Below, in pieces: positions 1 through 64,000 of a stretch of 64,000 bases of DNA. The DNA comes from Acidisarcina polymorpha (GTDB taxonomy: Bacteria; Acidobacteriota; Terriglobia; Terriglobales; Acidobacteriaceae). A model generated the notes under the pieces. The model was not told the DNA's origin, searched no databases, and was given only the letters and a program-made list of their open reading frames with translations. The stretch lies in contig NZ_CP030840.1 in assembly GCF_003330725.1 (NCBI RefSeq), positions 3,472,001-3,536,000 of the forward strand. The letters run 5' to 3'. Position 1 is the first letter of the stretch. Each line of letters opens with the position of its first letter. Position numbers and translations under genes: made by a program.

Positions 1-1402
1 CCCGCAGCACTTGCTTATCAACATCCGGCCAGAATTTCAGAAGCGGTAGAGACGCGTAGAAGCGGACATCGAGTGTGCCGTAGTAGGCGTAGTCGAAACA
101 CTCCAGCAGGGCAAAGGTGGCAGGCGCCTTTGGATCAGAGCCTGGCTGGCGTCCCCAGAAGGTTCCGCCATCGGTGAGGACGTAGAGTTCGTTGAAAAGC
201 ATGCCGCGATACCAGAGAGGCTTGCTCTCGTCGTTGACGTAAGGAGCCTGCCATTTGTCGATCGCGTCGCTCCATTCGGAGGCGTGCAGCAGACCGTCTC
301 TGGCGATGGTCCACGCGTTGGTGCCGGAGGTCCCGTAGAAGTCAGTGTAGCGGCGCTCCCATTTGCGGCCCTCGCCAAACTGGACGAGCGGGAAATCCCA
401 TGCAACCACCATGGGGATGATTCTGCTTTCGCCGGGCTTGAGGGTGAAGCGGACTGCGATGGCGCCGCCAAGCTTTTCCTTATCACTGACCCAGCTCTTG
501 TCGTTGTTGTCGAGGCGACCGTCCTTGGAGAACGGCGTCCAGATGGCATGGCCGTCGCCTTCCGTCTGGTACGAGTTGTGATAGGTGATCTCGACTCCAG
601 GCGAGTCGATGGAGGCTATGACGAACTGACCGTCCCACTCGTTGGGCGCAGTGCCAGCGCGCAGTCGGTCGAAGACGATGCCTTTCATCTTGCCGGCGCC
701 GGCGACGTCTTCACTTTTGTAGGTATTGAAATTGCCTTGATTGGGAGCGCCTTTAAAGTCGCGGGTAAAGGTGCGGAACCAGCCGGACATATTTGTCCAT
801 GATAAAAGTACGGACACGGTTACAGTTTTGTTCGTCGGGTTGTCGGCATGCCAGCGATAGATGGCGACCGGATAGCTGGACTCCTTGTAGTTGCCGGGGA
901 GGACGGGCGAGAACTGTTCGAGCGTCAGGTGGGCGGGGAACTTGTCGTACTTGTAGTCGAACCACGCCTTGGGATTGAGCGCATAGTAGTTGCCTGCGCC
1001 GACCGGGTAGTCCCATTTCCACGATGAAAGCTCGTTGCCTTCGGGGTGGCCGTTCAGAAGCGCCTGCGCAACCGGTGGAGTGTCGCTTCCCGCCTGCTCG
1101 AAGACGGCGAACTGGTTCGCATAGATCGGCTCATACTTGTGGACCGCGGCTTTGATGTGCCAGCGATTGAAATCGCCTCGATAGCTGCGAGAAAAGGTGC
1201 CTGCACCGAAACCGCCAACCGGGACGCCTTGCCAGTAGCCGTCATCGATGTCCCCGTGAGAGCGGGTGACGCCAGGATTAGCGAGCGGCTCGCCGAGTGG
1301 GCGTGTCCATGCGGCCTTGGGGATGTTGTCGCCGCCCCATGCTGCGCCGGTGAGTAGAAGAAACAAAGAACACACTGTTGCAGAGAGCGATGCGAGTTTC
1401 AA
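1..1402 (-). CDS. GH116 non-lysosomal glucosylceramidase-type hydrolase, secreted (partial, 3' end off the left edge)
   Basis: An open reading frame runs without a stop from a TTG at 1402 to the left edge, giving the first 467 residues of a family that is usually 800-900 residues long. The TTG has a good GGAGG five bases upstream. Residues 1-22 form a signal peptide ending in a small-residue site (GAAWG). The mature start carries the GBA2-type motif GGFGAGTFSRSYRGDFNRWH, and near residue 405 is FNELYVLTDGGTFW, whose Glu405 matches the family's nucleophile (Glu527 of human GBA2). The acid/base Asp would lie beyond the edge. GH116 enzymes retain configuration and cleave beta-glucosides, beta-xylosides or glucosylceramides; here it would act outside the cytoplasm. 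It diverges from the sugar-catabolic operon at 1540, which suggests a shared substrate. Family assignment is firm; the substrate is not known. Confidence 0.85.
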   Translation of the reverse strand, partial: MKLASLSATVCSLFLLLTGAAWGGDNIPKAAWTRPLGEPLANPGVTRSHGDIDDGYWQGVPVGGFGAGTFSRSYRGDFNRWHIKAAVHKYEPIYANQFAVFEQAGSDTPPVAQALLNGHPEGNELSSWKWDYPVGAGNYYALNPKAWFDYKYDKFPAHLTLEQFSPVLPGNYKESSYPVAIYRWHADNPTNKTVTVSVLLSWTNMSGWFRTFTRDFKGAPNQGNFNTYKSEDVAGAGKMKGIVFDRLRAGTAPNEWDGQFVIASIDSPGVEITYHNSYQTEGDGHAIWTPFSKDGRLDNNDKSWVSDKEKLGGAIAVRFTLKPGESRIIPMVVAWDFPLVQFGEGRKWERRYTDFYGTSGTNAWTIARDGLLHASEWSDAIDKWQAPYVNDESKPLWYRGMLFNELYVLTDGGTFWGRQPGSDPKAPATFALLECFDYAYYGTLDVRFYASLPLLKFWPDVDKQVLR

Positions 1403-1483
1403 TAAACCTCCGAAAAGCGGGTAGTCCGAGGATGAGAGCTGATGAGTCTTAGAAATGCCGCTTGTCAGAGTCGTCCGTTGAGG

Positions 1484-1513
1484 TCGACAATGGGTGCGCG
1501 ACACTTATATAAC
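1484..1513 (+). promoter_or_regulatory. Candidate sigma70 promoter of the 1540 operon
   Basis: TCGACA (1484-1489) and TATAAC (1508-1513) are separated by 18 bases and lie 26 bases before the GTG at 1540. Each box matches the consensus at five of six positions. The 137-base intergenic region also has to hold the promoter of the divergent GH116 gene. No operator was recognised. Confidence 0.4.
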
Positions 1514-1539
1514 AAAGATTACAAACTGGTGAGGAAAGC

Positions 1540-2703
1540 GTGTCAACCAAAAAAATAGGCATCATCATGCACGGCATCACAGGACGCATGGGTTACAACC
1601 AGCACCTGCTGCAGTCAATTGTGGCGATCCGGGACCAGGGTGGGGTGGCGCTTCCCAACGGTGACCGGGTGGTGCCCGATCCCATTCTTCTAGGCCGCAA
1701 CGAAGAAAAGGTGCGCACGCTGGCAAACCGCCATGGAGTGACCCGAGTTGCCAAGGATGTCGCTACGGCGCTAGCCAATCCTGAGGACATCATCTTTTTT
1801 GACGCCGGCTCAACGCAGATGCGTGCTGCTCTGCTGAAGCAGGCCATCGCGGCGGGCAAGCATGTGTACTGCGAGAAGCCGCTTTCGGAGACGCTGGAAG
1901 AATCAGTAGCGCTGGTGCGACTGGCGGATGCCAAGGGTATAAAGAGCGGCATCGTGCAGGACAAACTGTATCTGCCGGGACTGCGCAAGATCCGGATGCT
2001 GCGCGATTCAGGTTTCTTCGGGCGCATTCTTTCAGTGCGCGGCGAGTTCGGCTACTGGGTGTTTGAAGGGGACTGGCAGCCAGCGCAGCGTCCGTCATGG
2101 AACTATCGCAAGGCCGATGGCGGGGGCATTATTCTCGACATGCTGCCGCATTGGCGCTATGTGATGGACAACCTCTTTGGCGAAGTGAAGGCGGTAAGCT
2201 GCCTGGGCGCGACGCATATTCCTGAGCGAGTCGACGAGCATGGCCAAGCGTATAAGGCCGATGCCGACGATGCCGCGTATGCGACCTTCCAGTTGGCAGG
2301 CGGCGTGATCGCGCAGATCAACTCTTCGTGGTCGGTGCGGGTGAAGCGCGATGACCTTGTGACCTTCCAGGTGGATGGGACGCTTGGATCTGCGGTCTGC
2401 GGATTGACGCACTGTTACACGCAGCACCGTGTGAACACCCCGCGTCCGGTATGGAACCCTGAGCAGCCGCAGACAATCAAGTTTCAAGAGCAGTGGGAGG
2501 AAGTCCCCGACAACCAGGTCTACGAGAATGGCTTCAAGCTGCAGTGGGAGGACTTCATCCGCCACGTGGCAGCGGATACGCCATGGAGATATAACCTGCT
2601 GGAGGGGGCGAAGGGCGTACAGCTGGCGGAGCTTGGATTGAAGAGCTGGGCCGAGCGGCGCTGGATCGATATTCCTCCGCTGTCGCTGGAGACGGGAAAA
2701 TAA
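1540..2703 (+). CDS. Gfo/Idh/MocA family oxidoreductase
   Basis: A 387-residue cytoplasmic NAD(P)-dependent dehydrogenase. The N-terminus has a Rossmann start (KKIGIIMHGITGRMGY), where the usual GxGxxG is altered to HGITGRMG. The family motif CEKPL follows near residue 112, carrying the active-site Lys of the EKP triad, and the C-terminal alpha/beta substrate domain is complete. The GTG start has GAGG five to eight bases upstream. It is the first gene of an operon: its stop overlaps the ATG of the DUF993 gene by one base. Family members oxidise a sugar or cyclitol hydroxyl. The neighbours (isomerase, aldolase-like protein, aldehyde dehydrogenase) suggest a ketosugar intermediate, but the substrate is inferred only. 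Confidence 0.85.
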   Translation: MSTKKIGIIMHGITGRMGYNQHLLQSIVAIRDQGGVALPNGDRVVPDPILLGRNEEKVRTLANRHGVTRVAKDVATALANPEDIIFFDAGSTQMRAALLKQAIAAGKHVYCEKPLSETLEESVALVRLADAKGIKSGIVQDKLYLPGLRKIRMLRDSGFFGRILSVRGEFGYWVFEGDWQPAQRPSWNYRKADGGGIILDMLPHWRYVMDNLFGEVKAVSCLGATHIPERVDEHGQAYKADADDAAYATFQLAGGVIAQINSSWSVRVKRDDLVTFQVDGTLGSAVCGLTHCYTQHRVNTPRPVWNPEQPQTIKFQEQWEEVPDNQVYENGFKLQWEDFIRHVAADTPWRYNLLEGAKGVQLAELGLKSWAERRWIDIPPLSLETGK

Positions 2704-3875
2704 TGCCTCTGACCATCAAGCTGCCTAACAGCAGCGGCGGTATCGAGAATTACACGGTCGCGAACATGCCATTGCCTGCGCCGGATAAGACTGCACCGCG
2801 CAGCTTCAACCGGGTGGCGTACTCGGCGGCGCATGTTGTGGTCAATCCGCTGGCAGATGACAATCCGTGGGTCGACCAGAGCTTCGATTGGGAGCGTACG
2901 ATTGCTTTCCGCCATTACCTGTGGGACCTGGGCCTGGGCGTGGCGGAAGCTATGGACACGGCGCAGCGCGGTATGGGACTGAACTGGGCGGGAGCGAAAG
3001 AACTGATCCGCCATTCGCTCGCTGCTGCGAAGAGCAGGCCGGATGCGCTGATTGCCTGCGGCATCGGCACCGACCATCTGGTTCCCGGCGCGGAAGTGAC
3101 GGTCGATGACGTCATTCAGGCCTACGAGGAACAGGCCGAATTTGTCGAAGGCCTTGGCGGGCGTCTCATCATGATGGCGAGCCGCGCTCTGGTGGCGGCT
3201 GCCAAGACTCCGGAAGACTATGTTCGTGTCTACGACCGTATTCTGCGGCAAGCGAAGGAGCCGGTGATTCTGCACTGGCTGGGAGAAATGTTCGACCCGG
3301 CACTCGACGGCTACTGGGGCTCGCGAGATCACCTGGCGGCTATGGATGTCTGCGTGGACATCATTAACCTCCATGCGGAAAAGGTGGACGGAGTGAAGAT
3401 CTCTCTGCTTTCTGCTGAGAAGGAGATCACGATGCGCCGGCGACTCGTACCGGGCGTGCGGATGTATACCGGCGACGACTTCAACTATGCCGAATTGATC
3501 GCAGGCGATGAACGGGGCTATTCGCATGCGCTGCTCGGCATCTTCGATGCGATTGCCCCGGCTGCTTCGTTGGCTTTGGCGGAGCTTGGGGCAGGCAATC
3601 AGGCGGAATTTTACGAAATCCTCGCACCGACCGTGCCGCTGTCGCGACATATCTTCAAAGCTCCTACACGCTTTTACAAAACAGGAGTCGTATTCCTTTC
3701 CTATCTCAACGGGCTGCAAGATCACTTCTTGATGCTCGGCGGCCAGCAGAGCGCCCGGTCGCTGGTTCATCTGGCGGAGCTGTTCCGGCTAGCGGATGCG
3801 GCGCGGGTGCTGCATGATCCGGAGGTAGCAGTAGAACGGATGCGGCGCGTGCTTGCCGTTGGCGGCGTCGCGTGA
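2703..3875 (+). CDS. DUF993 dihydrodipicolinate synthase-like (class I aldolase fold) protein
   Basis: A 390-residue protein that matches the DUF993 group of the DHDPS/N-acetylneuraminate lyase superfamily by its motifs FDWERTIAFRHYLWDLGLGV and LIACGIGTDHL. Near residue 232 the segment VDGVKIS places a Lys where class I aldolases of this superfamily form a Schiff base, and VRMYTGDDFNY follows. By superfamily membership it would cleave or condense a keto acid or ketosugar; the reaction has not been assigned to my knowledge. The ATG overlaps the stop of the upstream dehydrogenase by one base, and its own stop overlaps the next gene's GTG by four bases, so the three are translationally coupled. 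Confidence 0.8.
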   Translation: MPLTIKLPNSSGGIENYTVANMPLPAPDKTAPRSFNRVAYSAAHVVVNPLADDNPWVDQSFDWERTIAFRHYLWDLGLGVAEAMDTAQRGMGLNWAGAKELIRHSLAAAKSRPDALIACGIGTDHLVPGAEVTVDDVIQAYEEQAEFVEGLGGRLIMMASRALVAAAKTPEDYVRVYDRILRQAKEPVILHWLGEMFDPALDGYWGSRDHLAAMDVCVDIINLHAEKVDGVKISLLSAEKEITMRRRLVPGVRMYTGDDFNYAELIAGDERGYSHALLGIFDAIAPAASLALAELGAGNQAEFYEILAPTVPLSRHIFKAPTRFYKTGVVFLSYLNGLQDHFLMLGGQQSARSLVHLAELFRLADAARVLHDPEVAVERMRRVLAVGGVA

Positions 3876-4702
3876 GCCTGGCGGGCTTGTCGATCAATCT
3901 GGCCACGGTGCGTCGCCAGTACAATTTTGCGCAGGCGGTGGACGCGTGCCTCATCCAGGGAATTACCAGTATCGCTCCATGGCGCGACCAGGTGGAGGCC
4001 ATCGGTTTGCAGGAAGCAGTCCGAATTGTGGAAGCGAATAAGCTGCGCGTCACTGGATTGTGCCGGGGCGGCATGTTTCCAGCAGCGGATAAAGAAGGGC
4101 TTGCCGCGGCGATTGACGACAACAAGCGCGCCATCGATGAAGCCGCGGCACTCCATGCAGACTGTCTGGTGCTTGTCGTTGGCGGGCTTCCGGCGGGTTC
4201 GCGCGACTTGCCATCAGCGCGGCAGATGGTGACGGACGGCATTGCGGCCATTCTGTCGTACGCGCGGGAGCAGAAGATGCCTCTCGCCATCGAGCCGCTG
4301 CACCCGATGTATGCGGCAGACCGCGCCTGCATCAACACCCTGGAACAGGCGCTCGACGTATGTGACCTGCTGGGCGAGGGCGTGGGCGTGGTGGTGGATG
4401 TTTATCACGTTTGGTGGGACCCGAGGATCTCCGGACAGATTGCCCGTGCCGGCGCGGCAGGGCGGATCCTGGGCCACCACGTCTGCGACTGGCTGGCGCC
4501 GACGCGCGACTTATTGCTTGACCGGGGTATGATGGGCGACGGCGTAATCGATCTGAAAGCGATCCGGGCTGCGATTGAAAAGTCTGGGTACCATGGGCCG
4601 CAGGAAGTGGAGATTTTCTCGTCCGAAAACTGGTGGAAGCGGCCGGGCGAGGAAGTTCTATCCACCTGCGCTGAGCGTTACCTAACAACATGCAGGCTAT
4701 AA
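3872..4702 (+). CDS. Sugar phosphate isomerase/epimerase (AP endonuclease 2-type TIM barrel)
   Basis: A 276-residue xylose-isomerase-like TIM-barrel protein. It carries the typical metal-binding pattern: Glu in the IEPLHP strand, Asp and His in VVDVYHVWWDP, a His in GHHVCDW, and Glu in QEVEIFS near the C-terminus. Such enzymes isomerise or epimerise sugars and ketosugars, or eliminate from 3-keto-glycosides. The GTG start lies inside the end of the DUF993 gene (GTGA overlap). It sits in the middle of the operon, ahead of an aldehyde dehydrogenase. The actual sugar is unknown. Confidence 0.8.
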   Translation: MSLAGLSINLATVRRQYNFAQAVDACLIQGITSIAPWRDQVEAIGLQEAVRIVEANKLRVTGLCRGGMFPAADKEGLAAAIDDNKRAIDEAAALHADCLVLVVGGLPAGSRDLPSARQMVTDGIAAILSYAREQKMPLAIEPLHPMYAADRACINTLEQALDVCDLLGEGVGVVVDVYHVWWDPRISGQIARAGAAGRILGHHVCDWLAPTRDLLLDRGMMGDGVIDLKAIRAAIEKSGYHGPQEVEIFSSENWWKRPGEEVLSTCAERYLTTCRL

Positions 4703-4725
4703 GAGCCGGCAGGAGAGAAGCCAAT

Positions 4726-6087
4726 ATGTCTTTTACATCGATCAACCCGACGACAGGCGAAGTGCTGAACACCTATCCCGAACATAGCCAGGAGGAGGTA
4801 GAGACGCGGCTGCAGAGTGCGTGGGATGGCTGGCAGAGGTGGTCAAAGACACCGCTGAGCGAGCGCACCGGGTTTCTGCTGCGCCTCGCCGACTTGCTGG
4901 AGCAGCGCGCTGATGAGTATGGCCGCCTGATCACGCTCGAAATGGGCAAGCCCATTGGCGAGGCCGTAAATGAAGTGAAGAAGGCGGCGACGGGGGCCCG
5001 TCATTTCGCGCAGGAAGGACCGGCATATCTTGCGCCGGAGCGAATTCCTGGGATGCCGGGACGCATTGAGTATCAATCGTTAGGGCCGATCCTCGCGATC
5101 ATGCCGTGGAACTTGCCGTTCTGGCAGGTGTTGCGATTCTTCATACCAACCGCGATGGTAGGCAATTCGGTGGTTGTCAAGCATGCGGAGACGGTGCAGG
5201 GATGCGCGCTGGCGATCGAAAAGCTGATCAGCGATGCGGGCGCGCCGGAAGGCTTGTATGTGAACCTTTCCGTGCAGCGAGAGGCAGCGCCGAAGGTGAT
5301 TGCCGATCCTCGCATTCGCGCTGTGACGGTGACGGGCAGCGTGGCTGCCGGCCGTGCGGTAGCAGAGATCGCAGGCCGCTATGGAAAGAAAGTCGTGCTC
5401 GAGCTGGGCGGTTCTGATCCGTTCATCGTGCTGGAAGATGCAGACCTCGCAAAGGCAGCGCAGCTCGGTGTCGTGTCGCGCTACTCCAACAACGCGCAAA
5501 GCTGCATTGCAGCGAAGCGGTTCTTCATCGCCGAGCAGGTAGCGGAGACGTTCACCAAGGCATTTCTTGGACATGCCGCGGGTCTGAAGGTGGGCGATCC
5601 GCTGCTGACGGAGACAAAGCTTGGACCGCTGGCGCGCAAAGACCTGCTTGCAAATACCGAACGGCAAGTGAAGGCCGCGGTGGCTGAGGGAGCGAGTGTG
5701 TTGCTTGGCGGCAAGGCTTTGGAAGGGCCGGGATATTTCTACCCGCCGACGGTGCTGAGCGGATTGCCGCATGATGCGGCTGTGGCTGGCGAAGAGTTCT
5801 TTGGCCCGGTGGCGCTGTTCTACACCTTCAAGACGGAAGAAGAGGCTATCCAACTGGCAAATGACAGCGAGTTTGGCTTAGGCGCGTCCGTCTGGAGCCA
5901 GAATTCGGAGCGTGCGAATGCGGTGGCTTTGCAGCTTGAAGCGGGAGCGGTGTTCCTTAATGATTTCGTGCGCTCCGATCCGCGCGCGCCATTTGGCGGG
6001 ATGAAGGCTTCCGGCTTTGGACGCGAGCTGGGCGGGCTTGGCGCGCGTGAACTGACCAATGCGAAGTTTGTCTGGGAACAGAAGTAA
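4726..6087 (+). CDS. NAD(P)-dependent aldehyde dehydrogenase, succinate-semialdehyde dehydrogenase type
   Basis: A 453-residue ALDH-superfamily protein resembling GabD/Sad enzymes, which oxidise a semialdehyde to an acid. Visible motifs are the cofactor-binding MPWNLPFWQ, VTVTGSVAAGR, the general base in VLELGGSDPF, the catalytic Cys in NNAQSCIAAKRF, and the C-terminal PFGGMKASGFGRELG. I chose the ATG at 4726 because AGGAGAG lies 8-14 bases upstream and the protein then starts like GabD. An upstream in-frame ATG at 4690 would overlap the isomerase gene and has no ribosome site. It is the last gene of the operon and probably oxidises the aldehyde released by the aldolase-like protein. Confidence 0.85.
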   Translation: MSFTSINPTTGEVLNTYPEHSQEEVETRLQSAWDGWQRWSKTPLSERTGFLLRLADLLEQRADEYGRLITLEMGKPIGEAVNEVKKAATGARHFAQEGPAYLAPERIPGMPGRIEYQSLGPILAIMPWNLPFWQVLRFFIPTAMVGNSVVVKHAETVQGCALAIEKLISDAGAPEGLYVNLSVQREAAPKVIADPRIRAVTVTGSVAAGRAVAEIAGRYGKKVVLELGGSDPFIVLEDADLAKAAQLGVVSRYSNNAQSCIAAKRFFIAEQVAETFTKAFLGHAAGLKVGDPLLTETKLGPLARKDLLANTERQVKAAVAEGASVLLGGKALEGPGYFYPPTVLSGLPHDAAVAGEEFFGPVALFYTFKTEEEAIQLANDSEFGLGASVWSQNSERANAVALQLEAGAVFLNDFVRSDPRAPFGGMKASGFGRELGGLGARELTNAKFVWEQK

Positions 6088-6211
6088 AAGGGATAACTTC
6101 AAGTGGGTTGGGTCGCTATTCGGAAACGCGCTGAGATCGACATCCAGAGAGAAAGGTAGTACAAGCACAACCAACCTGTGAGCTATTAGCGTCGTACCGA
6201 CCTGTGGATGA

Positions 6212-6232
6212 GGCGGGACACAAAGTCCCGCC
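6212..6232. repeat. Perfect 8-bp hairpin
   Basis: GGCGGGAC (6212-6219) and GTCCCGCC (6225-6232) pair perfectly around a five-base loop, 125 bases after the aldehyde dehydrogenase stop. There is no T run, so it may be a REP-like element or a weak terminator. Confidence 0.4.
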
Positions 6233-6259
6233 ACGCTTTCTGCGCGACGGGACTTCGCT

Positions 6260-6300
6260 AGGAGAATGAACCAAGGGCTAGGACGAATGAACCAAGGGCT
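6260..6300. repeat. Tandem duplication of a ~20-base unit
   Basis: AGGAGAATGAACCAAGGGCT (6260-6279) is followed directly by the same unit with one inserted base (6280-6300). A second short repeat in the same gap, GAAATTCGAGTACCC, occurs at 6541-6555 and 6560-6574 with a 19-base period. No function is apparent; both lie in decayed intergenic sequence. Confidence 0.6.
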
Positions 6301-6599
6301 CTTCAAGCTTTACGACGGAGCTGTCTGCGTCCGGTTCTATACCATGGCGTGGTTCAGTGGTGCTGGGGGTGGTCAGGTTTTCAGTTGCTGTCTTGTGTAG
6401 GAACAGGGGACGCTTCCGATTTGACAAATGTTTCTGTATGTCGGATTTCTGATTGAAGCGCATGGTGCCCTCCGATCGGTGATGGTCTGTCCTGAAAGGT
6501 GCCCGTCTAGAGCAAGCTGCGAACAGCTGGAGGCGAGGAAGAAATTCGAGTACCCACTTGAAATTCGAGTACCCCCTTATTATACGACTCCGTTGGCAA

Positions 6600-6731
6600 T
6601 AAGTTCCTGAAACCCTCCAAGGACCTTACCGGTTTCCGCGCCAGCGGTGCCAGCAGCGTGGACGCGGAAACACCACCGGCGATCGTCCAGAGCAGACCGG
6701 TGCCTGCCCAAGCCACGCATCCCAGGAAGTT
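6600..6731 (-). pseudogene. Possible remnant of a Tat-exported metallophosphoesterase N-terminus
   Basis: On the minus strand, a stretch starting at 6731 reads NFLGCVAWAGTGLLWTIAGG. This resembles the Tat signal region of secreted metallophosphoesterases (usually RRxFLxCxAWAGTGxxWT). A stop codon lies just upstream, the twin arginines are missing, and the frame does not continue into a phosphoesterase domain. If real it is a short dead fragment. The rest of the 6088-7010 gap shows no gene that I can support. Confidence 0.35.
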
Positions 6732-7010
6732 TCACCTCGTCGCCAACTAACCGTCGCCAACAGGCCACGCCTGATTATCTTTCACGACTTCATCTTCTTG
6801 AAGGCGAATTCATCTCCATCTCCATCCGGTTTACTTGCCTGCGCCATCGAGAACCAGCAAAATCCGCGATTTATTCACGGCAAAATAAACAAGTGGGCAG
6901 ATGGAATGAAACCAGCGTGATCTAGTTATGGGAGGTGTGGCTCACTGAAAGGAGCAACGCCGACTCCAAGCGCACCCACGCCGCCGCGCAACTTTGAGGA
7001 GCTCTGAACA

Positions 7011-7544
7011 ATGCGCGTCCCCGCCAGTAGCGTGCTCTTCGAACAGCTTGCACTGCCTCTGCTGCCTGCGCTCTACAGCCACGCATTCTGGCTAAGCCGC
7101 AATCATGCAGAGGCCGAAGACATCGTGCAGGAGACCATTGCCAAAGCTCTCCGCGCCTTCAGTTCCTTTCAAACCGGCACCAACTTCAAGGCGTGGATCT
7201 TCCGTATCTTGCGCAATACGTTCCTCACGTCGCGCACTGGCATCGCGGCTTCGCGCACAGTGTTTCTGGAAGACCTGGCTGATCTGCTCGAAGTTACGGA
7301 CACCAACCCGTCCCCGGAAGATCACCTGCTCCGTCTGAACAACCAGGCGGCATTGACCGAGGCGTTGGAACGTCTGCATCCTCAACTTCGTGAAGTTCTG
7401 CTACTTTGCGAAGTCGAGGAGCTTAAGTACAAGGAAATCGCCATAGTTCTCGACATTCCGGTCGGTACCGTCATGTCGCGCATTTCTCGTGCACGGCGGA
7501 CGCTTTACGAAGATCTGCGACAACAGCTCGGGGGGTCGGTATGA
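7011..7544 (+). CDS. ECF RNA polymerase sigma factor
   Basis: A 177-residue sigma-70 family ECF factor. Region 2 is clear (SRNHAEAEDIVQETIAKALRA, then FKAWIFRILRNTFL), and region 4 holds the helix-turn-helix (LKYKEIAIVLDIPVGTVMSR). The ATG has GAGGAG 10-15 bases upstream. Its stop overlaps the ATG of the next gene, a membrane anti-sigma factor, so the pair is a standard sigma/anti-sigma unit that directs transcription when a signal releases the sigma factor. No target promoters could be assigned. Confidence 0.9.
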   Translation: MRVPASSVLFEQLALPLLPALYSHAFWLSRNHAEAEDIVQETIAKALRAFSSFQTGTNFKAWIFRILRNTFLTSRTGIAASRTVFLEDLADLLEVTDTNPSPEDHLLRLNNQAALTEALERLHPQLREVLLLCEVEELKYKEIAIVLDIPVGTVMSRISRARRTLYEDLRQQLGGSV

Positions 7545-8305
7545 TTCAAGACCACAAACATCTGAGTCACGATGAAGCGAGCGCCTTCATTGACGGTGAG
7601 CTCTCTGCGAGCGCTGCGCTTGACCTTGAGCAACACTTGACCACGTGCCATTCGTGCACCATGCTCATTGTTTCTGCCATGCAGCTAAAAGCTGCCACCG
7701 CACGTGCCTACGAGCGCGTTGTTGCTCCGCCTGAGGCGCTCAGCCGCCTGGCCGCGCAACTTCGTCCCGACGCGGCGAAGAGGCCGGCGCGTGTCAGTTT
7801 TGGTTTATGGGCCTGGGGCGCTCTGGCCGCAAGCGTGATCCTTGTGGCGTCTTTCATCGGGTGGCGACAAACTCGGCAGTCTAACAACCTCGCTGCGGAG
7901 CTGCTCGATCAACATCTGGCTGTCTTATCCAGTGGCGCGCCGCCCGAGGTCATCTCAAGCGATCGTCATACAGTCAAACCCTGGTTCCAGGGTAGATTGC
8001 CATTCAGCTTCAACCTGCCCGAGGTTTTGCCTGATGGTACTACGCTCAACGGCGGCGATCTCACCTATCTTCACGGACAGCCCGCGGCGCTACTCCTCTT
8101 CAACATCGGCAAGCATCGTGCGTCGGTCTTCCTTATCCAGAGATCCCGAAATGGAAGTGCATCGGTGTCGTCAGGATCTCAGTCCGGATTCGTCATTCAG
8201 TACGCCAAGACTCAGGACCTGGGTATCACCGCTGTGAGCGACGTGAATCCTTCCGACCTTGCTCTTCTTATGTCCGCCCTGGTGGAGGCACAATCACCTC
8301 GCTAG
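7541..8305 (+). CDS. Membrane-anchored zinc-finger anti-sigma factor
   Basis: A 254-residue protein whose ATG overlaps the sigma-factor stop by four bases. The N-terminal 40 residues form a zf-HC2 anti-sigma domain with the zinc motif HLTTCHSC (H-x3-C-x2-C). A single membrane helix (LWAWGALAASVILVASFIGW) lies near residues 88-107, followed by about 145 residues expected to be outside the membrane. It should hold the ECF factor at the membrane and release it on an envelope or redox signal. The signal is not evident. A stretch after its stop (to about 8467) might be a frameshifted remnant of another coding sequence; see rejected items. Confidence 0.85.
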   Translation: MIQDHKHLSHDEASAFIDGELSASAALDLEQHLTTCHSCTMLIVSAMQLKAATARAYERVVAPPEALSRLAAQLRPDAAKRPARVSFGLWAWGALAASVILVASFIGWRQTRQSNNLAAELLDQHLAVLSSGAPPEVISSDRHTVKPWFQGRLPFSFNLPEVLPDGTTLNGGDLTYLHGQPAALLLFNIGKHRASVFLIQRSRNGSASVSSGSQSGFVIQYAKTQDLGITAVSDVNPSDLALLMSALVEAQSPR

Positions 8306-8672
8306 GCGCGCAGGGATATTCTTCTACCATCCCCGAGGCAGGCACATCCATCGTTGTCGAACGCGACAGTCGAGAAGCAAAACGCCGTGCGTTCCATCGG
8401 TTATGTCAACTGGTCATATCAGGCCAATGCGCTCGAGCCGGTCGGCGCCGTCGTACTTGGCAAGTAGCCAATAAACCGGCTACTCATAAAGCTACACTCG
8501 ATAGCCGCATGTGTTCAAGTAGTTGACTATCAGACAAGTGAATTGGTTCATGTGGCTGTGAGTGCATTGGCGAATTATCGCTAACCCAGACGATGAAGGA
8601 GGCTCTCATTGAAGATGAGGTGGAGAGAATGCGCTTTCCCCTCGAGATGATCCGCAACAAGTAGACGACCGA
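8306..8672. other. Intergenic gap, 367 bases
   Basis: This stretch lies between the convergent anti-sigma gene and the EAL-PAS gene. A broken reading frame ending in SIGYVNWSYQANALEP at about 8467 might be a dead gene tail. A short hairpin (TAGCC/GGCTA) follows it. Nothing else was recognised. Confidence 0.4.
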
Positions 8673-10280
8673 TTAGATAGGTAGAAAACGATCTTCCCCT
8701 GCTCGCCTCCGCAGTTCTTCCTCCAACTGCTTCTGCGTTTCGACATCGTCGGCGCTGCCGTACCAGCGGATGATTTTTCCATCTTTGTCGTGCCGCGGAG
8801 CTCCGCGGGAACGGATCCAGCGCCACTCTCCGCTGGCAGCGCGGACGCGGCACTCCACATCGATGGGCTCTCCGGTGCGTAAAGAGTGTTCGATGCTTTC
8901 CGTCACGCGCTCCTGATCGTCCGGATGAAGCCCACGAATAAATCCTCGTCCGCGAGAGTCCTCTTCGCTCATCCCCGTGATCTGCTGCCAGCGCGGACTG
9001 ATCATCGTTGCCATGCCATGTTCGTCGAGCACCCATGGGATCTGCGGGCTCAACTCGACCATATGGCGATAGTGATCTTCGCTCTCCCGCAGCGCCGCTT
9101 CCGTTCGCCTGCGGGTAGTGACATCAACGATTGCTACGGAGATGCCCACCACCTCGTTCGCTTCGTCGAAGGCGGGTAGGTAGGAGACCAGGAAGGTCTC
9201 CTCGGGCCGTCCGTCATCCGCTTCGCGCGTGATCTCCACTGCATGGACCGGCGCTCCTCCCAAGGCACGCTGCAAGTGGATTTCAAGCTGAGGATATACT
9301 CCCGGGATCATTTCACTGACAAGCCGGCCCAAATGACTGTGGACCGGAGCACCGTTCATCGCTGCGAGCTGCTGGTTGATGCTGATGTAGCGCAACTCAG
9401 GGCTGAGAAAGGCAAGGCCCACGGGAGCGCCGTCATACAGGGCCTGCAGGTGAGAGAGCCGCTGGCCAGGAGGGGAATTGTAGGAGATATCCCGCCAGAC
9501 GCTGGAGTTGGGCCGTAACCGAACAGGCGCCCGCATGGTGATTGCGTCGCTCAGCCGTTCCGCCGGAACGGGCTTACCGAAGAGCCAGCCCTGGCCCATC
9601 TCGCACCCCAGCAACAGCAGCATTTCAGCCTGTTCCCCGGTTTCCACCCCCTCAGCAACCGTGGTCAAGCCCAGGCTTTGTCCGAGACCGACGACCGCAG
9701 AAACAATCTTGCGGCTCTCCCGATTTTCTGTCATCGAGCCTACGAAGCTGCGGTCCACCTTTAATCCGTCGAAGGGCAACGACTGTAGATGAAGCAGGCT
9801 GGAGTAGCCCGTACCGAAATCATCAAGCGCTAAGCGGCACCCGTGCGTCTTGAGTTCCATCGAGATGGCCTGCGCATGCTGCAGGTTCTCGAGCAGAGCG
9901 CTCTCCGTAATCTCGATGACCACCCGATCGAGAGGAAATGCAACTGCAGTCGCTGCCTCTAGAATCCGTTCCGGGAGTGTGAGATCATGCAGCATGTATG
10001 GGGAAACATTAAAGGCGAGCCACTGAGGCTCGGGCAGCAAGGTGGCGGCCCTGAATGCCTTCTGCATCAACATTCCCGTCAGTTCGCCGATCACGCCTGC
10101 TTGCTCGGCAACACCGACAAATGCTCCGGGCAGCACGACGCCAAGACTTCCATGCTGCCACCGGGCCAGAACTTCCATCCCAGCAACTTCGCCTGAATGA
10201 AGAACCACAACTGGCTGGAAAAACGGCACAAACTCATTGTTCCGTAGCCCTGCTCGAACTTGTTCAGCGTTCATGTGCAT
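8673..10280 (-). CDS. Cyclic-di-GMP phosphodiesterase: EAL-PAS-PAS protein
   Basis: The protein begins with an EAL domain containing the catalytic motifs: MEVLARW, AFNVSP, IEITES, LDDFGTGYSS, LKVDRSF and AEGVET. Two PAS/PAC domains follow (LYDGAPVGLAFL and YRHMVELSPQIPWVLDEHG). The chain ends just after a PAC segment (KQLEEELRRRAG), with no GGDEF or kinase domain. It should hydrolyse c-di-GMP under control of the PAS sensors; there are no membrane segments. I prefer the ATG at 10280 because GAGG lies seven bases upstream and the EAL domain starts at once; an in-frame ATG at 10472 would add 64 residues without known homology. EAL in front of PAS is the reverse of the common order. Confidence 0.8.
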   Translation of the reverse strand: MHMNAEQVRAGLRNNEFVPFFQPVVVLHSGEVAGMEVLARWQHGSLGVVLPGAFVGVAEQAGVIGELTGMLMQKAFRAATLLPEPQWLAFNVSPYMLHDLTLPERILEAATAVAFPLDRVVIEITESALLENLQHAQAISMELKTHGCRLALDDFGTGYSSLLHLQSLPFDGLKVDRSFVGSMTENRESRKIVSAVVGLGQSLGLTTVAEGVETGEQAEMLLLLGCEMGQGWLFGKPVPAERLSDAITMRAPVRLRPNSSVWRDISYNSPPGQRLSHLQALYDGAPVGLAFLSPELRYISINQQLAAMNGAPVHSHLGRLVSEMIPGVYPQLEIHLQRALGGAPVHAVEITREADDGRPEETFLVSYLPAFDEANEVVGISVAIVDVTTRRRTEAALRESEDHYRHMVELSPQIPWVLDEHGMATMISPRWQQITGMSEEDSRGRGFIRGLHPDDQERVTESIEHSLRTGEPIDVECRVRAASGEWRWIRSRGAPRHDKDGKIIRWYGSADDVETQKQLEEELRRRAGEDRFLPI

Positions 10281-10594
10281 GAGAGAACCTCGCCGGACAC
10301 CGCCGAAAAAGTATCCGCCTGTTCTAGCCCCTTTGTCGAACCGGTCTCGGTCAGCGCAGTCGTATGCCGCCAGCAATCGTTCCGGTTCTTCGGCAAGTTG
10401 CATGGAACGGCTGGGAAAATGCACGCCAGCCGCTCCATGCGTTGAGCGTCGAAAGCAATAATTTACGGTCACGCGCAGATTGGATCATGTAGTATCTCAG
10501 CAATTCGTTTCAGCTTGCGCGCCCATGCTCCACGAGTCGTCGATGTTTTTGAACATGGCAGCAAAGCAGGTCGTTTGGAGGAGATCGCAAAACA

Positions 10595-11926
10595 ATGGCA
10601 ATCGTAAATGCGGGCAGCGCGCGGACCGTTTCCGCTCATCCCGCCGACCATACGAACTACGGCGCGATGGCCATGGTCACCACGCTCTTTTTCGCATGGG
10701 GCTTTTGCACCGTTCTGAACGATGCTGTTATTCCGCATCTTCAGTCTGTTTTTGATTTGAGCTACGTTCAGGCGTCTCTGATACAACTCGCCTTCTTTAG
10801 CTCGTATTTCGTTTTCGCCCTGCCGGCGGGCAAACTGGTCGAGTGGATCGGCTACCAGCGAACCATGGTCGTCGGGCTGGTCCTGATGGCGTCCGGTGCG
10901 CTGCTCTTCGTACCGGCCGCAAGCGTTGCCACCTACGCGTTCTTCCTCTGTGCAGAGGTAGTGCTGGCGGCCGGCGTGACCGTCCTGCAGGTCGCGGCGA
11001 ACCCATATGTCACCATCCTGGGGCCTCCGGAAACAGCTTCAAGCCGGCTGAATCTGACTCAGGCCTTCAATACGCTTGGCGACAGCGTTGCGCCATATAT
11101 CGGCGGCGTTTTGATTCTTGGCGGAGCCGCCGCCGCCCTGCCGAGGGGCGAGCATCTCCAGGGAGCGGCCCTCACCGCCTATCGCATTCAACAGGCTGCC
11201 AGCATCAAGCTGCCATTTATCGCGATTGCCAGCGCAGCGACGGTCCTCGCGCTCGCTGTCGCGCTCTTTCGTTTCCCTCGCATCGCGATCACTCGCGAAT
11301 TTCGCCCGACAGATCTGGGTGTGAAGCAGGAACACGTGTGGAACCATCCCCACCTCTATCTTGGTGCGATCGGCATTTTTATTTACGTTGGCGCTGAGGT
11401 CTCCATCGGTAGCTACATGGTCAAATATTTTGCCGATCCCAAGATAGCCGGACTGCCCCTGGAAAGAGCCGCAAAGCTGGTTACCTTTTACTGGTTCGGC
11501 ATGATGGTCGGACGATTCATCGGCTCGGCAGCCATGCAGCGCATCGCCGCAAATAAGATGCTTGCCTGGAGCGGCCTTGGAGCGGGCCTGCTGGTGTTGG
11601 CCTCGCTGCTTGGTACAGGTTATTTCGCCGTGGTCACGATCCTTGCCGTCGGTCTTTTCAACTCCATCATGTTTCCCACAATCTTCACGCTGGCGGTCGC
11701 CGAGTTGGGTCCCCTCACCGGGCGAGGATCAGGCTTGCTGGTACAAGCGATCGTCGGCGGAGCGGTCTTTCCGGTGTTCATGGGATTCCTGGCCGACAAG
11801 TTCGGCATCCACCGCTCGCTGCTGATGCCGCTGCTCTGCTATCTATATGTGATTTATTACGGCTGGAGAGGCTACCGTATCCGGCCAACGGAACCGCAAA
11901 CCCACCTTCAGGCACTCGTTGAGTAG
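10595..11926 (+). CDS. MFS sugar permease, FHS (FucP-like) family
   Basis: A 443-residue protein with about 12 membrane helices. It has the family signature of L-fucose/glucose-galactose:H+ symporters: FFAWGFCTVLNDAVIPHLQ in helix 1, ending in the FucP-type start, and VAANPYVTILGPPETASSRL with the conserved ANPY and Asn/Gln residues (LTQAFNTLGDSVAPYIGG). GGAGGAG lies 13-19 bases before the ATG. It takes up a hexose or deoxyhexose by proton symport across the inner membrane. It is a single gene that diverges from the EAL protein, so context does not identify the sugar. Confidence 0.85.
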   Translation: MAIVNAGSARTVSAHPADHTNYGAMAMVTTLFFAWGFCTVLNDAVIPHLQSVFDLSYVQASLIQLAFFSSYFVFALPAGKLVEWIGYQRTMVVGLVLMASGALLFVPAASVATYAFFLCAEVVLAAGVTVLQVAANPYVTILGPPETASSRLNLTQAFNTLGDSVAPYIGGVLILGGAAAALPRGEHLQGAALTAYRIQQAASIKLPFIAIASAATVLALAVALFRFPRIAITREFRPTDLGVKQEHVWNHPHLYLGAIGIFIYVGAEVSIGSYMVKYFADPKIAGLPLERAAKLVTFYWFGMMVGRFIGSAAMQRIAANKMLAWSGLGAGLLVLASLLGTGYFAVVTILAVGLFNSIMFPTIFTLAVAELGPLTGRGSGLLVQAIVGGAVFPVFMGFLADKFGIHRSLLMPLLCYLYVIYYGWRGYRIRPTEPQTHLQALVE

Positions 11927-12215
11927 CTACGCCCATTCTTAGGCTAGTGGACGATTTGTTGACTTCCCGGCCAAGTGACCAAAAAGCCGGTGTGAGTTCG
12001 CCACAATTCCGGCGGTAGCATTGGATCCTGGCGCGGTGAGCACCAACTCACCTTTGAGAACCATCACTAGAGTGGCATCTCGTTTATCTCGTCAACAGCC
12101 TCGTGGCGCAGGACCAGAGTCTTCAGTTAGAAGCGTAAAGCCGCAACCAGAAGCAATTGTTTTATCAGGTGGTGCTGCAACCCCACCGTAAGATACTGTA
12201 GATCGGAGCTGCGTC

Positions 12216-14255
12216 ATGACCTCCTCCACGGGAAACCACTCGGAAAACGCCAACAAGCTTCCCTTGCGCTTCTTCGCTCTCGCTGTCGGACTCATAGCGA
12301 TCTTCTTTATGCAGTGCATGCTCACCGCAAGAAGAGACTCGCTGAACTGGGATGAATCTCAACACCTCTACTCCGGATGGCTCTCCTGGAAGCACGCGGA
12401 CTTCGGCTTCAACCCCGAGGTCCCCCCACTCATCAAGATGTGGTGTGCAATCCCCCTGCTGCATCGCCAAATTCAACAGCCCGCCTACATCAATGCTCCT
12501 TTCAAGCTCGAAGGCTTCGCCCTCGGGCAGAAATTCATGGCGATCAATGGAATCGACCGCACGCTGATACCTGCGCGGTTCATGGCCGCGCTTCTCTCAG
12601 TCATGCTCGCGATTCTGCTTTTCATCACCGCAAAGGAGCTGTTCGGCGCAGCGCCTGCCCTCTTTGCACTCGCGCTCTTTACCTTCGACCCGAACTTCCT
12701 TGCCCACGACGCATATGTCACCACCGACATCGGCGCCGCGCTCACCACTCTGTTGGCCGTCTACGCCTTTTATCGATTCACTAAGTGTCCCACAGTGCCC
12801 AGAATGCTTCTTCTTGCGATCGCCGTGGGATTAGGACTCACCGCCAAATTCACCGGCGTACTCATCGTTCCTATTCTTGTGCTGATTGCGGCTGCCGAGA
12901 CTTGGCGCTCGCGTACCCCACGTTCTTCAAACCCGAAGACCGCCTCCGCCAGTCAGATGCTTGTTTGCCTGTGCACCGCCACCGCATTCGGACTTTTCTG
13001 CATCTGGGCCATCTATGGCTTTCGCTACCAGGCAAGGCCGGCGCCTCTAGAGTTGAACCCTTCCGCAGCATCGTATTTGCAGGGGCTGAGCTCGCCCATC
13101 AGCCGTAACGCAATGAGCTTCGGCGCGCGACATCATCTGCTGCCTGAGGCCTATCTTTATGGTCTGGCCGATACCAAAATTTCCGGCGATGATTACCCGT
13201 CCTATTTCTTTGGAAAGATGTACCCTCACGCTCCGCACTGGTACTATCCCGCAGCGCTCCTGATCAAATCGACGATTCCATTTCTGGTTCTTTTGTTCCT
13301 AACCGTTGCCCTCATCGTGATGGGGCAGTGGCGAGCGGGAAGGGAGATTATCTTCCTCACCATTCCTGCAGTGGTGCTCTTCGCAGTTGCTACGCTTTCC
13401 GTTTTCGGGATCGGATTCAGGCACCTTTTCTCGATCTTTCCCCCACTTTACATACTAATCAGCGGAGCCGCTTTTTACCTCGCAAATCGAGACCGCAGGT
13501 GGCGCCCCGCGCTTGCCCTTCTGCTCGTCTGGCAGATCGCTACCGCCCTTTTCTCCATACCCGGCGGCGTGGCTTACGCCAACGAGGCATGGGGCGGCTC
13601 GAGCCACACTCATCTCTACCTTTCCGACTCCAACACCGATTGGGGACAGCAACTCAAGATGGTGAAAATCTATCTCGATAAGCACCCTGGAAGGCCCTGC
13701 TACTTTGCCTACTTCGCCCAGGGCCCGGTGAACTTCACCGATTACGGCATCAAGTGCCAGCAGTTGCCAACCTCTTCAGGTTCATGGCTGGGATTCCCGC
13801 CCATGAGCTTCGCCTCAGGCCCGACCGTCTCCGGAACCATCCTCATCAGCGGGGGAAACCTTGACGGCGTCGACCGTCCGGGTAAGCTCAATCCTTATGA
13901 GCAATTCCGGATCTTGCAGCCAACAGCAACGATCGATGAAGCGGTCTACGTCTACGAAGGAACCTTCACCTTGCCCCTCGCCGCGGCATTAAGTCATGCC
14001 GAGGCATCGCAGAGCCTCATCCGCCAGAAACGCTACGATGGCGCCCTCGCCGAAGCAAAGCTTGCAACTCAGCTAGCGCCAGAGAGCACCGATGCGCTCA
14101 CCGCGCTGGGTGACGCCTTGGACGGGTTGCATCGAGCACCCGAGGCGAAAGTCGCGTACGCGGCAGCTCTCCAGGCCGCACAAACCATCGAACCGGAGTT
14201 CCAGGTCGGCGCAGTCTCGGCGCTTAAAGCTAAAATCAACGGCGCGCAACCATAA
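12216..14255 (+). CDS. GT39/ArnT-like membrane glycosyltransferase with C-terminal TPR
   Basis: A 679-residue polytopic membrane protein of the PMT/ArnT superfamily. The first periplasmic loop carries the acidic motif WDESQH, matching the catalytic Asp-Glu site of these lipid-linked sugar transferases. About ten or more hydrophobic segments follow, and the last 100 residues form a tetratricopeptide-like tail (QKRYDGALAEAKLATQLAPE, then ALTALGDALDGL). It probably transfers a sugar from a polyprenyl donor to a protein or lipid outside the membrane. GGAG lies upstream of the ATG. It stands alone, with a 289-base gap before it in which I saw nothing. Confidence 0.75.
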   Translation: MTSSTGNHSENANKLPLRFFALAVGLIAIFFMQCMLTARRDSLNWDESQHLYSGWLSWKHADFGFNPEVPPLIKMWCAIPLLHRQIQQPAYINAPFKLEGFALGQKFMAINGIDRTLIPARFMAALLSVMLAILLFITAKELFGAAPALFALALFTFDPNFLAHDAYVTTDIGAALTTLLAVYAFYRFTKCPTVPRMLLLAIAVGLGLTAKFTGVLIVPILVLIAAAETWRSRTPRSSNPKTASASQMLVCLCTATAFGLFCIWAIYGFRYQARPAPLELNPSAASYLQGLSSPISRNAMSFGARHHLLPEAYLYGLADTKISGDDYPSYFFGKMYPHAPHWYYPAALLIKSTIPFLVLLFLTVALIVMGQWRAGREIIFLTIPAVVLFAVATLSVFGIGFRHLFSIFPPLYILISGAAFYLANRDRRWRPALALLLVWQIATALFSIPGGVAYANEAWGGSSHTHLYLSDSNTDWGQQLKMVKIYLDKHPGRPCYFAYFAQGPVNFTDYGIKCQQLPTSSGSWLGFPPMSFASGPTVSGTILISGGNLDGVDRPGKLNPYEQFRILQPTATIDEAVYVYEGTFTLPLAAALSHAEASQSLIRQKRYDGALAEAKLATQLAPESTDALTALGDALDGLHRAPEAKVAYAAALQAAQTIEPEFQVGAVSALKAKINGAQP

Positions 14256-14609
14256 GCCAATTCCGATATTTCTCTAACCTCATGAACCGCCACTACGGAG
14301 GTGGGAATCATGAGGAAACCGTTTACGAAGAGAACCAAAGGTCAGAAGGCTCGACCGAGACTAAGCCCGGCATTCCAGATTTAGAACTCTCAAAACTTGC
14401 AGTACAACGAAGCCGCTGGTTAGAAGATCATGCGGTCGCGCTACTTGCCCTCGACAGTTTGCATGAACACTCGGGACAGACGCTCAGTTCATATCCACAG
14501 CGGAACAAACAATTCACGCTGGTCGCTACTTCCCATTCAGCGATGTGCCGTTCGGGATGCCTACCCGATCCACCATCCTCTGGCCGGAGGTTTCGATGAT
14601 TTTTCCAGA
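14256..14609. other. Intergenic gap, 354 bases
   Basis: The only signal is a good ribosome site (GGAGGTG) before an ATG at 14309 that opens a 24-codon frame. The other frame here contains GIPDLELSKLAVQRS, which weakly recalls the N-terminus of acidobacterial tyrosine recombinases. Neither is strong enough to call a gene. Confidence 0.3.
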
Positions 14610-14912
14610 TTATTTCGTCATCGGACGGGATCCGATCTGTCTGAGGTAATCGAGATATGCTTTGAACGTCCCGGGTACGATTCGATAAAACACGTTGAGG
14701 CCGTCTTTTCGAGAAGCAATCAGGCCGAGCTCTGTCAGGACCTTCAAATGATGCGAGAGCGTAGGCGGAGAGATATGGCTCTTCGCATGCATTTCTCCGC
14801 AGAATAGCTCATCATGCTGAGCTATTTGGGTGTAAATGGCGAGCCGGTTGGGATCGCCCAACGCTCTTCCAATCTGAGCGGCTTCGTCGTCGGTGATTCT
14901 TTTCTTGCTCAT
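14610..14912 (-). CDS. ArsR-family transcriptional repressor
   Basis: A 100-residue winged-helix regulator: AAQIGRALGDPNRLAIYTQI, the recognition helix in SHISPPTLSHHLKVL, and the wing (GLIASRKDGLNVFYRI). The ELFCGEM segment has one Cys, so the classical ELCVC metal site is absent. I start at the ATG at 14912 (GGAAT upstream); a TTG at 14927 is an alternative. It diverges from the RND efflux operon across about 105 bases, so it is the likely local repressor of that operon and of itself. The ligand is unknown. Confidence 0.85.
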   Translation of the reverse strand: MSKKRITDDEAAQIGRALGDPNRLAIYTQIAQHDELFCGEMHAKSHISPPTLSHHLKVLTELGLIASRKDGLNVFYRIVPGTFKAYLDYLRQIGSRPMTK

Positions 14913-15017
14913 TTCTATATTCCGCAACCGGCAGGTTTTTCGAACAAATGAATCCTAGTATTTTGATCCACATCGAAATAGTACGCTAGCGAAGACGCTG
15001 AGTGCCGGAGCGCCCCC

Positions 15018-18000
15018 ATGTGGATTGTACGACTCGCCCTGAATAAGCCCTATACCTTCGTCGTGGCGGCGATCCTGATTGTTGTCCTTGGACTCTCGGC
15101 GATCGCAACGACGCCGACCGACATCTTCCCAAATATCGACATTCCTGTGGTGACCGTCATCTGGTCGTACTCCGGGCTCCCCGCGAAAGAGATGGAGCAG
15201 AGGGTTACGACTTTCAGCGAGTTTGTGATGGCGGTCGTCAACGATGTGAAATCCATCGACTCGCAGACGACCAGTGGGGCCAGCGTCATCAAGATTTACT
15301 TCCAGCCACAGGTGCGGATCGACGCGGCCATGTCTCAGGTGGGCGCTGCTGTAAACTCCATTCGTTTCCGCATGCCCCAGGGGGTCAATCCTCCGTGGAT
15401 TTTACGATTCAGCGCTTCGACGGTGCCGATCATTCAGCTTTCGCTCTCCAGCGATACGCTTTCAGAATCTGAGATTTACGACTACGGGCTGTTTCGGGTT
15501 CGCCAGCAGTTGACGACAGTTCCAGGAACGTTGCTACCAACTCCGTACGGCGGTGTAGCAAGGCAGATTATGGTCGATCTCGATCAGGACGCTCTTCTTG
15601 CCAAAGGGATTACTCCGATAGATGTCACCGCCGCGATCAATGCACAAAACGTGACACTCCCTTCCGGTACGGCCAAGGTTGACAGCCGGGAGTATACAGT
15701 CAGCACCAACTCCAGTCCGACCGATGCTCTCATGCTGAATGATGTTCCGATCAAGACTGTCAACGGGTCTCTGGTTTACATGAGGGACGTCGCTCACGTC
15801 AGAGACGGCTGGTCCGTGCAGCAGAATGTTGCACGCGCAAATGGCAAGCCGGCGGCGCTTCTTGCCATTATGAAGACGGGTTCGGTGTCGACGCTCGATA
15901 TCGTCAATCAGATCAAGAACGATGTCCTTCCGGCGTCTCGTGCGGCCGCTCCGAAGGGACTGAAGATCACCGAGCTCTTCGATCAATCCATATTTGTGAA
16001 GGCCTCTATCGTCGGCGTATTGCGCGAGGGGGTGATCGCCGCATCCCTAACCGCACTCATGATATTGCTCTTCCTCGGCAGCTGGCGGAGCACGTTGATT
16101 ATTGCTGTCTCCATTCCGCTGTCGATTCTAAGTTCGATCATCCTGCTCAGCGCGATGGGCGAAACGATGAACACGATGACGCTCGGCGGACTTGCGCTGG
16201 CTATTGGAATCCTGGTGGACGACGCGACCGTCACGATAGAAAACATTCACCGCCATATGGAAGATCAGCCTCTTCGCGAGGCCGTCCTAATTAGCGCTTC
16301 GGAGATTGCGACGCCAACCCTGGTGTCGACGCTCACAATTTGTATCGTATTTGTGTCAGTGGTCTTTCTGACCGGACCGGCAAAGTTCCTATTTACTCCG
16401 ATGGCGCTCGCGGTCGTCTTCGCCATGCTTGCTTCCTATGTTCTTTCGAGGACGCTGGTCCCCGTCATGGTGAACTTCATGCTTGGGGCGGAGCAGCATG
16501 TCGAACCCGGCATCGACGGCGAACCTGTTCACGAGAGGGCGAGAGGACGCTCCATCTTTGGTCGCATCAACCAACGGTTCAATGAGGGATACTTCTGGGT
16601 GCAAGAGCGTTATACGCATGCCCTCGAAAGCGTCCTGCATCACCGGAAGCCAGCGCTGATCACTTCAATCGCCATCATGTCGACGGCGTTCCTGCTGCTG
16701 CCCTTTGTGGGCAGGGACTTCTTTCCCTCCGTCGACGCGGGACAGATCAAGCTGCATATCCGTGCGCGGCCTGGGACTCGTATCGAAACCACGAAAGTGC
16801 TCTTCAGCCAGGTCGAGGACCAAATTCGCAAGACGATCCCCGCGAATGAAACTGACCTCATCATGGATAACATCGGGCTGACGCCGGAGACTTTCAACTA
16901 TGCGTTTGGCGATGGAGCAACGATCGGGAGCGCCGACGGCGAGGTGCTTATCGCCCTCAACACCAAGCATCATGGCCCGACGCAAAGGTATGTGAGTGAG
17001 TTGCGATCGCAGTTACAGCGGCAATTCCCGGATCTCACTTTCTTCTTCCAGCCCGCTGACATGGTCACGCAAATTCTGAACTTCGGACTTCCCGCCCCGA
17101 TCGACGTGCAGGTGCAGGGTTACGATCCTGGAAACTATGAGATTGCGCGGCGTCTTCGCGCTCGATTGGCTACCGTCCCAGGAGCGGTTGATGTTCACCT
17201 GCACCAGGTCGTCGATGCCCCCGATCTTCATCTCGACATCGACCGCGTCCGTGCAGCGCAGTTCGGCCTCACCCAACAGGATGTGGCGAATAGCCTCTAC
17301 ATTTCGCTAAGCTCGAGCGCCGCGGTCCAACCAAACTTCCGGCTGGATCCGAAGATGGGCATCACCTACACCGTCGCTGCGCAAACTCCGCAGTACAGCA
17401 TCAACTCAATTAACGCGCTCCAGAATACACCGATTCCGATTCACACCATGAATAATCGGACGGAAGTGCTGGGCAACATGGCCACGCTTACACCGGCTGT
17501 TCTTCCGGTGGTGATCAACCACCACAACGGAGCGCCAGTCTTCGACATCTTCGCGAACACGCAGTCGAGCGATCTTGGTTCGGTCGCGGCCAAGGTCAAT
17601 CGCATCGTGAAGGAAGAGAGCAAGAACCTGCCTCCGGGAACCAAGATCGTCGTTCGCGGTCAGGTAGAGAGTATGAACGAGGCCTTCAACCGGCTTGGTC
17701 TTGGACTCGCCTTCGCAGCCCTCATGGTTTACCTGCTGATGGTGGTCAACTATCAAAGCTGGCTCGACCCGTTCATCATCATCTGCGCGCTTCCCGGGGC
17801 CTTCTGCGGTATCGTATGGGCGCTGTTTCTCACGCAGACTACATTTAATGTTCCGAGTCTGATGGGCGCCATCATGTCGATCGGCGTAGCGACAGCAAAC
17901 TCGATACTCCTGGTCACCTTTGCGAATGAACTACGCGCACAAGGCGTGGACCCGCTTGAAGCCGCGGTCAAGGCAGGCTTCACGCGCCTACGGCCGATTA

Positions 18001-18215
18001 TCATGACCGCGTTCGCGATGATCATCGGCATGCTGCCGATGGCTCTCGGCATTGGCGAAGGCGGCGAACAGAATGCTCCTCTTGCGCGCGCAGTCATTGG
18101 CGGACTCAGCGTGGCAACCTTCGCTACCCTCTTCTTTGTGCCTTTGATGTTTACCTTGATCCACGGACGGAACGGCGGCGGACGCAACGCCGGCAGCCCT
18201 CAGGAGGCCGTATGA
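15018..18215 (+). CDS. RND efflux pump inner-membrane subunit (AcrB/MdtC-like, HAE type)
   Basis: A 1065-residue pump subunit of full family length with 12 expected membrane helices. It starts at once with helix 1 (PYTFVVAAILIVVLGLSAI) and the FPNIDIPVV element. The proton-relay Asp pair is present in helix 4 (GGLALAIGILVDDATVTIENIH). The C-terminal repeat includes GTKIVVRGQ and PLMFTLIHG. It exports drugs, lipids or solvents driven by protons, together with the adaptor and outer-membrane proteins encoded next. The pump gene comes first in the operon, its stop overlapping the adaptor ATG by four bases. Divergent ArsR suggests inducible expression. Confidence 0.9.
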   Translation: MWIVRLALNKPYTFVVAAILIVVLGLSAIATTPTDIFPNIDIPVVTVIWSYSGLPAKEMEQRVTTFSEFVMAVVNDVKSIDSQTTSGASVIKIYFQPQVRIDAAMSQVGAAVNSIRFRMPQGVNPPWILRFSASTVPIIQLSLSSDTLSESEIYDYGLFRVRQQLTTVPGTLLPTPYGGVARQIMVDLDQDALLAKGITPIDVTAAINAQNVTLPSGTAKVDSREYTVSTNSSPTDALMLNDVPIKTVNGSLVYMRDVAHVRDGWSVQQNVARANGKPAALLAIMKTGSVSTLDIVNQIKNDVLPASRAAAPKGLKITELFDQSIFVKASIVGVLREGVIAASLTALMILLFLGSWRSTLIIAVSIPLSILSSIILLSAMGETMNTMTLGGLALAIGILVDDATVTIENIHRHMEDQPLREAVLISASEIATPTLVSTLTICIVFVSVVFLTGPAKFLFTPMALAVVFAMLASYVLSRTLVPVMVNFMLGAEQHVEPGIDGEPVHERARGRSIFGRINQRFNEGYFWVQERYTHALESVLHHRKPALITSIAIMSTAFLLLPFVGRDFFPSVDAGQIKLHIRARPGTRIETTKVLFSQVEDQIRKTIPANETDLIMDNIGLTPETFNYAFGDGATIGSADGEVLIALNTKHHGPTQRYVSELRSQLQRQFPDLTFFFQPADMVTQILNFGLPAPIDVQVQGYDPGNYEIARRLRARLATVPGAVDVHLHQVVDAPDLHLDIDRVRAAQFGLTQQDVANSLYISLSSSAAVQPNFRLDPKMGITYTVAAQTPQYSINSINALQNTPIPIHTMNNRTEVLGNMATLTPAVLPVVINHHNGAPVFDIFANTQSSDLGSVAAKVNRIVKEESKNLPPGTKIVVRGQVESMNEAFNRLGLGLAFAALMVYLLMVVNYQSWLDPFIIICALPGAFCGIVWALFLTQTTFNVPSLMGAIMSIGVATANSILLVTFANELRAQGVDPLEAAVKAGFTRLRPIIMTAFAMIIGMLPMALGIGEGGEQNAPLARAVIGGLSVATFATLFFVPLMFTLIHGRNGGGRNAGSPQEAV

Positions 18216-19477
18216 CCCAGCAGAATGCAACCGCCATTGAAGAGCCGCAGATCGGGGAGCCGCAGATCGGCGGCGAATCTTCCTCCGTGGCCATAAGAAT
18301 TATTGGGGCCATCATCTTGCTAGTGATCCTTGTGGCAGTGGGCATCTTTCCTCGCATCGCACGACACCGGGAGGCGCTCGCGGCTGTGAACGAATCCGCG
18401 ACGATCCACCCCATCGTCACGCTTGCCCATGCGGTCAAAGGTGAGCCAAGTTCTGAGCTTCTCCTGCCGGGAAATATCCAGCCGCTCTATAGCGCCAATC
18501 TCTTTGCGCGTACCGACGGTTATATCGAACGGCGCAATGTCGACATCGGGAGCAAGGTGAAGACGGGGGAAGTACTCGCAATCATTTCCTCACCTGAGAT
18601 CGACCAGCAGCTCTTGCAGGCCCGCGCCACCGTCGTGCAGTCCGAAGCCTCTCTGCTTCAAGCTCGCGCCGCGCTCGAACAGGCGAAGGCCAACGCGGAG
18701 CTGGCGCGCCTCACCAAGGAGCGCGACCTTCCCCTCGGCAATGAGCACGCGATCTCGCAGCAAATTGTAGACTCTGCCGTCCAGGCCAACGACGCGCGGA
18801 TAGCGGATGTAGCTGCGGCCCAGGCCAATATCACCGCTGCCGAAGCCAATGTCACCGCGAACCAGGCCAACGTCGCCCGGCTCGTGCAGATGCAGAGCTT
18901 CGAACGTATTGTCGCTCCCTTCGACGGAGTCATCACTGCACGCAATGTCGAGCGCGGCGACCTCGTGAGTACAGGAAACGCAGCAAAACCGCTCTTCAGC
19001 ATGGCGCAGAGCGGGACCTTGCGTATCCAGATCGATGTACCGCAGTCAGAAGCGGTCAACATCCAGGACGGACAAAAAGCAGAGATCGATGTTAAGGAAC
19101 GTCTCGGCCGCGCGTACACGGGTACGGTGACACGGAGCGCCGGTTCGCTCGACAGTGCCGCTCGCACCATGTTGACGGAGGTCCAGATCGACAATCGGGA
19201 TGGCTCGCTCTTGCCTGGTATGTATGCACAGGTGAAGTTCACGCTGCCGCAACAGCGCGCGTCGCTCATCATCCCAACCAGTTCGCTGGTCGTCGACCGC
19301 GCAGGCATGCACGTCGTCACCGTGAACAAAGATCACACCGTTCATTTCAATCCGGTAGTCGTGGGCAAGGACATGGGGACAACGATCGAGATCCGCAGCG
19401 GCCTCAACGGTTCCGAGTCCATTGTGGCGAGTCCCAGTGACTTGCTGAGTGAGGGAGAACATGTCGAAGTCCGCTGA
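18212..19477 (+). CDS. RND efflux periplasmic adaptor (HlyD/AcrA-like membrane fusion protein)
   Basis: A 421-residue adaptor with an N-terminal membrane anchor (IIGAIILLVILVAVGIFPRI). Next comes a lipoyl half-motif (LFARTDGYIERRNVDIGSKVKTGEVLA), a long Ala/Gln-rich coiled-coil hairpin at about residues 130-225, the second lipoyl half (IVAPFDGVITARNVERGDLV), a beta-barrel and a membrane-proximal domain. It bridges the pump and the outer-membrane channel. The ATG overlaps the pump stop. Its 3' end overlaps the start of the channel gene. Confidence 0.9.
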   Translation: MTQQNATAIEEPQIGEPQIGGESSSVAIRIIGAIILLVILVAVGIFPRIARHREALAAVNESATIHPIVTLAHAVKGEPSSELLLPGNIQPLYSANLFARTDGYIERRNVDIGSKVKTGEVLAIISSPEIDQQLLQARATVVQSEASLLQARAALEQAKANAELARLTKERDLPLGNEHAISQQIVDSAVQANDARIADVAAAQANITAAEANVTANQANVARLVQMQSFERIVAPFDGVITARNVERGDLVSTGNAAKPLFSMAQSGTLRIQIDVPQSEAVNIQDGQKAEIDVKERLGRAYTGTVTRSAGSLDSAARTMLTEVQIDNRDGSLLPGMYAQVKFTLPQQRASLIIPTSSLVVDRAGMHVVTVNKDHTVHFNPVVVGKDMGTTIEIRSGLNGSESIVASPSDLLSEGEHVEVR

Positions 19478-20975
19478 TCATCTTTTCCACTCACGATCTT
19501 CCGACGAGATGGCTGATGACCACAAGGAAATCAGGGCATGGGTGCTCAGGATTTCGCTCGTCGCCATCGTCCTGCTGGTCGCCGGCTGCAATGTTGGCCC
19601 TGACTACAAGCGTCCCGTGGTCAACAACCCTCAAAGTTATCGCGGAGCCCTCGCTCCCGATATCGCAGCGACACCTGGTCGTACGAATGCGGCCCCAGCG
19701 GTGTCTTTGGCAGATCAGCAATGGTCGACGATTTTCAAAGACCCCGTACTGCAGAGGCTCGTGGAAGAGGCTCTGAAGAACAATCTGGATCTCCGCATCG
19801 CGGCACAACGGATCCTCGAAGCACAGGCGCAGGTCGGCATCACCCGGTCGCAACAATTGCCGAGTGTGAATGCCGGCGGCAGCTACTCCGCATTGCAGCT
19901 GCCATCGGGGCTTGCCTTCGCTAATACCAGCGGTGCACCCACAAGCTCGTTCATCAGCGGTGGTGGCTTTAGCGCGTCAGGCGCGTGGAACCTCGATTTC
20001 TGGGGGCTGTACCGCCGGCAAACGGAGGCCGCACGGGCTGATCTTCTCTCGACGGAGTGGGCCCAAAAGGCGACCCGATCTGCCCTAGTCGAGGGCGTCG
20101 CGGAAGCATATTTCCAGCTTCGGAGCCTTGATGCGCAGCTGGAGGTCACGAACCGCACTATCCAGGCACGCAAGGACTCTCTCAAGCTCGTCAGCGAACT
20201 CGAAAAATACGGAGCTGGGTCGCTTGAAGACACACGCCAGGCGGAGGAACTGCTCCACTCCGCGCAAGCTGTTCTCCCCCAGATCCGGCAGCAAATCGCC
20301 GTAGAAGAAAATACGATCAGTATCCTTCTCGGACACAATCCTGACGCCGTGGATCGTGGCCTGCCGGTGGATCAGCAGCCTCATCCCGAGGAGGTTCCAG
20401 CGGGTGTGCCCTCTCAGCTTTTGGAGAGGCGTCCAGACATTCAAGTAGCCGAGGCAAAGTTGATCGCCGCCAATGCTCGCATCGGGGTCGCGAAGGCGCA
20501 GTTCTTCCCGAACATATCCCTGAGCAGTCTTGGCGGCTCCGCCAGCAACCAACTGCAATCGGTCTTCTCCGGCAAGAACGCATATTGGTATGCTGCGGCA
20601 TCGTTATCTGAACCGATCTTCGACGGCGGCCGCATTCGGAGCAACTACCATCTCTCTCAGGCAGAAGAGCAGGAGATGCTTCTCGAATATCAGAAGACAA
20701 TACTCAACGCTCTGAGGGACGTCTCGAACTCACTGGTCGCCTATAAGGAGACACGGGAGCATCGCGAGGAAAAGGCCGCGCAGGTCACCGCCGCCGCTGA
20801 CGCAGTGCGGCTCGCCCGGATGCGCTACTCGGGCGGCAATACCAGCTATCTCGAGGTGCTCACCACGGATACCGATCTCTACGACGCTCAGCTGAACCTG
20901 GCACTCGCACAGGAGCAGGAAGCCGCTTCACTCGTCCAGCTCTACGCAGCTCTGGGTGGCGGGTGGCAGCAATAG
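19461..20975 (+). CDS. NodT-family outer-membrane efflux lipoprotein
   Basis: A 504-residue TolC/NodT-type channel. A lipobox (LLVAGC) follows a short membrane segment near residues 30-46, and then the family hallmark NVGPDYKRPVV. Two OEP repeats are visible, including LDLRIAAQRILEAQAQVG and the paired RRPDIQVAEAKLIAANARIG and YSGGNTSYLEVLTTDTDLY. GAGGGAG lies just before the ATG at 19461, inside the adaptor gene; a GTG at 19449 is the alternative. It completes the tripartite pump. Confidence 0.9.
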   Translation: MSKSADHLFHSRSSDEMADDHKEIRAWVLRISLVAIVLLVAGCNVGPDYKRPVVNNPQSYRGALAPDIAATPGRTNAAPAVSLADQQWSTIFKDPVLQRLVEEALKNNLDLRIAAQRILEAQAQVGITRSQQLPSVNAGGSYSALQLPSGLAFANTSGAPTSSFISGGGFSASGAWNLDFWGLYRRQTEAARADLLSTEWAQKATRSALVEGVAEAYFQLRSLDAQLEVTNRTIQARKDSLKLVSELEKYGAGSLEDTRQAEELLHSAQAVLPQIRQQIAVEENTISILLGHNPDAVDRGLPVDQQPHPEEVPAGVPSQLLERRPDIQVAEAKLIAANARIGVAKAQFFPNISLSSLGGSASNQLQSVFSGKNAYWYAAASLSEPIFDGGRIRSNYHLSQAEEQEMLLEYQKTILNALRDVSNSLVAYKETREHREEKAAQVTAAADAVRLARMRYSGGNTSYLEVLTTDTDLYDAQLNLALAQEQEAASLVQLYAALGGGWQQ

Positions 20976-21286
20976 AGACTGTCGACGGAGACGACCTCTG
21001 TAGTGAGCTTCTCTGCAAGAGTCCGTAAAAGCGGCTATACGGAAAACTCGTGTGCGGTGATCGACAAGTGTTTGATTTGCTGAATACACGGCAACTTGGA
21101 AGTACGGGCCGTCAATGAGTGAATTGGCGATATGGGACCACTCCGGGAGTTAGCGCCTCTGATCGCCGTACAAACGACCCCCGGTGGATCCGCCCGAAAT
21201 TGCGCTAAAGTGTCACTTGCTTGGCGCCACATCAGAACGACCTGAACAGGGAGGCGGCTTTCTCAACTATCGATTGGTGTCCCGGA
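20976..21286. other. Intergenic gap, 311 bases
   Basis: It lies between the convergent efflux operon and the GH51 gene. No gene, hairpin with a T run, or repeat was seen. Confidence 0.5.
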
Positions 21287-23239
21287 TCAGCGCGATGGTA
21301 TATCGAGGACCTCAATGGTGTTTGCAGGGATGGTGTGCGACCACTCGCCTACTTTCACCGGCACAGTAGAAACGACAGGGCGGATGTGGGCAGGGTCGGT
21401 AATCGAATTTGTGTCATTCCAGGTGCTTGCGTGCAGACTTGAGATTTCCGCCGTATGCCCTCCGGGAAGACCCGCGATGGCGAGGGTTTCCGGGGTGCTA
21501 TGGGCGTTGACGAGCTTGAGATGCACTGTGCCCGTGCTGCTCTCTTTCGTCGCCGAGACGAAGATCCGATCGTCCTCGCGAGAGAGTTTGGCCGCGATCG
21601 TCGTATCGCCGAGATGGCCGGCGAAGAGGGCCTGGGCATAATAGCTCGGAGAGCCGTACGCGGTGCCGGCATCGTACCCGATGAGGTCGGTGGGCCACAG
21701 CATGGCGCCGGGATTCACGTTGGTGAACAAAGGAGCGTAGGCGGCCATCACGATCAGATCGCTGTTACGTTCAAGCGATGTCATCCAGGCGGCATCGCCC
21801 AGCGCATCGCCAAAGTTGGGCGTCGGCGAGCCAGAACGCGTCGCCCACTCGCCAACGAAAACCTTCGGGCCGTCGCGAGGAGCGTTATCGTAGTGGTGAA
21901 CGAGATCCATCATGTCAGACGGCGACTTATAGTAATGCTCGTCCGAGACTTCGGGGCTGACGACTCGAGTGCTGTATTCGGCGTTGCCATCGGTAGCGAT
22001 GAGCTTGTACTGCGGATATCTCTGGTGGAGCGCTTGGGCAAACTGCGCGTAGCGCGCTGGGTAACTGCCAGACTTGTCGAGGTAGTCTTCGTTGCCGATC
22101 TCGATGTAGTGCAGGACGAATGGAGTTGGGTGACCGTCCTTTGCACGAACCGCACCCCAATGGGTCGAGGTGTCGCCGGTAACGTACTCAATTTCATCCA
22201 GCGCCGATTGAACCAGTGGCGCGAGGTTTGGCCCCGGAGTGACATGAGTATGGTCGAGCGCGTAGCCGGCGTTCACGGCGAGCACCGGTTCGATGTGCAG
22301 ATCTTCGCACCAGGTCAGGTAGTCAAGCAGCCCGACGCCGTCGCTGGACCAGTAGAACCATGACCCGTTGTGGCCAGCCCTATCGACGATGGGGCCAATC
22401 GTTTTCTTCCAGTCATATGCGTCGGCGAGTGTATTGCCTTCCAGAAAATTGCCACCCGGCATGCGGAGGAATGCAGGATGCATGTCGGCCATCATCCCCA
22501 TGAGGTCGGGGCGCAGGCCATTTGCACGGTCGTGATAGGTGGGCTGGAAGAGGCTGACGAGTTGGAGCCAAACGGTTCCCGGATGGGCGACGGAGAGTTC
22601 GAGATGGTTATCGGTGGAAGGGGCGATCTTCGCGGTCTTGAGTGTGTACTGGTACTGAGCCCATCCGCCCGGCTGCGGGGTGACCGTGCTGCTGGCCTGA
22701 ACGGCGCCGGTACGGTTGTTGATCAGCCTAATCGTTATGGGGCCCGGACTGTCGCTGGCGACATGTGCATAGAATGAGCCGATGTAGGTGGTTTCGGCCT
22801 TGAGGCCAAAGCCCCAATATCCAGGGTTGGTGAGCCCTACTTCATTCTCGGGGGACGCGGAGGTGATCGAGAGTTTCATGCTGCTGGAGAGTGATTGGGA
22901 TGGGCCGGAGGTGAAATCGAGTTCACTGGTGCCTTGCGAAGAGCCTCGCCGAACCAGATCCCATGGCGTTGTCCCGGACCAGTCATTGTGGAAGGCACGG
23001 TTCTGAACCATCTCCGCATAGAGGCCGCCATCAATTGAGTGGTTGATTTCCTCGATCATGAGGCCGTAGAGGGTCGGGCTGACAGGGGTGCCGGCCTTAC
23101 CTACGTCGAGGGTGAGACGGAGTTGCTGGGCCGAAAGGGAACTTCCAAGAAGCATAATGGCGAGCGGACAGATTTTCGGAAAGCCTCTATCGAGCAAGAC
23201 AGACTCCAGTCGGAGGTACATCTGCGTTGGCAATACCAT
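21287..23239 (-). CDS. Secreted alpha-L-arabinofuranosidase, GH51
   Basis: A 650-residue hydrolase that removes arabinofuranosyl residues from hemicellulose or pectin. The N-terminal LMIEEINHSIDGGLYAEMVQ is the GH51 signature. A carbohydrate-binding-like beta domain lies at about residues 90-230, followed by the TIM barrel with the acid/base Glu384 (EIGNEDY) and nucleophile Glu464 (VFVGEWATRSG), and a C-terminal beta domain. A hydrophobic segment near residues 22-37 ending in SLSAQ looks like an export signal, so the true start may be the Met at residue 7. It appears monocistronic, with no transporter or regulator beside it. Confidence 0.88.
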   Translation of the reverse strand: MVLPTQMYLRLESVLLDRGFPKICPLAIMLLGSSLSAQQLRLTLDVGKAGTPVSPTLYGLMIEEINHSIDGGLYAEMVQNRAFHNDWSGTTPWDLVRRGSSQGTSELDFTSGPSQSLSSSMKLSITSASPENEVGLTNPGYWGFGLKAETTYIGSFYAHVASDSPGPITIRLINNRTGAVQASSTVTPQPGGWAQYQYTLKTAKIAPSTDNHLELSVAHPGTVWLQLVSLFQPTYHDRANGLRPDLMGMMADMHPAFLRMPGGNFLEGNTLADAYDWKKTIGPIVDRAGHNGSWFYWSSDGVGLLDYLTWCEDLHIEPVLAVNAGYALDHTHVTPGPNLAPLVQSALDEIEYVTGDTSTHWGAVRAKDGHPTPFVLHYIEIGNEDYLDKSGSYPARYAQFAQALHQRYPQYKLIATDGNAEYSTRVVSPEVSDEHYYKSPSDMMDLVHHYDNAPRDGPKVFVGEWATRSGSPTPNFGDALGDAAWMTSLERNSDLIVMAAYAPLFTNVNPGAMLWPTDLIGYDAGTAYGSPSYYAQALFAGHLGDTTIAAKLSREDDRIFVSATKESSTGTVHLKLVNAHSTPETLAIAGLPGGHTAEISSLHASTWNDTNSITDPAHIRPVVSTVPVKVGEWSHTIPANTIEVLDIPSR

Positions 23240-23474
23240 TCTGACATATCACCATGGACAGATAGCGTGATGTGCCTAGAAAAACCTTACACAGAAACGG
23301 TAACTATCCCTGTCATCGGAAAACAGTTGAAACACCCCTTATAAATAGGATCGTTTGCGAAGCAAAATGCCACGCGTGCTCAACTGACGATAACAGGCCA
23401 ACTCACTCGTTGAACCGTCCGATAGTCTACACCTCCGGCAAGTTGCCGTATGACCGGCTTGTCGGACGTGTACA

Positions 23475-24338
23475 TCAAGATAGCTGGTCTGTACTGACAA
23501 ATTGAGCCGGGACAACGGAGTGTCCCAGTGGTGTATGCTCCTTATTCGCAACATACAGGTATCTCAGTAGTCGCTTTTCGTTCGTCAGAAGATGAACACA
23601 GGAGAGGAACCGTTGCAGCCCCTCAAAGTTAGCACTGCCTTCGGCAGCGACCAGTTCATCTTCTCTTTTCTTCCGCGCGTCATGCCACCGCTTCGCGATC
23701 CGAGCCGCGCTCTCGGTTGTATCTTTTGCGCGGATATCTCGAAACATCGCTCGCTCCATCAGGCGTTCGTTCTCTCCTGGCGGGCTGTACATGTAAAAGC
23801 CGATCGAGCTACGCGTAGCGATCTCTTCGTGAGAGACAATTCCTCCGACTACCAGAGCGTCACTGAACAGCACGCGTCCGCCGGGCTTTAGTACGCGAAA
23901 CATTTCAACCAACACCTCGGGACGTCCCGGAAGATGGCATAGAACGTCATTCGAGAACACAGCGTCAAATGTGTTGTCGTCAAAAGGTAATCTCTTCGAA
24001 GCGTCACACAATTCGAAATGCACCCGGGAAGCAAGACCTCTTGACTGCGCGAGCAGGTTCGCATTGCGGACACCCGGTTGGTTAATGTCCACCCCTATGA
24101 GCCGGCAGCCTACTGTTTCTCCAAGGTGCAACGTATATCCCCCCGACCCGCACCCCAGCTCGAGCACAAAGGAATCAGATCGCAGTCCCAACAGTCGCGG
24201 GATTTCGTTCGATTCTTGCGTTGTGACCCAGCTCGTTTGGCCGAAATCCTCGCCATAGGTCTCAATGCGCACCGCGCGATAGATCGCTGACTCATGATTT
24301 CGATACGCATTATCGTAGAGATCGACTTTCGGTGACAT
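23475..24338 (-). CDS. Class I SAM-dependent methyltransferase
   Basis: A 287-residue Rossmann-fold methyltransferase of the UbiE/Methyltransf_11 type. Motif I is VLELGCGSGGYTLHLG, the acidic loop is LIGVDINQP, motif II surrounds FDAVFSNDVLCHLPG, and motif III is VLKPGGRVLFSDALV. I start at the ATG at 24338, which has AGGAG about ten bases upstream and fits the family; a further in-frame start at 24380 would add 14 residues. It uses S-adenosylmethionine; the acceptor may be a small molecule or a lipid. Neighbours give no hint. Confidence 0.82.
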   Translation of the reverse strand: MSPKVDLYDNAYRNHESAIYRAVRIETYGEDFGQTSWVTTQESNEIPRLLGLRSDSFVLELGCGSGGYTLHLGETVGCRLIGVDINQPGVRNANLLAQSRGLASRVHFELCDASKRLPFDDNTFDAVFSNDVLCHLPGRPEVLVEMFRVLKPGGRVLFSDALVVGGIVSHEEIATRSSIGFYMYSPPGENERLMERAMFRDIRAKDTTESAARIAKRWHDARKKREDELVAAEGSANFEGLQRFLSCVHLLTNEKRLLRYLYVANKEHTPLGHSVVPAQFVSTDQLS

Positions 24339-24670
24339 ACTTGAGGTTCTCCTTGCAGCTTTGCCCGCGAGAATGGTCAATCCAGCTCCAAACCCAGCAA
24401 TCTCCTCAGATGTTCCAAGCTGCCTAAGACCGGCTTGGCTGGTAAATGTTATCAGATGGTGCTTTCATCCCGGCCATGCCCCCAGTGTGGCCTCGCAGCT
24501 GGATATTGTGAATCCCGAAACTCTGAATGATCCTTGTGTGAAAAGCTAAGCGCTTCGATGACTATTAGGCTTTGCAGTGCTGCTCGACATCAAGTGGCAG
24601 TAATTGCTTGCGCTCTTGACCGCCATTCGTTGTCCATGCAATCGTTACAATCGACCTGGGACATACCTTC
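24339..24670. other. Divergent intergenic region, 332 bases
   Basis: It separates the methyltransferase gene (minus) from the AEC transporter gene (plus). No coding frame, convincing paired promoter boxes or repeat was recognised. Confidence 0.4.
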
Positions 24671-25624
24671 ATGCGGATCGCAGATCTTGTCCTCCCTGTA
24701 TTCGCCGTAATCCTGTCTGGCTGGATCGCCGGTTATTCCGGCTATTTGTCGCGAGCATTGGCTGACGCTCTGATTCACTTCGCATATAACATCGCAATGC
24801 CGGCGTTGCTGATAGTCACAATTGCACAAGAACCAAGCCGGTCGCTGATCGATTGGCGCTTCCTCGTTGCGTTCGGCGGCGGCTCCCTCCTCTGTTTCAT
24901 CCTCGTATTCGGCATCATGAGCATTCGTATTTCCCGAAGTCTTGCGAGCCGGACGATGTATGGCATGGCGGCATCGATGACCAACACCGGCTTTGTCGCC
25001 TTACCCGTGTTGCAGGCCATCTATGGCCCGCGTGCCGTGCTGCCGGCAGCGATCGCCACGGCATTCGTCGCCGTTGTGATGTTTCCGGCGGCCGTGATCC
25101 TGCTCGAACTCGGTCAGCAGGATGCGCACGACCCACGCAAGAACCCGATGAGCATGGTGAAGCATGTCGTGCTCAACCCGATGGTTTTATCAATCCTGAT
25201 CGGCATGCTTTGCTCCGTCTTTGATCTGCGCTTGCCTGGGCCGATTACCGGCTACCTTGGCATCCTTGCGGGTGCGCTTACGCCTTGTGCACTGTTCGCC
25301 ATTGGCTTGGGGCTGTCGATTGATGGGTTACGAGCCAATATCGGGCCAGCCTCTGTTATCGCGGTCATCAAGCTCCTTATCATGCCTCTGATCGTGTACG
25401 GATTAAGCGTGTGGCTGGGCCTAGACCCCCTCTACACGATTGCGGCCGTAATCTGCGCCGCCGTGCCTACGGCCAAGACGGTTTACATTCTCGCGGGAGA
25501 GTATCACTGCGAGGAGATGATGATCGCGTCCACTGTATCGATGACGACTCTTGTCTCCGTCGTCTCGCTCGCAGCCTGGATCTATGGGCTGTCCGGACTA
25601 GCTACACGCATTGTTGTTCGATGA
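24671..25624 (+). CDS. AEC (auxin efflux carrier) family transporter
   Basis: A 317-residue membrane protein with about ten helices in two halves. It has the family's first-helix start (VLPVFAVILSGWIAGYSG), the unwound-helix region AMPALLIVTIAQ, MAASMTNTGFVALPVLQAIYG, and the second-half AAVPTAKTVYILAGEY. Bacterial members transport malate, malonate or similar organic anions. No clear ribosome site precedes the ATG. There is no partner gene. Confidence 0.82.
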   Translation: MRIADLVLPVFAVILSGWIAGYSGYLSRALADALIHFAYNIAMPALLIVTIAQEPSRSLIDWRFLVAFGGGSLLCFILVFGIMSIRISRSLASRTMYGMAASMTNTGFVALPVLQAIYGPRAVLPAAIATAFVAVVMFPAAVILLELGQQDAHDPRKNPMSMVKHVVLNPMVLSILIGMLCSVFDLRLPGPITGYLGILAGALTPCALFAIGLGLSIDGLRANIGPASVIAVIKLLIMPLIVYGLSVWLGLDPLYTIAAVICAAVPTAKTVYILAGEYHCEEMMIASTVSMTTLVSVVSLAAWIYGLSGLATRIVVR

Positions 25625-25871
25625 AGTTTTATTTCTCTCAGATTGTCAGTAACCATGACTTACAAGTAAGCAGGACGTGGATGTCTTGGTCGGCGCAGGC
25701 ATGCGTCCGTAACCGGCTAGTGTCCGAGTCTCTGACTTACCCTCGGGAGCTTCATTTGCGCAGGGAGGGCGGAACAGATCAGCAGTAGAAGTCGATGCTT
25801 TTCAAGGATGAAAACGAGAAAGGCGATGGCGGCGAACAAGCCCGCAGCAGCTTCGCTACGGGCGTGCTGGG

Positions 25872-26237
25872 TCATGACTTCGGGGATGCTGGACCAAACG
25901 TGAGCAGGCTTTCGATTTTGCCGGCCGGCGAGAAGCGAATGCAATCATGGCCTTTCACCGTAACCTTTCCCTCCGGCAGAATGAGCACCCACTTGAAGAG
26001 CGCAACCGCGTGATGCGTGGAGACGTTTTCGATGTCAAAGTGGGCGCCGGGATACTGCTTCTGGAAGCGTTCCATATCTTCGATTGCTGCACTCGTACCC
26101 CCGACGTACTCCGGCACGAGATATTCCACATTCTCGTCGAAGACCTCCGAGAGAATGCTCTTTCGCTGCGCGTCGGAAATCGGCTTCCAAGTTTCCACAT
26201 ATCTTCGGTAGACGTGCAAGGCTTCTAGATTGGTCAT
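25872..26237 (-). CDS. NTF2-like / SnoaL-type small protein
   Basis: A 121-residue cone-shaped NTF2-fold protein, recognised by the pattern of an N-terminal helix pair (VYRRYVETW), FDENVEYLVPEYVGGTSAAIEDM, and paired strands at the C-terminus (KVTVKGHDCIRFSPAGKIESL). Members are ester cyclases, isomerases or ligand-binding proteins of unknown role. AGGAGA lies just before the ATG. It diverges from an AraC-family regulator across 107 bases, which makes it the likely regulated target. The 247 bases between its stop and the AEC gene show nothing. Confidence 0.75.
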   Translation of the reverse strand: MTNLEALHVYRRYVETWKPISDAQRKSILSEVFDENVEYLVPEYVGGTSAAIEDMERFQKQYPGAHFDIENVSTHHAVALFKWVLILPEGKVTVKGHDCIRFSPAGKIESLLTFGPASPKS

Positions 26238-26344
26238 GGTGGTTCTCCTTCTGTCCCTAAGGTAGGCTGTGGCTTCTGTACGGTCGATAGCTGAAACCCC
26301 AAATTTATTTACTGAAAACCCAAAAATCGCGGCATTCTAGAGGA

Positions 26345-27256
26345 ATGGATCCGTTTCTCGATGTGGTGCAACTGCTTCGACCCCGAGCCACATTGTGGTC
26401 GAAAATTGAAGGCTTTGGCCGATGGGGGCTGGCGTTTCGGAAGCGCGACGATTTGCTTTTCTGCCGCGTGGAGCGGGGCGAGTGTCACTTGCTCCGGCCT
26501 CAATTTTCACCGGTTCTACTACGGCAGGACGACTTCGTGCTGATTCATACCTCGACGCCGTTTGTGCTTACCTCAGATCCGTTGATGGTGCCGGAAGACA
26601 GCGAAGAGTTGGTAGCGGCCGCGAAGAGTGTCTCGCTGCAACTTGGCGAAGGCACGGAGTCGCCGGTTACGCTGCGCGGGGGCCGGTTTGTTTTCGATAC
26701 GGCGAATGAGAGCTTGCTGTGGGAGCTATTGCCGTCGCTGCTGCACGTTGCGGCGGACGATACTTCGTCGTGGCGCGTGCGCTCGTTGCTGAGATTGAAT
26801 GAGATGGAGACCTTGCAGCCGGGGCCGGGGAGCGAGTTTCTTATCGCGCGGTTGATGGAGCTGATCCTGGTGGAGATGCTGCGGCGTGAGACGCCGAAGG
26901 TGGATGATCGCTCCACAGGGTTGATTGCCGGCCTGCTCGATCCTGCCATTGCAAATGCGCTTCTAGCCATGCATGGCGAGATTGCGCGCGCCTGGAGCGT
27001 AGCGGAGCTGGCGCGTTTGTGCGGCGTGTCGAGGTCGGGTTTTGCAACACGCTTCAAGGACGTGTTGGGAGTTGGACCGATTGAATACCTGATGAATTGG
27101 CGGATGGCCGTGGCCAAGGATGAACTGCGACGCGGAAGACGAAGCATCGTCGAGATTGCGCTGGCCGTAGGATTTCAGTCGCCGAGCGCGTTCAGCACAT
27201 CGTTCACCAGAGCGGTGGGCTGTTCTCCGAAACGGTTTGCTGGAAAAGCCGCTTAA
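26345..27256 (+). CDS. AraC-family transcriptional regulator with N-terminal cupin
   Basis: A 303-residue regulator. The first 170 residues match the AraC-binding-like cupin_6 sensor (LAFRKRDDLLFCRVERGECHL). The C-terminal 100 residues hold two helix-turn-helix motifs, WSVAELARLCGVSRSGFATRF and SIVEIALAVGFQSPSAFSTSF, ending with the family pattern GCSPKRF. It diverges from the NTF2-like gene, which it probably regulates. The ATG is close to the -107 boundary with no strong ribosome site. Immediately downstream lies a recombinase remnant. Confidence 0.88.
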   Translation: MDPFLDVVQLLRPRATLWSKIEGFGRWGLAFRKRDDLLFCRVERGECHLLRPQFSPVLLRQDDFVLIHTSTPFVLTSDPLMVPEDSEELVAAAKSVSLQLGEGTESPVTLRGGRFVFDTANESLLWELLPSLLHVAADDTSSWRVRSLLRLNEMETLQPGPGSEFLIARLMELILVEMLRRETPKVDDRSTGLIAGLLDPAIANALLAMHGEIARAWSVAELARLCGVSRSGFATRFKDVLGVGPIEYLMNWRMAVAKDELRRGRRSIVEIALAVGFQSPSAFSTSFTRAVGCSPKRFAGKAA

Positions 27257-27262
27257 CGCAGC

Positions 27263-27635
27263 AGAAGTCGAGCGATTCTGGCGATCCTGCTCGGTTGCCG
27301 GCTGCGTCGCCGCGCACTTGCGGAACTCGCCGTCGAAAGCTTGCAGCGTCGCGAGGAACGCTGGGCCAATGTGGACCTGGTCGGCAAAGGAAACCACCTA
27401 CGGATTGTCCTTCTACCGAATTGGGTGTAGGAATCCCTCGATACCTGGTTAGCGGCGCCCGGCATCGAAAGCGGTCCGCTATTCCGATGTGTCTGTCAGG
27501 CGGGTAAACTCTGGGGGCGTACCCGAGAAACGGTCTGGCACGTCGTCAAGAGGGGCGCCGCAGTATGAATATTCCGCGTCTTGCGCCGCACGACCTCCGC
27601 CGCTCTTTCCGGCAAATTCGACCGTATCTGGCCCA
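27263..27635 (+). pseudogene. Decayed tyrosine recombinase (XerC/D-like integrase) C-terminal part
   Basis: From 27269 the plus strand reads RAILAILLGCRLRRRALAEL, the region with the first catalytic Arg, then NVDLVGKGNHLRIVLLPNWV. An in-frame TAG near 27428 interrupts it, then the same frame continues with ESLDTWLAAPGIESG, LFRCVCQAGKLWG and ETVWHVVKRG. A frameshift near 27563-27566 leads to PRLAPHDLRRSF, the HxxR box. The N-terminal half and the terminal Tyr motif are missing. It is clearly a dead recombinase and marks past mobile-element activity just downstream of the AraC gene. Confidence 0.8.
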
Positions 27636-28063
27636 ACCTCAAAATACGATCTCGCGGTCGAGTTCCAAGAGAGCGCGGCGGAGCTGATCCCGTGTCAGAG
27701 TTGTCGTGTCGGTCTCTCGCAGTTGCGTTGAAACCTTCGCTTTGCGCGCAGGATCTTTTGAGAGGAAGTCTTGGTCGACCGCCTCAGCAAAGATATCCCG
27801 GAGTTAAGCACACATCTGCAACACCCTGTCCCTGGGTCGTGTTGTAGCGAGCTGTTGAGATGAAGCCGCAAGCTGAACTTGTCGAAGTTCGCCAACGGAA
27901 TCACTCCAAAAGCTCGATGAGATCGCGTTGAATGAGGATCGTCTTCGTCTTTGACGTCTGCTATCAAGGGATTATTCCATCTTCTGCTACTCATTGAGCG
28001 TCGTGAGCAGTTTCAACGCAATCGTACGGTTTATTGATGAGGGCAGGTGCAACGCGAAAAACC
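27636..28063. other. Gap after the recombinase remnant, about 430 bases
   Basis: No supported gene. The minus strand holds a 99-codon frame (27695-27994) without recognisable motifs; it may be residue of the same mobile element. It ends at a strong hairpin. Confidence 0.4.
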
Positions 28064-28096
28064 AATGGGCTGCGCCGTGTGGTGGCGCAGCCCATT
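28064..28096. terminator. Strong 13-bp hairpin, terminator-like
   Basis: AATGGGCTGCGCC (28064-28076) pairs perfectly with GGCGCAGCCCATT (28084-28096) around a seven-base loop, followed by TGTTTG. It probably insulates the gene at 28299 from upstream transcription. The A and T flanks could let it act in both directions. Confidence 0.7.
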
Positions 28097-28298
28097 TGTT
28101 TGACCCATTGACGCATGATTGGTTACCGGCCTAAGGCATATATATTTGCTTCATTCCAGTGATAATCAACGGGAAATTGAATGTTAGATATAGTAGCTAA
28201 GCCATGTAACTAAATGCGCGCCGAAAACTCCTATATGGGCGCACCGACAGGCGTAAAGATACTTGGTGGTGTAGCCCTGAACAATAAGGAGTACGACG

Positions 28299-29705
28299 AT
28301 GGTTCCTGCATTTCGTGGGTCTTCCCCTAGCGGAAGAGACCTTAATGTGATTGCTCTTCGCTCACGCATCTATTCCTCCACAAAGCTCTTCATTCTGGCC
28401 AGCGCCACGATGATGAGCAGCGTTTTATCTCCAACCGTATCGGCGCAGAATGTTGTGGCGGCGAGACCGCCGGTGTCACCGGAGGCGATGGCCGTGCATG
28501 TTCTCGCAAAGCGTCCGGTCGCGAACTCGGTTGCGATAGACGTCGTTGAGCCGGCGGATTGGGTCAACTCGGAACAAGGTCCCGGAGCCGGACCGCGCGA
28601 TCTCGGTCATCCTGGCTGCGACTTGTTCCCCGCGCCCGCATCCGTCGGCACAGACGTGGGGCTCTCTTATTTCGGCCCTTCCCCCTCCACAGTAAACCCA
28701 AGCCTTGTCGGCCCCGTGCAACTGCTTAATACCGGACAGGTCGATGCGACAGCTGGAACGATCACCATTCCGCTTTACAAGGGAAAAGTAAAGAGCACCG
28801 GCAAGACCGCTTGGTATGTCCTTACGGACGTTTCCGATCAAGGGGTTGCCCAAGAACTCGGTCTGAACTATTCCGCGAAGCTTAACTTCATCAACGCGGC
28901 AGCGAGGACCGGCAACTTGGATGCGGAAGGAAACATTGTGTTCGATAAAGGCACTGTCAACTTCGCGCCGGTTCGCAATATCGTGCCCGGACCCGAGGGA
29001 GCGGAATTTCCTCCCAAGTCCGCCGTGCCCGGCGAGACCGGGGATGCGAACTATAGCCCTTACGTCAGCATCAGCAATGCCCAGGGCGTAATCTACAACG
29101 CTCCTATGGTCGCGTACGACGTCGATGCCAGCCAGATCAACTTCCCCAAGGGCCACGTGGACTATACCAAGGTTCATGACCAGGTTGTGGCCATCGATCC
29201 TATTAACATGACCGTTACCCTGAACCTGATTAACGGTTTCAGCTTCGGCCGCCCGGTTTGGTACATCTCCATGGACGCCAGCATCCCGCTAGCTGCCGCG
29301 ATCGAGCACAACACCTACGCTCCGTTGATGGGTAAACTGCTTCTGGGTAATGACGACAGCTTTGCTAGCCCGATTGAGCGCATCTTCATCGCCACTAACG
29401 GCGTTGAAGGGTGCGAAAATCCTCGACGTCAGGGGTTGTCAGCCGACCTGAACGATGGTCACAGACCGAACAACACATTGGGAGGGATTCCGACAATCGC
29501 TCTCGATTACAGCCCGGCCTGGGACGCGAACTTGTATACGTGGACTGACGAGGCCATTTCCAAGGGGTATCGCCAGCAACTTCGTGAAGAGTTCCAGATT
29601 CTCACCTACGCGCAAGACGGCTTGATCACCGGAGCTTCTGCTACAGCACCGTTCGGCAGCGCGGGTTTCTCCATTAATTGCCCGATCGTCCAAAGGCTAG
29701 ATTGA
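28299..29705 (+). CDS. Secreted protein of unknown function, 468 aa
   Basis: I do not recognise a named domain. Residues 1-50 form a long n-region, a hydrophobic stretch (LFILASATMMSSVLSPTVSA) and a probable signal cleavage after SAQN, so it is exported. The mature protein is rich in beta-type sequence: ITIPLYKGKVKSTGKTAWYV, ISNAQGVIYNAPMVAYDV and GFSFGRPVWYISMDASIPLA. Cysteines occur in three places only (near residues 107, 366 and 463), perhaps pairing outside the cell. AAGGAG lies 9-14 bases before the ATG. It is flanked by strong hairpins on both sides (28064, 29720), so it is a single-gene transcription unit. Confidence 0.75.
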   Translation: MVPAFRGSSPSGRDLNVIALRSRIYSSTKLFILASATMMSSVLSPTVSAQNVVAARPPVSPEAMAVHVLAKRPVANSVAIDVVEPADWVNSEQGPGAGPRDLGHPGCDLFPAPASVGTDVGLSYFGPSPSTVNPSLVGPVQLLNTGQVDATAGTITIPLYKGKVKSTGKTAWYVLTDVSDQGVAQELGLNYSAKLNFINAAARTGNLDAEGNIVFDKGTVNFAPVRNIVPGPEGAEFPPKSAVPGETGDANYSPYVSISNAQGVIYNAPMVAYDVDASQINFPKGHVDYTKVHDQVVAIDPINMTVTLNLINGFSFGRPVWYISMDASIPLAAAIEHNTYAPLMGKLLLGNDDSFASPIERIFIATNGVEGCENPRRQGLSADLNDGHRPNNTLGGIPTIALDYSPAWDANLYTWTDEAISKGYRQQLREEFQILTYAQDGLITGASATAPFGSAGFSINCPIVQRLD

Positions 29706-29719
29706 TCGAAAGACTGCTT

Positions 29720-29759
29720 CTGGGATTGTTCGAGCCTGACTTCGTTTGAACAATCCCAG
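29720..29759 (+). terminator. Rho-independent-type terminator of the 28299 gene
   Basis: CTGGGATTGTTC (29720-29731) pairs perfectly with GAACAATCCCAG (29748-29759) across a 16-base loop, starting 15 bases after the stop codon. It is followed by CTTCTC rather than a full T tract. Confidence 0.7.
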
Positions 29760-29916
29760 CTTCTCATTCAACGGTCGATCTGACGTAGGCTCTTAACCCT
29801 TCAAGCTCTTCGATGAGCGTGTGTGGTTTTATTCGCCACAAACCAAATTAAGCACGACGTTGTAACTTGCCGAGCTGGCTTGTCGGATTGTCCTTGTATA
29901 AGAGGAGTGTCTCGTC

Positions 29917-30033
29917 ATGTCGGCTTTTGCCCTTTCATCCGTTGAGCCAGAGGGCCCCCAAAATGCGACTGTATCTATGAGAAAGTTTCGGAGACTACCG
30001 CCGTCGTCTATGTTTCGCCCTGATAATTGTTGA
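29917..30033 (+). CDS. Possible 38-aa small ORF
   Basis: An ATG at 29917 follows AGAGGAG with ten bases between. It opens a 38-codon frame (starting MSAFALSSVEPEGPQ) that stops at 30033. There is no known homologue and no hydrophobic segment. The remainder of the 508-base gap between 29706 and 30213 contains the promoter-like motif listed separately and nothing else that I recognise. Confidence 0.25.
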   Translation: MSAFALSSVEPEGPQNATVSMRKFRRLPPSSMFRPDNC

Positions 30034-30174
30034 TTCGGGGTCCGTATGTTTCCGCTCTGCTATTAAGACGTCATGGTACCTTGCTCCAGTCAGAGATCGG
30101 GATGGTTGTGGTCAATGAGAGTCGTAGTCCGAGAGAAGGTTACCAAAAAGGAGCAATCATTAGAAATCGAGGAG

Positions 30175-30207
30175 GGCCGTAACCTTTGCAGCCGTTCTGT
30201 TGTCTAA
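30175..30207 (+). promoter_or_regulatory. ECF-type promoter candidate before the 30214 gene
   Basis: GGCCGTAACCTTT (30175-30187) is followed, 17 bases after CGTAAC, by TGTCTAA (30201-30207). An AAC-type -35 and a GTC-type -10 are typical of ECF sigma factors. The same 13 bases recur at 33373 before the RiPP precursor. Transcription would start close to 30214, so the gene may be leaderless. Confidence 0.5.
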
Positions 30208-30213
30208 ATCAAC

Positions 30214-30657
30214 GTGCTTAAGCGGGAATCATCGGTCGACGCAACCCCGCAGGTCACTCACCAGGGTCGTTCCTGGGTTATCGGCGTTACCAGCTTGTTC
30301 TTCATCCTGTTGCAAAGTGCTTGCACGGCTGTCACTGCACTTAGCGGCCTTCGTCTCCTGATAGGCATAGGCTCGCTTGCGGCTGCCGCGACTGGAGCTG
30401 AGGTTCTGGCCTCCATCCACGGAGATTTCATTCGAATTCCAATGGAATTGCTGGCAATCGCCGGGTCTCTCGTGAACCTCTATGTTATTTGGCGCATTCG
30501 CTCGCTGCGTGGCCGGCCTTCATCGCGATGGAGAGTCCGACCCGTCACATCAGCGAAGAAACGAGCTGAAACAATCCAGATCGCGCTTGCGGTTCTCACC
30601 CTGCTTCTGGTGTTTGCCGAGTTGACAATCCATTTCCATCTGCATCACTCGATCTGA
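30214..30657 (+). CDS. Small integral membrane protein, unknown function
   Basis: A 147-residue protein with four likely membrane helices: VIGVTSLFFILLQSACTAVT, LLIGIGSLAAAATGAEVLA, PMELLAIAGSLVNLYVIW and IQIALAVLTLLLVFAELTIH, with a basic loop (RPSSRWRVRPVTSAKKR) between the last two. The C-terminus is His-rich (HFHLHHSI), which could bind metal. The start is a GTG without a ribosome site, but an ECF-type promoter ends about seven bases before it, so a leaderless message is plausible. It converges with the peptidase gene at 30670. I cannot assign a function. Confidence 0.6.
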   Translation: MLKRESSVDATPQVTHQGRSWVIGVTSLFFILLQSACTAVTALSGLRLLIGIGSLAAAATGAEVLASIHGDFIRIPMELLAIAGSLVNLYVIWRIRSLRGRPSSRWRVRPVTSAKKRAETIQIALAVLTLLLVFAELTIHFHLHHSI

Positions 30658-30669
30658 TCGGTTCACTCT

Positions 30670-31659
30670 TTAATCCAGCCCAGGCCGGGTGGTGATCGCG
30701 GCTCTGATTGCTGATAGTGACGCCCGAGGCGCGAGAACCACTCCGTCCGTTCCGGATCGTCGAATTCCCAGCTCCAGCCATAGCTCCTCAAGATCAACTG
30801 TGATCGGCCTGTTCTTCCACTGGTTGTACATGTCAACAAGAACCGTTGTTCCCGTCGCCTTGTCGCCGATCCCGAGGACCTTCAACAGAGGCCACTGTTT
30901 GTCGATCGTTCCACCAGTGGCGACGATAGCGCGTAGCGCGTTCTGCAGCCCCTTGCGGTTTTCTGTCTTTCGGCGAATCTCAACATCGGCGACGAGGCAA
31001 AACATCGCCCCTCCCCAGTAGGTGCGGCCCCAGCTGTGAGTCTGATCCAGACCGAGATCCCCTCGGTGAGGCTGTCCTTGCCACATGCCCAGGATCATGC
31101 CCGCCCACACCTGCCGGACGGGTAGTTGTCCGGCTTGAGCGCGCGCGATCGGCTCGACATATGTCGCCAGGCCTTCCTCCATCCAACTCTGGCTGTCTGG
31201 CAACGACGAAAGGGCCGTATGGACAAATTCGTGGGTCATGGTCCAGTCGTCGGCCAGATCTCGCTCGGTCACATGGCGACCGATGCGCATGCGTATGAAT
31301 CCCTGGAAGCCACCGACGTTTCTCCAAGTTGTACCGTGAATAGAGTTCTCCTGACCGGAGTCGGGAATTACTTGAACACACACCCTCTGAACCGGGAATC
31401 TACCGTAGTAGACGGTCACCGCGCGGGCACCCCGCTCGATCCAGGAGAGGAGTTGTGACGGCTGGACGTCCATGTTTCCCGGGACGAGATCGACCTCGAT
31501 CGTCGCGCCACCAATTGACAGGACTTGCGTCACGCCGGTCATTCGATCAGAGCTACGGGAGAAAGGCATTTTCGCCTCTTTAACTTGCTCCTCACCCGTA
31601 AAGCTGCGGGGAGCCAATAGCGCTGACAACACCAGAACCAACAGTGATCGTCTTACCAT
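30670..31659 (-). CDS. Secreted MA-like zinc peptidase
   Basis: A 329-residue protein with an N-terminal signal peptide (SLLVLVLSALLAPRSFTG). It contains a gluzincin zinc site: HEFVH at residues 143-147 and the third ligand Glu162 in WMEEGLATYVE, matching the peptidase MA family. A PEP-less N-terminal part (VYYGRFPVQRVCVQVIPD) is typical of secreted members that act on surface or periplasmic proteins. AGGGAGAG lies before the ATG. It converges on the small membrane-protein gene. The natural substrate is unknown. Confidence 0.75.
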   Translation of the reverse strand: MVRRSLLVLVLSALLAPRSFTGEEQVKEAKMPFSRSSDRMTGVTQVLSIGGATIEVDLVPGNMDVQPSQLLSWIERGARAVTVYYGRFPVQRVCVQVIPDSGQENSIHGTTWRNVGGFQGFIRMRIGRHVTERDLADDWTMTHEFVHTALSSLPDSQSWMEEGLATYVEPIARAQAGQLPVRQVWAGMILGMWQGQPHRGDLGLDQTHSWGRTYWGGAMFCLVADVEIRRKTENRKGLQNALRAIVATGGTIDKQWPLLKVLGIGDKATGTTVLVDMYNQWKNRPITVDLEELWLELGIRRSGTDGVVLAPRASLSAIRAAITTRPGLD

Positions 31660-31985
31660 CGCTATCTCTCCCTACAACAATCGCCGTCGGTTCTACCCTA
31701 AGATCCAAGATGGCGACAAGGATCGTGTTTGGATCAGATCTCTCCACATCACCAGATTGCTCCTGAACCTCCTTGGGATTACGGTTTAGCTCAGAGACCG
31801 GGTGCGCTGTTGCCGTTGTCCCACAGTACGGGAATCAACAGCTATGCTTCTTTCGGGGTGACAAGGAATGATCAGGGTATGTGCGAAGAGACAGCAACAA
31901 ACGAGATGTCTCGGCTCGGTATCTCTGAATACCGCTCCTGGAACGCTTGAAGAGTGCTGCCTTGCCGGATCGAGATCCGCCTTCG
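31660..31985. other. Intergenic gap, 326 bases
   Basis: It lies between the anti-sigma gene's 3' end and the peptidase gene's start, both minus. No gene, hairpin or repeat that I can support. Confidence 0.4.
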
Positions 31986-32228
31986 TCATGCCAAACGTTG
32001 TATCTCCTCCTCGAGGCGTACGTGCAGCCGCTCCCCGAAACCCAATGGCAGCTCGAAGACTCGTTCGTCAGCGGTGAGGATCAGAATATTTCGAGTGGAA
32101 TCCAGAACTGCAGAGCAAATCTCACAGTGTTCCAGATGCAGCTGGACTTTGTTTCGTTCTGAAGCTTTCAGGTTATTGTCGAGGTAAGCAGAGATGTATT
32201 CCCAGACTTGCTTGCAGGCTATAACCAA
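31986..32228 (-). CDS. Soluble zf-HC2 anti-sigma factor
   Basis: An 80-residue zinc-finger anti-sigma protein with Cys in ACKQVWEYISAYLD and the zinc motif HLEHCEIC (H-x3-C-x2-C). It has no membrane helix. I prefer the TTG at 32228, which has CGGAGG eight bases upstream; a GTG at 32237 is also possible. In intact relatives the end of an ECF sigma gene overlaps this start. Here that sigma gene is wrecked (next entry), so the anti-sigma factor may be an orphan or may act on another ECF factor. Confidence 0.75.
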   Translation of the reverse strand: MVIACKQVWEYISAYLDNNLKASERNKVQLHLEHCEICSAVLDSTRNILILTADERVFELPLGFGERLHVRLEEEIQRLA

Positions 32229-32577
32229 GGGAACCACCTCCGCTTAGGATTGACTTGTTTCAAATGTGGTGCAAGTGCTTTTTGTAACATCATTCGGGCG
32301 CGGTGAAATCTGACTTTAACGGAGCTGCGGAGATGTCGATAGCCTCTGCCGATTCATTCACACTCAAGTTCTCTACGTCTGCCCAGGTTCCGGAGGCTTT
32401 GAGGAATGCCTCCTGCGCGGCATCTTCTGTGTCGGCCTTGTCCTGGAGCATGGAGAATACCATCGCGTAGACACTTCGCTCATAGGGTCGAGTTAGATCT
32501 TGAAAGAGGTGGGTCTCTCCACTCACGATGGAAGCTATGATCTGCATGTCGTCAACAACCTGGGCGGTATTAACCAT
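32219..32577 (-). pseudogene. ECF sigma factor, degraded: internal deletion plus frameshift
   Basis: The ATG at 32577 overlaps the DoxX stop (ATGA). Region 2 is recognisable (YERSVYAMVFSML, then DTEDAAQEAFLKA), but the sequence jumps directly to the region 4 helix (DVENLSVNESAEAIDIS). About 70-80 residues normally found between are missing. After PLKS a one-base loss shifts the frame, ending early at 32290. The neighbouring frame continues with FHRARMMLQKALAPHLKQVN and ends in RRWFPWL at 32219, the expected C-terminus. Both lesions should inactivate it. It sits between DoxX and its presumed anti-sigma factor. Confidence 0.85.
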
Positions 32578-33047
32578 CACTTGGCTGTACCTACGTTCCA
32601 ACGTTTTGCGAGCAACGCATCGAGAGAAAATATTCCTGCACCAAACACCAGCACCATGGCGGAAGCAAAGAGAAATGTGTATGGATCCGCAACGTAAAAC
32701 TTTCCGGGGTCGGAAAACACTGAGAGCAATGCCTCCTTGTCCGCGGTCCAATATGCAACCAGCATGTTTACGGTGAGTACGAGTCCGATTAGTCTCGAAC
32801 CCAATCCTAAAATGAGTAAAATGCCACCGACAAACTCGAGGCCTGATACGAAGTGCGCCGTAAGTCCCGGGGCCGGCAGGTTGAGGCTCGTGAAAAAGTC
32901 GGTCACTTTGTCGAGGTGGTGCAACTTCCCCCATCCCGACTGTGCAAACTGCCATCCCCAATAGAGCCGTACAGCCAGGAGAAACGGGGATTGAAGCTTC
33001 AAGATCCAGCCCGAAAATCGCAAATACAAATCGAGCAAAGCCTTCAT
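32577..33047 (-). CDS. DoxX-family membrane protein
   Basis: A 156-residue protein with about four membrane helices and the DoxX pattern: LLAVRLYWGWQFAQSGWGKL near the N-terminus, LEFVGGILLILGLGSRLIGL and LFASAMVLVFGAGIFSLDAL. The ATG at 33047 has AGAGGAAG upstream and is preferred to a TTG at 33062. DoxX genes are frequent companions of bufferin/MNIO clusters, where they are thought to help with copper or redox stress at the membrane (family knowledge). It diverges from the precursor gene across about 500 bases and overlaps the degraded sigma gene by four bases. Confidence 0.85.
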   Translation of the reverse strand: MKALLDLYLRFSGWILKLQSPFLLAVRLYWGWQFAQSGWGKLHHLDKVTDFFTSLNLPAPGLTAHFVSGLEFVGGILLILGLGSRLIGLVLTVNMLVAYWTADKEALLSVFSDPGKFYVADPYTFLFASAMVLVFGAGIFSLDALLAKRWNVGTAK

Positions 33048-33118
33048 AACTTCCTCTTTCAAATTCGGGCGTTATCGCGTCGAGCGATCTTGAGCTGCCC
33101 AACATATACACGGAAGGT

Positions 33119-33146
33119 GACATCTTCTCGACTTCCTACCGTTACG
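33119..33146 (-). promoter_or_regulatory. ECF-type promoter candidate of the DoxX operon
   Basis: Read on the minus strand, CGTAAC (33146-33141) is followed after 18 bases by TGTC (33122-33119), about 70 bases before the DoxX ATG. It resembles the motif at 30175 but with a spacer one base longer. Confidence 0.35.
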
Positions 33147-33147
33147 C

Positions 33148-33330
33148 TCAGTTAGAGTTCTTGCTTGATGATTTGTTACAGAGGATCTTGATTGTCTTGC
33201 CGTCGGCATGAACATTTAGCGTTTCCAACCCGTTTAGAAAGCTCGTCAACTCTGCGCGGGTCGCCTCTAATGAGCGTCTGCGACCGCACTCACGAGCCTG
33301 TGGATCGCAATCGCAGCATCGACATGAACT
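33148..33330 (-). pseudogene. Possible gene tail of unknown family
   Basis: On the minus strand a frame ends at 33148 with LTSFLNGLETLNVHADGKTI and a Lys/Ser-rich tail. The upstream part (IHRLVSAVADAH) is in another frame, and I found no start codon with a ribosome site. The composition looks protein-like, but the evidence is weak. Confidence 0.25.
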
Positions 33331-33372
33331 GCGCCTAGGAGACAGTTATAGGTATTTCCCGTCTCTCAGAGT

Positions 33373-33385
33373 GGCCGTAACCTTT
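33373..33385 (+). promoter_or_regulatory. Shared GGCCGTAACCTTT motif upstream of the RiPP precursor
   Basis: The 13 bases are identical to 30175-30187. They lie 165 bases before the precursor ATG. A GTC-type -10 box is less clear here (CTCC at the expected distance), so the assignment as an ECF -35 element rests on the exact repeat. Confidence 0.4.
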
Positions 33386-33549
33386 ATCCCTTCGAGCACT
33401 CCAATGTGCAGCCCACAGGAAAGTACGAGGGTTACGAATGATTGGCTCCCTCGCTCCTAATTGCTTTCCGGTCGCTGCGATTTCAGTCGCAGCCAACCGT
33501 CAATGCCCACGCCGGTAGGCGCGGCTCAACCAATGAAAGGATTAACCTC

Positions 33550-33834
33550 ATGAATCACTCAGTGAAATCGCTCGCTTTGGCCGCTGCGTTCGCAGGCTTG
33601 ATTGGCGGCACCACCGTTCGCTTGAACGCTCAGACGGCCGAGTCTAACGGCAGTTCGGTTCAGTCCACGCACGCCGGCGTTCTGCTGATCCAGGATAAGC
33701 CGCTGCCCAAGCATGCGTGCAAAGGACAGAACGACTGTAAGGGGCAGGGCGGCGGCAAGAATGCCGGCAAGAACGATTGCAAGGGCAAGGGCGGCTGCGC
33801 CACCGACGGTTCCAAGCCGCCAAAGGCCGCTTAA
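33550..33834 (+). CDS. bufA2: Bufferin-type (BufA2-like) RiPP precursor
   Basis: A 94-residue secreted precursor. Residues 1-27 form a signal peptide (SLALAAAFAGLIGG, cleavage around LNA-Q). The core carries four cysteines, Cys57, Cys63, Cys77 and Cys83, spaced C-x5-C-x13-C-x5-C, in the repeated motif CKGxNxCKGxGG. This Lys/Gly/Cys pattern matches the second class of bufferin precursors, whose cysteines are oxidised by an MNIO enzyme to copper-binding heterocycles (established for Caulobacter bufferins). AAGGA lies 8-12 bases before the ATG at 33550; an upstream in-frame start at 33442 lacks a ribosome site and would bury the signal peptide. A hairpin separates it from the modifying enzyme gene. 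Confidence 0.85.
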   Translation: MNHSVKSLALAAAFAGLIGGTTVRLNAQTAESNGSSVQSTHAGVLLIQDKPLPKHACKGQNDCKGQGGGKNAGKNDCKGKGGCATDGSKPPKAA

Positions 33835-33847
33835 CATGTCGCGTTGT

Positions 33848-33878
33848 CTGGAGGCTTGGATTCCTATCAAGCCTCCAG
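33848..33878 (+). terminator. Hairpin between precursor and MNIO genes (partial terminator)
   Basis: CTGGAGGCTTG (33848-33858) pairs perfectly with CAAGCCTCCAG (33868-33878) around a nine-base loop, starting 13 bases after the precursor stop. TTTATCCTTCTTT follows. It could partly stop transcription so that more precursor than enzyme is made, or protect the 3' end of the precursor message. Confidence 0.7.
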
Positions 33879-33911
33879 GTTTATCCTTCTTTAAGTGTTC
33901 GGAGGGGACAC

Positions 33912-34796
33912 ATGCCAGCCAACCGCTTCAATGGGTTCACGGACTACGGGGTCGGGATCGGTCTACGCGTTCCGCACTACGAGCACATTTTTTCACACAA
34001 GCCCGTCGTCGACTGGTTTGAGATTATCTCCGAGAACTATATGGTCGACGGTGGCAGGGCGCTGCAGGTGCTCGACGACATCCTCGATCAATACAGGGTC
34101 GTGCAGCACGGGGTTTCAATGTATTTCGGCTGTGCGCAACCGTTGAACCGGGAGCATCTGAAACGTCTCAAAGAATTGACACGACGGACAAAGACGCCGT
34201 GGCTCTCTGACCATCTTTGCTGGGGAAGCGTGGATGGGCGTTATACGCACGACCTCTTACCGATCCCCTACACCTTCGAAGCTGTGAAGATAACCGCGGC
34301 AAGGATCAGGCAGGTCCAGGATTTCCTTGAGATTCCAATCGCTGTCGAAAATGTAAGTAGTTATGCGGAGTTCAACGAATCCCAGATGACCGAGTGGGAA
34401 TTTCTCAACGAGGTAGTCGAGGCAGCCGATTGCGGAATTCTCCTCGATGTCAACAACATCTACGTCTCTTCGCAAAATCATACTTTCAACCCCTTCGATT
34501 ACGTCAACAGCGTTCCCGTCGAGCGCGTTGCGCAAATCCATATCGCCGGGCATTCCAAGTTTGAAAAGTACATCCTCGACACTCATGATCACCCGGTGCT
34601 GGATCCAGTCTGGAGCCTGTACCAACGCACGATCGAGCGTGTGGGGCATACCGCTACTCTGCTCGAGTGGGACGACAATATTCCTTCCTTTGATGAGGTA
34701 CATGGGGAAGCGTTGAAAGCAAACAGGTATCTGGAACCAACCGAGACCGCTACGCAAGCCGAAGCGCAGATAGTCTATGAGGTGGTCCACTCATGA
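33912..34796 (+). CDS. bufB: MNIO (DUF692) multinuclear non-haem iron oxidase, bufferin-modifying
   Basis: A 294-residue TIM-barrel enzyme of the DUF692/MbnB-like family. Expected metal-ligand motifs are present: ENY (41-43), HGVS (66-69), SDH (99-101), VENVSSY (145-151), LDVNN (178-182), HIAGH (210-214), DTHDHPV (223-229) and LEWDD (251-255). Such enzymes use two or three iron ions and O2 to convert precursor Cys residues to oxazolone/thioamide or thiooxazole groups. The ATG at 33912 has GGAGGGG eight bases upstream. Its stop overlaps the ATG of the DUF2063 partner. The target is almost surely the 33550 precursor. Confidence 0.92.
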   Translation: MPANRFNGFTDYGVGIGLRVPHYEHIFSHKPVVDWFEIISENYMVDGGRALQVLDDILDQYRVVQHGVSMYFGCAQPLNREHLKRLKELTRRTKTPWLSDHLCWGSVDGRYTHDLLPIPYTFEAVKITAARIRQVQDFLEIPIAVENVSSYAEFNESQMTEWEFLNEVVEAADCGILLDVNNIYVSSQNHTFNPFDYVNSVPVERVAQIHIAGHSKFEKYILDTHDHPVLDPVWSLYQRTIERVGHTATLLEWDDNIPSFDEVHGEALKANRYLEPTETATQAEAQIVYEVVHS

Positions 34797-35674
34797 CACT
34801 GCTTGAGTTGCAACGCCGGATGGCGGAAGACGTTATGCGGCCTCTGAGTCCTGATTTTCAAATGCAGACGACGACTGAGGATGGACGTTCGATCGCGGCG
34901 ATCGCCGAAGGTTACATCAAGCCGAACGAGCGCTTGTCCTCGTTCGACCGGCTTGAGATATACAACCGCCAGTACTGGTTTCGGGTCATCACCGCGGTCG
35001 CAGAAGACTTCCCGGCTTTGAATGCGGTTCTTGGAAGCGACGCTTTCGATGTGTTGGTGCTTGCGTACCTTCGCGACAACCCTTCGTCCTCTTTTACGCT
35101 CCGCGACCTCGGCTCCAGGCTTCCGGAATGGCTTCAGGATCACGCCGAGTTCACCTCCGGCAACCACGATCTGGCAGTGGATATTGCACGGTTGGAGTGG
35201 GCCTACGTGGAGGCGTTCGATCGAGCGGCCATCCCCCCGGTAAATGGTGCGGATTTCGCGGGCTTCGACGGCGAGACAAGGCTTAGCCTCCAGCCGCATT
35301 TACAACTGCTCAATCTGAAATATCCCGTGGACGAGCTCGTTCTCGCCGTACATAGGGAGAACGCTCTCAGCGACATCATGAGCAACGCAATCTCCAAGCG
35401 GCGCCAAACATCGGAGGCTGACCTGCCGGAATTGCCCCGTCAGGACATCTATCTTGCAGTCCACCGTTACGACAACTCCGTCTACTATAGGCGCATTGAT
35501 CGCGAAGCCTTTCTCTTGCTGTCCTCTCTTCAGTCCGGCAACTCTCTCGGTTCTGCTCTCGAATCAGCCTTTCAGGATGGCACGTATACCGCAGAGGATC
35601 AGACCGCTAAAATTCAGGAGTATTTTGCGCACGCCGCCGAGCTGGGATGGTTCTGTATAGCGACTCCGAAGTAA
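34793..35674 (+). CDS. bufC: DUF2063 MNIO partner protein
   Basis: A 293-residue protein with the N-terminal DUF2063 domain: LEIYNRQYWFRVITAVAEDF, then FPALNAVLG and SSSFTLRDLGSRLPEWL. The C-terminal domain (residues 190-290) is beta-rich and includes YLAVHRYDNSVYYRRID-type strands. In MNIO systems this partner binds the precursor and presents it to the enzyme (established for MbnC- and TglI-like partners as a class). The ATG overlaps the MNIO stop by four bases, so the two are co-translated. It ends the operon. Confidence 0.9.
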   Translation: MTLLELQRRMAEDVMRPLSPDFQMQTTTEDGRSIAAIAEGYIKPNERLSSFDRLEIYNRQYWFRVITAVAEDFPALNAVLGSDAFDVLVLAYLRDNPSSSFTLRDLGSRLPEWLQDHAEFTSGNHDLAVDIARLEWAYVEAFDRAAIPPVNGADFAGFDGETRLSLQPHLQLLNLKYPVDELVLAVHRENALSDIMSNAISKRRQTSEADLPELPRQDIYLAVHRYDNSVYYRRIDREAFLLLSSLQSGNSLGSALESAFQDGTYTAEDQTAKIQEYFAHAAELGWFCIATPK

Positions 35675-36079
35675 CAGGATCACTTCTCGGCCGGCTTACG
35701 CATTGATGCCGTGATCGCCTTATTGCACCGGCAGATCGAGTCCTGCAATGGAAAGGTAGGTGGGTGGAAGTCCCCTGAGGATAACGTAGGCTAATTTTTG
35801 CCCATTTCGATTTGAGTTTTGGCGATGGAGGTTGGTACAAGCAGGAGGAGCGAGGCCTCTGGGAGGCTTGTGTGATGGAGCCGACAACGCTCAGCATGGC
35901 TCCAGACGTAAAAGATTTCTCATACCGCGGCTCTGATCCTGCACGCAGTTGGTTCCGAATATGGGTACGGTTTTAGCACCATGGAGATCACCGGGCCAAT
36001 CCATTCTGCAAGAGATACGCTTGGCCAAACGGAGACTTGTATAAGATGGCTGAAACCAGCTTCTTTGCGAAGGTCTTCC
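35675..36079. other. Intergenic gap, 405 bases
   Basis: It lies between the bufferin operon and the first BNR gene. A G-rich stretch (35750-35890) is present but no gene, perfect hairpin or repeat was recognised. Confidence 0.4.
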
Positions 36080-39000
36080 ATGATGGGTCGCCGCCGTGCC
36101 GCCGTTTTGCTTTCGCTTTGTCTCGCTTCGTTGTGGGTTGGCGCATTGAGCCTGTTTGCCCAAACCGTTCCGGATATGCGCTGGCGCATGATCGGGCCGT
36201 TCCGGGGCGGCCGCACACGCGCTGCTACCGGCGTTCCCGGCGAGCCGAACGTCTTCTATGTCGGGCAGGTGGATGGCGGCGTCTGGAAGTCAACCGACTA
36301 CGGCCGCACCTGGCAGCCCATCTTCGACGCACAGCCCTCGCAGTCGATCGGCGCCATCGCGGTCGCGCCCTCCAACTCCAACATCGTCTATGTCGGCAGC
36401 GGCGAAGGGTTGCAGCGGCCTGACCTCTCAGTCGGCGACGGCATCTACCGTTCGGCGGATGCCGGCATGACCTGGCAGCACCTCGGGCTTCATGAAGGTC
36501 AGCAGATTCCCGCGCTAGCCATCGATCCGCGCGATCCCAATCGTGTCTACGCTGCTGTACTCGGGCATCCGTATGGACCCAACGAGGAACGTGGCATCTT
36601 CCGTTCCACCGATGGCGGGGCCACCTGGAAGAAGATTCTCTACAAGGACGCAAATACGGGCGGTGACGACATCGTGCTCGACCCGGCGAACCCAAACATC
36701 CTCTACGCGTCCTTGTGGGAGTCGCGGCTTGGCCCATGGGAAGACGGCAATCGGTATGAAGGCACCCACGGCGGCTTGTTCAAATCGACTGACGGCGGCG
36801 ACACCTGGAAGCCGCTGACTAAGGGGCTTCCGGATAACCTGGTGCAGGCTCATATCGCGGTCGCGCCCAGCGACGAGAAGCGCTTGTACGCGACGATCGC
36901 AACGGTTAAGCAAGGCGGGTATGCCTCGGGCGCTGGCCTTGGAGTCTATCGCTCAGACGATGCCGGCGAAAACTGGTACAAGGTGACCGACGACCCCCGG
37001 CCGGCGATGAAGATCGGCGGTGGCGACCTGCCTGAGCCAGCTGTCGACCCGAAGAACGCCGACGTCGTCTACAGCGCCAGCATCGTCACCGTACGCTCAA
37101 CCGATGGGGGCCACACCTGGATGAGCCTGCGCGGCGCACCCGGCGGCGACGATTACCAGAACCTGTGGATCAACCCGCTGCATCCGGAAATCGTCCTGCT
37201 CGTCAGCGATCAGGGCGCACTCGTCAGCGTCAACCGCGGCGAGAGCTGGAGCTCCTGGTACAACCAGCCGACGGCCCAGCTTTATCATGTCGCGGTGACC
37301 AACACCTTTCCCTACCTTGTCTGTGCGGGCCAACAGGAGAGCGGCTCAGTCTGCACCTCCAGCCGCAGCAACGACGGCACCATCACCTTCCGTGACTGGC
37401 ACCCGGCCGGGGTCATTGAGTACGGCTACGTCGCACCCGACCCGCTGCATCCGGAGATCGTCTACGGGGCTGGGCGAACCGAGGTCTCAAAGTACAACAT
37501 GATCACCGGCCAAGTGCAGAATGTGACGCCTTTGCCGACGCACGACCCGGAAATTCGCGCCGACCGCACCGAGCCCATCCTGTTCTCGCCCGTCGATCAG
37601 CATCTGCTCTTCAGCGCGACTAGTGTGCTCTTCGAGACAAAAGACTACGGGAAGACGTGGCGGAAGATCAGCCCGGATCTGAGCCGTGAACACTCTGGCC
37701 AGCCGGCTTCTTTGCCCGCGTTGCCGGAGAAAGATCAAGCCAAGCGCCGCGGCGCCATCTATTCGCTGGCGCCATCGTTCAAGTCCGTCGACGTGCTTTG
37801 GGCAGGAACCGACGATGGGCTTGTCTGGTCGACGCATGACCATGGCGCACACTGGAAGAACATCACGCCGCCTTCGCTGGCCGCGTGGAGCAAGGTTACG
37901 CAGATCTCGGCATCGCACTTCGACGACGCGACAGCGTATGTGTCGGTCAGCCGTATGCGCGTCGATGACCTGCAACCATACCTCTTCCGCACACACGACG
38001 GCGGCGCCACCTGGCAATCCATCGCCGCCGGACTGCCCGATGGCTCACCCGTCGATACGGTGCGAGAGGATCCAATCTGCAAAGGTCTGCTCTTCACCGG
38101 AACCGAGACATCGGTCTGGTATTCGATCGACGATGGAGACCACTGGCAGCCGCTGCAACTCAATCTGCCGCACACATCGATGCGCGACTTGGGCGTGAAC
38201 GGAAACGACCTGATCGTCGCAACACATGGCCGCTCGTTCTGGATCCTCGACGATATCTCCCCGCTGCGGCAGCTTGCCGGCTTCAACCCCGATGCGGTCA
38301 CGCTCTTCAAGCCCGGTGCGGCGTACCGCGTGCGGCGCAGCACCAATACAGACACACCTTTACCGATCGATGAGCCACAGGGAGAGAATCCTCCAGATGG
38401 CGCCGTTATCGACTATTCGCTGCCCACTTCCATTCGCGGAACAGTCACCCTCGAGATTCTTGATAGAGACGGCCAACTGGTGCGTAAATACGCCAGTACC
38501 GACGCGCCCTACGCGACGCCCGAGCAACTGGCGAAGCAGCTCATCCCGCTCTACTGGCTGAAGATGCCCGAGGCGCTCCCTGCCTCAGCCGGCATGCATC
38601 GCTGGTTGTGGGATATGCGTGCCACCACCCCCACGGCGACCAGCTATGAGTATCCCATCTCTGCCGTGCCGCACCGCACTCCGCGCGAACCGCAGGGAGT
38701 GCTGGCGCTGCCCGGCACGTACACCGTTCGTCTCACCGCCGGCGGCAAGGTACTGACGTCCCCCTTCGTTCTCAAGATGGATCCGCGCGTGAAGGCCTCG
38801 CCTGCGGACCTCACTGCCGTGCACACAACCGAGTCGAAGCTTGCAGCGTTGACCTCTTCGAGCGCTGAGGCTGCACTCGAAGCGCATTCGTTGCGCGAGC
38901 AGATTGCGAAGCTCACGAAAGATGCCCCCGCCCAACTCAAGGAGTCGCTTAAGCAATCAGATCAACAGCTCGAAACGCTGCTCGACGGTAAGCCAATGAA

Positions 39001-39277
39001 GCCAGCCAGTGAGGAAGTTCCTGGTCTCGACGATATTTCGAGTGAGGACGCTGAACTCTACAACCAGGTGGGACAGGTGGACGCCGCGCCGACAGCCGCA
39101 CAGCAGAAGGCCGCGGCGCATGCAGGCGAAGAGACCGAAGCGGCCTTGCGTCAGTGGAACAAGTGGAAGCAAGCTTCGCTTACGAAGCTGAACGGCCAAC
39201 TAACGGCGGCTCATCTCTCGCAGCTCGACCTGCAACAGCGGCCGGAGACCATGCCCCAAAGCGGTGACGAAGACTGA
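36080..39277 (+). CDS. Secreted BNR/VPS10-like beta-propeller protein, copy 1
   Basis: A 1065-residue exported protein. A signal peptide (VLLSLCLASLWVGALSLFAQ) follows the ATG at 36080; further upstream in-frame starts are not needed. The body is two beta-propellers built from Asp-box repeats of the type STDGGATWK (for example ADAGMTWQ, SDDAGENWY, STDGGHTWM and THDGGATWQ), as in sialidase/sortilin VPS10 domains. The last 300 residues add an Ig-like beta domain (YTVRLTAGGKVL) and a helical, possibly coiled-coil tail. No catalytic sialidase residues are evident. It is followed after 29 bases by a paralogue and then a TonB-receptor-like gene, suggesting one operon for a surface task. Confidence 0.8.
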   Translation: MMGRRRAAVLLSLCLASLWVGALSLFAQTVPDMRWRMIGPFRGGRTRAATGVPGEPNVFYVGQVDGGVWKSTDYGRTWQPIFDAQPSQSIGAIAVAPSNSNIVYVGSGEGLQRPDLSVGDGIYRSADAGMTWQHLGLHEGQQIPALAIDPRDPNRVYAAVLGHPYGPNEERGIFRSTDGGATWKKILYKDANTGGDDIVLDPANPNILYASLWESRLGPWEDGNRYEGTHGGLFKSTDGGDTWKPLTKGLPDNLVQAHIAVAPSDEKRLYATIATVKQGGYASGAGLGVYRSDDAGENWYKVTDDPRPAMKIGGGDLPEPAVDPKNADVVYSASIVTVRSTDGGHTWMSLRGAPGGDDYQNLWINPLHPEIVLLVSDQGALVSVNRGESWSSWYNQPTAQLYHVAVTNTFPYLVCAGQQESGSVCTSSRSNDGTITFRDWHPAGVIEYGYVAPDPLHPEIVYGAGRTEVSKYNMITGQVQNVTPLPTHDPEIRADRTEPILFSPVDQHLLFSATSVLFETKDYGKTWRKISPDLSREHSGQPASLPALPEKDQAKRRGAIYSLAPSFKSVDVLWAGTDDGLVWSTHDHGAHWKNITPPSLAAWSKVTQISASHFDDATAYVSVSRMRVDDLQPYLFRTHDGGATWQSIAAGLPDGSPVDTVREDPICKGLLFTGTETSVWYSIDDGDHWQPLQLNLPHTSMRDLGVNGNDLIVATHGRSFWILDDISPLRQLAGFNPDAVTLFKPGAAYRVRRSTNTDTPLPIDEPQGENPPDGAVIDYSLPTSIRGTVTLEILDRDGQLVRKYASTDAPYATPEQLAKQLIPLYWLKMPEALPASAGMHRWLWDMRATTPTATSYEYPISAVPHRTPREPQGVLALPGTYTVRLTAGGKVLTSPFVLKMDPRVKASPADLTAVHTTESKLAALTSSSAEAALEAHSLREQIAKLTKDAPAQLKESLKQSDQQLETLLDGKPMKPASEEVPGLDDISSEDAELYNQVGQVDAAPTAAQQKAAAHAGEETEAALRQWNKWKQASLTKLNGQLTAAHLSQLDLQQRPETMPQSGDED

Positions 39278-39306
39278 GCAGACGACAATTTTTCGCGGAG
39301 AAGACC

Positions 39307-42300
39307 ATGGCACGCAGGAACCTTACATCCTCAAGGCTGCTAAAGACGTTGCTAGCCGGCGCCTCCGTTATCGCGGTCATGCCGGCCCTTGGGCAGACGG
39401 TCTCGCCCCAGATGTACAGCGACATGGACTGGCGCCTGATCGGCCCGTTCCGCGGGGGCCGGGCCGTCGCCGTGTCCGGCATTCCGGGCGATGGCGCCAC
39501 CTTCTATTTCGGCGCAGTCGATGGCGGCATTTGGAAGACAACCAACGCAGGCACCACCTGGAAGCCGATCTTCGACGGGCAGCCCGTTGCCTCGATCGGG
39601 GCGCTCGCGATGGCGCCGTCGAACCCGCAGGTCCTCTACGCCGGTACAGGCGAGACGGACATCCGCTCGGACCTCGCCTCTGGGGAGGGCGTTTACAAGT
39701 CGATCGACGGCGGCAAAACCTGGAAGTTCATCGGACTCAAAGAGACAAGACAGATCGCGAAGATCGTCGTTGATCCCAACGACCCCGACATCGTCTACGT
39801 CGGCGCGCTTGGCCATGTCTACGGCCCGAATCCCGAACGCGGCGTGTACAAATCGACCGATGGGGGTGGGACGTGGCAGCACATTCTGGACAAAGGTCCG
39901 GAGCTTGGCGTGGCAGACCTGGCCATTGCTGCGGGTAAACCGAATGAGCTGTTCGCCTCGCTCTGGAACGCGCATCGGCCGCCCTGGAGCACCTACGCCC
40001 CACTGGCGGGCGATGGCAGCGGACTCTATCGCTCCATCGACGCCGGACAGACCTGGCAGACTTGCACCGGCAAGGGCTTGCCGGACGGCAAGTGGGGCCG
40101 CGTCGGCGTGGCGGTCAGCTCCGATGGCCAGCGCGTCTATGCTCTCATCGAAGCCGCGAAAGCCGGGCTCTACGTCAGCTCCGATGGCGGCGCAAGCTGG
40201 ACGCTTGCCAGCTCCGACGCTCGCCTGACCAGCCGGGCCTGGTACTTCAATCGCATCACGATCGATCCGAATGACCCCAACACCGTCTACGTTCCTAACG
40301 TCGCCTTGATGGGCTCGATCGACGGCGGCAAAACCTTCACCGTGGTTCGCGGGGCTCCCGGCGGGGACGACTACCACGAGCTTTGGGTCGACCCAAAGGA
40401 CAGCTCGCGGCTCCTGCTCGCCACCGACCAGGGCACCTCCATCAGTGTCGACAAAGGGAACTCGTGGACTACCTGGTACAACCAGCCCACCGCGCAGATG
40501 TACCACGTCATCACCGACGACAAGTTCCCCTACACCGTCTACGGCGCGCAGCAGGATAGCGGCGGTGCAGGAGTCCTCAGCCGTACTGACCACGGTCAGA
40601 TCACACCGCGCGACTGGTTCCCAGCGAGCGGCAGCGAAAGCGGCTACTTCGCCGTCGATCCGAAGAATTCAGACATTATCTACGTCAGCGGGAGCTATGG
40701 CACCGTGCAGCGTTGGGACAAGCTCGTCTCGCTCTCGCAGGACGTGTCGCCATGGCCTGTGCCCATCTTCGGCACAGAGATCGACCAGCGCAAATATCGG
40801 GACCCGTGGACTCCTCCGCTGGTCTTCTCGCCCGCCGATAAGACCAGCCTCTACCTGGGCGCGCAGTACGTCCTGCGCACTACCGATGGCGGGCTTCACT
40901 GGCAGCAGATCAGCCCTGATCTCACTGGCGGCAAGACGACTGTGCGGACTTCGGCGATCGCCGAGCCGGGCAATCCTTCTGCCGGAAACTCCGTCGGATC
41001 ACCGCCCGCGCCCACGCTCGAAAATGCTATCGCTCTCGGCTACGGCACGCTTGCGACGGTTGCGCCCTCCTATCTCGACAAGAACTTAATCTGGGCCGGC
41101 AGCGACACCGGCGTCATCTCGGTCACACGGGATGGCGGCGCATCCTGGAAAGACGTGACTCCCGCGGCCACGAAGACCCCGTCCATGCTGTGGGCGCGCA
41201 TCTCGCTCATCGAGCCCTCGCACTTCAATCCTGCCGTGGCCTACGCGGCAGTCAACCGCTACCGAGTCGACGACCGCACCCCCTACCTCTTCAAGACCGC
41301 CGATTATGGCAAAACCTGGCAGCCCATCACAGCCGGACTCAGCGACCCGGCGTTCGTCATCGCTGTGCGTGAAGATCCGAAGCAGAAGGGCCTGCTCTAC
41401 GCCGGAACCGAGTTCGGCATCTACGTCTCGTTCGACGACGGTGGCCGTTGGCTGCCGCTGCAGATGAACCTGCCCGTCACCTCCATACGCGACATGGTCA
41501 TTCACGGCGACGACCTCGTCATCGCGACCCACGGCCGCTCCTTCTGGATTCTCGACGACATCACCCCGCTCCGTCAGGCCGCAGCTCACGCGGCAAGCGC
41601 CACACCCTTCCTGTACAAGCCCGAAGTTACCTTCCGCATCGACAACGACGCCTTTCCGGGCACGCCGCTGCCGCCTGAGGAGCCCACGGCTGAGAACCCG
41701 CCCGCCGGCGCTATCCTCGACTACTACCTACCCGCCGAGACTAAGTCGCTCGACCTCAACATCTACGACCAGTCGCACAAGCTCGTCCGCCACGTCTCCT
41801 CGGCGATCCCGGCGCAGCCCTCGCACATGGATCTCCCGATCGCCGATCGCTGGTTTCCCGTCCCGCAGCGTCTCGAAACCACGCCTGGACATCACCGTTT
41901 CATCTGGAATCTCGCCTGGGGCACCTCAGGCGTTCAGGAAAGCGACGAGCCAGACGATGGAGAAGGCAGCATTCCACGTGGGCCCAAAGTCGCGCCAGGC
42001 ATCTACACAGTGCAACTGAGCGTCGATGGGAAACCGTTGAAGCCTCAACAACTCAACATCACGATGGACCCGCGCATCCAGGCTACGACCGCCGAACTCC
42101 AGCAAAACTTGACCACAGCCTACAAGATTTTCTCGACATCACTGCAAACCCGCCGGGCTCTCGCCGAGATCGACTCAGTGAAGACGCAACTTGGAAAGAA
42201 CTCCTTCATCAATCCGCAACTCGCCCAGATGCAAAAGGCATTGCTCGCCTCCATAGACCAAATCACCGAGGGCGCCGGCGGGAGCCTCGGACTCGAGCAG

Positions 42301-42540
42301 GCGAACTCCGAGATCACCTCCGCGCTCAACGCCGCCGAAAGCTCCGACCGTCCCATCCCATCGCAGGTCATGCAGGTGTACTCCGAAGCCAACGCCGCCT
42401 CTGCGCTTCGGCTCAAGCAATGGGCTGCCCTCAAGCAAGGCGCTCTGGTGCAGTTCAACCAGCAGCTGACTCAGCAGAAGCTCACACCAATCGCTATCTC
42501 TGCAATCGAACACGAAGTCTATATCCTGATGACGCAGTAA
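39307..42540 (+). CDS. Secreted BNR/VPS10-like beta-propeller protein, copy 2
   Basis: A 1077-residue paralogue of the preceding gene with the same layout: a signal peptide (LLAGASVIAVMPALGQ), the opening MDWRLIGPFRGGRAVAVSG, Asp-box repeats (TTNAGTTWK, SIDGGKTWK, STDGGGTWQ), the shared block RGAPGGDDYHELWVDP and WYNQPTAQMYHV, an Ig-like domain and a helical tail. GGAG lies before the ATG. The conserved segments shared by both copies, such as ATHGRSFWILDDI, show tandem duplication followed by divergence. Family members are annotated as glycosyl hydrolases without proof of activity. Confidence 0.8.
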   Translation: MARRNLTSSRLLKTLLAGASVIAVMPALGQTVSPQMYSDMDWRLIGPFRGGRAVAVSGIPGDGATFYFGAVDGGIWKTTNAGTTWKPIFDGQPVASIGALAMAPSNPQVLYAGTGETDIRSDLASGEGVYKSIDGGKTWKFIGLKETRQIAKIVVDPNDPDIVYVGALGHVYGPNPERGVYKSTDGGGTWQHILDKGPELGVADLAIAAGKPNELFASLWNAHRPPWSTYAPLAGDGSGLYRSIDAGQTWQTCTGKGLPDGKWGRVGVAVSSDGQRVYALIEAAKAGLYVSSDGGASWTLASSDARLTSRAWYFNRITIDPNDPNTVYVPNVALMGSIDGGKTFTVVRGAPGGDDYHELWVDPKDSSRLLLATDQGTSISVDKGNSWTTWYNQPTAQMYHVITDDKFPYTVYGAQQDSGGAGVLSRTDHGQITPRDWFPASGSESGYFAVDPKNSDIIYVSGSYGTVQRWDKLVSLSQDVSPWPVPIFGTEIDQRKYRDPWTPPLVFSPADKTSLYLGAQYVLRTTDGGLHWQQISPDLTGGKTTVRTSAIAEPGNPSAGNSVGSPPAPTLENAIALGYGTLATVAPSYLDKNLIWAGSDTGVISVTRDGGASWKDVTPAATKTPSMLWARISLIEPSHFNPAVAYAAVNRYRVDDRTPYLFKTADYGKTWQPITAGLSDPAFVIAVREDPKQKGLLYAGTEFGIYVSFDDGGRWLPLQMNLPVTSIRDMVIHGDDLVIATHGRSFWILDDITPLRQAAAHAASATPFLYKPEVTFRIDNDAFPGTPLPPEEPTAENPPAGAILDYYLPAETKSLDLNIYDQSHKLVRHVSSAIPAQPSHMDLPIADRWFPVPQRLETTPGHHRFIWNLAWGTSGVQESDEPDDGEGSIPRGPKVAPGIYTVQLSVDGKPLKPQQLNITMDPRIQATTAELQQNLTTAYKIFSTSLQTRRALAEIDSVKTQLGKNSFINPQLAQMQKALLASIDQITEGAGGSLGLEQANSEITSALNAAESSDRPIPSQVMQVYSEANAASALRLKQWAALKQGALVQFNQQLTQQKLTPIAISAIEHEVYILMTQ

Positions 42541-42557
42541 CCGCCTTTCGGAGATAC

Positions 42558-45545
42558 ATGCAATCACGTCCCCTCCTCGTTGCGCTCGTGCTCAGCGCGG
42601 CGCTCCATATCCATGCCCAGAGCGTCACCGGGGCCATTCGGGGCATGATCGAAGACCCCACCTCCGCCCGCGTCGCGAACGCCACCATTGACCTCCGGCG
42701 CGCCGACTCCTCGCTCGTGCGCCACGTCACGGCCGAGGCCAACGGCGAGTTCCGCGTCCAGGGCCTGCAGCCCGGCGCCTGGCAGCTCAGCATCAACGCA
42801 CCGGGCTTCGCAACCGCATCGTCGGACGTCAACGTCCTTGTTAGCAGCACGCAGGTCGTCACGGTCACCATGCGCCTCGTCTCCGTGCTTCAAAGCGCCG
42901 GCGTCAGCGCAACTGCATCGTCGATCACCACGCAGCGCATCGACGCCGACAGCAACGTCCACCAGAGCATCATTACCAGCGCCGATCTCCAGGCTCTCCC
43001 GCTGCCCGCGCGCAGCTTCGCCAACATCGCCTACCTCGCTCCCGGCACCGAGCCGGTCGAACCCTCCGACCCCACCAAAGCTCGCATTACGGCTGTCTCC
43101 ACCGGCGGCAGCTCCGGCCTCAACAACGAGCTCTCCGTTGATGGCGCCGACGACTCTGACGACTACATCGGAGGCTTCCTGCAGAACATCTCCCCCGACG
43201 CCATCGCCGGGTTCGCCATACGCACCGCGCAGGAGGACGCGGACAGCGGCAACACTACCGCCGGCTCCGTGGTCATCACCACCAAGAGCGGCAACAACCA
43301 GTTCCACGGGGGCGCCGCCTTCTACGAACGCGCCGCTGATCTTAACGCTCGCTATCCAATCGAGAATCCCGCACCCAATCCCAAGCAGCCATTCTCGCGG
43401 CAAAACTACGTTGGCACCCTCGGCGGCCCCGTCGTTCGCGACAAGCTCTGGTTCTTCTCCGCCTTCGAACACGTCCACGAGAACGCCAGCATCGCCTACA
43501 GCCCGGGCAGCACCACTCAGTTCGACGCTCTTGCTACCCTTGCCGCAGACGGCCTCATTCCCGGGGTGCCCTTTATCGCCGTCCCCACCTTCGTTCCCAT
43601 TCCTTTTCGCGACTACTTCGGCTCTGGCCGCTTCGACTACACGCAATCCCAGCGTTCGAGCTGGTATCTCCGCGGCACCGTCGACAGATACACCACGCAC
43701 AACAATCTCGTGCAGCAAGGCACCCTTCCCAGCACTGGCCTGCGCTCGCGCAACAATTACCTCAGCATGGTTGTCGCCAACGAGTTCGTCTTTTCGTCCA
43801 ACCTGCTTGGCAGCCTTGTTGTTGCGGGCGTCGGCCTGCGCCTCACCCAGGCGCGCAATTCCGATCTCGGCTTCGCCCTCGCGTTCCCGTTCAGTTCCAC
43901 CTCGCAAACCATCTCAGGCTTTGAAACCTATGGCGACAACCAGTTCGCTACGCCTATCACCTATTTCCCTTCCATCCGCAATCAGGAGAAGTATCAACTC
44001 CGCTACGACCTCAGCTACACCCGCGCGCGGCACGCGCTCAAGTTTGGCGTCAACTTCATCCACGAGCCCGTACTCGGCGGCGCCTTCCCCAACAAACCCG
44101 AAACCCTCTACACCTTCCCCGAAAACCCCACCTACTATCTTGCGAATCCGGCGCAGTTCGCCGTCGATTACGCCGCGGGCGCTTCAACCTCCGGAGTCGA
44201 TGGGGGCAGCTTCTCGCAAGACGTTCAACGCCTCGCCCTCTACGCGCAGGACTCCTGGCACGTGCGCAACCTCACCTTCAACTACGGGCTGCACTACTCC
44301 ACCACCTTCGGCCTCTTCGAGGCCTCCGGCCGCCCGCAGACGGAGAACCCCGGCTACCTCACCCTGCAGTCGCTTGGCATACCGCTCGTTCGGGGCGCGC
44401 CGCACGACGACCATGCGCAAATCGCTCCGCGCTTTGGCTTCACCTACGCTCCGCGCGGAAGCCAATCCACCGTGATCCGAGCTGGTTTCGGCCTCTACTT
44501 CGACGACCTCGCTCAAAACGGCTGGGCCACCGCATTTCAGGCTGTCAACACGCTACCGGCTCCCTGCGCCGATCCCATCCAGAACCAGGGCTCACCCGGC
44601 TGCATACCCGGCGACTCCGCCGGTGGCGTTGCCAATTTGATTGACCCCCGCTACCGCACGCCCTATGCCGTTCACGTCTCCGCTGGCGTTCAGCACAACC
44701 TCAACGCCAACTGGTCCATGACGAGCGACTTCATCCACGAGCAGGGAAACCACGGCTACCGCGCGTACAACTATACCGGCGGCACCAGCCTCTTCACTCC
44801 GCAGCTTGCGCCCGACGACCCCAACCAGGCCACCTACGTCCCCGACGTCAACGTCTACCACTCCGACAACCGTTCCAGCTACAACGGCCTTCTGCTCCAC
44901 TTACAGGGAGCCATCGGCCATCGCGCCAACTTCATCGCGAACTACAGCTTCTCCAAGGCACAAACCTGGGGCTGTGTTCTCGGCGAGCTCTTCGACTACG
45001 TCAACGGTGTATGTAACCCGCTCAACCCCTTCGGGCCCGGGGACTACGGGCCATCCGGTGAAGATGTCCGGCACCGCTTCGTCCTCGCAGGTACCCTCAA
45101 AGCTCCCGCCGGCTTCGAGATCAGCGGCCTCTCTCAGGCCGAAAGCGCGCGGCCGTTCACCATCACCACCCCCGACAATACCCAACGCATTACCGTCAAC
45201 AATCAGCCCACCTCACTGGACCAGTTTCGCGCCACGCCCTACATCCAAACCGACCTGCGCGTCAGCCGCCCCATCGCGTTCAGCCGTTGGCCGGAGAGTG
45301 CCAAGGTGATGCCCTTCATCGAAATGTTCAACCTCTTCAACCGCAACAATCCCGGCGCAAACTACGTAACCAACGCCGCCTCCATCCCCAACTGCACCGT
45401 CATCGCGCCCAATTCTGCCAACTGCACCGCCACCAACCTCAAGCAACTCGGCATACCCGCCGGCGCCCTCGGTGACTTCTTTGGCCCGGGCACAACGGTT
45501 GGCATTCCCTTCGCCGCGCAACTCGGCGTGCGACTGACCTTCTAG
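42558..45545 (+). CDS. TonB-dependent receptor-like outer-membrane protein with carboxypeptidase-regulatory-like N-terminus
   Basis: A 995-residue outer-membrane protein: signal peptide (LLVALVLSAALHIHAQ), a beta-sandwich domain typical of acidobacterial Oar/SusC-like receptors (VTGAIRGMIEDPTSARVANA), a plug region (LSVDGADDSDDYIGGFLQNI and TTKSGNNQFHGGAAFY) and a long beta-barrel ending in GVRLTF with a terminal Phe. The ATG at 42558 has CGGAG upstream and lies 17 bases after the second BNR gene. It may import or display a ligand that the BNR proteins bind. Long frames in other phases here are GC-driven shadows. Confidence 0.85.
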   Translation: MQSRPLLVALVLSAALHIHAQSVTGAIRGMIEDPTSARVANATIDLRRADSSLVRHVTAEANGEFRVQGLQPGAWQLSINAPGFATASSDVNVLVSSTQVVTVTMRLVSVLQSAGVSATASSITTQRIDADSNVHQSIITSADLQALPLPARSFANIAYLAPGTEPVEPSDPTKARITAVSTGGSSGLNNELSVDGADDSDDYIGGFLQNISPDAIAGFAIRTAQEDADSGNTTAGSVVITTKSGNNQFHGGAAFYERAADLNARYPIENPAPNPKQPFSRQNYVGTLGGPVVRDKLWFFSAFEHVHENASIAYSPGSTTQFDALATLAADGLIPGVPFIAVPTFVPIPFRDYFGSGRFDYTQSQRSSWYLRGTVDRYTTHNNLVQQGTLPSTGLRSRNNYLSMVVANEFVFSSNLLGSLVVAGVGLRLTQARNSDLGFALAFPFSSTSQTISGFETYGDNQFATPITYFPSIRNQEKYQLRYDLSYTRARHALKFGVNFIHEPVLGGAFPNKPETLYTFPENPTYYLANPAQFAVDYAAGASTSGVDGGSFSQDVQRLALYAQDSWHVRNLTFNYGLHYSTTFGLFEASGRPQTENPGYLTLQSLGIPLVRGAPHDDHAQIAPRFGFTYAPRGSQSTVIRAGFGLYFDDLAQNGWATAFQAVNTLPAPCADPIQNQGSPGCIPGDSAGGVANLIDPRYRTPYAVHVSAGVQHNLNANWSMTSDFIHEQGNHGYRAYNYTGGTSLFTPQLAPDDPNQATYVPDVNVYHSDNRSSYNGLLLHLQGAIGHRANFIANYSFSKAQTWGCVLGELFDYVNGVCNPLNPFGPGDYGPSGEDVRHRFVLAGTLKAPAGFEISGLSQAESARPFTITTPDNTQRITVNNQPTSLDQFRATPYIQTDLRVSRPIAFSRWPESAKVMPFIEMFNLFNRNNPGANYVTNAASIPNCTVIAPNSANCTATNLKQLGIPAGALGDFFGPGTTVGIPFAAQLGVRLTF

Positions 45546-46316
45546 CGCATGCGCAGACGGCAAGCTAAGGCACAGATGCCCAAACGTTCCAAGCGGAAGA
45601 TGGATGGGTTTTAGCTGGAAAAGAGTGCGACAGCGCTCCGGCGCTTCACCACGCGGCCTTCTCCGCGTGATCCTGAGCGCGGGTTTGGGGCTCTTGTTCG
45701 GCCTACTCGCACCAGAAGCGCCGCAAAAATTCGCTTGTTGGCGTTATGGGTTGGCGGCTCTCGTGACACTTCCGAAACACTAGGTACAGCATACGAATCA
45801 CGACTTCGTTCGGTTGTGCTTGTGAGGGAACTCTGACGGAGCCAACGCCGACTGGTCTCGTACCATTCGATAATTCTCGGTGAAGGTTCATAAAAAAATT
45901 GGGGGAAAGATGCAGTCATCGCAAGTTCACTAAAGCATTCGCCACGACTAGAGGTACTTTTCGACTTAGGGTTTCTGAGATGATTCAAAGTGGGCATCAC
46001 TGCTCAGCTGGGATTCATTGGGAGGCCATTAGAAATGGCAAAACGATTCATGTTAAGAACTTGCGGAGCTCGGCTTTGTTAACGGGCTCATCGCCGAGCC
46101 ATTCTCTTTTGCCTCTGTTGCTGCAAATGATGAAGAGTATCGGACGGCCGAATTAATTCTCGACTTGACCCTCTTAGAGTGATCTGATCGAGTGTCATGG
46201 TCGATGGCAGATTTCCAACCCTGTTGAATCGAGGTTGGACGAACGACAATGTGTAATGTGCTTTGCGCAACGGAATAAGGACTGATGATCCGAAAGAAGA
46301 GACCGGTTACTTACAA
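45546..46316. other. Gap without a supported gene, about 770 bases
   Basis: A hairpin CACGCGG/CCGCGTG lies near 45650. Several short frames exist on both strands but none has a ribosome site together with a recognisable motif. It looks like decayed sequence leading into the cupin remnant. Confidence 0.4.
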
Positions 46317-46570
46317 ATGTTAAACGCTTCGAATCTATTGTCTTCTTTTGGTCGTGTAGCAGACTACTGGTCGCCGAAGGTGGTCGGTCACGTGAATGAC
46401 CAGTACATCAAAGCCGCGAAGTTAAGGGTCGACTAGTCTGGCATACCCACAAAAATGAAGATGAATTGTTCTTGATCGTACAAGGACAACTTGCCATCGA
46501 GACGCCGGAGAATCCAAAGCGACAGCAGAATGAATTGACATTTGCGATACTCTGGCGCACTGTGAAGGTG
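46317..46570 (+). pseudogene. Decayed cupin-domain protein
   Basis: From the ATG at 46317 the frame reads YWSPKVVGHVNDQYIKAAKL, the start of a small cupin. It stops at a TAG near 46434. The neighbouring frame resumes at once with VWHTHKNEDELFLIVQGQLA, the metal-binding cupin box 1 (HxH...E). The second box is not found. A single frameshift plus later decay explains it. It lies just upstream of the SBBP-repeat gene. Confidence 0.7.
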
Positions 46571-46697
46571 CCTTGAGGGCACTCCGGCTGCGGGGCGCTA
46601 TTCCGGCCATTAGAGCTGGAGGTCGCCTTGGGCATTCATCCGAGCGGCAGTTGGTACGCCGATTCTGTCCTGCTCCCCAACCTCTTTGGAGTTCAAG

Positions 46698-49600
46698 ATG
46701 AAAACCCTCCCCTCTGCCGCAGTCTCCTTCTTGTTTAGTTTCATTGCCGTTTCCGCGCAGGTCACTCCTTCCGCTGGGAGCATTTCGGATGGTCACGACT
46801 TAGCATCAGCTTTGCGAGGTGCTTCGCAGGCGGTTGCCGACGAGTATGGCAAGCTGCCCCTCAGCTTTGAAGCCAACCAGGGCCAGAGCGATTCGCAGGT
46901 GAAGTTCCTTTCCCACGGTCAGGGTTACTCGCTCTTCCTCACCGGCACATCTGCGGTGCTGACGCTTTCTAAACCTGGCCCGGAGAGGGCAACGCTCCGG
47001 AACTTCCCTGCGAAATTGAGAAGCCAACAGACAGATGTGGTGCGCATGGAAGTTGCCGGAGCTTCGCGCGGCCCGGCGATCGAGGGCTTGGAACCGCTGC
47101 CAGGCAAGTCGAACTATCTCGTCGGGAGCGACCCGTCCAAGTGGCACACCAACGTCCCTACTTACTCTAAAGTGAGATACAGCAGCGTCTATCCCGGCAT
47201 CGATCTGGTCTACTATGGGAACCAGCAGCAGCTCGAATACGACTTTGTCATTGCCCCGGATGCCAGTCCCAAGTCAATTCGGCTGCGCTTCGCTGGCGCC
47301 GAAAAGCTTCGGCTGGAATCCAATGGCGATCTCAAGGTGGTCGCCAGCAACGGCGAAATCGCCTTTCACAAGCCGGTAGTCTATCAGATGAGGGACGGCC
47401 AGAGGCTACGAGTCGGTGGCAGCTTCCAGCTGAAGGCGAGAAATACGGTCGGCTTCCAGATCGGCGACTACGACCATTCCCGCGAGCTGGTTATCGACCC
47501 CACCCTTGCCTATTCGACATATCTTGGAGGTAGCAACCAGGACTCTGTCCTTGCCGTCGCCATCGATTCTGCAGGCAACGCCTATGCGACCGGATATACA
47601 TATTCCAACGACTTTCCCACCAGCGTCGGCGCGTTTCAGAAGTCCGTCGGACACAACACCAACGGAACCTTCGTTTCGAAGATGAATCCGACTGGCACGG
47701 GCCTCGTCTACTCGACGATACTCGACGGAACCGCCGCTGCTTCTGGGGGGTTTTGCGCAGCTTTGGGCAACGCGATCGCCGTCGACGCCTCCGGGTATGC
47801 GTATGTCGCCGGATCGACTTCCTGCAACGACTACCCTGTCACGCCGGGCGCGTTCCAGAAGAACATCGATGGTGGGCTCTACATCGACCACAGCAATGCT
47901 TTTCTTACCAAACTGAACCTCACCGGAACAGGGCTGATCTACTCCACATATCTGGGCGGCACAGTCACTGGCGACCAGGCCGACTCGATCAAAGCCATCG
48001 CTCTGAATATCTCCGGCGACGCTTATGTTGCCGGTAGCGCTATGTCGCACGACTTCCCGGTCACCGCGAATGCCTATCAGAAGGTCAACAAAACTCCAGG
48101 AGGATCGCCCGAGGATTCGAACGATACGTCCACGGGCTTTGTCACTGAGATGAACAGTGACGGCACTGGGCTGATTTACTCCACCTATCTCGGCGGCAGC
48201 GGAGGAGACATCAACGACAGCTTAATAGGCGATGTCATAGAGGCGATCGCGGTGGATAGCTCCGGCGCGGCCTATGTCACCGGATACACGACGTCGACAG
48301 ATTTTCCGATTACGCCAGGAGCCTTTGAGGCAGAGAATCCAGAGCCGCAACAGAACCGTAGCGCCACCGGATTTGTGGCGAAGCTGGCCCCCGGCGGGTC
48401 GGCTTTGGCATACTCTACCTATTTTGGTGGCAGCGGCGGGAACGGAGGCTTTTCCGTGAATGGCGATCTTCCAACCGGGATCGCGCTGGATGCCGCAAAT
48501 ATGGCTTACGTCGTGGGAAGTACCGAATCATCTGATTTTCCCATCACGAAGGGCGTCCTGGAAACGATCCACATCGCCCAATTCCGGACCGGATTTGTAG
48601 CCGAGTTTAATCTCGATGGGCCAGGGCTGGTCTATTCAACTTTCCTCGGCGGCGCGCACGACAACGGCGTCAACGGAATCGCGGTCGGGCCGGTCGGCCT
48701 TCCCACTGTGACTGGCTTCACCGCCAGCAAGACATTCCGAATCACCCCCGACGCCTACCAAAAGGTAAACCATTACCGTGGTGAGAGTTTTCCCGAATCA
48801 AACGCATTTCTCACCCGCTTGAACGCCACCGGCTCGCATCTGGTCTATTCCACTTATCTGGGAGGGTCCGGCCTCCTGGGCCCGGGGGATAGCGGCACGG
48901 CCATTGCCCTCGACCCCATGGGCGACGCCTATTTTGTTGGGTTTACTTACTCCTCCGATTTTCCTCTGTCGCCCGCCGCGTATGATAGGACCGATCGCGC
49001 GGCGTCCGCGCGGCCATCGACCGGTTTCATGGCGCGGTTCAACTTCCCCGGAGGCACCACCACCGCTCTCTCTTCCAACGCCAACCCACAGGAGGCCGGC
49101 GGCAACGTCACCTTCACCGCCGCTGTCCAGCAAATTGCTGGCGGAGCCGCGCCCACGGGATCTGTGGACTTCGCCGTCGATGGCCATTTCGTTGAAAACG
49201 TACCTCTCGATGGCACCGCCCACGCAAGCTACACCGCGACCTCGCTCTCCGTCGGGCCGCACACCATCGCAGTTACTTATCTCGGCGAGCCAGACACCTA
49301 TACCGCCAGCGGCGGCAGCCTCACCCAGCGGATCACGGGCCAGGTCGCCGCCCCAACCTTCCCCCGCCTGGGAGGCACCTACGCCCTGCCGGTGCCAGTC
49401 AAGATCGAGACCGCGACGCCTGGAGCCATAATTCACTACACCACCGATGGATCCGCCCCGAACGCCGCGTCGACGACCTACATCACCCCGTTCACCGTCT
49501 CCGCTTCAACCACTACCGTGAAGGCGATCGCCATAGAGAGCGGTGATTCGGCGAGCAAACCGAGCACGGCGATTTACACCATCATTCCGACCGCAATCGT

Positions 49601-49880
49601 CACCAATCTCTCCCTCGTCTCGTCGCTGAACCCCGCATCGCAAGGCGACGCGGTGACCTTTACCGCGACGGTGAAGGCCGTCTCCGGCCCGACTCCTACT
49701 GGGAGCGTCGTCTTCAAGAACGGTGCCACGGCACTCATCAGCGCACCACTCATTAAGGGCGTCGCAACTTTCACGACCTCGGATCTCACGCTCTACGTCA
49801 ACAGCATCAGCGCCGCCTACACCGGCAGCGCGACGAACGCCTCCAGCGCAGCAAGCATCACCCAGGAGGTCACGCCATAA
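46698..49880 (+). CDS. Secreted SBBP-repeat beta-propeller protein with Ig-like and chitobiase C-terminal-type domains
   Basis: A 1060-residue exported protein. A signal peptide (AVSFLFSFIAVSAQ) is followed by the acidobacterial N-terminal beta domain (LSFEANQGQSDSQVKFLSHG). Then come about eight SBBP propeller repeats built on LxYSTYLGGSxxD...AIAVDxxGxAYVxGxTxSxDFP. After residue 780 there is an Ig-like Big_3-type domain, a CHB_HEX_C-like domain (IHYTTDGSAPNAAST) and a second Ig-like domain (PTGSVVFKNGATAL). GGAG lies six bases before the ATG at 46698. It probably binds polysaccharide or acts in adhesion; no catalytic site is visible. Confidence 0.82.
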   Translation: MKTLPSAAVSFLFSFIAVSAQVTPSAGSISDGHDLASALRGASQAVADEYGKLPLSFEANQGQSDSQVKFLSHGQGYSLFLTGTSAVLTLSKPGPERATLRNFPAKLRSQQTDVVRMEVAGASRGPAIEGLEPLPGKSNYLVGSDPSKWHTNVPTYSKVRYSSVYPGIDLVYYGNQQQLEYDFVIAPDASPKSIRLRFAGAEKLRLESNGDLKVVASNGEIAFHKPVVYQMRDGQRLRVGGSFQLKARNTVGFQIGDYDHSRELVIDPTLAYSTYLGGSNQDSVLAVAIDSAGNAYATGYTYSNDFPTSVGAFQKSVGHNTNGTFVSKMNPTGTGLVYSTILDGTAAASGGFCAALGNAIAVDASGYAYVAGSTSCNDYPVTPGAFQKNIDGGLYIDHSNAFLTKLNLTGTGLIYSTYLGGTVTGDQADSIKAIALNISGDAYVAGSAMSHDFPVTANAYQKVNKTPGGSPEDSNDTSTGFVTEMNSDGTGLIYSTYLGGSGGDINDSLIGDVIEAIAVDSSGAAYVTGYTTSTDFPITPGAFEAENPEPQQNRSATGFVAKLAPGGSALAYSTYFGGSGGNGGFSVNGDLPTGIALDAANMAYVVGSTESSDFPITKGVLETIHIAQFRTGFVAEFNLDGPGLVYSTFLGGAHDNGVNGIAVGPVGLPTVTGFTASKTFRITPDAYQKVNHYRGESFPESNAFLTRLNATGSHLVYSTYLGGSGLLGPGDSGTAIALDPMGDAYFVGFTYSSDFPLSPAAYDRTDRAASARPSTGFMARFNFPGGTTTALSSNANPQEAGGNVTFTAAVQQIAGGAAPTGSVDFAVDGHFVENVPLDGTAHASYTATSLSVGPHTIAVTYLGEPDTYTASGGSLTQRITGQVAAPTFPRLGGTYALPVPVKIETATPGAIIHYTTDGSAPNAASTTYITPFTVSASTTTVKAIAIESGDSASKPSTAIYTIIPTAIVTNLSLVSSLNPASQGDAVTFTATVKAVSGPTPTGSVVFKNGATALISAPLIKGVATFTTSDLTLYVNSISAAYTGSATNASSAASITQEVTP

Positions 49881-50108
49881 CCAAATATTTGGCGATCTGC
49901 TGCGCAGGACAATTCGGGTATGACCCAGTTACAAGCACTTATGGTGCTTTTGACATCCTCGCTCGCCAAGCCAACTTTGCGCTGGGATTTGCCCAAGCGG
50001 TGAACAGATAGCTACTCGCTTCTTGCACTTGCCGATCGGGTACACGTTAGGGAAAGTCTTTCGAGCGCGCCTTTTTTCGATAGGACGGTCAGCATTTGGC
50101 TAAGCGTC

Positions 50109-51167
50109 CTATGTCAGGCGAACCCGGAGGAGTTTCTTCAACCGGACCTCCACCAGCTCATAGCTGATAAAAGACATGATCGGCACAACGCTGATCGTGT
50201 AGATCATAAAGATGATGAAGGTTACCGGTACGCTCACGCCCCAATGAACAAACTTGTGGCCGATCATTTCGCCAGCAAACATGACCAAGGGGTGAACCAG
50301 ATAGATGCTATAGCTGATCATGCCGAGGAACTGCATCGGCCTGGTGCAGAGGAAGCGGGAAGTATAGGTTCCATCCTGAAGCGCGGCCCGGAAGAGCACG
50401 GCGGCAAAGGCCATCGATGCAAGAATGGATACGTACTGCGCTACGTAAAAGTAGAGCACAAGACTAATCGGAACGGCGACAATCTCGAGCCTGCGGCTCA
50501 TGTAGAGGCTCGGGAGGAAGCGCGCAAACGCGAGGCCCAACAGGAACGGCCAGCAGGCCGGGAAGATGATGCAGAGGCCGATCGCTAGCAGACCAATCAA
50601 TGCGAGCGCCGAACGGCGACGTTGCGTCCTGCCAACGATCACCCATGCCGCGGCAACACAGAAGTAGAAGGCCCATTCGTAAGTAAGTGTCCAGGAGTTT
50701 CGCTGGACAAGCGGCAGGCCGAGAGGAAGCGCAGTGAAGGTCAGATTGGTAAAGAACAACAAAGTGTAATGGAAAAAATCAATGCCGTGGAGCCACTTGT
50801 AGCCGACGAAGGGTCCGATAGAAAAAACTAAAAGGTGAAGCGTGACGAAAAGAGGCATGATGCGCAACACGCGATCGATGAAGAAACGCGTCAAGCTGCG
50901 ATGGCGGAAGAGGCTGGCTGGGATAACGAATCCGCTAATCACGAAGAAGAGGCCGACAGCCTCACCGAGCGTCTTCCAGCCGACCATCAAAGCCGCTGGC
51001 ATTCTTGGGAAGAAGCCGGAACCATTGGCCATCAGATACGCATGAACCAAGACAACGCTTGCGGCGGCAAAACCGCGCAGACCCTGGATCGATGGATAGA
51101 ATTTGTCCGCAGTACGTTCGAACCCTCTCCCAACGATCACCGGTTCCGATGCAACTTGGTTGGCCAT
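50109..51167 (-). CDS. Acyltransferase-3 (OafA/YrhL-like) membrane protein
   Basis: A 352-residue protein with about ten membrane helices. The N-terminal motif YPSIQGLRGFAAASVVLVHA includes the conserved R-G and the catalytic His, and RFFIDRVLRIMPLF is the second family motif. Members acetylate or succinylate O-antigen, exopolysaccharide, antibiotics or lipids using a cytoplasmic acyl-CoA donor. It diverges from the NRPS gene across 421 bases, so a role in tailoring the NRPS product is possible but unproven. Confidence 0.85.
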   Translation of the reverse strand: MANQVASEPVIVGRGFERTADKFYPSIQGLRGFAAASVVLVHAYLMANGSGFFPRMPAALMVGWKTLGEAVGLFFVISGFVIPASLFRHRSLTRFFIDRVLRIMPLFVTLHLLVFSIGPFVGYKWLHGIDFFHYTLLFFTNLTFTALPLGLPLVQRNSWTLTYEWAFYFCVAAAWVIVGRTQRRRSALALIGLLAIGLCIIFPACWPFLLGLAFARFLPSLYMSRRLEIVAVPISLVLYFYVAQYVSILASMAFAAVLFRAALQDGTYTSRFLCTRPMQFLGMISYSIYLVHPLVMFAGEMIGHKFVHWGVSVPVTFIIFMIYTISVVPIMSFISYELVEVRLKKLLRVRLT

Positions 51168-51588
51168 ACCATTAACCCCACGCGAGATCAGTACTCTTAT
51201 AGGTGTATACCGCGAGCGAGAGGCGGCCTGTGTTTCTTCCGCGAATGCTGTTCTGAACGGCAGTGGAGGAGGCTTTCAATCGAAGGCCAATCTAAAGTCT
51301 CGAGGCTGCAGATTAGATCCTTTTGTCGAGGCGCTTGAATTCAAACCATGAAAGTCGGTAGATACCTCGAACGGAATCGTTTTTCACCGGCCGTCGTCAG
51401 TTAGTCCCTGATAATTGTGACGGTAAGATGGGGCGGGATGGAGCACGAGGGATATATACCGGAGAGGTAGTATCTATCCGCGGAGAGCATTGTCCATCGC
51501 TTAGACTGCTGGAAGCGCATGTCCTTCACTTCGCTCACGACGATGGAACTGTTTCACGAATTTTAAGAGTCAGACACTGGGGGCAGAC
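51168..51588. other. Divergent intergenic region, 421 bases
   Basis: It holds the promoters of the acyltransferase and the NRPS genes. A TATATA run near 51454 may be a -10 element for the NRPS. No regulator-binding repeat was recognised, and there is no clear remnant of a condensation domain. Confidence 0.35.
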
Positions 51589-54459
51589 GTGGACCATTTT
51601 CATAATCGATATAGGTCAGAGAGACATGCGTCCTATTTGAATGCGATGCCACCAGACGAGCGCCAGCAGCTGCTCTATGAATGGAACGCCACCGAGACTC
51701 CGTTCCCGACTGATAAGTGCGTACATCAGCTATTCGAGGAACAGGTTGAGAAAACGCCGGATGCAGTTGCTGTGGTCTTCGAAGGGCAGCAGCTGACCTA
51801 CTCCGATTTGAATGACAGAGCCAATCGCCTTGCCCATCACCTCATTGCTCTCGGTGTCACACCGGACACCCATGTGGCTATCGGCATACAGAGGAGTCCC
51901 GAGATGGTGATCGGGCTGCTCGCCATTCTCAAGGCCGGTGGGGCGTATGTGCCGCTCGATCCTGCCTCTCCGATGGAACGGCTCGCCTTCATGATCGAAG
52001 ACAGTGTCCCGTTGGCAGTGCTGACTCAGCAGTCGGTGCTCCCAGCCTTCGGCCGGCTGCCCGAAACCTTACTCGTTGTGAACCTCGAAGAGGACGCAGG
52101 GTTTTGGGGAAGTCAGTCTATGAAGAATCCCGATCCGGCCACCCTTGGTCTCACTTCGCGCCATCTCGCCTATGTTATTTACACCTCCGGCTCCACCGGG
52201 AAGCCAAAGGGGGTCGTGGTGGAACATAGAAACATTACCAACTATCTTTTCTGGACATTGAGTGCATATTTCCAGGAAAAGGGATCTGGATCACCTGCGA
52301 TACACTCGATCGGCTTCGATGGATTGGTTACTACTTTCTATGGACCTATCCTCTGCGGACAGCGCCTGACGTTGCTGTCGCCGGGGAGCGAGATGACGTC
52401 TATCGCCCAATTTGGCTCATCGGAACATGCTCCATACACGATGGTCAAGGTTACGCCTTCCCATCTAAAGCTCTTAAATCGGGCTTTCTCTTCCAACGAC
52501 AAAAACGCTCCTACCCGGATTCTGATGATAGGCGGAGAAGCGCTCGTGCCAGCGGATCTCCTCTTTTGGCAGCAACGCTTTCCAGAAGTAAGGATGGTCA
52601 ATCATTTCGGTCCCACCGAGACAACGGTTGGCTGCTGCACTTTCGATATCGTCGAACCGCTGGACGGGTCGAGTTCAATCCCGATTGGTCGTCCGATCTC
52701 CAATATGCGGATCTACATTTTGGACGAGTGCGGCGAGCCAGTCCCGATTGGAGCCATAGGGGAGATTTACGTCAGCGGCGCCGGCGTGGCGCGCGGGTAT
52801 TGGAATCGGCAAGAGCTAACGGAAGAGAGATTCCTCGACGATCCGTTCGCAGCCGAGGTCGGCGTCCGGATGTACAGGACGGGGGACCTTGGCCGCTATC
52901 GCGATGACGGCAATATAGAGTTTTTGGGTCGCAACGACTTTCAGGTTAAGATCCGCGGCTTCCGTATCGAACTCGGAGAGATCGAGGCTTGCCTGGCACA
53001 GCATCCGTCAGTCGGCGACGCGGTGGTGCTGGCGCGGGAAGATATTCCCGGCGATAAGCGCCTGGTGGCCTATTACACAAGCGCCGATCCAAAAGAGCCG
53101 AGCATCGGCGCGAGGTTGTTACGGGCACACCTCTCCGGGAAGCTGCCTGACTATATGGTGCCGGCGGCCTATGTGGAGCTTAACGCCCTTCCACTCACTG
53201 TGAACGGCAAGTTGGATCGCACGGCGCTGTCTGCTCCGGAGACCAAAGCCTACTCTGTCGGCTGCTATGAAGCGCCGATCGGCCAAGTCGAGGAAACTCT
53301 GGCCCGACTTTGGGGCGAGACGCTCGAGATCGAGCAGGTCGGCCGGAACGATGATTTCTTTGAACTTGGCGGCCACTCGCTACTGGCTACACGGCTCGTA
53401 GGCCAGGTTGCGAATGTCTTTGGCGTGCAGATTAACGTGGAGGCCCTGCTCTTGGCGCCGACCATCCGCGAACTCGCCGTTCGTGTGACCACCGGTGACG
53501 AGTCTCCCGACCCATGGGGGATAGTCCCAATTCAGCCCTTCGGCGACAAAACTCCTATCATCGCGATCAATCATCCGATGATGTATCAAAAGCTTTCTCG
53601 CAGCATCGGGACGGATCGCCCGTTTCTTGCCGTCCAGGTGTTTGACCCCTACAATCCTCAAGCGCTGCCCAGCCTCAGCCTGGAAGAGATTGCAGGCGAG
53701 TACGTGCGACTTATTCGTATGGCAATCCCATCCGGTCCGTACATGTTGATTGGACTTTGCAATGCGGGACTTCTTGCCTATGAAACCGCTCGGCTGCTCA
53801 GGCAGGCGGGACAACCCGTTCCACTGGTTGTGATGGCAGACACCTGGTGTCCCGGTCACCGAGTATGCCTCACCATTGTCCAGCGTATCTTAAGGAAACG
53901 AATGAACCTCAGCATCAAACTTCGTCACCATTGGCGTCAGCTGAGGCTCGTCCGAACCGCAAAATTGAGGCTTGAAGAATATCTCGCACAAACCCGAGTC
54001 TTCAAATGGACCCGATTTCTCAAGTTGTTGTCTCAACTGCGCCTCCTAGAAGACCCTTCGGCACCCATCGAGATCAATTCGCGAGGAGCGTGGTTCTTAC
54101 CAGCTCTTCGGAACGCTTGTGCCAACTATCAGGTACCTGCGACCACCGATGACGTAGTTTTGCTCGTAAGTGAGACGGTGCCGAATGCCCATTTCGTAAA
54201 TCCTACGCTGGGTTGGTCTAATTTCGTAAAAGGCAAGCTATCTCACTATCGTCTGCCGGAGTTCCATAACTATATGTTCAAGAACAACGCTACGGTGGCC
54301 CAAATCGCCGAACATCTTGAGCCTTTGCTCAAGCAAGTCGATCTGAATATAAGCCAACTCGGCGATTCCGCCGATCGCAAAGGTCGCCAAGATCGTCGGA
54401 AGGTCGCCGAGCACCATGGTAAAGATGGCAGGACGGTACGGCCACTTCAGCACCGGTGA
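51589..54459 (+). CDS. Single-module NRPS: adenylation - carrier - thioesterase
   Basis: A 956-residue synthetase with no condensation domain. It starts with the linker ERQQLLYEWNATETPFPTD, followed by the A domain (core A3 YTSGSTGKPKG, A5 FGPTETT, A7 YRTGDLGR, A10 NGKLD). The hand-read specificity residues are Asp, Gly, Thr, Lys, Met, Gly, His, Val, Gly, Lys, which resembles the aspartate code (DLTKVGHIGK). The carrier attachment Ser597 lies in FELGGHSLLA. The thioesterase motif is IGLCNAG, with Cys724 in place of Ser; a His is present in LPEFHNYM. The last 37 residues are polar and have no family match. The GTG start follows GGGGG. A standalone A-PCP-TE can make dimers, small esters or release one modified amino acid. 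Confidence 0.85.
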   Translation: MDHFHNRYRSERHASYLNAMPPDERQQLLYEWNATETPFPTDKCVHQLFEEQVEKTPDAVAVVFEGQQLTYSDLNDRANRLAHHLIALGVTPDTHVAIGIQRSPEMVIGLLAILKAGGAYVPLDPASPMERLAFMIEDSVPLAVLTQQSVLPAFGRLPETLLVVNLEEDAGFWGSQSMKNPDPATLGLTSRHLAYVIYTSGSTGKPKGVVVEHRNITNYLFWTLSAYFQEKGSGSPAIHSIGFDGLVTTFYGPILCGQRLTLLSPGSEMTSIAQFGSSEHAPYTMVKVTPSHLKLLNRAFSSNDKNAPTRILMIGGEALVPADLLFWQQRFPEVRMVNHFGPTETTVGCCTFDIVEPLDGSSSIPIGRPISNMRIYILDECGEPVPIGAIGEIYVSGAGVARGYWNRQELTEERFLDDPFAAEVGVRMYRTGDLGRYRDDGNIEFLGRNDFQVKIRGFRIELGEIEACLAQHPSVGDAVVLAREDIPGDKRLVAYYTSADPKEPSIGARLLRAHLSGKLPDYMVPAAYVELNALPLTVNGKLDRTALSAPETKAYSVGCYEAPIGQVEETLARLWGETLEIEQVGRNDDFFELGGHSLLATRLVGQVANVFGVQINVEALLLAPTIRELAVRVTTGDESPDPWGIVPIQPFGDKTPIIAINHPMMYQKLSRSIGTDRPFLAVQVFDPYNPQALPSLSLEEIAGEYVRLIRMAIPSGPYMLIGLCNAGLLAYETARLLRQAGQPVPLVVMADTWCPGHRVCLTIVQRILRKRMNLSIKLRHHWRQLRLVRTAKLRLEEYLAQTRVFKWTRFLKLLSQLRLLEDPSAPIEINSRGAWFLPALRNACANYQVPATTDDVVLLVSETVPNAHFVNPTLGWSNFVKGKLSHYRLPEFHNYMFKNNATVAQIAEHLEPLLKQVDLNISQLGDSADRKGRQDRRKVAEHHGKDGRTVRPLQHR

Positions 54460-54691
54460 GTTGAGAGGAGCGATGGAAACAATCAGTCGCTCAGATGCAC
54501 ATTCCTCGACGGTGTCCCCGGTATTCTCCCCGGCACGTTTAACCCACAGATATCCAACAGGGTCCCCACAAAAGTCCCCACAATTTTCAGGCCACCGGGT
54601 TCGGGGTGGGGGGTGCGGCGGCGAACCGATACAGCGCTATCGGTCCGAACTAAAGAATGAAGTGCGCTCACCGACAACCATGATCCAACGG

Positions 54692-55786
54692 TCATCGCAT
54701 CTCCGAATACCAGCGGATTGCATTGTCGTGGTACACCTTGCGCAGAATCTCCGGTGGCAGGGCAAGGCCCTGTGCTTGAATATTACGGAAAATAATCGCC
54801 GAGTCCGTCGAGAGAAAGCGCCAATCGCGAGCATAGGTGTCCTCGGCCTCGCGAACCAGCCGCTGCGCATCAGCTCCTGGATAGTAGGTATCGTCGGTGC
54901 CGTAAATGAGCCGATCTTGATATTTCGTGAAGAACGCGATCGCTTCAGCGCGCGGCAGCTTCATGATGTAGGGCATGCGCGCGGTGAGGTCGATGGCAAA
55001 ATTTGGGTACCGATCGAGGGTAGCGGCAATCCGTGGGAACTCGCCCTCCATGCTGCCGAGGTGTGCGCCAACGACTTTGAGGTTTGGATTCATCTGGATC
55101 ACGTGGTCTCTCGCATTAAGAATCTGGTCCTTTGAGGGCGATCCCGAAATCCGGTACATGTACCACTCTGGATGCTGGATGAAATAAGACGCATCCGAGG
55201 CATGAGGGTCGGGCGGCAGCCAGGCAGTGTCTGGATCCGCAATATGCATGATCAGCGTTCTGTGATGATTTGCGATGTCGGCATAGATCGGCGCAAACGC
55301 AGCATCGTCAGGCAAAACGTACTTGCCTTTCGCGTCCTTGATCTCCATGCCCACGTTTTTCCAAATCTTGACGGCCACCGCGCCTTCATCAAAGGCGTGG
55401 TCAATGCCGGTGATGGCCTTCGCGGCAAAATCCGGTTGATTGAAGAGATACGGGTCAAAGGTCGTACATGCGTAGACCCGGTGGCCACTCTTGTTCACTA
55501 ATTCGAAGACGTCGGCACTCTCTTGACTCAGCACCTTCCGTTCCGGGTCGGCATTGTCTGAAACAACCATGATGTCCAACGTGTGCATGTCTAGCTTTTG
55601 CAGCAGCGCGAAATAAGCCGGGGTGTATCGATAGATATGGGTGTGACTATCGATGGGGCGCACGGCCTTGAACTGCTGAAGCTCCGTCTCGCTGAATCCC
55701 TTGCCCCCAGTCCCGCCCTGTTGACCGCGCATGGTGGCCGCGGTCATCACGGCCACCAATAATCCACATTTGGTCTTTAGGTTCAT
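54692..55786 (-). CDS. Secreted amidohydrolase (metal-dependent TIM-barrel, PF04909 type)
   Basis: A 364-residue protein with an export signal (CGLLVAVMTAATMRGQ). The barrel has DSHTHIY (metal-binding His pair), AVKIWKNVG with the possible bridging Lys, LIMHIADP, VVGAHLGSME and the late Asp in IYGTDDTYYPG. Family enzymes hydrolyse amides, lactones or decarboxylate aromatic acids. It lies 35 bases downstream of the TonB receptor gene and on the same strand, so they probably form one unit. The 232 bases after it (to the NRPS end) hold nothing clear. Confidence 0.75.
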   Translation of the reverse strand: MNLKTKCGLLVAVMTAATMRGQQGGTGGKGFSETELQQFKAVRPIDSHTHIYRYTPAYFALLQKLDMHTLDIMVVSDNADPERKVLSQESADVFELVNKSGHRVYACTTFDPYLFNQPDFAAKAITGIDHAFDEGAVAVKIWKNVGMEIKDAKGKYVLPDDAAFAPIYADIANHHRTLIMHIADPDTAWLPPDPHASDASYFIQHPEWYMYRISGSPSKDQILNARDHVIQMNPNLKVVGAHLGSMEGEFPRIAATLDRYPNFAIDLTARMPYIMKLPRAEAIAFFTKYQDRLIYGTDDTYYPGADAQRLVREAEDTYARDWRFLSTDSAIIFRNIQAQGLALPPEILRKVYHDNAIRWYSEMR

Positions 55787-55820
55787 ATTTCCCTCGGCGG
55801 CACGTTGGAACGCTCTCTGC

Positions 55821-57300
55821 TTAAAAAACGTACTTCAGCGCAAATTGCAGAATACGCGGGTCACTCGCCGAGGTGATCTTCCCGGCGGTCTCGGAAGAGA
55901 TGGTCGCATTCGGGTTGGAGAAATTGACCCGGTTGAAAAGGTTGAAAGACTCGGCGCGGAACTGCAGGAAGTGACCTTCAGTTACCCGGAGCGGAATTGG
56001 AAACGACCGGTTCAAGGAAAAATCGATGTCCGAATAGCCGGGGCCGCTGAGAAGGTTACGTGCCGTGTCGCCATAGGTGCCGAGCGCGTTAGCTTTGAAC
56101 GCCGATACATTAAAGAACGCCGCGGCCTCCTGGGCGTGGGACCGCGACGAGGGCAACCTAGGATTGCCAGTGATATCCGCGCGGTCTTTGCCGATGCCGC
56201 TAGTGGAGTTGTCAACGCCCGACAGGACTGTGAACGGTTGACCGGAGCGAAGCGTGACGATCGCATTGGCTTCCCAACTGGAAAGCACGCCATTGGCGAA
56301 AGCGAAGTTGAAGTGGGTGCGCGGAAGTTGCCAGACACCCGACGCCTTCCACTGGTTGCGGGTGTCGTAGGCACAACGGCCATAATCGGCGCTGCGAACC
56401 GGCGTGGCATACACGTCTGAGTTGAAACCGCCAGGATCGGCCGTGCTCATGCAACGAGACCAGCGATAGCCGGTCAACAGGGTGAGACCATGACCCACCT
56501 GTCGCTGGAGACTCGCCGTCATCGCGTTGTAATTGGAGGTGCCTATATCCTCGTTGAGAGAGAGCCCCTGGTAGAACTCTCCCATCGGTCTGCGGGCGTT
56601 GTAGTTCGACACATTTTGCTTTTGGGTGAGCGCCGGATCATAGATCGCGGCGTTACCTTCGATGGCACCCAGAAGGTGAAAGGCATTGGACCCTTGATAC
56701 CCGAGCCGGAACAGCATGCCCAGAGGGGCCTGTTGCTCCAGCGTGAGGTTCCACTGCTGAATCGTGGGAGGCTTCATGTCCGGCACAAACGGACCGGCTG
56801 CCATCGGAATCTGAAATGGTGTCGTGGGCGGCGTCGGCTTGGTGATCGGGAAGGGGTCCACGTGACCGAGATAAGGATTGGCGGTGCTGGCCGGGTTCGT
56901 GATGGTCACATTCACATTGAATGGACTGTAGTTCAGGTTGATCATGTTCGCCGTCATCTGGTCCTGATAAAGGCCATAGCCTCCACGGAGACTGGTCCTC
57001 GAGTCACCGAAGACGTCCCAGGCAAAGCCGACTCGGGGATCAAATACGTGATAGTTCGTGTCAATAACGCGCCGAGGGACTCCAGGGTCGCCGGCCAGCA
57101 GCAGGCCAGGCGACAACGTCGGATATTGCTGCGAGCGAATTCCAGCTGCATAGGCCGCCGCGCTGAAGATGCCCTCCTGTCGGTAAGCCGAATCAAAGAC
57201 CGGAACGAACGGGTTCCACCGCACTCCAAGGGTAAGCACGAGCCGCTGGTTCGCGCGCCACGTATCGACTGCGATAGGCAGCAGGAAGCATGCGCGTCGG
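55821..57300 (-). pseudogene. TonB-dependent receptor, C-terminal part of a frameshifted gene
   Basis: This frame encodes the beta-barrel half of the receptor, starting with DTWRANQRLVLTLGVRWNPF and ending at 55821 with DPRILQFALKYVF, the usual aromatic-ended last strand. It lacks a start of its own: the homologous part begins only at about 57275, inside the end of the upstream half. The two halves join across a seven-base stretch (57266-57272) where six would keep the frame. It may be a real mutation or a sequencing error. Confidence 0.8.
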
Positions 57301-59067
57301 CACGACATAGAAAGACGCCTGCTGGATGAATTGCGAAGGTGCTCCAAGTAGGAAATCGAGTGCATTGTCGCCGGAAAGGGAGTTGCTGAAGGTGTAGGCG
57401 CCATTCCCCTCATAGTCCTGCGCTTTAATGACCTTGCTCCAGAGAATGTCACCGCCAAACTCGAAGGTATGGTTGCCGCGCACCCACGTCCACTGGTTCG
57501 AGATACCGCCTTCGGTAGCAGGAATGCGATAAACGCCGGTCCAGGAAAGGGAGAAATAATTAGTAATCCCTAGGCTCAACGCCGTATGCCCAGGGGCCAC
57601 CAGGTTCGGAATCTGCGCCCCCAGCTCACTCCATCCCGGAAATCCCGGCGCGGATGAGGCAAGGTTGGTACGCCGGCTCATTGAGCCGACCAACGCGCTG
57701 GTAAGTCTGGGGCTAAAGTTATAAGTCGTATTGAGAACCGCGAACTGGCTCAGCCAATTCGCCACCGGCCCCGAACCTGAAGAAGTCCCCGCGGTAAGAA
57801 TGTTTCCGGCAACGGCTGTATTCGGCTCGTCGAGCTTGTCGTAGAGATAGCTCGCATACAGATGCAGCTTGTCGGTCGGCGCAACATCGATGCGAGTCAC
57901 AAACTGATTACTGTTCTGTTCCAGACGCGATGTATAAAACACCAGGCCCGTGCCGGGGGCCCCCACAGGCAGCAGGGCAAGCAGCCCCTGTGCGATCGGA
58001 TCGAAGGTCGACGGCGAGATCTGGTTCCCGGCATAGGGAACGCCGGTCGTGGGATTTACCAGCTGCTTCGCGCTCCCTGAGAAGTCGCCGTCGCGCTGGT
58101 CCTGGGTCAGAACGGTCGTCGAATTGATAGGGTTCTGCCGGACCGTCGTTCGCTGGTACGAAAAAAACGCAAATGCCTTGTCCTTGCGGATCGGACCACC
58201 GATAGTTCCGCCAAATTGGTTACGCTTCAGGCCGTCCTGCGCCGGGGCAAAGTAATTCCTTCCGTTCAGCACACTATTGCGCAGAAATTCGAACGCCGTG
58301 CCGTGGAATTGATTCCCGCCTCCGCGGGTCACCACGTTCATCACGCCACCTCCCAGACCGGCAAACTTGGCGCTGAACGTGCTCGTATCCAGGCTGAATT
58401 CCTGGATTGCGTCTGGATTGGGAAACACGTTCGCAATCTGCGTGAGCACGTCTTCATTCAGCGCCCCGTCCAGATAAAACGCCGTGGAATCGCCACGGCC
58501 GCCGCTCACGCCGACGTAGGCATTTGCAAGATCGGGACGCGAAGCAGCCTGGTTATACGGCCCTGGTGAGGTGACGCCCGACTCGGGAGCAAGCTGGGCA
58601 AGCTGCAGCACATTTCTCCCGTTCAGCGGCAGCTGCTGCGTCATCTTGTTGTCGATCACCGTGGAGACAGTTGGCGATTGAAGGTTGACCGCGGCCGCGG
58701 AAGCCTGCACCACGACATTCTGCTCCATCGATCCCACTCTAAGCGCGACATCGGCGGTTACATGTTGCCCTACGCCGAGGATCAGGTTCTCCTGCGTATT
58801 ACTTTGGAAGCCCGCCATGGTGACGGTCAAGCGGTAAGTGTCAGGCGCGAGATTGGTGAACACGTAACTTCCGTCGGCAGATGAAGTCACCTTGTAGGTC
58901 GCGCCCGTCGCCACGTCGACGGCCACAATCTCAGCCCCTGAAATGACAGATTTCGTGGTGTCCGTGATTTGTCCGCTAATCATGGCTGAGGTCAACTGCG
59001 CGCGGAGCTGCAGTCGACATCCGAGAAGAAGAAAGAGCGTCGCGCAGGCGATTCGGCAAGAACGCAT
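57193..59067 (-). pseudogene. TonB-dependent receptor, N-terminal part of a frameshifted gene
   Basis: This half has the signal peptide (CRIACATLFLLLGCRLQLRAQ), a carboxypeptidase-regulatory-like domain (ISGQITDTTKSVISGAEIVA), the plug (LPLNGRNVLQLAQLAPESG) and the first barrel strands up to QASFYVVPTRMLPAAY. After that the frame is lost and it ends at 57193. GGAGAG lies seven bases before the ATG at 59067. Joined with the next half the protein would be about 1080 residues, the usual size in Acidobacteria. It diverges from kbaZ and precedes an amidohydrolase. Confidence 0.85.
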
Positions 59068-59170
59068 GAAGGGTCTCTCCAAGAGTGGACTGGGTCGTTA
59101 CGCTGTCGGATAGAGCCAATTCGTAAGGAAACGGGCGTCGAGCAAACTTTCGATTCGGGCTGTAATCGAT

Positions 59171-59199
59171 TGTTTATTGTCTTTTTCCACTCACGTCAA
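59171..59199 (-). promoter_or_regulatory. Sigma70 promoter of the TonB receptor gene
   Basis: On the minus strand, TTGACG (59199-59194) and TAAACA (59176-59171) are separated by 17 bases, about 105 bases before the receptor ATG. The spacing is ideal and the -35 matches at five of six positions. Confidence 0.55.
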
Positions 59200-59207
59200 G
59201 CTTTTTT

Positions 59208-59228
59208 TACAAATATTTCAGATTTGTA
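59208..59228. promoter_or_regulatory. Palindromic operator candidate
   Basis: TACAAAT (59208-59214) and ATTTGTA (59222-59228) form a perfect seven-base inverted repeat with seven bases between. It lies nine bases upstream of the receptor -35 box. The same half-site, TACAAAT, recurs at 59375-59381 over the -10 box of kbaZ. A shared repressor or activator is plausible; none is encoded nearby. Confidence 0.45.
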
Positions 59229-59351
59229 TGAGATCACGAGTCTCTTCTAAGCCTCCTGATGGACGCAGGCTTGAGCTATTGAATCAGTCCGCCAAGCCGC
59301 TTTTAGGCGGCCATGCACCCTTCGCATGAATAACCGCAGGGTCATAATCCG

Positions 59352-59380
59352 TTGACTTTCGAATGGTTACGTTATACAAA
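59352..59380 (+). promoter_or_regulatory. Sigma70 promoter of kbaZ
   Basis: TTGACT (59352-59357) and TACAAA (59375-59380) are separated by 17 bases, 85 bases before the ATG at 59466. The -10 box coincides with a copy of the TACAAAT half-site. Confidence 0.5.
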
Positions 59381-59465
59381 TCTGCGAAATGCCTGCGGAC
59401 GTTCCGCAGCGAAAATCGGCCGCAAACCCGTGCCATAAGGAAACAGGGAATAAACAAGGAGAGAA

Positions 59466-60746
59466 ATGTCAACAGAACTTCGGCAACTGCTGGCTGAGAG
59501 AAAGAAGCCACACAAATGGCGAGGAATCTACTCCGTCTGCTCAGCCCACCCATATGTTCTTCGAGCGGCGATGAAGCTGGCCAAAACGAAAGGCAGCCCA
59601 CTTCTGATTGAGGCTACTTCGAATCAGGTGAACCAGTTCGGCGGATACACGGGGATGCAACCCACCGGCTTCGTAGATTTTGTTCACCGGCTCGCCGGCC
59701 AGGAGGATTTTCCGCAGGGCAAGCTCATCCTAGGCGGAGACCATCTCGGGCCAAATCCCTGGGCAAGTCAGCCGACTGCCGAGGCGATGGACCAGGCAGA
59801 GGTCATGGTCTCCGCCTATGCCGCGGCCGGCTTCACCAAGATACATCTCGACGCGAGTATGCCGTGTGCGGGGGATTTGACGCCACTGCCCGACGCCGTT
59901 ATTGCCCGGCGCGCGGCCCGCCTTTGCCTCGCCGCCGAAAAAGCAGCTGGCGGCCGAGAACCCCTCTACATCATTGGTACAGAAGTCCCCACGCCCGGTG
60001 GCGCGCTGGAAGACCTCGGGCACCTGAAGGTCACCACGCGCGAAGCGGCGTTGCAGACCTTGCAAGTTCACCGTCAGATCTTTGCTGAAAGCGGGCTTGA
60101 GCATGTATGGCCACGAGTTGTAGGAATGGTGGTCCAGCCGGGCGTCGAGTTCAACCACGACTCGGTGGTCTTCTACGATCCCAAAAAGGCGGCGCCTCTC
60201 GTCGAGTGGCTAAGCGATCAGGTAGGGCACATGGTCTTCGAAGCCCATTCCACCGATTATCAGACTCCGGCAGCGTACGAAAATCTCGTCCGAGATGGCT
60301 TTGCAATCCTCAAAGTTGGTCCTGCGCTGACTTTCGCCATGCGCGAGGCTCTGTTTGCCCTGGCGGCGATTGAAGCGGAACTGCACCCTTCCGCGATCAC
60401 CTTATATCTTCCCGATATTGTCGAGAAAGCGATGCTTCGCAGTCCTGGAGCATGGCAAAGTCATTACCTGGGTTCAGAGGACGAAGTGCGCCTCCTGCGG
60501 CGCTTCAGTTACAGCGACCGTCTTCGCTATTACTGGGCTGACCCCGCCATCGAACAGGCGGTGGAAGCGCTGATGGCAAGGCTCGTGGAGCAAACTCTTC
60601 CTGAAACCTTGATCAGTGCCTATCTTCCGGAACAGTATCGGCGTCTCCGCCTCAATCTCTTCTCCGTCACACCGGAAGCTCTTGTTCTGGACCGTATTGT
60701 TCAAGTCCTCGAACCCTACGCAGCTGCCTGCGCTCCGGTGGCGTGA
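59466..60746 (+). CDS. kbaZ: D-tagatose-1,6-bisphosphate aldolase, KbaZ/GatZ-type subunit
   Basis: A 426-residue protein that matches KbaZ/GatZ/AgaZ along its length: GIYSVCSAHPYVLRAA, LLIEATSNQVNQFGGYTGMQP, LILGGDHLGPNPW, KIHLDASMPCAGD and TEVPTPGG. In enteric bacteria it is the subunit needed for full activity and stability of the class II tagatose-bisphosphate aldolase in galactitol or N-acetylgalactosamine catabolism. The catalytic KbaY/GatY partner is not in the window. GGAG lies before the ATG. The nearby GH109 gene points to N-acetylgalactosamine as the source sugar. Confidence 0.9.
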   Translation: MSTELRQLLAERKKPHKWRGIYSVCSAHPYVLRAAMKLAKTKGSPLLIEATSNQVNQFGGYTGMQPTGFVDFVHRLAGQEDFPQGKLILGGDHLGPNPWASQPTAEAMDQAEVMVSAYAAAGFTKIHLDASMPCAGDLTPLPDAVIARRAARLCLAAEKAAGGREPLYIIGTEVPTPGGALEDLGHLKVTTREAALQTLQVHRQIFAESGLEHVWPRVVGMVVQPGVEFNHDSVVFYDPKKAAPLVEWLSDQVGHMVFEAHSTDYQTPAAYENLVRDGFAILKVGPALTFAMREALFALAAIEAELHPSAITLYLPDIVEKAMLRSPGAWQSHYLGSEDEVRLLRRFSYSDRLRYYWADPAIEQAVEALMARLVEQTLPETLISAYLPEQYRRLRLNLFSVTPEALVLDRIVQVLEPYAAACAPVA

Positions 60747-60964
60747 GGAGAAGCGAACCATCCTCAATCCGGGCTTACCCAGGGTGCTTCTGGCCCATAC
60801 GAGACGAGCATTGCCGCTTCTGAAAAGAGAATGCTTTTGTTGAATGTTTTGACAAGCTAAAAGTCAAGCCATAAAGCTAACTAATCGCAATCCTACGGAT
60901 ATGTAGTTGCTTTTCTCCCACGGGGGGGTGATCGCAACTACCAATACCAAAGCGAGGGTACTGC

Positions 60965-61461
60965 ATGCGCTCTAGCGGATCGTTTTCATCGATCATCTTC
61001 GCCGGCGCTACAGCCGTGTCTCCTATCCTCCTCCACGGCCAGGGGGGACAATTACAGCTTCATGCCAATGAAAGCGATGGCAGTTACACCATCGCCGCCC
61101 CGGGGGATACAGAACCGATTCTGCGTGCATCGGCGGGGGTCGAGGTGGCTGGCAACTGGCTGAAGGCGTCGGACTATCCACAACACACGGTCGCAAAGCA
61201 GGAAGAGAGCGGCGCGCCTCCGGATCGAGCGAAGACAATCCCGTCGTGTCCTATAGCTGGGATTTTGGCGATGGAACTTCCGTTGAAGGTCAGCACGCAG
61301 TCCATACCTACACCAGGCCAGGCAACTATGAGGTAACTCTGACCGCTGTCGGTCTTGAGAAATCAACCGCGACCGCTCGTTCATCCATCTCCATTGCTGG
61401 TCAGATGCCGACACGCTTCCATCCCGAGACGCAGCGCAGGCTGCCAGTCGAGAGGAAGTAG
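60965..61461 (+). pseudogene. Frameshifted secreted protein: alpha-galactosidase-like N-terminus joined to a PKD domain
   Basis: The ATG at 60965 opens a frame with a signal peptide and DGSYTIAAPGDTEPILRASA, then GNWLKASDYPQHTV. This resembles the N-terminal beta domain of acidobacterial alpha-galactosidase-like proteins. Near 61210 the frame is lost; the first frame runs on to 61336 without meaning. In the next frame the sequence continues SYSWDFGDGTSVEGQHAVHT and YTRPGNYEVTLTAVG, a clear PKD domain, ending at 61461. No catalytic domain is present, so this is a broken and probably internally deleted gene. Confidence 0.7.
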
Positions 61462-61566
61462 AAGACTCCAGCCGCATGTCTCCAGCAAGTACGCCCTATC
61501 AACCAGGAAAAAGCCGGGATTGCGACCTGACGACGGTCGCTCACCCAGCTTACTCTTCTTAGTCGA

Positions 61567-62940
61567 TTACGATTGGGTCGCGATCTGCGAGGCTGAACGC
61601 TTTTGCCAGTTGCCGCGAGTGAAATCAGGAAATTTCTGTGGGGCGCTTCCGTTTTGGACTGACGAGAGGCTCAGCGGCGACGGGGCCGACCAGGCGGCTG
61701 CGTCGTACACGTCCATATCCGGAACCAGGCCCTCACGCATGCATTGCAAGAGTCGGTAGAGCAGGATGTAATCCATGCCACCGTGGCCGCCCAGCTTCTT
61801 GGCGATCTCGCCCTCTTTGGTCCACAGCGGATGCTGATACTCCTTATATGCATCAATGCCTCCCCACTGCTCTCCGCCAGCTTGCCCGTCAAAATACACG
61901 CGTGGTGGATAGTCCGCGAAGACGCCTTTGGTCCCTGCGATGGTGTTCACTCGATCGTAAGGATGGGGATTCGAGACATCATGCATCACGGTGATCGTCA
62001 GGCCGTTTGCGGTCTTGATCAGTGAAGTATTCATGTCGCCGGTTACATAGTGCTCACTCCAGCGAGGGTCCGAGGGCGGCACATGCGCTTTGCGGTACAC
62101 GTCGAGGCCGCGCTGCGGCGTGCTCATCGAGACGAGATAGTCAAAGCGATCGCCTCGTTGAATGCCCATGTAATTGGCCACCGGGCCCAATCCGTGAGTC
62201 GGATAAAGATTTCCCTGCCGCTCCGTATGCACCGTGCGCCGCCAGAGACCCTCGCCGTGATCGGAAAAAAGCTCTTCCCGCAGATCATGGATATAAGCGC
62301 CCGATCCATAAAGTAGATCGCCGAACAATCCCTGTCGGATCATACGCAGCACCAGAGTCTCGTTGTAGCCGTAACAGCAGTTCTCCAGCATCATGCAGTG
62401 CTTGCGCGTCCGTTCCGAGGTATCCACCAGCTTCCAGCAGTCTTCGATCGTGCCGGCGGCTGGCACCTCCACGGCAGCGTGTTTGCCGTGTTCCATCGCG
62501 GCCACGGCCATCTCTACGTGCCATTTCCAGGGGGTTGCGATGATTACCAAGTCAAGATCGTCCCGGCTGACCAGCTTCTCGAAGGCATGATCGCCGTCGG
62601 TGTAGACTGTCGGCGGTTTCTGACCGGTCTTCGTTACCAGTGCTTGTGCATGCACGGCCTTTTCCTGCACCACATCGCAGATTGCCGTTACATGTGCATC
62701 GGCAGCTAACAGATTCGTGAGCAGGCTTGTGCCCCGGCCACCGACGCCAATAATTCCGATTTTTGGATCGACACGGTTGAAGGGTACGTCGATCATGGTC
62801 GACTGCGCCGTCTGATTATCCTGCGCCTCGATACTATTGGTGGAAGATGCAAGCCCCACGCTCACTGCGCTCATGGTGCCCAACCGAATAAATCCGCGCC
62901 GCGAGATGGCGCTTGTAACATCTTGTATCGCCTGAGTCAT
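61567..62940 (-). CDS. Tat-exported GH109-type (Gfo/Idh/MocA) alpha-N-acetylgalactosaminidase
   Basis: A 457-residue protein. The N-terminus has a Tat signal (SRRGFIRLGTMSAVSVGLAS). The Rossmann motif GIIGVGGRGTSLLTNL binds NAD. Characteristic GH109 segments follow: EHGKHAAVEVPAAGTIEDCW, ENCCYGYNE, YPTHGLGPVANYM, SEHYVTGDMNTS and GGHGGMDY. GH109 enzymes cleave alpha-linked N-acetylgalactosamine by an NAD-dependent oxidation-elimination route (established for the family). It fits with kbaZ and the NagX-like gene. Other secreted oxidoreductases look similar, so the substrate is an inference. Confidence 0.82.
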   Translation of the reverse strand: MTQAIQDVTSAISRRGFIRLGTMSAVSVGLASSTNSIEAQDNQTAQSTMIDVPFNRVDPKIGIIGVGGRGTSLLTNLLAADAHVTAICDVVQEKAVHAQALVTKTGQKPPTVYTDGDHAFEKLVSRDDLDLVIIATPWKWHVEMAVAAMEHGKHAAVEVPAAGTIEDCWKLVDTSERTRKHCMMLENCCYGYNETLVLRMIRQGLFGDLLYGSGAYIHDLREELFSDHGEGLWRRTVHTERQGNLYPTHGLGPVANYMGIQRGDRFDYLVSMSTPQRGLDVYRKAHVPPSDPRWSEHYVTGDMNTSLIKTANGLTITVMHDVSNPHPYDRVNTIAGTKGVFADYPPRVYFDGQAGGEQWGGIDAYKEYQHPLWTKEGEIAKKLGGHGGMDYILLYRLLQCMREGLVPDMDVYDAAAWSAPSPLSLSSVQNGSAPQKFPDFTRGNWQKRSASQIATQS

Positions 62941-63424
62941 TCGTTGTCTCGAATCTCATGAGTTATTTTCAGCAATAAAACTTCAATCCAGTTGGATCTG
63001 CTGAGTAGGTTACGACTCGCCCTGTGATGGATGCTGTGTCCTTCTCCGCATGGGCAACAACAGAGCAGAACAAGGAAAAATGCGGCGGTGGCAAGAAGTC
63101 GACGGAAGTGTCATCGGGATCGTATTTCCTTTTCGAGAGTTCATCTCAATCCCGCCATCTTTAGTTTGTTTCGAATTATTTCGGTAAATTATGGAGTCTA
63201 CGGTCAACTTATGGGGGTGTCAACAGGAAATTCAAACCAAGAAATGTCGTTTATCGCCTGCATTTGCTTACCTGATACCCGCCCACGAACAAGCCGCTCC
63301 GCCCTGGTTCGGAAGGAATATCTTGGAAAGCCTGGTTTTCATATGCTACGATTCGAAATCCAAAGAGGCGTATCGTAATCAAGCAGAATACGAGACCCGT
63401 CTTATCGATGGCAGGTGACCTCCG

Positions 63425-64000
63425 ATGTCGACGACCATCAGCGCCGAATATATCCAGAGCCCTTCGGCAGCTCCCGCTGACAATCCCTCCGTCCTACCGG
63501 TAAAGCGCAACGTAGCCGTCGATGCCTACCGCGGCTTCGTGATGCTCCTGATGATGGGTGAAGTGATGAGCTTTGCCGCCGTCTCCCGCGCTTATCCCGG
63601 AAGCCTCTTCTGGCGAGTGCTCGCCTACAACCAAACACATGTCGAGTGGGCGGGGCTGGGCCTCCACGATATGATCCAGCCCTCCTTCACCTTTCTTGTC
63701 GGGGTAGCGCTTCCATACTCGAATCAAAGTCGGCTGCGCAAGGGACAAAGCTTCGGCAAGCTGCTGCTTCACACCATCTGGCGCAGCTTCTTACTCGTGG
63801 CGCTCGGAATTTTTCTCCGGTCGATCCACAGCACGCAGACCTATTTCACCTTTGAAGACACGCTGACCCAGATCGGTCTCGGCTATTCCTTCGCATTTCT
63901 GCTCTCCTTCTGCCGCCCAAAGTGGCAATGGGCAGCATTCGCCGGCATCTTGTTCGCCTACTGGTCGGCGTGGGCCTTGTATCCCGCGCCGGGAGCAAAC
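63425..64000 (+). CDS. NagX/HGSNAT-like membrane acyltransferase (partial, 3' end off the right edge)
   Basis: The first 192 residues of a membrane protein of the heparan-alpha-glucosaminide N-acetyltransferase/NagX (DUF5009) family. Motifs are VDAYRGFVMLLMMGEVM in helix 1 and HVEWAGLGLHDMIQPSFTFLVGVALPYS, which carries the conserved His-Asp and Pro-Ser region. Several further helices follow before the edge. The ATG at 63425 has AGGTGA upstream. Bacterial members sit in N-acetyl-hexosamine utilisation clusters and are thought to acetylate amino sugars. This agrees with the GH109 and kbaZ genes nearby. Confidence 0.8.
   Translation, partial: MSTTISAEYIQSPSAAPADNPSVLPVKRNVAVDAYRGFVMLLMMGEVMSFAAVSRAYPGSLFWRVLAYNQTHVEWAGLGLHDMIQPSFTFLVGVALPYSNQSRLRKGQSFGKLLLHTIWRSFLLVALGIFLRSIHSTQTYFTFEDTLTQIGLGYSFAFLLSFCRPKWQWAAFAGILFAYWSAWALYPAPGAN

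Follow-up and report, generated by a model that had tools for sequence, protein, structure and literature searches.

The four-cysteine precursor, MNIO and DUF2063/RRE partner genes in a 64-kb stretch of DNA from the soil bacterium Acidisarcina polymorpha (the window) are assigned with good confidence, on sequence evidence, to a Buf2-lineage locus for bufferin (captophorin) biosynthesis, the product of which is predicted to bind copper. The bufferin-type reading, proposed in an earlier note on this DNA, stands because the MNIO passes the BufB cut-off and the structural model of the partner matches TglI and NGO1945. The BufB score, the gene order, the putative Sec signal, the PME-type 1 (PME1) partner and DoxX are all consistent with it.

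Organization of the locus

The precursor, MNIO and partner genes are consecutive on the forward strand, and doxX is divergent (Table 1). This layout agreed with the earlier description when coordinates and sequence were rechecked. The range originally given, 33047-35674, holds for the core genes, but it excludes the regulatory genes at 31986-32619 and the greater part of doxX. The precursor was deduced to be no chance ORF because homologues occur in 71 of 200 genomes of the family, its gene lies 20-160 bp 5' of an MNIO gene in nearly all relatives, and its pN/pS is 0.21-0.36. All five intact genes are under purifying selection (pN/pS 0.10-0.38, as an average over the time since the split from relatives), and the bufA-bufB-bufC order is kept across more than 120 loci. 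When the neighbourhood genes were examined, no copper gene was found within a few kb of the locus. An RND pump at 15-21 kb was considered as a copper neighbour and rejected, because its score marks it as a general efflux system and does not reach the CusA/CzcA cut-off.

Table 1. Features of the bufferin-type locus (positions within the window)
Feature	Position	Strand	Basis or remark
zf-HC2 anti-sigma (ZAS-type, HLEHCEIC), ~80 aa, apparently intact	31986..32237	-	PF13490, 44 bits
ECF sigma-factor pseudogene	32222..32619	-	tblastn with intact relatives; DNA read
DoxX-family membrane protein, HvfX-like, 156 aa	32577..33047	-	PF07681, 75 bits
Putative ECF promoter of doxX-(sigma)-anti-sigma, TGTAACA-N17-TCTAAC	33151..33180	-	Lies 103 nt before doxX
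Putative ECF promoter of bufABC, CGTAACC-N17-TCCAAT	33376..33405	+	Motif counts
bufA-like precursor, 94 aa	33550..33834	+	Homologues in relatives; NCBIfam BufA2 below cut-off
MNIO (DUF692) maturase, BufB type, 294 aa	33912..34796	+	PF05114, 361 bits
DUF2063 + RRE partner (PME-type 1), 293 aa	34793..35674	+	PF09836; overlaps MNIO stop

The precursor and its cysteine core

The precursor (N-terminal sequence MNHSVKSLALAAAFAGLIGGTTVRLNAQ..., C-terminal end KHACKGQNDCKGQGGGKNAGKNDCKGKGGCATDGSKPPKAA) consists of a putative Sec signal at about residues 1-28 (...RLNA, followed by Q), a linker and a core, KHACKGQNDCKGQGGGKNAGKNDCKGKGGCATDGS, with four Cys. The signal was judged by eye from a K, the hydrophobic stretch LALAAAFAGLIGG and LNA before Q, and it is kept in relatives. 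The four Cys and their spacing, C-x5-C-x13-C-x5-C, were found exactly as first reported. An affiliation with the BufA families held in part: BufA2 (NCBIfam NF050166) matched at 18.2 bits, but against a cut-off of 60, and no Pfam match to the DUF2282 domain of Buf1 (PF10048) was obtained. The BufA2 model gave 38.6 bits for a six-Cys relative (L011) and 97.6 bits for a Pseudomonas Buf2. Since BufA2 is the sole family match and lies below its cut-off, the precursor is regarded as a divergent Buf2 relative and not as a curated member; the current model places these acidobacterial precursors under its cut-off.

The four-Cys core is derived from the usual six-Cys core, the precursor being a trimmed, divergent Buf2 relative. 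Six Cys are usual among the Acidobacteriota and Verrucomicrobiota relatives (92 of 126 counted loci), and in the six-Cys acidobacterial relatives the first five are spaced 5-5-6-5, the same as in Pseudomonas Buf2. This locus belongs to an MNIO clade of 22 rows in which a shortening by 5 codons has removed both C3 and C4. The four-Cys label requires three changes on the MNIO tree, and a single four-Cys clade was not rejected by the AU test (p 0.40); the sole argument for a separate C3/C4 loss event is the differing linker of two loci (L015/L031). C3 aligns with the first modified Cys of Buf1 under both MAFFT settings used. For C4 the two settings differ, with either acidobacterial C4 or C5 aligned to Buf2 C4 and Buf1 C3. 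The AlphaFold2 model of the precursor was uninformative (pLDDT 50). Cores with 3, 4, 5 or 6 Cys accompany closely related MNIOs in Acidobacteriota, and they offer a natural deletion series for identifying the modified and the copper-binding Cys of Buf2.

The maturase, its partner and DoxX

The MNIO scored 351.1 bits with the NCBIfam BufB model (NF050167), over the curated cut-off of 310, and fell below the respective cut-offs of the HvfB, ApyH, ChrH and MbnB models. It is thus placed in the bufferin class and not in another MNIO class, the outcome that had been named as evidence against the reading. The expected ligand motifs were also borne out: H66, H101, E146, N147, D179, N182, H210, D223, H225 and E252 are invariant among 142 aligned MNIOs and were matched by alignment to 3BWW, TglH and MbnB. 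Long branches in the MNIO tree blur the deep placement of the enzyme relative to the proteobacterial Buf1 and Buf2 enzymes. A search for MNIO changes compensating for the four-Cys core yielded two diagnostic columns only (Q76, A171) and no clear signal.

The assignment of the partner to DUF2063 is supported by a PF09836 score of 58 bits (cut-off 27) and by its fold. The AlphaFold2 model (pLDDT 86.5) gave TglI (8hci/8hi7) and NGO1945 (NgoC, 3DEE) as best Foldseek matches, with weaker matches to the lasso-peptide RRE TbiB1. Only this fold search was informative, as phmmer and hmmsearch against PDB sequences returned nothing meaningful. DoxX, divergent as the earlier note had it, scored 64 bits with the HvfX model (NF050144), below the cut-off of 80.

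Regulatory genes and promoters

From sequence patterns, ECF sigma control, previously attached to Buf1, is deduced to extend to Buf2, where it would act through a defined promoter. Of 92 long loci, 40 contain an ECF sigma gene paired with a zf-HC2 anti-sigma gene, and in many of them the pair adjoins doxX. The motif TGTAACC-N17-TCNAAY occurs 5' of bufA and of detached doxX. Of 129 loci, 38 have it 5' of bufA, against a mean of 1.9 and a maximum of 5 after shuffling. Separate doxX genes carry it in 18 of 30 cases and in-operon doxX genes in 0 of 80, with a mean of 0.01 after shuffling. The motif alone was insufficient for defining a wider regulon: YGTAACC-N17-TCNAAY gave 3 matches in the genome versus 5 for the reversed pattern. 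This promoter makes Buf2 regulation testable in the cultivable Granulicella and Edaphobacter.

In this genome the sigma gene is broken. Its N-terminal part (32619-32395, through ...EAFLKA) and a region-4 fragment, DVENLSVNESAEAIDISAAPLK (32379-32314), are followed by a frameshift into KVRFHRARMMLQKALAPHLKQVNPKRRWFPWL (32326-32222). About 90 residues are absent, the lesions being a deletion and a frameshift, and a whole-genome search recovered the same two separate pieces. Despite this, both promoters and the anti-sigma gene are retained. The anti-sigma is 65-74% identical to those of four-Cys relatives (pN/pS 0.22-0.26), and the bufA promoter departs from the motif at the first -35 base and the last -10 base. 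With the cognate sigma broken, induction would therefore fall to another ECF sigma, or expression would be weak or constitutive. An intact paralogous sigma/anti-sigma pair elsewhere in the genome, 63% identical, is a candidate replacement regulator.

A GC-rich stretch resembling a hairpin, which lies 40-60 nt ahead of the bufA start codon, was considered as a 5'UTR RNA element and rejected, its apparent conservation not being upheld. RNAalifold found no consensus pair in it, Rfam gave no match, and single-sequence folding energies were near those of mononucleotide shuffles (z -1.9 to +1.1).

Proposed function and alternatives

The chemistry and copper function have been described for PME1-dependent MNIO systems (PMC13097082, PMC12452194, PMC12538549). 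By this model, envelope or metal stress would release the ECF sigma from the zinc-binding anti-sigma, and both TGTAACC-N17-TCNAAY promoters would fire. The RRE domain of the partner would grip the signal/leader region of the precursor in the cytoplasm, and the MNIO would turn core Cys, whether all four or only some, into 5-thiooxazoles with loss of 4 H each. The peptide would then be exported by Sec, cut by signal peptidase and, in the periplasm, bind Cu(I)/Cu(II) and buffer surplus copper, with DoxX assisting at the membrane. As C3 and C4 are lost, any Cys modification is limited to C1, C2, C5 and C6. Weighing against the model are the low BufA2 score, the absence of a copper gene within a few kb, the broken sigma gene, and the finding that a conserved captophorin locus can stay silent under copper in Microbulbifer (PMC12538549). 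More tentatively, a minimal Buf2 metallophore may have arisen in a lineage within the Acidobacteriaceae by excision of C3/C4, by spacing the Buf1 thiooxazole pair. It might hold copper through C1, C2, C5 and C6 rings, and its stoichiometry or affinity would then be altered. Control would lie with a zf-HC2/ECF switch that has not been reported for Buf2 and that in this genome would have passed to a paralogous sigma.

A peptide of the same modified class, exported and buffering in the same way, could serve a ligand or trigger that is not mainly copper, such as another soft metal or oxidative or sulphur stress. The window holds no adjacent copper gene, the Caulobacter sigma-F/Buf1 regulon was discovered via the heavy-metal (dichromate) response (PMC3511200), and MerC fusions hint at mercury (PMC12452194). 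This is nevertheless considered unlikely: the PME1-dependent MNIO products studied biochemically bind copper (PMC13097082, PMC12538549), and a plasmid-borne Buf2 of Pseudomonas mandelii adjoins a heavy-metal P-type ATPase and a MerR gene. It is also improbable that the locus is decaying or silent here, the regulator having been lost before the rest and the biosynthetic genes having little or no expression. The sigma lesion and the deviating bufA promoter would fit such decay. Against it are the open structural and anti-sigma genes with their pN/pS values (again averages since divergence), the retention of both promoters and the intact paralogous pair.

Two further alternatives concern the class of the peptide. 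It is very improbable that bufA encodes a Cys-rich protein left unmodified, of a metallothionein-like or disulfide-bonded type, with the MNIO serving another substrate. No positive evidence for it was found, the precursor model being silent on modification; bufA lies immediately 5' of the MNIO gene in nearly all relatives, and a genome search found this MNIO to be the only one. Membership of the HvfA/oxazolin (EGKCG) class can hardly be credited. Among NCBIfam names, DoxX and the partner come closest to HvfX and HvfC, and the HvfB model gave 263.8 bits, but its cut-off is 360, the BufB cut-off is exceeded, and the precursor matches BufA2 alone and contains no EGKCG repeats.

Comparison with known systems

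The EGKCG captophorins (oxazolin, fontiphorin and bulbicupramide; PMC13097082, PMC12538549) resemble the locus in the pairing of MNIO and PME1 with a Cys-rich substrate, and by analogy 5-thiooxazole formation and copper binding would be expected here. They differ in their repeats and in that the MNIO here scores as BufB, not HvfB. The six-cysteine DUF692/DUF2063 precursors of Antarctic soil Gammaproteobacteria (PMC8692599) are likewise encoded by a short Cys-rich ORF ahead of DUF692 and DUF2063 genes, but they are proteobacterial, have six Cys and were described without a sigma module.

Buf1 of Caulobacter, under sigma-F and NrsF (PMC3511200), shares a four-Cys precursor, DoxX and DUF2063 in the set, and ECF control with promoters before the bufferin and sigma operons. 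Sigma-F acts through GTAACC-N16-CGAA (PMC3511200), the -35 core of which is identical to that found here and the -10 similar (CNAA), but the spacer here is 2 nt longer and the anti-sigma is a soluble zf-HC2 protein, whereas NrsF is a membrane protein. The precursor here also lacks a DUF2282 match, and, at least for C3, the Cys kept are not the modified pair of Buf1.

Despite the Cys count, the nearest kin by sequence comparison is Buf2 (BufA2, NF050166; Buf_6/12Cys, Antoine et al. 2025, PMC12452194) and not the four-Cys Buf1. Buf2 shares a Sec signal, putative in the present precursor, the CKGxN/CKGxG cysteine units, the bufA-bufB-bufC order, the PME-type 1 partner and DoxX. It differs in having six (or twelve) Cys, whereas here four remain after deletion of C3 and C4, the precursor scores below the BufA2 cut-off, and the sixth Cys lies 5 residues past C5 instead of about 12. 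Many relatives of the present locus also carry the ECF sigma/anti-sigma module, whereas the published survey reports no sigma factors in Buf2 clusters (PMC12452194).

Locus anatomy and protein classes

The earlier note had described a four-Cys precursor followed by an MNIO gene and a DUF2063 gene with doxX divergent, and these genes, their order and the Cys pattern were borne out by the ORFs and sequence of the window.

Features of the bufferin locus, in window positions
Feature	Position	Strand	Basis
precursor, 94 aa, four Cys, C-x5-C-x13-C-x5-C	33550-33834	+	ORF and sequence
MNIO	33912-34796	+	ORF and sequence
DUF2063 protein, overlapping MNIO stop	34793-35674	+	ORF and sequence
doxX, divergent	32577-33047	-	ORF and sequence
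putative promoter site, bufA side	33376-33405	+	motif retained in window
putative promoter site, doxX side	33151-33180	-	motif retained in window

Pfam matched the MNIO to MbnB_TglH_ChrH (361 bits), the partner to DUF2063 (58 bits) and the divergent membrane protein to DoxX (75 bits); the precursor had no Pfam match. The assignment of the MNIO to the bufferin class was upheld by NCBIfam, where it scored 351 against a cut-off of 310 for the BufB equivalog, 264 against 360 for HvfB, and below the respective cut-offs for ApyH, ChrH and MbnB. The expected ligand motifs were likewise present: H, EN, D-N, H, D-H and E aligned by phmmer with 3BWW (1e-52) and with TglH and MbnB structures, and ten residues (H66, H101, E146, N147, D179, N182, H210, D223, H225 and E252) were invariant in 142 aligned MNIOs. 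It is the only MNIO in the 7.6-Mb genome, whose 7.1-Mb main contig bears the window, and its closest counterpart is from Edaphobacter lichenicola (88% identity), which places the host in the Acidobacteriaceae.

By sequence, the partner had no meaningful match in the PDB. Its AlphaFold2 model (pLDDT 86.5) matched the folds of TglI (8hci, 8hi7) and NGO1945 (3DEE) at E ~4e-6, followed by the lasso-peptide RRE TbiB1. As modelled, the partner is of the DUF2063+RRE architecture, named PME-type 1 in PMC12452194.

Two successive sortilin/VPS10-like BNR proteins (~1,090 aa) and a large outer-membrane beta-barrel protein are encoded directly 3' of the operon (35981-45545). An RND efflux operon at 14610-20975 encodes a permease, an adaptor and an outer-membrane channel, has an ArsR-like regulator divergent from it and was scored as general efflux, not CusA/CzcA.

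A trimmed Buf2 precursor

The sole NCBIfam match of the precursor was BufA2, at 18.2 bits against a cut-off of 60. At 80 contig loci and in 71 genomes of the family that were precursor-positive, almost all MNIO genes had a CKG-rich Cys precursor closely upstream. For the MNIO-tree set, Cys counts were obtained at 126 loci: six (92 loci), four (26), five (6), seven (1) and three (1). The six-Cys core, CKGKNDCKGQGGCKSSDNGCKGKNSCKGKGGC (C1 to C6), has spacing 5-5-6-5-5, whereas a Pseudomonas plasmid Buf2 (97.6 bits to BufA2) has 5-5-6-5 with the sixth Cys far off.

Judged from its sequence, the precursor in the window is a Buf2 in trimmed form. Here and in its kin, GGG-KNA or GGG-KHP stands in place of GGC-KSSDNG-C-K, and a 5-codon shortening that removed the central Cys pair is seen in the DNA. 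In the MNIO tree, 22 four-Cys rows formed a single clade (SH-aLRT 94) with six-Cys loci L103 and L104 as sister; two further four-Cys pairs lay elsewhere, one of which (L015, L031) has a distinct linker, C2-x10-C5. Because a single four-Cys clade was not rejected by the AU test (p 0.40), only the loss of C3 and C4 by deletion is claimed, with no fixed number of losses.

Other natural versions from this precursor family adjoin closely related MNIOs, namely a three-Cys precursor (L063:3712-3939, KHACKGKNTCKGKGGC) and five-Cys precursors without C4 (L026, L051, L068, L138, L142). In the verrucomicrobial loci L042, L048 and L074 the signal ends in a lipobox-like LxGC or similar (e.g., ITGCS), and these precursors may be membrane-anchored. 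In other acidobacterial families (genomes G246, G403, G557, G260 and others) the precursor profile matched at least two adjacent stretches in one frame, indicating longer, tandem-duplicated precursors. Some acidobacterial genomes have two MNIO or precursor loci: JABDEK010000038.1 (L028) with JABDEK010000029.1 (L045), G118, and G182, which has one four-Cys (L088) and one six-Cys (L102) precursor. The Buf2 operons on Pseudomonas plasmids (L162, NZ_CP005961.1; L163, NZ_CP044084.1) are in a mobile metal-resistance context: that of P. mandelii adjoins genes for TolC, a MerR regulator and a heavy-metal P-type ATPase, and that of P. luteola has a transposase and a PtrA-type gene nearby.

Regulatory module and broken sigma gene

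Of the 92 long loci, 40 carried genes for an ECF sigma factor together with a soluble anti-sigma of zf-HC2 type (at least 50% and 45% identity, respectively), often within the doxX operon, 3' of bufABC or divergent. PMC12452194 describes Buf2 clusters as free of sigma factors. TGTAACC-N17-TCNAAY was found ahead of bufA at 38 of 129 loci (on shuffling, mean 1.9 and maximum 5 of 100), and its occurrence tracked that of the sigma/anti-sigma pair with an odds ratio of 8 (p 3e-4, uncorrected for kinship). The motif was defined on bufA upstream regions and doxX then served as the test: of 30 doxX genes transcribed separately, 18 had it within 250 nt upstream, versus 0 of 80 inside a bufABC operon (shuffled mean 0.01). 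In Caulobacter, sigma-F drives two Buf1 operons via GTAACC-N16-CGAA (PMC3511200); its -35 hexamer is identical to that of the motif and its -10 similar, whereas the spacer of the motif is two longer. The sole exact site in the window, a perfect TGTAACC-N17-TCGAAC at 34887-34916 (-), lies antisense within the DUF2063 gene and is probably due to chance.

Intact sigma proteins of relatives align to the window as three pieces on the minus strand, from 32619 to 32222. About 90 residues are absent after EAFLKA, and the frame shifts ahead of KVRFHRARMMLQK. A genome-wide search with the sigma recovered the window gene as two separate fragments, together with an intact paralogue (63% identical) at C1:1155175, which has its own anti-sigma, 62% identical to that of the window. 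The structural genes and anti-sigma gave pN/pS values of 0.10-0.38 against relatives, averaged since their divergence, and so evolved under purifying selection for most of that time.

Proposed mechanism and comparison with known bufferins

Gene content, gene order and MNIO class were established here, the partner fold as a model and the regulatory sites as predictions. PME1-dependent MNIOs convert Cys to 5-thiooxazoles by removing 4 H, and these rings absorb near 305 nm and bind copper (PMC13097082, PMC12538549). According to PMC12452194, bufferins are Sec-exported and increase copper tolerance. By this scheme, the four Cys of the window precursor would be modified and copper would be the ligand of the peptide. 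Release of the ECF sigma from the zf-HC2 anti-sigma would be the trigger, and a paralogous sigma would have taken over from the broken one.

The bufferin class itself is already known, and PMC12452194 reports hundreds of unclassified precursors with 1-18 Cys, among which the window precursor may be included. In the texts compared, no description was found of a Buf2 lineage with four Cys, of a zf-HC2/ECF module and promoter for Buf2, or of the dead sigma gene, and all three are apparently new. In Buf1, according to PMC12452194, the two central Cys are modified and the outer two disulfide-bonded. C3 aligned with the first modified Cys of Buf1 in both alignments tried, and the counterpart of C4 varied with the alignment. 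Since C3 is lost from the window precursor, its four Cys are not the four of Buf1.
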